A stretch of 33,956 bases of DNA, taken from NCBI GenBank assembly GCA_943348755.1, contig CALQYS010000009.1, forward strand, positions 1-33,956, in the 5' to 3' direction. The DNA comes from Candidatus Nomurabacteria bacterium (lineage in GTDB: Bacteria; Patescibacteriota; Minisyncoccia; Phycocordibacterales; UBA9973). Position 1 is the stretch's first letter; every line of letters starts with the position of its first letter. Both the position numbers and the translations under genes were made by a program. The notes beneath the pieces are model-generated. The model made no database searches. It saw only the letters and a list, made by a program, of their open reading frames with translations, and was not told the DNA's origin. Shown piece after piece: positions 1-33,956 of the stretch.

Positions 1-235
1 CGTGTCCGAGGCGCGCATCATTGGTCGTCAGGGTTTAATTCAAAATACATTCGAACTTCGTTCAATACACACCGCAATGATTCGCGAGAATGTCTAAATG
101 ACATTCGAGTGATTCATCATTGCGTGAGAGCGGAAGATGAGAAAGCCGGAGCGCGACGGCGCGAGGCGGGGTAGCGGGATTTTTCAGTAGAAAAATACCC
201 GTGACCAAATCTCTCCGCCTCCGCCCAAATATGCA
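1..235. other. Structured non-coding stretch at window edge
   Basis: No gene is recognised here. A reading frame open from base 1 stops at 172-174 (57 codons) but its composition is arginine/histidine-rich and it matches no family I know. The DNA is rich in inverted repeats: cgcaatgat (72-80) with atcattgcg (116-124), enclosing gaatgtc/gacattc; and a nested hairpin in which gaggcgg (163-169) pairs with ccgcctc (215-221) around a stem of ggg-atttttc with gaaaaataccc. It could be the 3' end of an upstream transcript, a structured RNA, or a decayed repeat. Its true extent is cut by the window edge. Confidence 0.4.
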
Positions 236-249
236 TGTTGGAAAGTGGG

Positions 250-278
250 TTGTGGGATTCTAGGAAAGAGGTTATAAT
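250..278 (+). promoter_or_regulatory. Promoter of the coiled-coil gene
   Basis: TTGTGG (250-255), a 17-base spacer and TATAAT (273-278) form a good sigma-70-type promoter about 30 bases before the ATG at 308. The -35 overlaps a run of GTGGG-like words (237-257). Confidence 0.55.
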
Positions 279-307
279 GAAAAAATTATCAAGATAAATT
301 AATTATT

Positions 308-3502
<3,195 letters not shown>

Positions 3503-3506
3503 TATT

Positions 3507-4178
3507 TTAATTCGTCCAATTGAATAAACTCTCTGAGAAAGTTATACGATACTCTCCAGATACTTGTTTCCAAGAAACAATTGAAGAAATTTTTGTTTCA
3601 TCGGGCCTATTAACGGGATCACGAGTGACCTTTATTTGTCGCACAAAACCAGAGTCTACGCCTGAATTGTAACCATATTTACCTGTTGAAGAATCATAAC
3701 GAAGAGAAGGACAACCGCCATTATCTCCAGAAGGACAACCTTTTATTAAAATCTTATTTATGGGTTGCGGTTGTGAAGATAAATCAAACATATTAAATAA
3801 ACCCTCTGCTTGATTTTTCTGATCATCAAAATAACAACCATTGCCACTAGGATCGGCACATATGGTACCACCAGCAGCTCCCGCGATTTTTTTATTAAAA
3901 TCATTCCAGCCAGCCTGACCAGGACTATAGAGAACATAAGTATCTCGCATGTTTCTAAGATATTCGATACCCTCTTGGGCTAAATAGGAAGCTATTATTT
4001 TCTGTTTAGCGTAAGTAGTATTAGAAATACCGGATGACAACACAGACATGAGTCCGAGTATCGATACGGTAAAAATGGAAACAGCTACAAGCGTTTCCAC
4101 CAAAGAAAATCCCTTTGAAAAATCGACGACTCTGCGACTTCGATTGAATTTATTAATTTTTTTTAGACAGAATTTCAT
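3507..4178 (-). CDS. Minor prepilin, PilV-like
   Basis: A 223-residue prepilin. The leader is basic and ends at the prepilin peptidase site KGFSLVETLVAV, with Glu at +5, followed by the hydrophobic N-helix. AQEGIEYLRNMRDT after the helix is typical of PilV/PilE-type minor pilins. The C-terminal half has paired cysteines, possibly disulphide-forming. It is the third gene of the pilD-minor pilin-ligA operon and should be processed by the PilD encoded four genes upstream. Minor pilins of this type prime pilus assembly at the membrane. Confidence 0.85.
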   Translation of the reverse strand: MKFCLKKINKFNRSRRVVDFSKGFSLVETLVAVSIFTVSILGLMSVLSSGISNTTYAKQKIIASYLAQEGIEYLRNMRDTYVLYSPGQAGWNDFNKKIAGAAGGTICADPSGNGCYFDDQKNQAEGLFNMFDLSSQPQPINKILIKGCPSGDNGGCPSLRYDSSTGKYGYNSGVDSGFVRQIKVTRDPVNRPDETKISSIVSWKQVSGEYRITFSESLFNWTN

Positions 4179-4191
4179 TTATTTAAAAAGG

Positions 4192-4794
4192 TCAATTATC
4201 TATCAACCTTTGTGAAACTGAAGTTTGTAGAGAAAAAGGTGTGACGACTCCTTTAGTCGTTATCTTTCCTACCAATTTAATAATAACAAAGGGCTGCTGT
4301 TTGTCGCCATTGGGCCTAGGGGGTTCAGCACCTAAAACTGAGAAACTAGAAACTGGCAGACCAGAAGAAGGATCATCACCAACAATAGAAACTTCATCTG
4401 GAGTTAGTTGCACAGCAACCCCTCCATTAACTTTCCTAAAGATACCAAGTCCATTATTATTAACACCTACGTAATATACCCACTGGCTATTATCAATAGA
4501 AGACTTGAAAGAAATTCCTTTTCCGGTAGGACAACTATGAACATTATTTTTAACGATATCACCATCATCTATGCAGTGATAGCTATACCCCATCCTTATA
4601 TTTCTACTCATATCTTCCATAACGAAACTCAGATTATCCATGATGTCACGCATATCCCGTGACTTTTGGTGAAGTAAATTAGCATTCAAAAGCGCACCTA
4701 TCCCAGCCACAACAATAATCAAAAAGAGAGAAACAGCGATCATCGTCTCAATAATAGTATAACCTGATTGTTTTTTTATAATTTCTTTTCTCAT
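4192..4794 (-). CDS. Minor prepilin, PilW-like
   Basis: A 200-residue prepilin with a short basic leader ending in SGYTIIETMIAVSLF: glycine cleavage site, Glu at +5, then a hydrophobic helix. The following MDNLSFVMEDMSRNIRMG is typical of PilW/GspJ-like minor pilins. It starts 2 bases after the preceding prepilin stops and ends 13 bases before the next gene, so it is part of one operon. Its role is inferred to be priming or capping of the pilus. Confidence 0.85.
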   Translation of the reverse strand: MRKEIIKKQSGYTIIETMIAVSLFLIIVVAGIGALLNANLLHQKSRDMRDIMDNLSFVMEDMSRNIRMGYSYHCIDDGDIVKNNVHSCPTGKGISFKSSIDNSQWVYYVGVNNNGLGIFRKVNGGVAVQLTPDEVSIVGDDPSSGLPVSSFSVLGAEPPRPNGDKQQPFVIIKLVGKITTKGVVTPFSLQTSVSQRLIDN

Positions 4795-4796
4795 AA

Positions 4797-5495
4797 TTAA
4801 TTTACCTGCACTCGGCCAGAGGCATATAATTTTATTATACCAGTCACCCCAGTCGGAGAAGTAATTTTTATTTGAACATAAGAAATTGGTGAAATCAGGG
4901 GCAAGGGAATTTGTGATGATTGTATATTCGCACCTGAATTGGGTCGTGTAAAGGTTATAGTCAAATCATTAAGGGGTGGATTGCTAGTATTCGGAGTATC
5001 ACCTTGATAAAAAACACTCAAATCAGAAATAGAGTTTCCCTTTTTTATATCCATTACTTCTAAACATTCAATAGAACAAGATGAGTTACCAAAATCATAC
5101 AAGCCATTTTGGGGGCTATCCCGCACACCAAGATCAGTAAAATATATGAAACTTTTATTATCAATAACAGACTTTAAATTAAAATAAAGCCCATAGGATG
5201 GTTTCCACAATGAATCAATCTGGTTACTAAATGAGGATGGAGGCAAAAGACCCGAGAGAGAAGATTTCTGCGCTTCGACGATTTTAAGAGCGATGTCACT
5301 GGCTAAATTTTTGATATCTACTTTTGCTTGAAATGCCGCATAATTAAATAAAACCACAGAAGTCATCACAGAAAAGATGGAAAGGACAACAATGAGTTCG
5401 ACATAAGTCATCCCCTTATTCAGCTGGTAGCTTGTAGACCGTAGCTTGCTAGCTTTTAAGTTATTAATAAATTTAATCATTTTTTTAAAATCCAA
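4797..5495 (-). CDS. Minor prepilin, GspH/FimT-like
   Basis: A 232-residue prepilin with a long basic leader (about 28 residues) ending at KGMTYVELIVVLSIF; Glu at +5 and a hydrophobic helix follow. The region after the helix (LASDIALKIVEAQKSSLSG) resembles GspH/FimT pseudopilins. The start overlaps the end of pilD by 11 bases; an alternative ATG (5480) lies just after the pilD stop. The leader contains short repeated aagcta/agctac words (about 5426-5462) coding for KASKLRSTSYQL. Confidence 0.8.
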   Translation of the reverse strand: MDFKKMIKFINNLKASKLRSTSYQLNKGMTYVELIVVLSIFSVMTSVVLFNYAAFQAKVDIKNLASDIALKIVEAQKSSLSGLLPPSSFSNQIDSLWKPSYGLYFNLKSVIDNKSFIYFTDLGVRDSPQNGLYDFGNSSCSIECLEVMDIKKGNSISDLSVFYQGDTPNTSNPPLNDLTITFTRPNSGANIQSSQIPLPLISPISYVQIKITSPTGVTGIIKLYASGRVQVN

Positions 5496-6306
5496 AAAGT
5501 TTTAAATCAAATATAAATGCTAAAAATACACCTAAAACCAAAAAGGGGGCAAAAGGAATTTCACTTTTCATCTGAAGTCTTCTGGTCTTACTGTTTTTAA
5601 AAAGAATAATCAGAGTTACCCCTATGATAGCCCCAGACCAAAACGCAATAGCCAAAGACGATAATGCAATAGATACCCCAAGTAGCCAGCCAATGCCTAA
5701 AGCAAGCTTGGCATCCCCTAGTCCCATCCATCTACCACCTGAAATAAGCCAAAAGATGGCAAATGGTGAGGCTACAAAAATACCCGACAAAAAATCCCAA
5801 AGGGTTGGAACATGTAAATTAAAATTATAAATGTATGAGAAGTCATTACTTGTAAAGAAAAAGAGGCCAATAAAGGCAAGAATGCCGAAAATAAGAACAA
5901 GCTTGTCTGGAATTATTTTATGTTTAATATCATAAACTGCGATAATAAGAAGAAGGGAGAAGGCGGTCACATAATAAAGATAGGTTACAGTGAATGCAAG
6001 CGGGGAAAGAAAAAGAACTTCCTGAAATTTTAAAAACAATACGCCGAAAATTAGACCTGTGACAAGCTCAACGAGTATATATTGGGAAGAAATTTTGGTT
6101 TTACAATTTCGGCATCTACCCCCTAGCCCTAGATAGCTAAAAAGTGGGATAAGTTCATACCAAGAAAGCTTGTGTTGACATGACATACACGCACTTCTAC
6201 CCCCTAAAGATCGGCTAGTATTGAGCCTATATATAACAACATTTAAAAAGCTACCAATTATAAGCCCAAAGACAAAAAATATAGTTAAAAGCAGTACAAC
6301 CATCAT
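5485..6306 (-). CDS. pilD: Prepilin peptidase (leader peptidase/N-methyltransferase)
   Basis: An integral membrane aspartyl protease that cleaves prepilin leaders after Gly and methylates the new N-terminus. The N-terminal GSFLNVVIYRL motif, the four-cysteine cytoplasmic loop (C40/C43 and C65/C68) and the two catalytic aspartates, in YDIKHKIIPD (D126) and GLGDAKL (D198), are all present. It is 273 residues with about seven or eight membrane segments, a normal size. A TACAAT box with TG extension (6310-6315) ends 3 bases before the ATG, suggesting a leaderless mRNA. It heads the operon of four minor prepilins and ligA. Confidence 0.95.
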   Translation of the reverse strand: MMVVLLLTIFFVFGLIIGSFLNVVIYRLNTSRSLGGRSACMSCQHKLSWYELIPLFSYLGLGGRCRNCKTKISSQYILVELVTGLIFGVLFLKFQEVLFLSPLAFTVTYLYYVTAFSLLLIIAVYDIKHKIIPDKLVLIFGILAFIGLFFFTSNDFSYIYNFNLHVPTLWDFLSGIFVASPFAIFWLISGGRWMGLGDAKLALGIGWLLGVSIALSSLAIAFWSGAIIGVTLIILFKNSKTRRLQMKSEIPFAPFLVLGVFLAFIFDLKLFGF

Positions 6307-6309
6307 TTA

Positions 6310-6317
6310 ATTGTATC
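6310..6317 (-). promoter_or_regulatory. Extended -10 before pilD
   Basis: Minus-strand TGATACAAT lies 3 bases upstream of the first pilD ATG, so transcription would begin at or near one of the two tandem ATG codons. Confidence 0.4.
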
Positions 6318-6361
6318 ATAAATAAAACGATAAATTCACTACTAATGAGATTATTAACTTA

Positions 6362-6877
6362 TTAAAGACCGCAAACATAAGAGATGTCAGAAAGCACTGT
6401 GGCCTCCTTTGAAGCTCCGGTAGAATCTACACACCATCCAGAACGAGCTACATTTGGTCTTCTCAAAGCAACTATGGCTGCCCACCCATTTACGTTCTCG
6501 TGACAGACTGCATCACCTGGAGTACCTTGAACACCAAGAGGGCCATTACTATCATAAAGAAATGGTATGGTGTCTATTTCAACATCTGCAGAAGTGCCTA
6601 ATCTGTGCGCAGCATTTAATACTATATTAAATATGTTATTGGTATTGGAAACATGACAAACACCTGAATATGATTGAGATGCTGAGTAAAAAAGGTCAGC
6701 TTGCGCTCGAGCACCACTCAAAGCAAGCTTAATAGCGACATCCGAACCAGACACCCGAGCTTTGTTTAATGCTCCAAATACGACTGAAGCCAAAATACCG
6801 ATGATGGCAACGACCACCAAGAGTTCAATCAATGTGAAACCAAAACTTAATCTTTGGTTTGAGTTCATTCTTTCCAT
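6362..6877 (-). CDS. Type IV pilin (major-type prepilin)
   Basis: A 171-residue prepilin with leader ending SFGFTLIELLVVVAIIGI (Gly at -1, Phe +1, Glu +5). The hydrophobic helix is nearly identical to that of the pilin at 7543-8073, while the globular domain is different and contains cysteines near the C-terminus (CHVSNTN, CHENVNGW, WCVDSTGASK, YVCGL). The motif WCVDSTGASK also recurs in the neighbouring pilins. Start may be the first ATG (6877) or that three codons later (6868). It is the third of three tandem pilin genes. Confidence 0.9.
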   Translation of the reverse strand: MERMNSNQRLSFGFTLIELLVVVAIIGILASVVFGALNKARVSGSDVAIKLALSGARAQADLFYSASQSYSGVCHVSNTNNIFNIVLNAAHRLGTSADVEIDTIPFLYDSNGPLGVQGTPGDAVCHENVNGWAAIVALRRPNVARSGWCVDSTGASKEATVLSDISYVCGL

Positions 6878-6939
6878 AATCTTTTAAAGATTAATTATTG
6901 TGAAATTCTGGGTCACATTGACTAAAAAGATGCAGGAGA

Positions 6940-7428
6940 CTAAATACAAGTGTGATCATTACTGTCAGCAAGAGAGGTGCCGGGCTCTTCTTTAGAGTTT
7001 CCAGTACTATCTACACACCACATACCACCAGACTTCAGAGGGGCTTCAGCCGCCCAATCATCAGCACCGTCATTACAAGTCACAGTTGTACTAGTACCAG
7101 CGGCATTTGTAGCATAAGACGACAAACCACCAGCCTGAGCTGCTGATAACATATTAGCACCAACACCCCTCACCGAAGTTTCCCCGGGGACTAAACCATT
7201 GATACAAACGTCTGTGTAAGTATTCTTGCTTACTGCCCTTGTATTGAAAACAACCTCTCCCTGTGTCAGAGCATTTTTCAAGTTTGACTTTACAGACGCA
7301 TCGACACCCTTGTTTCTAGCACTGGACAATGACACTAGAACTATCGATGCCAAAAGGCCAATGATGGCTACTACGACTAAAAGTTCTATTAAGGTAAAAC
7401 CCGAACTGGACTTTCTGTTAAAATTCAT
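6940..7428 (-). CDS. Type IV pilin (major-type prepilin)
   Basis: A prepilin of 162 residues from the ATG at 7428. That start gives an 11-residue basic leader before GFTLIELLVVVAIIGLL; a frame-open ATG at 7488 would add 20 hydrophobic residues and sits upstream of the likely -10 box, so it is rejected. The C-terminal domain carries CNDGADDW and WCVDSTGNSKEE. It has its own promoter directly after the terminator of the upstream pilin gene, so the pilins can be expressed at different levels. Confidence 0.88.
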   Translation of the reverse strand: MNFNRKSSSGFTLIELLVVVAIIGLLASIVLVSLSSARNKGVDASVKSNLKNALTQGEVVFNTRAVSKNTYTDVCINGLVPGETSVRGVGANMLSAAQAGGLSSYATNAAGTSTTVTCNDGADDWAAEAPLKSGGMWCVDSTGNSKEEPGTSLADSNDHTCI

Positions 7429-7468
7429 TTTTTGTTTAATTAATTCTAATAATGAAACAACTATAAAT

Positions 7469-7477
7469 ATTATATCA
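7469..7477 (-). promoter_or_regulatory. Extended -10 for the second pilin
   Basis: Minus-strand TGATATAAT lies 40 bases before the ATG at 7428, immediately past the terminator at 7480-7516. The pilin at 7543-8073 has the same ATGATATAAT core at its own promoter. Confidence 0.5.
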
Positions 7478-7479
7478 TA

Positions 7480-7516
7480 TAAAAACAAAAACCACTCTGA
7501 CCTGGGTCGAAGTGGT
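7480..7516 (-). terminator. Intrinsic terminator after the main pilin gene
   Basis: On the minus strand accact/agtggt enclose gacc/ggtc, followed directly by tttttgttttt. It starts 27 bases after the stop of the pilin at 7543-8073 and separates it from the next pilin. Confidence 0.8.
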
Positions 7517-7542
7517 CTTTGTGCACTTTACTTGAGATAACT

Positions 7543-8073
7543 TTAGTTACAAGTCATATCAGTACTACCGTCCAATGCAGCTGTAGCCGCACCGCTTTGT
7601 GCAGTATAGTCTGATGTACCTGTCCCTTGTGTACCTTTTGAAGCACCTGTGCTGTCAATACACCAGTATTTATTAGGATTAGTACTCTTTAAAGTCGCTG
7701 CGATAGCGTATGCGGAACCAGCATTATTCTGGTTACAGAAAAGCTCAACGTTGCCGTTTTGAGTCTTTACATGAGCAAGAGCTGCCGAAATACTACTATT
7801 CGCAAATATAGTATTTGCAGTGAAAGTTGCTCCACAGTCTATACCAGCTGCTCCTGTAGTACCGTTTGTATTGTATTTATTGCCATTTGTGTCATAAGCA
7901 ACTTCAGCTGAAGCACGTACACCAGACATATCTGCCTTAATAGCAGCATCAGATCCTTTTGATCTTGCTGAGTTAAGCGATGCAAGAACAACTGAAGCCA
8001 AAATACCGATGATGGCAACGACCACCAAGAGTTCAATTAAAGTGAAACCTCTCTTAAAATTCATTTTCTTCAT
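7543..8073 (-). CDS. Type IV pilin, probable main structural pilin
   Basis: A 176-residue prepilin with a very short leader (KRG) before GFTLIELLVVVAIIGI, Glu at +5. The globular part is Ala/Thr/Gly/Asn-rich with few charges and ends in a cysteine close to the C-terminus; WCIDSTGASK is shared with the two following pilins. Its own promoter (TATAAT at 8155-8160), a GC hairpin in the leader and a strong terminator make it a self-contained, probably strongly expressed unit, which supports a main pilin role. An alternative ATG three codons downstream (8064) would leave a 4-residue leader. Confidence 0.9.
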   Translation of the reverse strand: MKKMNFKRGFTLIELLVVVAIIGILASVVLASLNSARSKGSDAAIKADMSGVRASAEVAYDTNGNKYNTNGTTGAAGIDCGATFTANTIFANSSISAALAHVKTQNGNVELFCNQNNAGSAYAIAATLKSTNPNKYWCIDSTGASKGTQGTGTSDYTAQSGAATAALDGSTDMTCN

Positions 8074-8088
8074 AATATTTTTTACCCC

Positions 8089-8100
8089 GCCCCGCGGGGC
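8089..8100 (-). promoter_or_regulatory. GC palindrome in the pilin leader
   Basis: gccccgcggggc is a perfect 12-base palindrome in an otherwise A/T-only leader, 15 bases before the pilin start codon. It could fold in the mRNA or bind a dimeric regulator. Confidence 0.45.
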
Positions 8101-8154
8101 AAGTTAGTAATAATTAATAATTTATAATAATTTCGACTTAGTTTTAATGGCCTA

Positions 8155-8163
8155 ATTATATCA
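8155..8163 (-). promoter_or_regulatory. Pilin promoter -10
   Basis: Minus-strand TGATATAAT, an extended -10. Predicted start near 8148 gives a leader of about 75 bases containing the GC palindrome. Confidence 0.5.
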
Positions 8164-8208
8164 TAGAGAGATAATTATATACGCAAGTGAGTTATCCACA
8201 GTGTATTT

Positions 8209-9417
8209 CTAGCTAATCCCCCCAGCAAGGTTATAAATAGGCATCAATACAGAAACCAGCAATATGCCCACCCCAAGACCTAAAACCACAATCATAACTG
8301 GCTCTATTAGGCCCACTAAGGTATCGATAGCGTCATCCACTTCACGCCTGTAAAAATCAGTTAAGGTCTTTAAAATAGAGCCCAAGGAGCCCGTTTCTTC
8401 ACCCACTTGCACCATTTGCACCAAAATCCCAGGGATTTCTTTGTCGTGTTTAGCAAATGCAACTGAAAGTGCAAGGCCAGATTTTACCCCATCCGCCACT
8501 TCCCCAAGCAGTCCTTTGTATACACGACTGCCGACAACCTCTGCACTAATGTCTATGGCTCGAACTATAGGGACACCAGAGCTAAGCATTGTGTTTAAGT
8601 TGTCTGTTATTCTGGAAAGAAAAAGCTTTTTGTATAAGTTACCTATAGCTGGAGCAGAAAGCTTTAGTGAATCTAAATATTGCTTCCCCCTTTCTGTAAA
8701 AGACAGGCGCCAAGCCCAAATACCAAGAAGTAGCAAAAAAATTAAAATAAGAAAACCATAATGAATAAAAATATTGGAAATGCCGATAACTATTTTAGTA
8801 TAAACTGGCACTTCTTGACCAGAATCGAGAATAATCGATGAAAGCTTGGGAATGACAACTACAAACATTAAAGTCATCACCACAAAAAATGTAACGATCA
8901 CAAACGCCGGATAGATGAGAGCATTTCGAGTCTTTGAAGTAAGAGAATACTGGCGATCAAGATACTCTGCCAAGTGTAAAAATGTCTGATTGAGTTTACC
9001 GGTTTCTTCACCCACCTTAACCATATTTATATAAAAATCTGAAAATACATCTGGGTGCTTTGCAAGAGCACCAGAGATGGAAATCCCAGACTGTAGATCA
9101 TCGCCAATAGCAGTTAATTTTTTACTTAAAAGCTTATTTTCTGTGTTGGCAGCAAGCATTGTGAAGGCTTTTAACGCTGATACCTGTGCTTCAAAAAGCG
9201 TCGCAATCTGACGAGAAAGAATAACTACATCTTTGTTCGATACTTTGTCGAAAAAAGTAATTGAAAAAATAGATTTCTTGCTTCCTTCCTCGTTAATAGA
9301 AAGAATAACGAGCCCGCGCCTTTGAAGTCCGCTGATCGCAGCATCACGGCTGGGCGCATCAATTTCCCCTTCTTTATTTGAACCTTCTCCATCTATTGCT
9401 TTATATTTAAATAGCAT
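8209..9417 (-). CDS. pilC: Type IV pilus inner-membrane platform protein
   Basis: A 402-residue GspF/PilC family protein, normal for the family. Two homologous cytoplasmic domains are visible (SRQIATLFEAQVSALKAFTM near residue 68 and SRITDNLNTMLSSGVPIVRA near residue 268), each with the KVGEETG or QVGEETG signature, and three membrane helices with a final C-terminal VLGLGVGILLVSVLMPIY. It forms the platform that couples the PilB and PilT motors to pilin insertion. It follows pilT by 4 bases. Confidence 0.95.
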   Translation of the reverse strand: MLFKYKAIDGEGSNKEGEIDAPSRDAAISGLQRRGLVILSINEEGSKKSIFSITFFDKVSNKDVVILSRQIATLFEAQVSALKAFTMLAANTENKLLSKKLTAIGDDLQSGISISGALAKHPDVFSDFYINMVKVGEETGKLNQTFLHLAEYLDRQYSLTSKTRNALIYPAFVIVTFFVVMTLMFVVVIPKLSSIILDSGQEVPVYTKIVIGISNIFIHYGFLILIFLLLLGIWAWRLSFTERGKQYLDSLKLSAPAIGNLYKKLFLSRITDNLNTMLSSGVPIVRAIDISAEVVGSRVYKGLLGEVADGVKSGLALSVAFAKHDKEIPGILVQMVQVGEETGSLGSILKTLTDFYRREVDDAIDTLVGLIEPVMIVVLGLGVGILLVSVLMPIYNLAGGIS

Positions 9418-9421
9418 TGTT

Positions 9422-10480
9422 TTATATCATACGTTCTAGACCCTTTGGATTGAGAGAACACTGATAGGCAGTCTCAATCGCTATCTCCCCGGCACGCACA
9501 AGCTCTATGAGTGAGTGGTTTAAATCTATCATTCCAGACTCCATGCCTGTTTCTATAACTACATCTATCTCGTGTGTACGTTTCTCCCGAATCAAGTTTG
9601 AAACAGCGTTATTGTTTATAAGAAGCTCAAAAGCAGGGATCAGCCCACCAGTAATCCTTGGGAGAAGTCTTTGGGACAAAATACCTAGAAGTGAAGAGGC
9701 GATCTGGGTACGAATTTGATCTTGTTGATCGCCGGGGAAAGAGTCGATTATTCTGTCGATTGTTTGAGAAGCATTGTTAGTATGGAGAGTAGACAATACA
9801 AGGTGCCCAGTCTCGGCTGCTGTAACTGCTGTGGCAATAGTTTCTGGCGTACGCATTTCTCCCACCATTATGACATTAACATCCTCGCGAAAGACTGATT
9901 TTAATGCCACATGAAAATCTTTGGTATCAATACCGACTTCACGCTGACTAATAATGGACTTATTCGGTACATACACGTGCTCAATCGGATCTTCAATGGT
10001 TATAATATTTCTTGCTTGCTCATTGTTAATCACATCAATCATCGCTGATAAAGTAGTAGACTTACCTTGTCCAACAGGACCAACAACTAAGAAAAATCCT
10101 TGCTTCTTGCGAGCAAAATCCGCAATAATAGGAGGAAGATGTAACTCTGCAATAGTCTTGACCTTTGGCACTAGTCGAAAAACAACACAGATGAGACCTT
10201 TCTGGAAAAAGGCATTGCCACGTAGACGCGCTTCCCCGCGAAAATCAAAAGAAAAATCAGATTCCTGACTTTCCATGAATTTGTCTAATTTCACCTTCGG
10301 TAAAACTTCACCTAAAATTCCAATTATATCTTCATTCGTGAAAATCGGATGCTTAACCAAAAATATAAGCTCACCCGCTACCCGGATCGCTGGTACGCGG
10401 TTAGCACCTAAATGCAAATCCGATGCGCCCTCGCGAATAACGTTCAAAATTAGTTCCTCAATTTTTGCTTTGTAATTCAT
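9422..10480 (-). CDS. pilT: Pilus retraction ATPase
   Basis: A 352-residue hexameric ATPase that drives pilus disassembly and retraction. GASDLHLG at the N-terminus, Walker A GPVGQGKST (134-142; usual form GPTGSGKST), Asp box TIEDPIEHVY, Walker B VIMVGEMR (203-210) and His box GHLVLSTLHT (225-234) are all visible. The family's C-terminal AIRNLIRE-like element appears as AVSNLIRE. It lies between a receiver protein (5 bases upstream) and pilC (4 bases downstream), so the three form one transcript. Confidence 0.95.
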   Translation of the reverse strand: MNYKAKIEELILNVIREGASDLHLGANRVPAIRVAGELIFLVKHPIFTNEDIIGILGEVLPKVKLDKFMESQESDFSFDFRGEARLRGNAFFQKGLICVVFRLVPKVKTIAELHLPPIIADFARKKQGFFLVVGPVGQGKSTTLSAMIDVINNEQARNIITIEDPIEHVYVPNKSIISQREVGIDTKDFHVALKSVFREDVNVIMVGEMRTPETIATAVTAAETGHLVLSTLHTNNASQTIDRIIDSFPGDQQDQIRTQIASSLLGILSQRLLPRITGGLIPAFELLINNNAVSNLIREKRTHEIDVVIETGMESGMIDLNHSLIELVRAGEIAIETAYQCSLNPKGLERMI

Positions 10481-10485
10481 AATTT

Positions 10486-10887
10486 TTACTTCGGAACTAC
10501 AACTTTTTTACCCAAAATACTCACTACCTGGTTGATCACTTCTACTGGAGTAGAATTTGCCTTTATAATGTAGCCTGCCACGCCCAACTTATTGCCTTGA
10601 TCGATGTCTGACTGCTGGCTTTTATTAGACAAAACTATCTTTCTACAATTTGGACACAAATTTTCTTGATTTATTTTTTCTAACATCTCAAAGCCATCCA
10701 TCTCTGGCATAATTATATCCATCAACATGACGTCTGGGGATAATCCACCCTTCAATTTTTCTATCGCTTGCGCACCACCTCCGGCTGTATAAACTTCAAA
10801 ATTATTCTGGCTAAATTTTAGCGCATACATATCTAAAAGAAAACTGTCGTCGTCAACTATTAAAATTTTCCTCTTTTCTCCATCCAT
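10486..10887 (-). CDS. Stand-alone response regulator receiver
   Basis: A 133-residue CheY-like receiver without output domain: acidic pocket DDD (12-14), phospho-accepting D57 in LMDIIMPEMDG, switch Ser87 and Lys109. It is the first gene of the unit continuing into pilT and pilC, and so probably regulates pilus extension or retraction like PilG/PilH. Unusual is a CPNC pair (78 and 81) just before strand 4, which could bind metal or form a disulphide. The partner kinase may be the one at 23210-24490, but nothing in the sequence proves it. Confidence 0.9.
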   Translation of the reverse strand: MDGEKRKILIVDDDSFLLDMYALKFSQNNFEVYTAGGGAQAIEKLKGGLSPDVMLMDIIMPEMDGFEMLEKINQENLCPNCRKIVLSNKSQQSDIDQGNKLGVAGYIIKANSTPVEVINQVVSILGKKVVVPK

Positions 10888-10914
10888 ATATTTTTATCTA
10901 TTTAACCAAAACTA

Positions 10915-10942
10915 ATTATACTATATAATGACTTAAAAACAA
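10915..10942 (-). promoter_or_regulatory. Promoter of receiver-pilT-pilC unit
   Basis: Minus-strand TTGTTT (10937-10942), 16-base spacer, TATAAT (10915-10920), about 28 bases before the receiver gene start. Confidence 0.55.
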
Positions 10943-10978
10943 CGCTCTGTGGACAACTAAGCTATATTTTTAATAAAT

Positions 10979-12703
10979 TTACTCGTTTTCATTGCCAAAG
11001 TTATACACTTCCGTGAAAGGAATAATGCCTTCGACTGATTTAAGCATGGCGTCTTCTTTCATCATGAGCATCCCATGTTTACGGGCCACTTTATAAATTT
11101 CTCCATTGGTGGGACTTTTTAATATTACATTTTGGATTTCCTTATCTATTTTAAACATCTCAAAGATAGCAATGCGGCCACGCGTACCAGAAGGACATTC
11201 GCTAGATGGCACTGTCTCATACATCTGACCCTTTGCACCAAATTCTTTTTTAAATTCCGCGGGTAAATCTTTCATCTGCTCTTCAATTTGAATTTTAATA
11301 CTTTCATCCATTGGCACTAATTTTCGAGAAGTTGGACAGGTCATGCGAGCCAAGCGTTGCGCAATAGCCAAAATCAAAGTGGGCGCAATTAGGTATGGAT
11401 CAACACCCATATCCACGAGTCGAGGCACTGCACCAATAGCACTATTTGTGTGAAGTGTTGAAATAACAAGATGCCCGGTCAAAGCTGCCTGGATGGCTAA
11501 TTGGGCTGTTTCCTTATCGCGAATTTCTCCAACCATTATGATATCCGGATCTTGTCGAAGTATAGAACGGAGTCCTGAAGCAAACGTATACCCAATCTCA
11601 GGCATCATTTGCGACTGATTGATATCAGGCATATGGTATTCCACTGGATCTTCAAGAGAAACAATATTACTTTTCTCTCTATCTAACTCATTCATCATCG
11701 AATACAGAGTAGTGGATTTTCCAGAGCCCGTTGGACCGGTGATCAAAATAAGTCCATAAGGGCGCCTGATAGCTTCTCGAATCATATTGAGATTGGTTTC
11801 CGACAGACCTAGCTGATCTAAGGGTTTGACTCCTCGTTCAGAATCCAATATACGCATCGCGATCTTCTCGCCATAATAGGCCGGCATAGTAGATACACGA
11901 AAATCAACTTTACGTCTGTCGATATTGGCACTAAAACTTCCATCTTGAGGCTTTCGTTTTTCATCCAATCTCAGTTTGGATAAAATTTTTATACGTGCCA
12001 CTATCCCGCTATAAACGTTTGGTGGCAATACTATACTGGTATGTAAAACTCCGTCCACTCGAAAACGCACTTTTATTTTCTCTCCCGTGTTTTCAATGTG
12101 TATATCGGAAGCGCCACCCTCTATGGCATTACGGAGGATCACAGCAACTATTTTTATAACTGGTGCGTCTTCTACTATTTTTGCCTCTTCTCCTGGTTTT
12201 ACGTCTGTTATTTCTTTACTGAGGCCCTTAGTTCCATCTTTGTCTAGTTCAGAGAGGGCTTCTTCTACCTGGCTACCGAGTCCTTTATAAGCTTCCATTA
12301 TATTTTCATAATCACTTTTCGAAATGAGATATATTTTAAAAGGAATTCCGAGCTTGGCCGAAATAAACTGTAAGGCATCAAGCGCTTGCACATCTTCTCC
12401 ATTTATGACACCCACTTCTAAAACCCCATCTGTTAATTCAATGGGGGCAAAATGATAGTGTGCTGCCGAATCTTCTGAAATATATTTAAGAGTATTAAAA
12501 GAAATACGTTGCAAGTTTACTTTCTTTACTGGCATTTGCAAATACTTTCCTTTTACTTCAAGAATTTTTTCTTCCGTAACGCCAGATTCAAGTAGGGCTT
12601 GATCAACATCCCCATCGTATTTCTCCTCCGCCCGCGCTTTTATATCGGAAATTTGGCCTTTTTTAATCTCACCTTCTTTTACCAACTCTTCTAAAAAACT
12701 CAT
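10979..12703 (-). CDS. pilB: Pilus assembly (extension) ATPase
   Basis: A 574-residue GspE/PilB family ATPase. It has an N-terminal MshEN-like domain (to about 150), GGASDIHIE, Walker A GPTGSGKST (323-331), Asp box SLEDPVEYHM, Walker B DIIMVGEIRD and His box GHLVISTLHTN. The family usually has a four-cysteine zinc motif after the core; here only C456 (TCPTSRK) and C503 (SECPSG) remain, so the site looks degenerate. It powers pilus polymerisation together with PilC and the PilM-N-O complex. It ends about 90 bases before the receiver gene promoter. Confidence 0.95.
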   Translation of the reverse strand: MSFLEELVKEGEIKKGQISDIKARAEEKYDGDVDQALLESGVTEEKILEVKGKYLQMPVKKVNLQRISFNTLKYISEDSAAHYHFAPIELTDGVLEVGVINGEDVQALDALQFISAKLGIPFKIYLISKSDYENIMEAYKGLGSQVEEALSELDKDGTKGLSKEITDVKPGEEAKIVEDAPVIKIVAVILRNAIEGGASDIHIENTGEKIKVRFRVDGVLHTSIVLPPNVYSGIVARIKILSKLRLDEKRKPQDGSFSANIDRRKVDFRVSTMPAYYGEKIAMRILDSERGVKPLDQLGLSETNLNMIREAIRRPYGLILITGPTGSGKSTTLYSMMNELDREKSNIVSLEDPVEYHMPDINQSQMMPEIGYTFASGLRSILRQDPDIIMVGEIRDKETAQLAIQAALTGHLVISTLHTNSAIGAVPRLVDMGVDPYLIAPTLILAIAQRLARMTCPTSRKLVPMDESIKIQIEEQMKDLPAEFKKEFGAKGQMYETVPSSECPSGTRGRIAIFEMFKIDKEIQNVILKSPTNGEIYKVARKHGMLMMKEDAMLKSVEGIIPFTEVYNFGNENE

Positions 12704-12705
12704 AA

Positions 12706-13113
12706 TTAAGGTAGGGCTTTAAGACCTGTTTTAGCACCTGAACTTGGGCTCCCGGTATTTACTGGTGATACTACGACAGTATCAGCACCAAGTGGAGCAA
12801 ACGGATTTATTCGGCCTTCAGTTCCATCTGGTATAAGTGCTATTCCATGAGAACCGTCTAAGTGAGTAAATGCAACATCAGAAAAAATAGTATCGTCGAG
12901 TTTGATATTGTTAACGCTCAAAAGTAAAGTTAGAAACTCTTGAGTAACATTATCATTGGTGTTCCCTGCTACTGCATTTGGTACCACCGAGCTTGCTGAA
13001 GAAGATACTAAAGCAGAAGAATCAGATGGAGTTTTCTTTGTATAAAAAAGATAGACCGAAACAAGGATCACCCCGATTATTAGAAATATTATTATGTTTT
13101 TTATTTTTGGCAT
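12706..13113 (-). CDS. Membrane-anchored protein, possibly PilP-like
   Basis: A 135-residue protein with an N-terminal membrane anchor (IIIFLIIGVILVSVYLFY, residues 7-24), a Ser-rich linker and a small domain ending with EGRINPFAPLG. The RxNPFxP-type motif and the position between pilO and pilB suggest a counterpart of PilP, which links the PilN-PilO pair to the rest of the machine. There is no lipobox, unlike classical PilP, and I could not align the rest. It lies 2 bases upstream of pilB. Confidence 0.6.
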   Translation of the reverse strand: MPKIKNIIIFLIIGVILVSVYLFYTKKTPSDSSALVSSSASSVVPNAVAGNTNDNVTQEFLTLLLSVNNIKLDDTIFSDVAFTHLDGSHGIALIPDGTEGRINPFAPLGADTVVVSPVNTGSPSSGAKTGLKALP

Positions 13114-13124
13114 GTTTTTTGATT

Positions 13125-13739
13125 TTAATTTTTCAACCAGTAAGTTTTAATTTTAAAATCGTATTTATATGATTCCGCGGAAGGAGAACCAGAAGCTGCA
13201 CTGGCTGCGCCACCAGCGTTAGATGAAAATTGGATTGAAGATATATCGACTATACGAAGGTTGCTCTCTAGGTCTCGTGTAAAATTTAGAAAGTTATTAT
13301 AAGTCCCAGTCGTAGAGAATTCTAGATCCCATACTCCATAATCTTTGTTTTCTGTACGTTGAGATGCTACGCCTCCCTGTATACCACCGACTAGAGGAGT
13401 TCCAGTATTTTTGGTATCGGTTGCATTGTATTTAACATCCTTTAAAACCATACCATAAGGTAATGCTATCTGCCCTATTTCAAGAATTAAACGTATATTA
13501 TCTATATTGTCTGGTAAAAGCTTTTGGAGTTTGGTTAAATTATCTGGATTAATTGAACTTTCTTTTGCAGTTAATATATCACGCTGATTTTCAAGTGCTT
13601 TAGAATTATCTAGTGCCTGATTATAAGACTCCATTTGGGATCTTTTCGATAAAATGTCATCATACATCGGATTCGTAAACACTAAAAAAACAGTGATACT
13701 TATTCCTATTAAAATGATCGGCATTATAAATCTCATCAT
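13125..13739 (-). CDS. pilO: Pilus assembly protein PilO
   Basis: From the ATG at 13739 the protein has 204 residues: one N-terminal membrane helix (MPIILIGISITVFLVF), a coiled coil (about 35-65) and a small ferredoxin-like domain with LPDNIDNIRLILEIGQIA and the later WDLEFSTTGTYNNFLNF motif, as in PilO. A frame-open ATG at 13793 would overlap pilN by 50 bases; the 13739 start lies just after the pilN stop and is preferred. PilO dimerises with PilN in the inner-membrane alignment complex. Confidence 0.88.
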   Translation of the reverse strand: MMRFIMPIILIGISITVFLVFTNPMYDDILSKRSQMESYNQALDNSKALENQRDILTAKESSINPDNLTKLQKLLPDNIDNIRLILEIGQIALPYGMVLKDVKYNATDTKNTGTPLVGGIQGGVASQRTENKDYGVWDLEFSTTGTYNNFLNFTRDLESNLRIVDISSIQFSSNAGGAASAASGSPSAESYKYDFKIKTYWLKN

Positions 13740-13743
13740 AAAT

Positions 13744-14340
13744 TTAAATTGTGGTTTGAAGTGTTTGTTTGTAATTAACAAAACCCGGATCAACTGAAAA
13801 TTCTAAATCAAAAAGAACATTGCCTTTATCATCAAGTGTAAGATTAGAAAAAACAGGATTGATCAAATTTTTATTTTTCGCAAATAGATCAGACTGGAGA
13901 GCGATGGAACGGTAACCGACCGCAAGACCACTCATCTGGACAATTATCTTCGCGGTTTTGTCAGTTGCTAAACTATAACTGAATTTTGTAAAACGAACGG
14001 TTTTCATGGTAATAGCAGAAAGGGCTTGAAAAATGGGAGTCACAGCCATATGCTTAGATAGAATCTCGCTCGATGCGCGTAGACGTTTGTCCAAAACCTG
14101 TAGTTCTGTTATCTTTGAAGGTTCAAAGCGGTTTTTAGCTAGCAAAAGATCATTTTCTTTTTGATTTATATTTTTTGAGAGGCTTACCTGATATAGATAA
14201 AAACCACCTGTTGCGAGAGTAACGGTAAATAAAATAAAAATGCTGATAATGGTAAAAATGCTGATGGACCGTGGAGTGGTGGAGCGCTCTTCCACCATTG
14301 GTTTTTTAGGTATAAACGATGTTTGAAAATTCTGATCCAT
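13744..14340 (-). CDS. pilN: Pilus assembly protein PilN
   Basis: A 198-residue protein with a cytoplasmic N-terminal tail (about 27 residues, the PilM-binding part in homologues), one membrane helix (FTIISIFILFTVTLATGGFY), a coiled coil and a small periplasmic domain. The tail has FIPKKP rather than the classical INLLP. It has its own -10 box 8 bases upstream of the ATG and is followed within 4 bases by pilO, so pilN-pilO-PilP-like-pilB probably form one unit. Confidence 0.88.
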   Translation of the reverse strand: MDQNFQTSFIPKKPMVEERSTTPRSISIFTIISIFILFTVTLATGGFYLYQVSLSKNINQKENDLLLAKNRFEPSKITELQVLDKRLRASSEILSKHMAVTPIFQALSAITMKTVRFTKFSYSLATDKTAKIIVQMSGLAVGYRSIALQSDLFAKNKNLINPVFSNLTLDDKGNVLFDLEFSVDPGFVNYKQTLQTTI

Positions 14341-14348
14341 TGTACCTA

Positions 14349-14354
14349 ATTATA
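14349..14354 (-). promoter_or_regulatory. -10 box of pilN unit
   Basis: Minus-strand TATAAT 8 bases before the pilN ATG, with TTTTGT 17 bases further upstream. The mRNA would be leaderless or nearly so. Confidence 0.5.
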
Positions 14355-14460
14355 TTACAAAATAGCAAATAACAAAAGCATATTGTGCATAACTTTGGCT
14401 ATATATTCGCACTTGGTACCCAGATTTACCCGAAGAACTCAAAAATAGACTCAAAACAAC

Positions 14461-15597
14461 TCATTTTAACTTTCGCAAGGCTAAACCCAGAGCAACGGCA
14501 AATTCAGCACCCATGGTTTCTAAGACTTTTCCTAGAAATGCTGGAGCATTCACTTTAGAGAAAGGCAAACCGACCTCTATTTCAACTCGAAAATCATCTG
14601 CTGCTACCTCTTTCAGCCCTTTGAGAAGAGATCCGCCACCCGTAAATATCACTTTGCTTATAGTCCTGTTGTTTCTTTTTTCATATTCGGACAACGCATT
14701 TCTGGTTTCAGAAAGTATATAGTCGGTGTGAATTTTGATTATATCAGCTAAACTTTTTTCGGCCGGATTCCCAAAAAGACCAAAGTCTTTCTTCATTTTT
14801 TCGGCCTCCGAAAAAGGGATACTTAAGGACTGAGAGATGGATTGAGAAATGTCCGCTCCACCTCGTTCTATCGTGTGATAGCTTTTGACCATGCCAAACT
14901 CGACGATAGAAAGCTTCGTCCGCGATGCGCCGAAATCCATGAGTAGAACCGGGGAAAGTTCATGCTCAAAATTCGCCCTTATTGAAGAAAAAATTTCAAT
15001 CTCAAAAAAAGAAGTCGAGAGAGAACATTGTGAAACAACCGCGCGATATTTAGAAATCGCATCATTTTGTGTAGCGACAACAAGTACACTTATTTTTTCT
15101 GATTTTTTCTGCGGGACATCAGAATTTGAAACAGTGTTCATCTCCTCAAATGAAGATTCTTTTTGGGGCAGTATAAAATAATCAAGTGAAACTTCGGTGA
15201 TTGGTACTGGAATATATTTTCGAGCCTCCGTTGGGACTATCGTGGCCATTTCACTTTCTTTTATGGAAGATGGCAATTCGATAGTAAAGATTAAACTTGA
15301 CTGCACAGGAATAGAAAAAGCTGGAGAAGTGGTAACCACCCCAGATTGTTTAAGAACTTCTTTTAGGGCTTCTGCCACTTTTTCCACAGAAAGATTGGTG
15401 ACACGTCCAGCATCAAGACCGTCATAAGGACCAAGCGCTATCGCTCCGTAAGTTTCAAGTATGGCCTTACCTCCTTTTGTCTTAATCTCCACTACTTTGA
15501 TAGCAGAAGAGCCAATATCAACACCAACAGCGCTATTTTCAGCGCCACCTCCTAAATTACTCAGACTAGAAAAAAATTTTCTCAACGGATTGTCCAT
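14461..15597 (-). CDS. pilM: Pilus assembly protein PilM (actin-like ATPase)
   Basis: A 378-residue FtsA/actin-fold protein. VGVDIGSSAIKVVEIK (phosphate 1), VLLMDFGASRTKLSIVE (phosphate 2) and IFTGGGSLLKGLKE (adenosine motif) are in the expected order. It is cytoplasmic and binds the PilN tail. It is separated from pilN by 120 bases with a new promoter, and it is transcribed divergently from comF across a 40-base gap that holds both -10 boxes. Residues about 165-180 hold a Ser/Glu-rich insertion with no obvious role. Confidence 0.93.
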   Translation of the reverse strand: MDNPLRKFFSSLSNLGGGAENSAVGVDIGSSAIKVVEIKTKGGKAILETYGAIALGPYDGLDAGRVTNLSVEKVAEALKEVLKQSGVVTTSPAFSIPVQSSLIFTIELPSSIKESEMATIVPTEARKYIPVPITEVSLDYFILPQKESSFEEMNTVSNSDVPQKKSEKISVLVVATQNDAISKYRAVVSQCSLSTSFFEIEIFSSIRANFEHELSPVLLMDFGASRTKLSIVEFGMVKSYHTIERGGADISQSISQSLSIPFSEAEKMKKDFGLFGNPAEKSLADIIKIHTDYILSETRNALSEYEKRNNRTISKVIFTGGGSLLKGLKEVAADDFRVEIEVGLPFSKVNAPAFLGKVLETMGAEFAVALGLALRKLK

Positions 15598-15607
15598 TTA
15601 TGCTAAT

Positions 15608-15613
15608 ATTATA
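15608..15613 (-). promoter_or_regulatory. -10 box of pilM
   Basis: Minus-strand TATAAT 10 bases before the pilM ATG; short or absent leader. Confidence 0.5.
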
Positions 15614-15627
15614 TGACTCAAACGGAT

Positions 15628-15633
15628 TATAAC
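15628..15633 (+). promoter_or_regulatory. -10 box of comF
   Basis: TATAAC ends 4 bases before the comF ATG at 15638, so the mRNA would start at the initiation codon. Confidence 0.45.
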
Positions 15634-15637
15634 ATAT

Positions 15638-16309
15638 ATGAAATTTTTAAACACTATCATAAACAATATATTTAATACCATCTTCCCGGTGAAATGCATA
15701 TCCTGCGGAACATCGGGAGTTGATTTGTGTCTGACGTGCATATCAGGCTCTCCACCTGCTGAACGTGAAACTGCAAAATGGATTTTCCCACTGTATGATT
15801 ACCGTCACCCGCCCATTAAGAAAGCAATGTGGTTGCTCAAATATAAAGGCAATAAAAGACTGGCGAGTACTTTTGCTGAAATTTTATATGAAAAAATTCT
15901 GGAAGAATTATCTGAGTTGGCTATGATGGAAAACTTTAAGAAGGCTATTTTAGTCCCTATTCCCCTCTCACCCAAGAGATATCGCGAACGTGGGTATAAT
16001 CAAGCTGAATTGATATGTAAAGAACTTATAAAAATAAATAATCTACGCCATGGTGTAGATATAGAATTAATAAATAATGTTCTAATAAAGACACAAGAAA
16101 CAGAACATCAAGCGCGCATCAGAGATAGGCGTGTGAGATTAAAAAATCTCACCAATTCTTTTGGGATAAAAAATGTTGAGCTAATAAAAAACAGAAATGT
16201 AATTTTAATAGATGACATCACGACTACTGGCGCCACGCTAAATGAAGCAAGGAAAATTCTCAAGCAAGCTAGTGCTAAAAAAATCATCGCCTTCACCGTG
16301 GCGCATTAG
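15638..16309 (+). CDS. comF: ComF family phosphoribosyltransferase-like protein
   Basis: A 223-residue ComF protein: N-terminal zinc finger with CISC and CLTC pairs (C20/C23, C31/C34), LVPIPLSPKRYRERGYNQAE in the middle, and the PRPP loop VILIDDITTTGATLNEA near the C-terminus. In naturally competent bacteria ComF acts in the cytoplasm on incoming single-stranded DNA. Its position next to the pilus genes supports a DNA-uptake function. The 3' end faces the next gene with only 4 bases between them. Confidence 0.93.
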   Translation: MKFLNTIINNIFNTIFPVKCISCGTSGVDLCLTCISGSPPAERETAKWIFPLYDYRHPPIKKAMWLLKYKGNKRLASTFAEILYEKILEELSELAMMENFKKAILVPIPLSPKRYRERGYNQAELICKELIKINNLRHGVDIELINNVLIKTQETEHQARIRDRRVRLKNLTNSFGIKNVELIKNRNVILIDDITTTGATLNEARKILKQASAKKIIAFTVAH

Positions 16310-16313
16310 AATT

Positions 16314-17636
16314 TTATTTTTTCAGTTTTTCCAGACTTTCTGCAGCCTTTTCTATTCTCTTTAATTCATTTTCACGAAAAAAACGAAAAGTGTGAAAATC
16401 TCTGATGGCAGCCACTCTTTTGTTACTGTTTGGTTTTGATACTAAATTTTCCCCAAGAGAACCAGCATGCTCAGCTCTTTGATCTTTTACATTAGAATTA
16501 AATTCCCATGAATACTGAAGTGGATCATACATAGCCCTCACTTCAGTCAATTTAAGCTTTGGGTCAATAGGAACCCCTTCACGTAAATCATGAAATATCC
16601 CATAGTTGTAATCAACTGCACCACTTAATACGTTTGAACCACCATAAATAACTTCTTTTTTCATTCTAGTTTGTTCGGGATTCATGTTTGGCACTATGCC
16701 CCGTTTTGCAAAAATTTTTTCGTTTATTACATCTTTACCTCCTGCTTGCTTTGTAACTGCGGCTCTAGTATATGCATTTGTTGGTAAAGTAATTAAACTA
16801 TCAAAAGCAAAACCAAGTGGGATCTGCCACTTTTTAAAAGATGATTCACTTGCCCCAGGTAATGTATCGGCCCTTACTTGCATAAAAGGCGTTTCATCAT
16901 CTTCACGAGATTGGGTAACTTTTCCAGAAGCTAAAAGTTGCTCAGCAGTTTGAGTAGCTAAACTCCCACCCATAGAAATACCATAAAGAGAGACACTGGA
17001 TTTTGTCCTTTCTTCTTTGGGTAAACGTGATACAATAAATTCGGCATATAACGCACCAAATTGTTCGAAGGCATTACCTGCTTCAACACGAGTGGTAAAT
17101 TCTTTAGATACGGTACCGAGTTCATTTGTGGGCGAACCCAATACATACACATCTTCATTCTCAGGCTCTTTCCCTTGAGCGATATCCTCAAGTGCCTTTG
17201 GTAATTGTTTAATAAATTGATGCATCGCTTCCTCAAAAAATGTAAACTGATTGCCATTATCTGTATCCAGAAAAGAACCCATCACAAACTCCATTCTGTG
17301 TTTTGAATTTTCTTCTGTAGCGCTTGGTTTAGATAAAAGAGGAATTTTATAATGAGAATAAACCAGTTTGGCAAGTGTGCCAGTACTTATAACTGTATAT
17401 GGAAAGGAGGCGCCATTCGCATCTGACGAGTATATTTGAGTATTTTCAACTGCTTGTTCAAAAAATGTGTATAGGATATCTTTTATTGTTTCAATATTGA
17501 CAGAAGTTTCTTCTTTAAAACGCTTTTTGAAAATTTCCAGAACTGCCTCTACGTGAGGAGATATAACCTGATCGCGTATACGTTCTGGTTTAGCCCTTCC
17601 TGGAGCCGAAGCTGGAGTTTCAAACTTAAAATTCAT
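16314..17636 (-). CDS. Predicted alpha/beta hydrolase of unknown substrate
   Basis: From the ATG at 17636 the protein has 440 residues; a TTG start at 17654 is also open but less likely. The only clear motif is a nucleophile elbow, SVSLYGISMGGSLA (S221), preceded by a beta strand, as in alpha/beta hydrolases; it is followed by an Ala/Thr-rich helix. There is no signal peptide or membrane helix. The first 40 residues and last 40 are charged. The acid and histidine of a triad cannot be assigned by eye. It is convergent with comF. Confidence 0.6.
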   Translation of the reverse strand: MNFKFETPASAPGRAKPERIRDQVISPHVEAVLEIFKKRFKEETSVNIETIKDILYTFFEQAVENTQIYSSDANGASFPYTVISTGTLAKLVYSHYKIPLLSKPSATEENSKHRMEFVMGSFLDTDNGNQFTFFEEAMHQFIKQLPKALEDIAQGKEPENEDVYVLGSPTNELGTVSKEFTTRVEAGNAFEQFGALYAEFIVSRLPKEERTKSSVSLYGISMGGSLATQTAEQLLASGKVTQSREDDETPFMQVRADTLPGASESSFKKWQIPLGFAFDSLITLPTNAYTRAAVTKQAGGKDVINEKIFAKRGIVPNMNPEQTRMKKEVIYGGSNVLSGAVDYNYGIFHDLREGVPIDPKLKLTEVRAMYDPLQYSWEFNSNVKDQRAEHAGSLGENLVSKPNSNKRVAAIRDFHTFRFFRENELKRIEKAAESLEKLKK

Positions 17637-17701
17637 ACTAGTACAATACCACAAATAATATACAATTCCACATATATAAATGCTATTATATGTTGTATCA
17701 C

Positions 17702-18247
17702 ATGCTTCAATTACTGCTCACATATAAATATCTAATACTGGCACCGATGGCCATCATTGAGGGTCCGATCATAGCTATCGTCTGTGGGTTTTTGGTGACA
17801 CTGGATGTTTTGAATTTTTTTCTAGCTTACGTGATATTGGTCATGGGTGACATCATTGGAGACGGGGTAATTTACTACATTGGATATTCGGGCAAAAAGA
17901 TCATCCGTTTTTTTAGAGTCACAGATGAAAAATTGGAAAGAGCCAAAATATATTTCAAAGAAAATCATAATAAAGCGATCATCATGTCTAAGCTAGTGCA
18001 CGGGATAGGTTTTACGGGGCTTATTGCGGCTGGTGCTTCGCACGTACCTTATAAAAGATACTTTAAAACATGCACGACTATTTCTAGTATTCAGTCATTT
18101 GTCATGCTAATGATTGGGGTCTTTTTTGGGCATGCGTATGTGGTCATAGAACAATACCTAAACTACTATGCAGCTGGAGCAAGCGTGCTTGCACTTCTCG
18201 TGATTTTGATTGTAGGTATCCGAAAATACAAAATTCATGTAAGATAA
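17702..18247 (+). CDS. DedA-like integral membrane protein
   Basis: A 181-residue membrane protein of the DedA/VTT family (SNARE-associated Golgi protein fold): re-entrant hydrophobic stretch APMAIIEGPIIAIVCGFLV, GDIIGDGVIYYIGYSGKK, and FTGLIAAGASHVPYKRYF, which are family signatures. Such proteins move lipids such as undecaprenyl phosphate across the membrane. The start at 17702 is chosen because a TATTAT box (17684-17689) would lie upstream of it but touch the alternative ATG at 17690. It begins a four-gene envelope group. Confidence 0.85.
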   Translation: MLQLLLTYKYLILAPMAIIEGPIIAIVCGFLVTLDVLNFFLAYVILVMGDIIGDGVIYYIGYSGKKIIRFFRVTDEKLERAKIYFKENHNKAIIMSKLVHGIGFTGLIAAGASHVPYKRYFKTCTTISSIQSFVMLMIGVFFGHAYVVIEQYLNYYAAGASVLALLVILIVGIRKYKIHVR

Positions 18248-18257
18248 GCGCTACCCT

Positions 18258-19448
18258 ATGACCGAGAATAAGGACAGAAAACTAAATATTGCGATGGTCT
18301 GTGACCCCATCGGGAACAATAAATCTGGCGTAGTCGTCTCAACTTTAAGATTCGGTAAATTGCTAAAAGAGCGCGGACATCACGTCATCTTTATCGCCGC
18401 TAAATCAAAAGAGCATAGAGACCATAGCCATCATCACGACATTAAAGCCTATCGTTATCGCAGTTTGCCTATACCAAAGTCTGGTGGATGGTATACAGGA
18501 TTTCCAACAGTCAAAGAATTAAGAAAGGTTTTTAAAGAAGAAAAAATAGATGTGGTGCACGTACTTTTGCCAATGTATGGGGCTATTATCGCCATCAAGG
18601 CAGCACGTTCGCTAGGCATTAAAGTAGTCGCTCATTCACATTCTCAACCAGAAAATTTGTTCATGGATATGCCAAAGATAATTCGCCCCACACTCGATAA
18701 TCTTTGGAATAAATATCTCTCTTGGCTTTATGGACAGGCAGAATTGTTGATTTACCCTTCTCTTATGGCGCGAAGTCTACTTGAAAAATTAAATCACAGG
18801 AAACAACCCTCGGCGGTGATTAGTAACGGAATTAATTTAAAAGAATTCCGGCCAAAAGATGTCGGGGATTTTTATGATAGATATAAAATACCAAAAGAAA
18901 AAGTAAAATTATTGTTCGTGGGAAGACTGTTCCCAGAAAAGTCAGTCGATACGCTTATAAAAGCAGTGCCTTTTATCATTAAGAAACATGAAAATGTGCA
19001 TGTAATGATAGTGGGGGGTGGACATCTACGAGAAAAATTAGAAAAATTAGCGCACAAACTTGGAGTTAATAAATACATTACTTTTTTAGGATTGGTTAGT
19101 GAAGAAGATAAAATATTAGCCTATAATGTAAGTGATATCTTCATCCTGCCCTCACTCGCTGAACTCGAGGGTATGGTGGTCCTCGAAGCGATGGCTTGTG
19201 GCAAGCCGGTGGTGGTCTCTGATGCGGAGATGAGCGCATCGAGATATTTTGTAGATGGTAACGGATTTTTATTTAAGGCGGAAGACCATGCGGACCTCGC
19301 ACACCAAGTTTTAAAATTGGTTACCGAGGCAGAGTTGCGTAAACATATGGGAAAAGTAAGTTTGGAGAAGATACAATATTATGATATACACAAAAGCACG
19401 GATCTATTGGAAAAGGTTTATCATTTAGCTATAAAAAGCAGAAAATAA
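18258..19448 (+). CDS. GT4 family glycosyltransferase
   Basis: A 396-residue GT-B glycosyltransferase of family 4. The N-terminal domain starts LNIAMVCDPIGNNKSGVVVS and contains VVHVLLPMYG; the C-terminal donor-binding domain contains LLFVGRLFPEKSVDTLI and the retaining-enzyme signature LEGMVVLEAMACGKPVVVSD (ExxxxxxE). The arrangement resembles enzymes that glycosylate diacylglycerol or phosphatidylinositol. It sits 10 bases after the DedA-like gene and overlaps the next gene by one base. Lipid acceptor is likely from context but not proven. Confidence 0.9.
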   Translation: MTENKDRKLNIAMVCDPIGNNKSGVVVSTLRFGKLLKERGHHVIFIAAKSKEHRDHSHHHDIKAYRYRSLPIPKSGGWYTGFPTVKELRKVFKEEKIDVVHVLLPMYGAIIAIKAARSLGIKVVAHSHSQPENLFMDMPKIIRPTLDNLWNKYLSWLYGQAELLIYPSLMARSLLEKLNHRKQPSAVISNGINLKEFRPKDVGDFYDRYKIPKEKVKLLFVGRLFPEKSVDTLIKAVPFIIKKHENVHVMIVGGGHLREKLEKLAHKLGVNKYITFLGLVSEEDKILAYNVSDIFILPSLAELEGMVVLEAMACGKPVVVSDAEMSASRYFVDGNGFLFKAEDHADLAHQVLKLVTEAELRKHMGKVSLEKIQYYDIHKSTDLLEKVYHLAIKSRK

Positions 19449-20269
19449 TGCAGAAACATATTTTTGAAGATAGAATATATTACAGAACTAATGTCTTTCA
19501 GCCCGATAGATTAACGCTAGTATTTGTGCATGGTGTATCTGGTTCATCTTCGGCCTGGTTGCCCTATGAAAAAATATTCGAAAACAAATATAATGTTCTA
19601 ATTTACGATATCCGAGGACATGGAGAATCAAAAAAATATCCCAACTATTCTGACTATGAGATAAAGAATTTTGCTCTTGACCTACACGATCTAGTCGTAT
19701 ATCTCAATATAAAAAAATTTGTCCTAATAAGTAATTCTTTTGGTGGGTTAATCGCGCTTGAGTATATAAAACTATGGCGTGACACGGTGGTTGCAAACAT
19801 CTTCACCTCGCCTGAGGTGTATCTGGGCACTGGAGTCTTGGCAAAAATTATCCGGCCTGCTCTAAAAATATTTACAACTATCCTGGCCATTCTGCCATTT
19901 AACCCAAAGCCTCGAGGTCATGTAGACTATAGTAAGTATATCGGCTCCACTGATTGGGATGTGGGTAGGAACCTCGCTGACATGCGAAATACGACATTGC
20001 GTGCACATTTTTATGCTCTCAGGCAATCTTTGAATCTGAACCAAGAATATTCATTAGAAAAAATAAATGTGCCAACTCTGATCATCCATGGAAAAAAAGA
20101 CACAATGGTACCAATTAAGAATGCAATTAGTATGCATAAAGAAATTAAAAATTCCGAGTTCATGACTGTGGAAAATATTGATCACAATACTGCTCATAAT
20201 GCGGTAAAAGAAATGTCTAAAGCGATAGAATCTTTTATCGAAAAACATAAAGCTAATTTTAAATTTTAG
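19448..20269 (+). CDS. Alpha/beta hydrolase
   Basis: A 273-residue alpha/beta hydrolase with complete triad candidates: nucleophile S97 in SNSFGG, Asp218 in HGKKDTMVP and His246 in NIDHNTAH. The oxyanion strand LVFVHGVSGS and YDIRGHGES are also typical. The start overlaps the stop of the glycosyltransferase, implying translational coupling; an ester or lipid substrate is plausible but unproven. Confidence 0.9.
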   Translation: MQKHIFEDRIYYRTNVFQPDRLTLVFVHGVSGSSSAWLPYEKIFENKYNVLIYDIRGHGESKKYPNYSDYEIKNFALDLHDLVVYLNIKKFVLISNSFGGLIALEYIKLWRDTVVANIFTSPEVYLGTGVLAKIIRPALKIFTTILAILPFNPKPRGHVDYSKYIGSTDWDVGRNLADMRNTTLRAHFYALRQSLNLNQEYSLEKINVPTLIIHGKKDTMVPIKNAISMHKEIKNSEFMTVENIDHNTAHNAVKEMSKAIESFIEKHKANFKF

Positions 20270-20287
20270 TAAAAATTATTTATCTGC

Positions 20288-20293
20288 TACAAT
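20288..20293 (+). promoter_or_regulatory. -10 box of PAP2-like gene
   Basis: TACAAT, 17 bases after TTTAGT and 6 bases before the ATG at 20300; a leaderless mRNA is likely. Confidence 0.45.
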
Positions 20294-20299
20294 AAACAC

Positions 20300-20941
20300 A
20301 TGCAATTTTATAAAACTTATTTTACTGACAAAAATTTCCTTATATCTTTTTGGGGCGGTTTGATTCTCTTGATCACAAGCCTCTTTGTTCGATTCTTCAT
20401 AAGTGGTTATGTGAATAATTTACCTGATACACCAGTAGCTGACCTAATACTGAGCAACATAAGAGTTTACGATGTAAGTGGAATTTTTGTCTATGGATCA
20501 GTGTTGCTGCTTATTACGGGTGTTTTTGCAAGCCTCAGGAGGATCAACTGTCTGCCGTTTATGATGAAAAGTGTCGGTCTTTTTACTTTAATAAGATCGC
20601 TTTTTGTGATCCTCACCCATATCAGCGCTTTTCCAACTCATATAGTTATAAATTCATCTTTTTTTAATAAGGTGGTATTTACCGGTATCTTCACCGGTAA
20701 TGACCTTTTCTTCTCTGGCCATACGGGACTACCTTTTCTACTTGCCCTAATTTTTTGGGAATATGATAAAAATCTTAGAACGATTTTCCTTGGCTTCTCT
20801 ATTCTTTTTGCGATAGTCGTAATCTTGGGTCACATACACTACTCGATAGATGTTTTATCTGCTTTTTTCATTACATATGGCATTTTTCATATCTGTAGAT
20901 TTTTATTTAAAAAAGAATGGGAGTTATTTTTGCAAAAATAA
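20300..20941 (+). CDS. PAP2-like membrane phosphatase/phosphotransferase
   Basis: A 213-residue protein with about six membrane helices. The C-terminal motifs FFSGHTGLPF and GHIHYSIDVLSAFF match the C2 (SGH) and C3 (HxxxD) signatures of the PAP2/sphingomyelin synthase-like group; the C1 arginine-rich motif is not evident. Such enzymes act on lipid phosphates at the membrane. It follows the hydrolase by 30 bases. Confidence 0.75.
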   Translation: MQFYKTYFTDKNFLISFWGGLILLITSLFVRFFISGYVNNLPDTPVADLILSNIRVYDVSGIFVYGSVLLLITGVFASLRRINCLPFMMKSVGLFTLIRSLFVILTHISAFPTHIVINSSFFNKVVFTGIFTGNDLFFSGHTGLPFLLALIFWEYDKNLRTIFLGFSILFAIVVILGHIHYSIDVLSAFFITYGIFHICRFLFKKEWELFLQK

Positions 20942-20952
20942 TTTTTTTCCCC

Positions 20953-22167
20953 CTAATTCCACATATCCCAGATCATGCCAGCGATATTCTGAGGCTTACC
21001 TTCTAAAGCATAATAGTGCAAATCAATAAAGGGCAATGAATTGCATTCGATGATACCCCAGTGCTGGGACTCAGCTGATTTCTGGGGATCTGGAATAATG
21101 GCATCAAAACCCACTACGGCCAAACCCACTATTTTTGCTGCTTTTTCAAAAATTGAAACAAAACTCGGATGAAGATCACCTATCATCTCCATCGTTTTGC
21201 CCCCAAACAATCTACCTATACGATGTGTTAGAGGTAAAGAAACCCCAGTCGGTAAAACATCAGAAATGATAAACCCTGATCGCAAAAGATGGTCGTGTAA
21301 TTCTTGAGAAATTCTTATGGGCTCGACTCTATCGTGTCGTTTGCTATCCATATCCTCTATGAGTTCTTTTATGCTTTTTTTACCATCACCATGAAGTGTC
21401 GGAGCATCCCCCCTATAGAATCCGACCAGAATGCCGTTAACTAAAGTGGCCCGACAGACACTACCCTTTAGATGTTCCTCGACAATCAGCTGTGAACATA
21501 TTTCTCCGGATATAGCAATACCATCTTTAAGCTGTTCCAATGTATTAATATTAGTAATAGTGTGTCTACCACGTGACCCGACTCGGGGCTTAACAATTAT
21601 AGGTTTGTTTAGTTTAGAAAATGCATTTTTTATATTTCTCGAGCGAAAAAAGGTCAAAAGAGGTAATTTAAAATAAGATGGAACCGGAATTTTGTGTTTC
21701 TTAAATTCCTGCTTAAGTAAAACTTTATCATCCCAGTTTTTGCTCATATCTAAAAATTCAGGTCGGATGGGAATACTTTCAAAATAAAAATAATTATTCT
21801 GGTTCTTAATCTTAAGTAATGCTCGATATTGATCTAAGGGTTTACCCAAGAAAACTACTTGCTCCATTATTATTCCCCTCTTGTTGGCTTCTTCCCAGAT
21901 AATTCTAGAACGAAATGTATTAGCCTTATTTATATCACTTGAAAACTTGGCGAGTTTAAAAAAGACCAGTGTTCGAAATAAAAATTCCGGAACTAGGTCA
22001 ACAAAATCTTTCACAAAGGATGGAACATATTTTATAAATTTCCTTGCGTGATTATCAAGAGTAATTGAAACAATGCTCTCTAGAAAAGAATTGGTGTGGT
22101 TTATAGGAGCATCGCCACAATAAGAACAAAAACTTTTTTTTACATGTGGTTCATTTGGTTGCAACAT
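20953..22167 (-). CDS. ATP-grasp ligase-like protein
   Basis: A 404-residue ATP-grasp enzyme similar in its second half to cyanophycin synthetase/RimK-type ligases: LNKPIIVKPRVGSRGRHT (nucleotide-binding lysine and glycine loop), IVEEHLKGSVCRATLVNG and, at the C-terminus, GFDAIIPDP and WGIIECNSLPF (metal-binding Asp/Glu/Asn region). The N-terminal half has a possible metal-binding FCSYCGDAP near residue 14 and is otherwise unrecognised. It would join a carboxylate to an amine; the substrate cannot be read from sequence. It is convergent with the PAP2-like gene. Confidence 0.8.
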   Translation of the reverse strand: MLQPNEPHVKKSFCSYCGDAPINHTNSFLESIVSITLDNHARKFIKYVPSFVKDFVDLVPEFLFRTLVFFKLAKFSSDINKANTFRSRIIWEEANKRGIIMEQVVFLGKPLDQYRALLKIKNQNNYFYFESIPIRPEFLDMSKNWDDKVLLKQEFKKHKIPVPSYFKLPLLTFFRSRNIKNAFSKLNKPIIVKPRVGSRGRHTITNINTLEQLKDGIAISGEICSQLIVEEHLKGSVCRATLVNGILVGFYRGDAPTLHGDGKKSIKELIEDMDSKRHDRVEPIRISQELHDHLLRSGFIISDVLPTGVSLPLTHRIGRLFGGKTMEMIGDLHPSFVSIFEKAAKIVGLAVVGFDAIIPDPQKSAESQHWGIIECNSLPFIDLHYYALEGKPQNIAGMIWDMWN

Positions 22168-22183
22168 AATGACATAAACAGTA

Positions 22184-22208
22184 AAGAGACAGCTAAATAC
22201 TGTCTCTT
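22184..22208 (-). terminator. Hairpin between regulator and ATP-grasp genes
   Basis: aagagacag (22184-22192) and ctgtctctt (22200-22208) form a perfect 9-base stem with a 7-base loop. It lies downstream of the response regulator and upstream of the ATP-grasp start. The U-tract is weak (tttactgttt), so attenuation or regulator binding is an alternative to termination. Confidence 0.5.
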
Positions 22209-22340
22209 ATGGGGTAAGTAGCTGTGTTTGAATACTTTTCCTAGTGGTCTCCCTTAATCATAAATAGATTTAGTTAAAAGTTAATAATAACCGACCTAAT
22301 TATTATATCATATTTATCAAAAAGCACAGAAACAGTGATA

Positions 22341-23159
22341 CTATTTTTTATTCTCGCTTATCACCTCTTTTATCTGATCGATTATTTCATTTGGGGTAAC
22401 AGTGGCTTTCACCATAAAACGTACTGCGCCAAGACTTTTACCCTTTTCGATATCGCTTGCTTGTCCTAAATTGGAAAGAAGGATAACTGGTATATGTTTA
22501 ACTTTCGGATTATTTTTGATTCGACGTAAAATTTCGAAACCATCCATATCAGAAAGAACAATGTCGAGCATTACAATATCGGGAATTTCCTTATTGATAA
22601 TTTCCAATGCCTCCTCACCTTCGCTTGAATGAAAAAAAACACACTTAGTAAGAGAGAGTTTGCGGGCTATTATGTCATTGAGAAATTGATCATCCTCCAC
22701 CCACATAACTTTCTTACCCTCTAGGCTGGTTGTACTTGCTTTTTTATTTATAGCATCTTCGAGAGATGTAACTGGAACAGTAGATTCTTCGTCTTCTCTG
22801 AACTGAGCCCGCACCTTGACCAAAACTTCCTCTGGATCAAACTGTGCCTTAACGAGATAATCTTTAACTCCGAGTGCTAGTGCACGATTTATTTCAACAG
22901 GCTGTCCAGAATTTGAAACAATGATGACAGGAATGTCAGCTATTGAAGGGTCTTTTTTCTTGGCTTCTAATATTTCATAGCCGTTCATCGTCGGGAGAAT
23001 AATATCAAGTAAAACTAGATCAGGTTTAAAAGACTTTATTTTCTCATACCCTTTTAAGCCATCACCCACCAGGGCCACTTCAAACCTTTCAGCCTTTAAT
23101 TTTTGAGTTAATACATCCCCTAGGAGAAAATCGTCTTCAATTATCAAAATTTTTTTCAT
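22341..23159 (-). CDS. Response regulator with two tandem receiver domains
   Basis: A 272-residue protein made of two CheY-like receivers joined by a linker of about 30 residues. Receiver 1: EDD (8-10), D52 in LLDIILPTMNG, switch S82, K104. Receiver 2: EDD (155-157), D199 in MLDIVLSDMDG, followed by LLSNLGQ and VRFMVKA. There is no DNA-binding or enzymatic output domain, so output must be through protein contact. It is 50 bases downstream of the histidine kinase gene and is probably its target. Confidence 0.92.
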   Translation of the reverse strand: MKKILIIEDDFLLGDVLTQKLKAERFEVALVGDGLKGYEKIKSFKPDLVLLDIILPTMNGYEILEAKKKDPSIADIPVIIVSNSGQPVEINRALALGVKDYLVKAQFDPEEVLVKVRAQFREDEESTVPVTSLEDAINKKASTTSLEGKKVMWVEDDQFLNDIIARKLSLTKCVFFHSSEGEEALEIINKEIPDIVMLDIVLSDMDGFEILRRIKNNPKVKHIPVILLSNLGQASDIEKGKSLGAVRFMVKATVTPNEIIDQIKEVISENKK

Positions 23160-23209
23160 AGTTTTAATTTCATCAATATGCCGCTGAGTTTTTTAAATGG
23201 GTCATATTT

Positions 23210-24490
23210 TTATAAATTTTCCTGCAGTGGAACAGTAAAGTAAAAAGTGGTTCCCTTACCCTCTGTACTTTCAAACCAAATTTGTCCGCCATTTTTTTCA
23301 ACAATGGTCTTCGCGATATATAAACCAAGCCCTGAACCATCAGTTTCTTGCTTCATGGCATTACGAGCTCGAAAGAACTTTTCAAAAACATCTTTAGCTT
23401 GATTTTTGGGTATCCCAATCCCGTTGTCTTTAATTGAGATAAGTAAATGATCAAGCTCTTTTTTAACGTCTATCTCGATCTTCCCTCCTTCTATTGTATA
23501 TTTAATAGAATTTTCTAGCAAGTTTTGTAACACTGCACGCATCGTCTCGGGATCAACATAAGCCTTTGGCAAATCTTCAAATTTATTTTTATATTGAAAT
23601 GAAATATTTCTTTTTAGGGCCTGCGGAGAGAGTTCAAAAAGGACGTTGTCCATTAGGTCAACAATATCAGTGTGTTTAAATCCATAATGGATCCTGCCGG
23701 ATTGGATCCTGTCGGCTACTAACATATCATTGACAAGGGCAATCATCCTAGCATTACTCTCATAACTCTTCATCAAAAAGGTTTTTTGATCATTATTTAA
23801 GGGGCCCATGTCACCAGAGAGCAGCATGGACATAGTCCATTTTATACCAGAAAGGGGTGTACGCAGTTGGTGTGCCACCACCGATATAAAATTTGACTTA
23901 ACTTCATCGAGCTTCTGAAGTTTATCATTCGCCCGAGTCAGCTCTAAATCTCTTCGAATAAGCATCTTGGCACCTTTTTGTTGTTCAGCTAAAAGATTAA
24001 TGAGTTCGGCGGTTCTTTGCTTAATTTTATTCTCAAGATCATCATTTAATTTTTTAAGCTCTTGTGTTTTTTTCAATACTTCCCTTTCAAGTTCCTCTTT
24101 GGAAAGATAATTGATGCGATATCGCTCAAGGTAACCTTCGGGTATAAAGGGAATAATTATACGACCAACAAGATCGGTTGAATATTGTTTTTTAAGTTCT
24201 ATGTATATCTGTTCCAGGCGCAACTCAGTAAAATCAAAACCGAAAGATTCAAAAAGAACGTTTAGAATTTTTGTAACTGTATCTTTGAAAAGAGCACTGG
24301 AAAAAGAAAGTGGAAAATTATTTATTATTTTTTTACCAAAAAATCCTTTTTGAGTTGATGGAAGAAATATTTCTGTGACCGAATTTTCTCCGATTATTTC
24401 CTGTATGCGAGAAGAATTAAAAAAATCGGCTAAACTACCTATAAGGAGATTGGCAAATGTGATTATAATATCTTGCTCTTTATTATCCAT
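23210..24490 (-). CDS. Soluble histidine kinase
   Basis: A 426-residue kinase. Residues 1-130 form a helical N-terminal domain of unknown type, 130-200 a long coiled coil, then HisKA with H207 in VVAHQLRTPLSGIKW and HATPase with NLLENSIKYT (N box), IKDNGIGIPKNQ (G1), FEKFFRAR (F box) and GSGLGLYIAKTI (G2). No membrane helix is visible, so it probably senses a cytoplasmic signal or a membrane partner such as the three-helix protein encoded 24 bases upstream. Confidence 0.93.
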   Translation of the reverse strand: MDNKEQDIIITFANLLIGSLADFFNSSRIQEIIGENSVTEIFLPSTQKGFFGKKIINNFPLSFSSALFKDTVTKILNVLFESFGFDFTELRLEQIYIELKKQYSTDLVGRIIIPFIPEGYLERYRINYLSKEELEREVLKKTQELKKLNDDLENKIKQRTAELINLLAEQQKGAKMLIRRDLELTRANDKLQKLDEVKSNFISVVAHQLRTPLSGIKWTMSMLLSGDMGPLNNDQKTFLMKSYESNARMIALVNDMLVADRIQSGRIHYGFKHTDIVDLMDNVLFELSPQALKRNISFQYKNKFEDLPKAYVDPETMRAVLQNLLENSIKYTIEGGKIEIDVKKELDHLLISIKDNGIGIPKNQAKDVFEKFFRARNAMKQETDGSGLGLYIAKTIVEKNGGQIWFESTEGKGTTFYFTVPLQENL

Positions 24491-24514
24491 AGCTTGTTAT
24501 CTAGGGGAACCATT

Positions 24515-24841
24515 CTAACTAGCAACAAGTCCGGAAAGTTTACGAGTTGAGATAATAAATAAAATCATACCCACAGTCATTAAAAAGTGGTGAATATCAA
24601 ATGTTTGGCCGGTGACGTTATACATGTGCCCAAAAAAGGTTGACCATACAATAGCAAGGACATTGGCAGTCATACCTAAGTTGAAAAACTTAACAGCGGA
24701 AGAAAGTTTGCCGCCAAGTTTTTTATTAAGACGAATAAGAGAATAGATAGCGATAACGCCGAGGAGAATAGCGAAAAAATCTAACACGCCTTGCACTTGC
24801 AATACATTTTGGGAGATAGGAATCATTTCATTTGTTGACAT
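24515..24841 (-). CDS. Small three-helix membrane protein
   Basis: A 108-residue protein with three predicted membrane helices (about residues 18-37, 48-66 and 82-99) and short loops; HMYNVTGQTFDIHHFLM between helices 2 and 3 holds three histidines. I know no family for it. Position between the FIST gene and the kinase, with gaps of 35 and 24 bases, suggests a membrane subunit of the same signalling unit. Confidence 0.7.
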   Translation of the reverse strand: MSTNEMIPISQNVLQVQGVLDFFAILLGVIAIYSLIRLNKKLGGKLSSAVKFFNLGMTANVLAIVWSTFFGHMYNVTGQTFDIHHFLMTVGMILFIISTRKLSGLVAS

Positions 24842-24876
24842 AATATTAAGTTGAAAGTTAACTAATAATCTTCTAA

Positions 24877-26121
24877 TTAATCTGCTAAGACACAGATAAC
24901 GACTGTCTCATTGTGAAAAGCAGAATTACACTGTTCTATATTTTTAACTTCACCCCCAAGCGGTGCTTGCTCTCCATAAGTGTAAAAGCCAATGAGTGGG
25001 ACATTAATGCCAACAGCCTCTTGAATTGCATTTATTTCATCTCCGGATTTATCGCCGAAAAGTTTGTTGCGAGCTATGCAGTTAAATATAATGACTGCTT
25101 TCGGTGCACTACCGCCTAGTTGGGCTACGGCATCTGCTGCAGCCATCTTGGCTACTTTAACCGCTTCCTCGCGACTACCTATCATCAGACGGATTTCCGA
25201 ACCTTCTGGAATCTCAGCTGCGCATGTAATTGAACCATTCGCGTCAACAGAAATCGGATCTCGAATTAATAGCTCGTCACTTCCCGCAACTTTCATACCG
25301 AGCGGATAAGTAATAGCAAGCCTTGCTAAGGCTTCTGTTCTTAATATCTTTGCTTCTTCCTCACCGAAATAATCTTCATAAATCTTGACTGCTGGAATAC
25401 CGTTAATCTCGTGAACAACTGCTCCTTTAGATTTTGTAACTTTCATCGGTTCACCTACCGGAATCCAACCATGTTTTACACCAATACCCATTTTAAAATT
25501 ACCAGAGAGTCCAAGTCCCACTACTGAACCCGAATAGACTTTATCATTTACATATTGGTAAGTTTTTTTAAATGCAAAATCATCTCCCGATGCCCCGCCA
25601 ACAACCGGGAAATGAGCTCCAAGAGAATCCAGCACCCCGCGGACGATATCTGCGCCGTTACCCACCAGCACATCTGGCAACATCATAAATGCTTTAAGTG
25701 AATTACTACCAGCTTGTTCTTTCACCTTATCGGCAGCAAATTTACCTGCCTCGCGCGGATCTTGCAGAATGTGCTGCCCAACTCCGACAAAGTATTTTAT
25801 TTCTGGAGATTTTATTGCCATCACAGACACAGACCTTTCCTTGACTGGACCAGAAGTTGTAATCTCTCCGGATGTTGAGGAACCTACGAGAAGTGCTTTC
25901 GGAGCCACAGATCGTACTCCTTGTAACATCTTCTCCTGATCGTATTTAACAGAAGAAAAAACAATTAATAAATCCGGATTCTTGTCACCCAGTTGTTCTA
26001 TTGCATCCTGACATGCATTTACTCCAACCGCGTAAGCATCCTCTCCATACGCCATCCCCACACTAGCTAAAATTCCTTTTGTTTCCATAGAAATGGTTAA
26101 GTTATTTTGTAACCATTCCAT
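24877..26121 (-). CDS. FIST-domain sensory protein
   Basis: A 414-residue protein with FIST N and FIST C domains. PDLLIVFSSVKYDQEKMLQG and ALLVGSSTSGEITTSGP mark FIST N; GVNVPLIG-type sequence (VGINVPLIGFYTYGEQAP) near the end marks FIST C. FIST proteins are thought to bind small ligands such as amino acids and occur with kinases. The ATG at 26121 follows a TATATA box (26132-26137) by 10 bases; an internal ATG at 26088 would remove 11 residues and align better with homologues. The promoter lies only 11 bases from the mobile element's left end. Confidence 0.85.
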   Translation of the reverse strand: MEWLQNNLTISMETKGILASVGMAYGEDAYAVGVNACQDAIEQLGDKNPDLLIVFSSVKYDQEKMLQGVRSVAPKALLVGSSTSGEITTSGPVKERSVSVMAIKSPEIKYFVGVGQHILQDPREAGKFAADKVKEQAGSNSLKAFMMLPDVLVGNGADIVRGVLDSLGAHFPVVGGASGDDFAFKKTYQYVNDKVYSGSVVGLGLSGNFKMGIGVKHGWIPVGEPMKVTKSKGAVVHEINGIPAVKIYEDYFGEEEAKILRTEALARLAITYPLGMKVAGSDELLIRDPISVDANGSITCAAEIPEGSEIRLMIGSREEAVKVAKMAAADAVAQLGGSAPKAVIIFNCIARNKLFGDKSGDEINAIQEAVGINVPLIGFYTYGEQAPLGGEVKNIEQCNSAFHNETVVICVLAD

Positions 26122-26131
26122 TGTAACAATT

Positions 26132-26137
26132 TATATA
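26132..26137 (-). promoter_or_regulatory. Possible -10 of FIST gene, next to attL
   Basis: TATATA, 10 bases before the ATG. A -35 at normal spacing would fall inside the mobile element (about 26155-26160), so the insertion replaced the original upstream sequence, which would have been the tRNA-Ser gene. Confidence 0.35.
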
Positions 26138-26148
26138 GACCAACGCTA

Positions 26149-26152
26149 GCGG
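26149..26152. other. Left attachment half-site (attL core GCGG)
   Basis: The core is followed by gggttactgg, identical to one side of the internal inverted site. To its left is host sequence ending ccaacgcta, not repeated elsewhere in the window. Confidence 0.7.
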
Positions 26153-26337
26153 GGGTTACTGGACAAAGTTCGAAATTACTTCGAGCAAAATCCAAATGAT
26201 TAAATTACTAAAAATGGACTCGGCAGGGCGAAACAATATTTTTGGGGATATGGGTTCGCCCTGCCTCGGCTAATGTTTTTGAAATTCGGCGAGATTCGGA
26301 ATTCTGCCCGCAGGAGGGGTTTGGGGAGGAATGCGGG
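26149..26337 (+). repeat. 189-bp perfect inverted repeat, left copy (A)
   Basis: Reverse complement of 31901-32089 without a mismatch that I could find. It contains an internal hairpin, ggcagggcgaa with ttcgccctgcc, and a second one, cccgca with tgcggg, near the cargo side. No protein-coding gene is supported in it. Confidence 0.95.
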
Positions 26338-26422
26338 AAACACAAAATCCAAAATGCTCGGTGCCTTCGTGTATCATATCACATTGTGTCAGGTCTAAAG
26401 GAATACACCCTCGGCATCCGCC

Positions 26423-26441
26423 TCGGGAATTTCCGCTAGGG
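26423..26441 (+). repeat. Inverted repeat arm, left
   Basis: tcgggaatttccgctaggg is the reverse complement of the block at 26708-26726 (ccctagcggaaattcccga). Nearby gagcgcc/ggcgctc words also match, so the arms are about 35 bases with gaps, enclosing about 270 bases. Confidence 0.75.
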
Positions 26442-26462
26442 CTACGAGCGCCAGTTCTAGGT

Positions 26463-26502
26463 ATGGGAACGGCTCAAATACCAGTAAATGAGCCGTTCCC
26501 AT
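26463..26502. repeat. Palindromic hairpin repeat, intergenic copy
   Basis: A 14-base perfect stem (atgggaacggctca with its complement) and a 12-base loop. The central 30 bases occur again, inverted and nearly identical, inside the winged-helix gene at 27082-27111. Confidence 0.85.
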
Positions 26503-26510
26503 TTCTGGTT

Positions 26511-26533
26511 GGGGAGAGGATTCTCCTCTCCCC
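26511..26533. repeat. Perfect hairpin
   Basis: A 10-base stem ggggagagga/tcctctcccc with the 3-base loop ttc. No U-tract follows on either strand. Confidence 0.8.
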
Positions 26534-26707
26534 AGTGCGTTGCCTCGGTTCGTGCTCCTTTCAGTCGCATCCCGCAGAGCGGGACAGGGCTCACCCCACC
26601 CGGCCGCACAAACCCCTCTCAGTTTTTTCATGTCCGTGTTTATTGTGTCGCTTTCGCTACGAACTTATGAATTGCATATCACACAGGCGCTCGTCTTTAG
26701 CCCAGAC

Positions 26708-26726
26708 ACCCTAGCGGAAATTCCCG
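26708..26726 (+). repeat. Inverted repeat arm, right
   Basis: ccctagcggaaattcccga, partner of 26423-26441. Read outward from the hairpin region, both arms translate to a similar peptide, LAEIPE followed by Ala/Gly/Asn-rich sequence. Confidence 0.75.
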
Positions 26727-26754
26727 AAGGCGCAAATGCAAATACGCTTGACCC

Positions 26755-26778
26755 AGTCCGTCTGAGTACAGACGGACT
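26755..26778. repeat. Perfect hairpin with 4-base loop
   Basis: agtccgtctg and cagacggact flank agta. It lies 48 bases after the stop of the winged-helix gene and could end that operon, although only short U-runs are nearby. Confidence 0.75.
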
Positions 26779-26825
26779 ACCCACCCATTCGCGCGTAAAT
26801 TTTGCTCCCTTAAATTTTTAAATAT

Positions 26826-27377
26826 TTAAATTCGAGAATACGAAACTCCTTTTCCAGTTTTTCCACTTTGTTTTATTTTCCCTTCTTTTTCTAGTTGTGA
26901 GAGATATCTTGTTGCTGTTGCGTCCGAGACATGAAGAAATTTCTCGACTTCATCATTCGTAATTTTAGATTGTTGTAAAAACAGAGACATTACTTTATCC
27001 AGTTTCTTTCTTTTTCTGAATTGGATTGCGTTTCGGGCAGATATTAGAAGTTCACGAGCAAGCGAAGATTTTTGTTTTACCAACGGCTCATTTACTGGTG
27101 TTTGAGCCGTTTCAGGTTTAGAAGTTCGATTATCCTCAATTTCAGGGCTAGATTCCGATTCTGGCCTTATGGGTTCAGGCTCGTTTTCTGCTCCATTAGC
27201 ATTATTGACCGGAATGGCACTTTCGCTATTCCTAGGGCTTTCTAGGGCCTCTGAAGGCACATCCGAGGGTTCGGAAATAGGGGTAATTTCAGGTGCCTGC
27301 TCGGTGGGCTCTTGGGGGCTTGTAGGTAAAGAGTTTTCTTCGGGAGTTTGGTTTTGGTCTTGGTTTTCGTCAGACAT
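26826..27377 (-). CDS. Winged-helix protein with long disordered N-terminus
   Basis: A 183-residue protein. Residues 1-100 are Pro/Glu/Ser/Thr-rich and certainly disordered; residues about 103-183 contain a basic helix (RNAIQFRKRKKLDKVMSLFL) followed by a winged helix-turn-helix, ITNDEVEKFLHVSDATATRY, and a wing KIKQSGKTGKGVSYSRI. It probably binds DNA, perhaps as a regulator of the operon. It is the last gene after the Shedu-like nuclease and the small protein, with 6 bases between genes. A palindromic repeat (27082-27111) encodes TAQTPVNEP in the disordered part. Confidence 0.75.
   Translation of the reverse strand: MSDENQDQNQTPEENSLPTSPQEPTEQAPEITPISEPSDVPSEALESPRNSESAIPVNNANGAENEPEPIRPESESSPEIEDNRTSKPETAQTPVNEPLVKQKSSLARELLISARNAIQFRKRKKLDKVMSLFLQQSKITNDEVEKFLHVSDATATRYLSQLEKEGKIKQSGKTGKGVSYSRI
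27082..27111. repeat. Palindromic hairpin repeat, copy inside a gene
   Basis: aacggctca and tgagccgtt form a 9-base stem with a 12-base loop; 11 of 12 loop bases equal the intergenic copy at 26463-26502 when that is reverse-complemented. It is translated in the disordered domain of the winged-helix protein. Confidence 0.8.
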
Positions 27378-27383
27378 ATCAAT

Positions 27384-27590
27384 TTAGACATCATAACCCT
27401 CTTTTTCATATTTATCTAAAAATTCTTCAGCCTCTTTTAGTGTTTTAAAAAAACTAACTTCGTGTCCTATACCATCTCTGTCTATTTTATTTTTCTTCCG
27501 CTTAGTATTAAAGACAGAAAACTTGTTATCAGTTTCCATAATGTCAAACCAATATTTTTTAATAAATTTTTCTTTGATTATTTTGTGCAT
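27384..27590 (-). CDS. Small basic protein in Shedu-like operon
   Basis: A 68-residue protein, Lys-rich at the N-terminus, with alternating aromatic and charged residues and a C-terminal helix (FKTLKEAEEFLDKYEKEGY). I recognise no family. It is 5 bases after the nuclease stop and 6 bases before the winged-helix start, which supports it as a real gene and as part of the same functional unit, for example an accessory or inhibitor. Confidence 0.6.
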   Translation of the reverse strand: MHKIIKEKFIKKYWFDIMETDNKFSVFNTKRKKNKIDRDGIGHEVSFFKTLKEAEEFLDKYEKEGYDV

Positions 27591-27595
27591 TATTG

Positions 27596-28738
27596 TTATT
27601 TATTTTCTACAATAAAACTAGCTCTCTTAAACAATTCGTCAAAAGTAATGATATCTATTCCGTGTATTGATTTTCGAAATCTCTGAAAAGTTTCTCTTTT
27701 ATTTCTTTCAGTACCAAATTCAGCTAGAGAACCGATAACAATAATTCCTTTTGGTTGTACTGTGTGAGTGTTTTCTTTTTCAAGTCTATCTCTATTTTCT
27801 GGCTGTTCTGATCCTTGTTTTTCCCAAGTATAAATATTTGCTTCGATTTGAGATAGGGCATCGGTGAGATTTTTAGACAAACTCCATGCACCATTTCTTA
27901 TTGGCGTAGTTCCTTGAAGTAAGGATGTTGCTGGGGTTTTGATTTCTACAAGAACGGTGAAATTAATATCACCATCAGTTGATGTTAGATAATCTCCCTT
28001 TTGACCGCCAGTACCATCAACTTTTTCGCCACCATAATGGGGCTGAGCTTGCTCTTGTCTTAAAATTTGGTAATTTAAGCCATAGCCAAAAATCCATTTA
28101 TTCTGTTCAAAAAAATCTTGCCACCAACTTTCATCTGAAGCATGTTCAGTTAATGCTTTTTTAAATTCTTCTAATTTTTCTCTACGTTTTATAACAACAC
28201 TCAAATCATCTTCAGAAAGGCTTACACCAGGTATGGATGAAAGTTGTTTTATAATACTGACAATACTTTTTACATCTCTACCACGCAAAGCTGAAACAAT
28301 TTCCCCCTCCCCCTGAGATACTAATGAAAATTTTCCTGCGGGTATTTCGATATCCTTTAGTGATTGCAAGAATGAAATTAATTGCCAAAAATTGTCATGG
28401 CAATCATCCAGATTGACACTCGCTTTTGTTAAACTAGCATTTTCTTCCTCTGAACTTTTTACTTCTAAAATTTTACCACTTTTATCACGAGTCGAGAGCG
28501 CTAGTCTTGGAGTAAATTTCTCCCCCTTCTTTATCAGTTTTACTTGGCAAATATAATCCACTCTTTCCTTTTCGTGAAGAACAAATTGTTTAACAATTGA
28601 ATTGTTTTTCTTATTTGAAAAGTAATAGAAGTTCTGAATAGCTGTCGGGTTAATTTGTAAGTCTGAAAAACTATCTTCACCGATTACAAAATCTTTACTT
28701 TTACCAAATTGATTCATAAAAATCTTGGAAAATTTCAT
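27596..28738 (-). CDS. Shedu-like (DUF4263) nuclease, candidate anti-phage protein
   Basis: A 380-residue protein. The C-terminal part (about 200-380) resembles DUF4263, the nuclease domain of Shedu defence protein SduA: WWQDFFEQNKWIFGYGLNYQ, then a PD-(D/E)xK-type core with D249 (KGDYL) and E265-x-K267 (LVEIKTP). The N-terminal 200 residues are a separate beta-rich and helical domain without known match; SduA proteins vary in this part. Such nucleases cut DNA upon phage infection. It lies in the mobile element and leads an operon with two small genes, with a -10 box 7 bases before the ATG. Confidence 0.75.
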   Translation of the reverse strand: MKFSKIFMNQFGKSKDFVIGEDSFSDLQINPTAIQNFYYFSNKKNNSIVKQFVLHEKERVDYICQVKLIKKGEKFTPRLALSTRDKSGKILEVKSSEEENASLTKASVNLDDCHDNFWQLISFLQSLKDIEIPAGKFSLVSQGEGEIVSALRGRDVKSIVSIIKQLSSIPGVSLSEDDLSVVIKRREKLEEFKKALTEHASDESWWQDFFEQNKWIFGYGLNYQILRQEQAQPHYGGEKVDGTGGQKGDYLTSTDGDINFTVLVEIKTPATSLLQGTTPIRNGAWSLSKNLTDALSQIEANIYTWEKQGSEQPENRDRLEKENTHTVQPKGIIVIGSLAEFGTERNKRETFQRFRKSIHGIDIITFDELFKRASFIVENK

Positions 28739-28745
28739 TATCTTG

Positions 28746-28751
28746 ATAATA
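28746..28751 (-). promoter_or_regulatory. -10 box of Shedu-like operon
   Basis: Minus-strand TATTAT 7 bases before the ATG at 28738, giving a leaderless transcript. It separates the operon from the peptidase gene upstream. Confidence 0.4.
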
Positions 28752-28767
28752 CCAAATTAGAGGCCAC

Positions 28768-29418
28768 TTACTTTAACCGCCGTATTGTTTCCTTGTTCCC
28801 ATTAATAACAATTACTTCACCATCCCTTAAAGTTTTGTAAGGTATTTTGTTTTTCTCTAGGTATTCAATTTCCGTTTCAACCGCCGCTGATTCGGGATGA
28901 TCTGAACGATAATGCACAGCAATATTATAATCCACCAACCCAAGTCCATCCCAACTAAATTCCGGAGCATATCTTTCTGGAACTATGTTTGGGTCATCCA
29001 CTATTTCCAAGCCCTTCATTGAAGGAGATAAAATAACTACTCCAGCGCTGTAGCCCCCGTAAACTATTTTATCTTTAGCAAGCATCTCTTTTATAATCAA
29101 ATCAAAACCACTTTGCTCATAAGCGCGTTTTAGTACAAAAGTATTGCCTCCGAGAACCCAAACTAATCCAAACGTAGACAAGTATTCTTTCAGTGCTTCT
29201 TTTTTGCCGAAATATTTTTTCAAATCAAGCTTTTCAGCCGAAAAGCCAAATGAGTTTAAAGTTTGTATCTGTTCTCGCAAGCCTTTCTCAGCTCGCTCCC
29301 TATCTTGGCTCCAATCTCGCGAATTTCCAATAACTGCTACTTTTTTATTATTTCCGACGAGTTTTAGTAGTTCATCAGTAAAATTTCCAAATTTGTATGA
29401 AGATAAATAAAGTCTCAT
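28768..29418 (-). CDS. S51-family peptidase (dipeptidase E-like)
   Basis: From the ATG at 29418 the protein has 216 residues, close to the family norm. WVLGGNTFVLKRAY and the nucleophile elbow VYGGYSAGVVIL (S124) are clear S51 signatures, and the C-terminal half contains AVHYRSDHPES, with a candidate catalytic histidine. The start is fixed by a TATAAT box at 29428-29433, 9 bases upstream, because a further ATG at 29457 would lie before the promoter. The family cleaves aspartyl dipeptides or related substrates; here the substrate is unknown. Confidence 0.88.
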   Translation of the reverse strand: MRLYLSSYKFGNFTDELLKLVGNNKKVAVIGNSRDWSQDRERAEKGLREQIQTLNSFGFSAEKLDLKKYFGKKEALKEYLSTFGLVWVLGGNTFVLKRAYEQSGFDLIIKEMLAKDKIVYGGYSAGVVILSPSMKGLEIVDDPNIVPERYAPEFSWDGLGLVDYNIAVHYRSDHPESAAVETEIEYLEKNKIPYKTLRDGEVIVINGNKETIRRLK

Positions 29419-29427
29419 ATAATTTAT

Positions 29428-29433
29428 ATTATA
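29428..29433 (-). promoter_or_regulatory. -10 box of S51 peptidase gene
   Basis: Minus-strand TATAAT 9 bases before the ATG at 29418; short or no leader. It is divergent from the promoter at 29466-29493. Confidence 0.5.
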
Positions 29434-29465
29434 CAGAGTTAGTTTATTCTTATCCACACCCCCTG

Positions 29466-29493
29466 TTTACAGATATTAAAGATATGCTATTAT
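29466..29493 (+). promoter_or_regulatory. Promoter of folded leader
   Basis: TTTACA (29466-29471), 16-base spacer, TATTAT (29488-29493). Predicted start near 29500, about 360 bases upstream of the orphan gene at 29862. Confidence 0.5.
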
Positions 29494-29619
29494 CTAGATG
29501 TGAATAAGAATATACAGCAAAATATCGTTGTGAGCTCAAGCTTGCTCCTACTCAGCCCTAAAACTAGAAGGCTGATCTTTGCGCTGTAAAAATCTCTCAA
29601 AAACAAAACTTACAACCCA

Positions 29620-29645
29620 AACACCAGCCTTCTAAGGCTGGTGTT
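29620..29645 (+). terminator. Terminator-like hairpin in the leader
   Basis: aacaccagcctt and aaggctggtgtt, 12 bases each, almost no loop. Followed by ctcgttt, so the U-tract is poor. Its 5' half can instead pair with 29565-29574. Confidence 0.5.
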
Positions 29646-29763
29646 CTCGTTTAACCGAGAATACTTGTTCTTTAAAAATAAAAGTACGCCAAAAATATTG
29701 GAAGGTTTTTGTGGAAACCTCTCGAGCTTTTGTGGCTTTTACTGGCGTACTTGACATATAAGT

Positions 29764-29838
29764 TTTCGATAGGTTTCCTCACGAGCCCTCCAGTATTCCT
29801 GGAGGGCTCGACGCGTTTAATGAAGAAACCCATCGAAA
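29764..29838 (+). repeat. Nested inverted repeat just upstream of orphan gene
   Basis: Outer arms tttcgataggtttc (29764-29777) and gaaacccatcgaaa (29825-29838) match except for one G-U pair; inner arms cgagccctccag (29782-29793) and its exact complement (29799-29810) have a 5-base loop. It ends 13 bases before the Shine-Dalgarno sequence. Confidence 0.8.
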
Positions 29839-29850
29839 AAACCCACCAAT

Positions 29851-29856
29851 AAGGAG
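29851..29856 (+). promoter_or_regulatory. Strong ribosome binding site
   Basis: AAGGAG, 5 bases from the ATG at 29862. It is exceptional in a window where most starts have none. Confidence 0.7.
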
Positions 29857-29861
29857 AACCT

Positions 29862-30452
29862 ATGAAAATCGTCGAAGGAATGTTTTACACCTACCCACAC
29901 AAGCCCGAACTGGTTGGCACCCATCCAGTTATGGGTGAAGTGTGGCGTAAGTGTATCGCACTTCTCGGTGAGGATGGTGTGATGGCCCCTCTTCTCGTTG
30001 ATGACCGTCGACAGCGAGGAGCAATCACACGCCAAACCGTAGAGGGTGTACTCAATCACACTACTGGAAAGGGCTACGAATCATTTCCATGGATTGCCTC
30101 ACAAGTAAGTGAAGCCCAACTGGAAGCCAGACACAAAACCTGCGAGTGTTCCACGTTGTATCTGGAATACCATATTCTTGTCATGTGGTATCTCCAATTT
30201 CTGTCGGTGCACTGGACTTGGACGAAAGTCCATCCGGTCTACTTTCAGGAAACCAACGCGAAAACGCTTGAGAGTTTGATCAAGCGGATGCCTGGAGATG
30301 ACAGAGCTAGATCCTTCTTTCTTTCTCGCTTCGATCATTTCTGGGTCGAGAAAGATGGTGGGGTGATTCACACGCGTCCCGTGTGGAAAAACGGAGAGGT
30401 GAAGCATGAGCCAATTCTTGATCATGACTTCGCTTTTTCCGTGGAATACTAA
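29862..30452 (+). CDS. Orphan protein behind folded leader
   Basis: A 196-residue protein that I do not recognise. It is rich in aromatic residues and His/Trp (for example LSVHWTWTKVHPVYF), with no signal peptide or membrane helix; CECSTLY at about residue 98 is the only cysteine pair. The gene is clearly GC-richer than its neighbours and, unlike nearly every other gene here, has a strong Shine-Dalgarno sequence, AAGGAG (29851-29856), 5 bases before the ATG. Both suggest recent transfer from another host. It lies between a structured leader and a long hairpin (30541-30587). Confidence 0.7.
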   Translation: MKIVEGMFYTYPHKPELVGTHPVMGEVWRKCIALLGEDGVMAPLLVDDRRQRGAITRQTVEGVLNHTTGKGYESFPWIASQVSEAQLEARHKTCECSTLYLEYHILVMWYLQFLSVHWTWTKVHPVYFQETNAKTLESLIKRMPGDDRARSFFLSRFDHFWVEKDGGVIHTRPVWKNGEVKHEPILDHDFAFSVEY

Positions 30453-30540
30453 CACACAGGGGAAGGGCCACCAGGAGCTGATTACTAATGCGAGTTCGGC
30501 GCTATCCGAGCAACAGGCCGAGAATCCTGATCAACTTCTC

Positions 30541-30587
30541 ATGGAAGCCAGCACTAAAATCCTAAAAGGATTGTGCTGGCTCTCCAT
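30541..30587 (+). terminator. Long hairpin after the orphan gene
   Basis: atgga/tccat, gccagcac/gtgctggc and aatcct/aggatt form a stacked hairpin with small bulges and an aaa loop. It is 88 bases after the stop and 26 bases before the aminotransferase start. The following sequence is AT-rich but not a clean U-tract. Confidence 0.55.
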
Positions 30588-30613
30588 TAACACTTCATTT
30601 AATTTTAATTACC

Positions 30614-31891
30614 ATGAAAAATATAAAACCATATAACAGAAACAAATACATAGGGCGTTCGCAAAACTTAGATCTCTATGGTGTTGTTATTGAGCGTGCG
30701 CGCAAAAATTATTTAATTGATATTAATGGAAAAGAATATATAGATATGCTTTCCTCCGCTTCGTCATTACCTTTGGGCTACGAACGAAAAGATTTAGTTA
30801 AGGCATATTCAGATCAGTGTAAAAAAGTCCCTCACACCTGCACTGTATATACCTATACTCCTATTGTGGAGAAGTATGTAAAACGACTCATCAAAACAAG
30901 TAAAATAAAAAATGCTAAAGTCTTGCTAGGAGCTTTTGGTTCTGACTCTATTGACGCAGCTTTTAAATGCGCTCAGGCATATACAGGTAAGAAAAAATTT
31001 ATTGCTTTTAAGAAGGCTTATCATGGAGGCACTTTTCTTTCGCTTGCAAGTAATGGTTTTGATGGAATAAAGAAAAATCTATATTTACCAGATTTATTTA
31101 AACACGTTAACTATCCAACTTCGGAGCATTATAAAAAAACTCTTTTGGATATAGAAAAAATTCTTAAAAAAGGAAATACGGCAGCTCTCATTATGGAAAC
31201 TATCCTTGGGGATGGGGGTATTTTTATGCCTAGTCCAGAATTTTATAAAAATATAAAAAAGTTGTTGCATAAATATGGTGCGATTTTAATTTTTGACGAA
31301 ATTCAAACAGGAATGGGACGCACCGGTACATTCTGGGGTTATGAACAGTTTAAAATTAAACCAGATCTTTTTTGTTCTGCAAAAGGTTTAGGTGGTGGGT
31401 ATGCTGTTTTGAGCGCATGTATTGGACGTGCAGAGATAATAGATAGTCTCACTAATTGTCAAAATGCTTTTACTTTGTCGGCACACTCTGCGAGTTGTGC
31501 TGTAGGGCTTCGTGTAATAAATGCTATTTATGAGGAGAAAGTAATGGAAAATGTAAAAAAAGTAAGTAATTTATTACGAGATTTTTTTGAAAAAAATCTT
31601 AAGGATAGTAAGATATTTTTAGAAGTGCGAGGTAAAGGTCTTATGCTTGGAATTGCCCTTAGAAGTGATAAATCTATTGGTTCTTATATTGGAAAATTAT
31701 GTTTAAAGGAAGGTGTTTATGTTGGATACTATGGTGAGAACAATAATGTATTGCGTATTCATCCAGCACTTAATATTGATTCCAAAACAGCACTTGAAGG
31801 AGCAAAACGAATTGTTCGTGCTGTGAAATTATTTGAGAACAATCAAGAAAAATATTCAAAAGACACTTTCTTGTCCTTCTTCACTTCTTAA
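30614..31891 (+). CDS. Class III PLP-dependent aminotransferase
   Basis: A 425-residue class III aminotransferase: GSDSIDAAFKCAQAYTG (PLP phosphate region), AYHGGTFLSLAS, LIFDEIQTGMGRTGTF with D228, and the PLP lysine K257 in CSAKGLGGGYAV. The size fits the GABA/diaminobutyrate/glutamate-semialdehyde group, but the substrate cannot be chosen by eye. There are no other biosynthetic genes beside it, and its composition is AT-rich, unlike the preceding orphan gene. It ends 9 bases before repeat A, at the edge of the cargo. Confidence 0.9.
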   Translation: MKNIKPYNRNKYIGRSQNLDLYGVVIERARKNYLIDINGKEYIDMLSSASSLPLGYERKDLVKAYSDQCKKVPHTCTVYTYTPIVEKYVKRLIKTSKIKNAKVLLGAFGSDSIDAAFKCAQAYTGKKKFIAFKKAYHGGTFLSLASNGFDGIKKNLYLPDLFKHVNYPTSEHYKKTLLDIEKILKKGNTAALIMETILGDGGIFMPSPEFYKNIKKLLHKYGAILIFDEIQTGMGRTGTFWGYEQFKIKPDLFCSAKGLGGGYAVLSACIGRAEIIDSLTNCQNAFTLSAHSASCAVGLRVINAIYEEKVMENVKKVSNLLRDFFEKNLKDSKIFLEVRGKGLMLGIALRSDKSIGSYIGKLCLKEGVYVGYYGENNNVLRIHPALNIDSKTALEGAKRIVRAVKLFENNQEKYSKDTFLSFFTS

Positions 31892-31900
31892 TTCAAAACG

Positions 31901-32089
31901 CCCGCATTCCTCCCCAAACCCCTCCTGCGGGCAGAATTCCGAATCTCGCCGAATTTCAAAAACATTAGCCGAGGCAGGGCGAACCCATATCCCCAAAAAT
32001 ATTGTTTCGCCCTGCCGAGTCCATTTTTAGTAATTTAATCATTTGGATTTTGCTCGAAGTAATTTCGAACTTTGTCCAGTAACCCCCGC
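31901..32089 (-). repeat. 189-bp perfect inverted repeat, right copy (A)
   Basis: Exact reverse complement of 26149-26337. It joins repeat B at the shared core (ccgc on the plus strand, 32086-32089). Together with 32086-32205 it forms the internal att copy. Confidence 0.95.
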
Positions 32090-32205
32090 AAAATTTCGGG
32101 TGAAGAATTTTCGCCAAAAAATGCGCCCGCGCGAAGCGCGGGTGATGCCGCCAAATCCGCACCAAACCCAAACCCCGCCAGGATTTTCCACGCTCCGCGT
32201 GGCTC
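32086..32205 (+). repeat. 120-bp inverted repeat, left copy (B)
   Basis: Reverse complement of 33764-33883 with a single difference (tttgg/ttcgg within the reverse-complement reading). It contains two short hairpins, cccgcgc-gaa-gcgcggg and ccacgc/gcgtgg. Confidence 0.93.
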
Positions 32206-32300
32206 TTCGTTGCCAATGCAAAAACAAATATGGTAATATTGACTGGTAACCAACCCAACAGCTTCGCTTTTTATTTTGCAATTTTTTAATTGTGAATCTT

Positions 32301-32357
32301 AAAGGGCATCTCTGTCAGTTTAGCGAAAGCTGGATTGGTTACACAGAGTTGCCCTTT
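32301..32357 (+). promoter_or_regulatory. Hairpin in recombinase leader
   Basis: aaagggcatctctgt (32301-32315) pairs with acagagttgcccttt (32343-32357), 14 of 15 bases, with an inner agc-gaaa-gct loop, then tttgggttttta and the recombinase ATG at 32370. It looks like a terminator or attenuator that controls recombinase expression. Confidence 0.6.
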
Positions 32358-33763
32358 TGGGTTTTTAATATGAACAATCAAACCAAAAAATTTTTCATAT
32401 ATACTCGCAAGTCTACGGATGACAAAGACAGACAAGTCCGAAGTATTTCTGATCAACTTTCAGAGTTAAAGGAATTAGCGATGAAAGAAAGTTTAGAAAT
32501 CGTTGATGTCTTTGTCGAAAAGCAGACCGCCAAAATACCAGGTCGTCCGGTATTTAATGAAATGATGGAAAGAATGGAAAAAGGCGAAGCGGAAGGTATT
32601 TTGGCGTGGCATCCAGACAGACTTGCGAGAAACTCGGTAGATGGTGGAAAAATTATCTACCTAGTTGATACCGGAATAATTAAAGATTTAAAATTCTCAA
32701 CTTTTTGGTTTGACCCCACACCGCAAGGAAAGTTCATGCTCTCGATCGCATTTTCGCAATCCAAGTACTATGTAGATAATTTGTCGGAGAACATCAAGCG
32801 AGGACACCGAAACAAACTCAAAGAAGGAATATGGCCTCGAAACGCTCCGATGGGATATGTGAATGATAGCGAGAAGAAAATTATCATTCCCGATCCCGAG
32901 CGTGCGTCATATATCAAGAAAGCGTTCGAGGCATATGCAAGTGGTAAATATACCCTCCGACAAATTAGGGATATGATAACAGGACTTGGATTGCGCTCAA
33001 TGAAAAGTGAAGAACTTTCCGTCTCCGTCATGCATGAAATACTTAGAAACCCAATTTTCTGCGGACTGATGCGGTATGGGGGTGAAATCCACGAAGGAAA
33101 GCACGAACCGATTATCACAAAGAAACTTTTTGACCAATGCCAGGAAGTGATGATGAGAAAATCAAAACCAAAAGAAACAGGACTCAAAACATATTTGTAT
33201 CGTGGATTTTTCCGTTGCGGAGAATGTGGTTGCTTCATTACCACCGAAACACAAAAAGGTCTAACTTTATACGCTGTACTAAACGGAAAAATACGTGTGT
33301 GCAAAAATATGTTCGTGAAGAAATCATCACTTCCCAAATTACAGAAAATATCAAAAAAGTTTCTTTGCCTCCCGATTGGGCAAAGTGGATGATTGCCGAA
33401 AACGAAAAAGACAAGCAATCAGCCGTCCAATCGAGTGAGATTTTTTCTCAATCGACCAAAGACGAAATTTCTCTTTTGGATTCTAAAATTGAGAAGCTGA
33501 TGAATGCATATTTAGAGAACGCACTTTCTCTGGAAGAATATCGAGATGCAAAAAGTGCGCTCGTTGGCTCTAAACAGCTTCTCAAAGAGAAATTATCGTC
33601 TTTTGATAAAAAATCTCATAATCGGTTCGAACTTACAGAAAAATTCCTAAAGAACAATATTACCAACATGGAATTGGCTAACGACAAAACGAATGAAGAA
33701 AATCTTCATTCGTTCCAAAAAGTCGGTTCGAACTTTAGAATTCACAATCGAACCTTACTTTTT

Positions 33764-33883
33764 GAGCCACGCGGAGCGTGGAAAATCCTGGCGGGGTTTG
33801 GGTTTGGTGCGGATTCGGCGGCATCACCCGCGCTTCGCGCGGGCGCATTTTTTGGCGAAAATTCTTCACCCGAAATTTTGCGG
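33764..33883 (-). repeat. 120-bp inverted repeat, right copy (B)
   Basis: Partner of 32086-32205 (119 of 120 bases). It ends with GCGG, of which the last three bases lie in the tRNA-Ser 3' end. Confidence 0.93.
33880..33883. other. Right attachment half-site (attR core GCGG)
   Basis: Shared core with 26149-26152 and, inverted, 32086-32089. It overlaps the discriminator base and first acceptor-stem bases of tRNA-Ser. Confidence 0.7.
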
Positions 33884-33956
33884 AGCCGGACGGATTCGAA
33901 CCGTCGAGGGGGTTTAAATCCCCTACCTCTTTAGCAAAGAGGGACCTTAGACCGCT
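33881..33956 (-). tRNA. tRNA-Ser (anticodon GCU), 5' end cut by window
   Basis: On the minus strand the anticodon arm is cctct-ttgctaa-agagg with anticodon GCT, followed by a long variable arm (ggggatttaaacccc) as in class II tRNAs and a T arm gacgg-ttcgaat-ccgtc. The acceptor 3' strand is cggctcc with discriminator G at 33881. CCA is not encoded (caa follows). The D arm is truncated at the window end. It is the integration target of the element. Confidence 0.92.

Follow-up and report, generated by a model that had tools for sequence, protein, structure and literature searches.

In DIRS1, the internal complementary regions reproduce the two ends of the element as inverse complements; they overlap at a short circular-junction motif that the target also has, and integration proceeds without target-site duplication (PMC3266345). 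In the CTX phage, inverted attP sites pair in single-stranded DNA and form a working att site (PMC4246890). The element described here resembles the DIRS1-like retrotransposons of eukaryotes in carrying an inverted internal copy of both ends that overlap at a junction motif. DIRS1, however, has a reverse transcriptase, a tyrosine recombinase and inverted terminal repeats that are similar to each other, whereas our element is bacterial, targets a tRNA gene, has a serine recombinase and no identified reverse transcriptase, and its left arm (L) is unlike its right arm (R). Like attP1 and attP2 of CTX, it places inverted att copies on one molecule where they are able to pair on one strand; the CTX sites lie ~90 bp apart, are imperfect and have one strand exchanged by the host tyrosine recombinases XerC/D, whereas the arms of the present family are 84–356 bp long, kilobases apart and associated with a serine recombinase, and the window's element contains no recognised phage genes. 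Serine-integrase islands and prophages share the large serine recombinase at one end, the short core held in common with the target and the variable cargo. They lose attP upon integration, whereas every complete element of this family retains a whole inverted R-core-L inside. The predicted circle also recalls the yeast 2-micron plasmid and FLP, with two inverted recombination sites and two arms, but there is no sign of arm inversion, the recombinase belongs to another family and the element is found integrated. The first-pass annotation knew of no described serine-recombinase element with this layout, and we likewise found no description of such a bacterial layout in the open-access literature.

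The window, the whole 33,956-nucleotide stretch analysed, is the entire contig C9 of a 694-kb Candidatus Nomurabacteria genome in 13 contigs. Its element (Table 1) is framed by two inverted pairs, one of 189 nt (L and L', 100% complementary) and one of 120 nt (R and R', 99% complementary), and L' and R' overlap by the four bases GCGG (32086–32089). The resulting 305-bp internal inverted copy consists of both element ends joined at GCGG: the left junction reads ccaacgcta-GCGG-gggttactgg, the tRNA-end junction cgaaatttt-GCGG-agccggacgg, and the internal junction, on the minus strand, cgaaatttt-GCGG-gggttactgg. The predicted circle of 7731 bp comprises this copy, a second one formed by the joined ends, a 5563-bp cargo arm and a 1558-bp recombinase arm. 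The three junctions, both match lengths and the circle with its 5.56-kb and 1.56-kb arms agree with the first-pass annotation. Judged from its sequence, the internal L'R' is a complete attP retained within the integrated element. An Rfam search of the element gave no credible match.

Table 1. Features of the element and its target in the window
Feature	Position	Strand	Basis
Left arm L, left end of the element; core GCGG 26149–26152	26149..26337	+	189-nt 100% inverted match; aligned with L arms elsewhere
Cargo: winged-helix DNA-binding protein	26826..27377	-	ORF; PF13412; homologue at the equivalent place in the C3 element (L009)
Cargo: 68-aa small ORF without family	27384..27590	-	ORF, family searches
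Cargo: Shedu anti-phage protein SduA	27596..28738	-	PF14082 E=8.7e-33; PADLOC SduA E=2.6e-144
Cargo: peptidase family S51	28768..29457	-	PF03575 E=1.5e-18
Cargo: 196-aa ORF without family	29862..30452	+	ORF, family searches
Cargo: class-III aminotransferase	30614..31891	+	PF00202 E=2.3e-82
L', inverted internal L copy	31901..32089	-	100% to 26149–26337
R', inverted internal R copy; L'R' is the full joint R-GCGG-L (whole attP by sequence)	32086..32205	-	99% to 33764–33883
Recombinase leader, two interleaved helices (pseudoknot or attenuator)	32245..32360	+	Covarying interleaved helices in eight leaders
Large serine recombinase, in-frame N-terminal part (resolvase and recombinase domains)	32370..33392	+	PF00239, PF07508
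Right arm R, right end; core GCGG 33880–33883; also encodes recombinase C-terminus	33764..33883	+	Sequence, inverted match
Target tRNA-Ser(GCT), 3' part, truncated at contig end	33880..33956	-	Sequence; whole tRNA at the equivalent place in L043; element-free relatives

Among the window's cargo we saw no Rep or relaxase gene and no family match to a reverse transcriptase, and an unsystematic look noticed no conserved directionality-factor gene. An RNA intermediate made by the element's own reverse transcriptase was rejected: the window's element has none, and the sole one in the genome (C4:43372) lies ~12 kb away from the C4 element rather than beside it. At the tRNA end of the element lies the family's large serine recombinase, which combines resolvase, recombinase and zinc-ribbon domains. 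Intact homologues (L041, L036) match PF00239, PF07508 and PF13408, the window copy the first two. Compared with intact relatives, the window's recombinase frame shifts by one base near 33260, and the C-terminal part is then encoded in a different frame as far as 33934, a break absent from the first-pass annotation. The leader helices were scored sequence by sequence against shuffles, as a plain DNA alignment was of no use for structure.

ARAGORN reports no tRNA in the window because the contig end cuts the tRNA-Ser; the anticodon GCT can be read directly in the antisense tRNA sequence, and an 85% related element (L043) adjoins a complete tRNA-Ser(gct). Eight relatives (G001, G002, G008, G017, G069, G072, G075 and G102) have the window's FIST gene near tRNA-Ser(GCT), at a variable distance, and the stretches fetched from them contain no element, inverted arms or recombinase. 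These relatives represent the empty site, although the exact string ccaacgcta-GCGG-agcc is not conserved in them. A mobile element with a serine recombinase and a tRNA-Ser target is supported.

A survey of 111 recombinases placed the window in a wider setting. Inverted R arms flank the recombinase in 76 of them, and the whole layout, X-L-cargo-L'R'-recombinase-R-tRNA, spanning 3.7 to 10.9 kb, is present in 28 (27 distinct), from Patescibacteria as well as other phyla and at many tRNAs, with the L pair 5' of the recombinase in all 28. Besides the window's element, the same genome contains another complete one, at tRNA-Glu, and at least three that are represented in part. A complete layout also occurs in L085, whose record (AP024682.1) bears the title complete genome. 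The first-pass annotation had read the internal copy as the joint that excision would create, and in most family elements it is, base for base, R-core plus core-L. The overlap core, 3–6 bp in most elements, is shared with the tRNA target, and the internal core matches the present tRNA: GCGG for Ser, GCTG for Gln, GTGA for Glu, GCTCC for Asn and GAG for Thr. IMG/VR, searched for free circles and phage-borne copies, returned 16 matches, mostly remote and none with the layout, and arms were not seen in remote relatives in viral contigs, the flank being sufficient to judge in some loci only; alone among these matches, L142 is bordered by an inverted pair of 62 bp. These tRNA-end serine-recombinase elements of bacteria are widespread and constitute a family that is apparently undescribed.

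Two properties of the family constrain how it may move. First, the arms are alike within an element and diverged between elements: in the 120-bp group, R arms have a median identity of 99.2% within an element versus 74.2% between elements, and something must therefore recopy them. Second, orientation is fixed. The tRNA lies 3' of the recombinase in 83 loci; the sole clear exception, L081, is truncated by a contig end and has its tRNA at the 5' side only, while L056 has tRNAs on both sides. The binomial probability under a 50:50 orientation is ~1e-23, or ~2e-13 on the basis of the 42 inferred target changes alone, and because the tree requires ~42 such changes, one inherited orientation is ruled out. 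Cargo is oriented too, with 89 of 100 cargo ORFs reading away from the internal junction, as does the recombinase.

The layout suggests that joining or pairing of the ends needs the internal copy as a built-in template. In our best reading, a tentative one, the internal copy would be an attP kept in store, to which the ends anneal when the DNA is single-stranded and which serves as their template and partner. The element would become single-stranded during uptake by the Com system or by displacement in replication; L would then anneal to L' and R to R', and the ends would meet at the core, facing an unbroken strand, to form a double-stranded attP. Precise joining of the ends would thus need no directionality factor. 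The recombinase would always insert the element the same way round at the 3' end of a tRNA, and the arms would stay identical through mismatch repair or because one paired arm is copied from the other. ComEC and DprA, encoded in this genome, offer a possible single-strand route, and Saccharibacteria (Patescibacteria) are naturally competent (PMC10633639). The internal complementary regions of DIRS1 and the paired inverted attP of single-stranded CTX DNA are precedents for this reading. We favour strand pairing over homologous exchange in a double-stranded circle because the arms are homogenised yet the orientation is fixed, and crossovers would also invert. A joint reset of the arms at every move would correlate L-pair and R-pair identities, which are uncorrelated across 27 elements (rho 0.19, p 0.33), and independent gene conversion of each arm therefore fits better. 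Known serine recombinases cut both strands; direct action on a folded single strand would leave hairpin-capped chromosome ends. Since such ends would otherwise result, second-strand synthesis must precede recombination; this again gives two double-stranded attP, and the fixed orientation then needs a further reason.

The main rival, which we consider rather unlikely, holds that the arms are regulatory and insulating, with a divergent control region separating cargo from recombinase and hairpin terminators at both ends, that gene conversion keeps them identical, and that the element moves as any serine-integrase island, the internal copy playing no part. The outward reading of cargo and recombinase, the GC-rich hairpins inside the arms and the mutual independence of L and R identities all agree with such a role; it does not account for an internal copy that is the joined joint with an exact core tracking that of the present tRNA, or for a fixed orientation when the circle would hold two identical attP. 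Less probable still, the internal copy might be a spare double-stranded attP that, in the integrated element, recombines with another tRNA attB, neither excision nor a directionality factor being needed. L056 has two different tRNA-Ser genes, one on either side of the recombinase and each core-joined to an R arm, and the assembly contains these two R copies only, the product expected from internal attP and a second attB; L081 is similar but truncated. These are just two cases, either of which could be a chimeric short-read contig, and the reaction would rearrange the chromosome without by itself copying the element, leaving the identity of the arms unexplained.

Serine integrases without a directionality factor recombine attP with attB, not attP with attP, and to our knowledge attP x attP recombination is not known for them. 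This bears on the proposal of the first-pass annotation, in which recombination between two equivalent inverted att copies on the excised circle flips one arm in the manner of FLP on the 2-micron plasmid. The circle geometry does follow from the window sequence, but with interchangeable copies the recombinase should face away from the tRNA in half of the insertions; the observed 83 to 1, the ~42 target changes and the oriented cargo led us to reject arm flipping as very improbable. Two adjoining inverted-repeat transposons, or an assembly artefact, would give each half its own inverted ends and suit the many contigs that end within arms, but are extremely improbable and rejected, as independent assemblies and AP024682.1 all show the three-part layout with the same short overlap.

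Under the single-strand reading, a broader claim is possible though doubtful: these would be a class of bacterial elements that use a serine recombinase and move via single-stranded DNA. By pairing with both ends, the internal copy would close the element, with no need of an excision factor, and give rise to the double-stranded att, which would make the class a bacterial DIRS1 that does without reverse transcription. Because its arms break short-read assemblies, the family is probably under-seen. Its variable cargo often consists of defence genes, including Shedu, type I, II and IIG restriction-modification and PD-Lambda-5, and its intact homologues are ready recombinase/att pairs for many tRNA genes. 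Strand pairing raises the question of whether a serine recombinase can use a single-stranded or self-templated att site, and would suggest in concrete terms how, in reduced bacteria that are naturally competent, an element could move with no obvious genes for conjugation or phage functions.

In minus-strand orientation, the 305-bp internal stretch of the window element spells R-GCGG-L, the joint that closure of the element on itself would create, where L is the arm at the left end, R is the arm at the tRNA end, and the core GCGG is the overlap of the two inner arms. The coordinates given by the first-pass annotation were all confirmed on re-examination of the window. The tRNA-Ser(GCT) is cut by the end of the window, which is the entire contig; judging by its frame, the window recombinase may be inactive, or the contig may hold an error. 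The proposal that related genomes have an empty tRNA-Ser site rests on gene order, with the window's FIST gene near tRNA-Ser(GCT) and no element between them in eight genomes, since those genomes do not preserve the precise string of the joined flanks. The L-like motif at one element-free tRNA-Ser(GCT), at locus L055, is a candidate scar or a natural att similarity.

Coordinates of features in the window, in other contigs of its genome (G000) and at other recombinase loci (L-numbers)
Locus	Position	Feature
Window	3029-15597, minus strand	Type IV pilus/pseudopilin cluster (prepilin-like proteins, peptidase, ATPases, PilM-like)
Window	26149-26337	L, 189 bp, perfect inverse of 31901-32089
Window	33764-33883	R, 120 bp, inverse of 32086-32205 with one mismatch
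Window	33250-33270	Recombinase frame off by one base versus L043, L041 and other intact relatives
Window	26222-26265	L-arm hairpin
L010	about 7691-7739	L-arm hairpin
Window	26468-26497, 27082-27111	30-bp sequence
L009 (contig C3)	about 7284-7317, 7885-7916	30-bp sequence
Window	32245-32360	Leader helices
L011	about 10965-11055	Leader helices
L055	about 1780-1800	GGTTCAAACTTTGTCCAAC immediately before the core
L056	9778-11596	Recombinase between tRNA-Ser(GGA) and tRNA-Ser(GCT), R joined to each at the core
L081	4017-4239	Recombinase whose inner R arm is fused to a tRNA-Ser
G000:C4	43372-44040	The genome's sole reverse transcriptase match (PF00078), lying about 12 kb away from the C4 element

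Searching the same genome with the 305-bp sequence turned up more inverted pairs. Contig C6 holds a second complete element (L pair 288 bp and R pair 130 bp, both 100% identical; core GTGA) with an intact recombinase, whose R end meets the 3' end of tRNA-Glu. C4 carries L, cargo, the internal copy and the recombinase start before the contig ends, and a matching R opens C10 at tRNA-Ser(TGA). Another R lies at the end of C12 and another L at the end of C8. In C3, an L pair surrounds a type IIG restriction gene, and no R pair lies beside the recombinase, which stands farther off.

The recombinase is present in 34 of 60 related genomes. When one genome per species was scanned with a recombinase alignment, 80 loci emerged, spread over many Patescibacteria and over records bearing names such as Elusimicrobia and Marinimicrobia. 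By symmetric scoring, R arms flank 76 of the 111 recombinases on either side, and 28 (27 distinct) display the complete layout; contig ends, often within the arms, truncate many of the others. Assembly artefact and chance are excluded because the full layout recurs; one complete example, L085, comes from a record (AP024682.1) whose title calls it a complete genome. Among more distant serine recombinases (27-50% identity), most lack an R pair by the criterion applied, so the layout marks a clade and not all serine recombinases. L085, L103 and L067 are tandem stacks: next to the tRNA stands a second recombinase element, whose left end falls at or close to the first element's right core.

The L arms span 89-356 bp and the R arms 84-155 bp; the interval with the recombinase covers 1.4-1.6 kb and the cargo 1.7-8.5 kb. 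The internal copy joins right-end R-core to left-end core-L, near the core base for base in most elements. The core tracks the tRNA (Ser GCGG, Gln GCTG, Glu GTGA, Asn GCTCC, Thr GAG). Left flanks outside the core are unrelated from element to element, so the target appears to be defined by the tRNA half and the core. The recombinase frame often passes R and core into antisense tRNA; its C-terminus is therefore partly target-encoded. Several L arms have a hairpin of type CTCGGTTTTGCGAA...TTCGCAAAACCGAG, and the inner arm boundary has a GC-rich one; these could be terminators or single-strand structures. In the recombinase leader, two long interleaved helices covary between elements (the window, L110, L028, L023, L037, L040, L093 and L011), as a putative pseudoknot or attenuator; all 300 shuffles were outscored by six of the eight leaders, 295 by the window copy and 285 by the C4 copy, and Rfam gave no match. 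Among the variable cargo are many defence genes, with Shedu present in the window and type I, II and IIG restriction-modification, PD-Lambda-5 and further systems carried by other elements; metabolic genes, a D-Ala-D-Ala ligase and a MazF/PemK-like protein also occur. By hand count, 89 of 100 listed cargo ORFs point away from the internal junction. Two elements of the window's genome share a 30-bp sequence ending AACGGCTCA/TGAGCCGTT, before and within the winged-helix cargo gene, possibly an operator or a recopied sequence.

A double-stranded circle with two equivalent, identical attP copies, as first envisaged, should insert in both orientations, yet the tRNA lies at the recombinase 3' side in 83 loci. 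A quick recombinase tree implies about 42 tRNA isoacceptor changes and 18 amino acid changes; therefore, many independent insertions share one orientation. In the 120-bp group, R arms have a median identity of 99.2% within an element versus 74.2% between elements, so the copies have often been recopied from each other, without the inversions to be expected from crossovers between inverted repeats.

We tentatively propose, at somewhat less than even likelihood, that, in single-stranded DNA, the ends anneal to the internal copy. Pairing of this kind would make the core the exact junction of the two ends and form a double-stranded attP, while mismatch repair on the paired arms would homogenise them without inversion. 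Inverted attP copies of the CTX phage pair on single strands, a precedent for such annealing (PMC4246890). The genome encodes ComEC and DprA, and Saccharibacteria, also Patescibacteria, are naturally competent (PMC10633639). The main rival, a regulatory role of the arms with gene conversion, is retained on account of three weak points: hairpin-capped ends would result if a serine recombinase acted on a folded single strand; prior double-strand conversion would bring back a second attP site; and the identities of the L and R pairs do not correlate across elements, which favours independent conversion. Alternatively, the internal copy of L056 may have worked as a double-stranded attP, with a second recombination of the internal att in L056 and L081: L056 has a tRNA on each side of its recombinase, each joined to an R arm, and no other R copy in its assembly, and L081, cut by a contig end, has its tRNA solely at the 5' side. 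Both configurations are possibly chimeric contigs.

DIRS1 shares the geometry of the present elements, in that both of its ends recur inside it as inverted copies that overlap at a junction motif (PMC3266345); a DIRS element is rejected, and the element classed with serine-recombinase integrative elements, because the defining reverse transcriptase and tyrosine recombinase are absent from it. The layout was not found in searches of open-access papers. The element is regarded as a variant of serine-recombinase integrative elements, with a recombinase of known kind and, as far as tested, an architecture new for bacteria.
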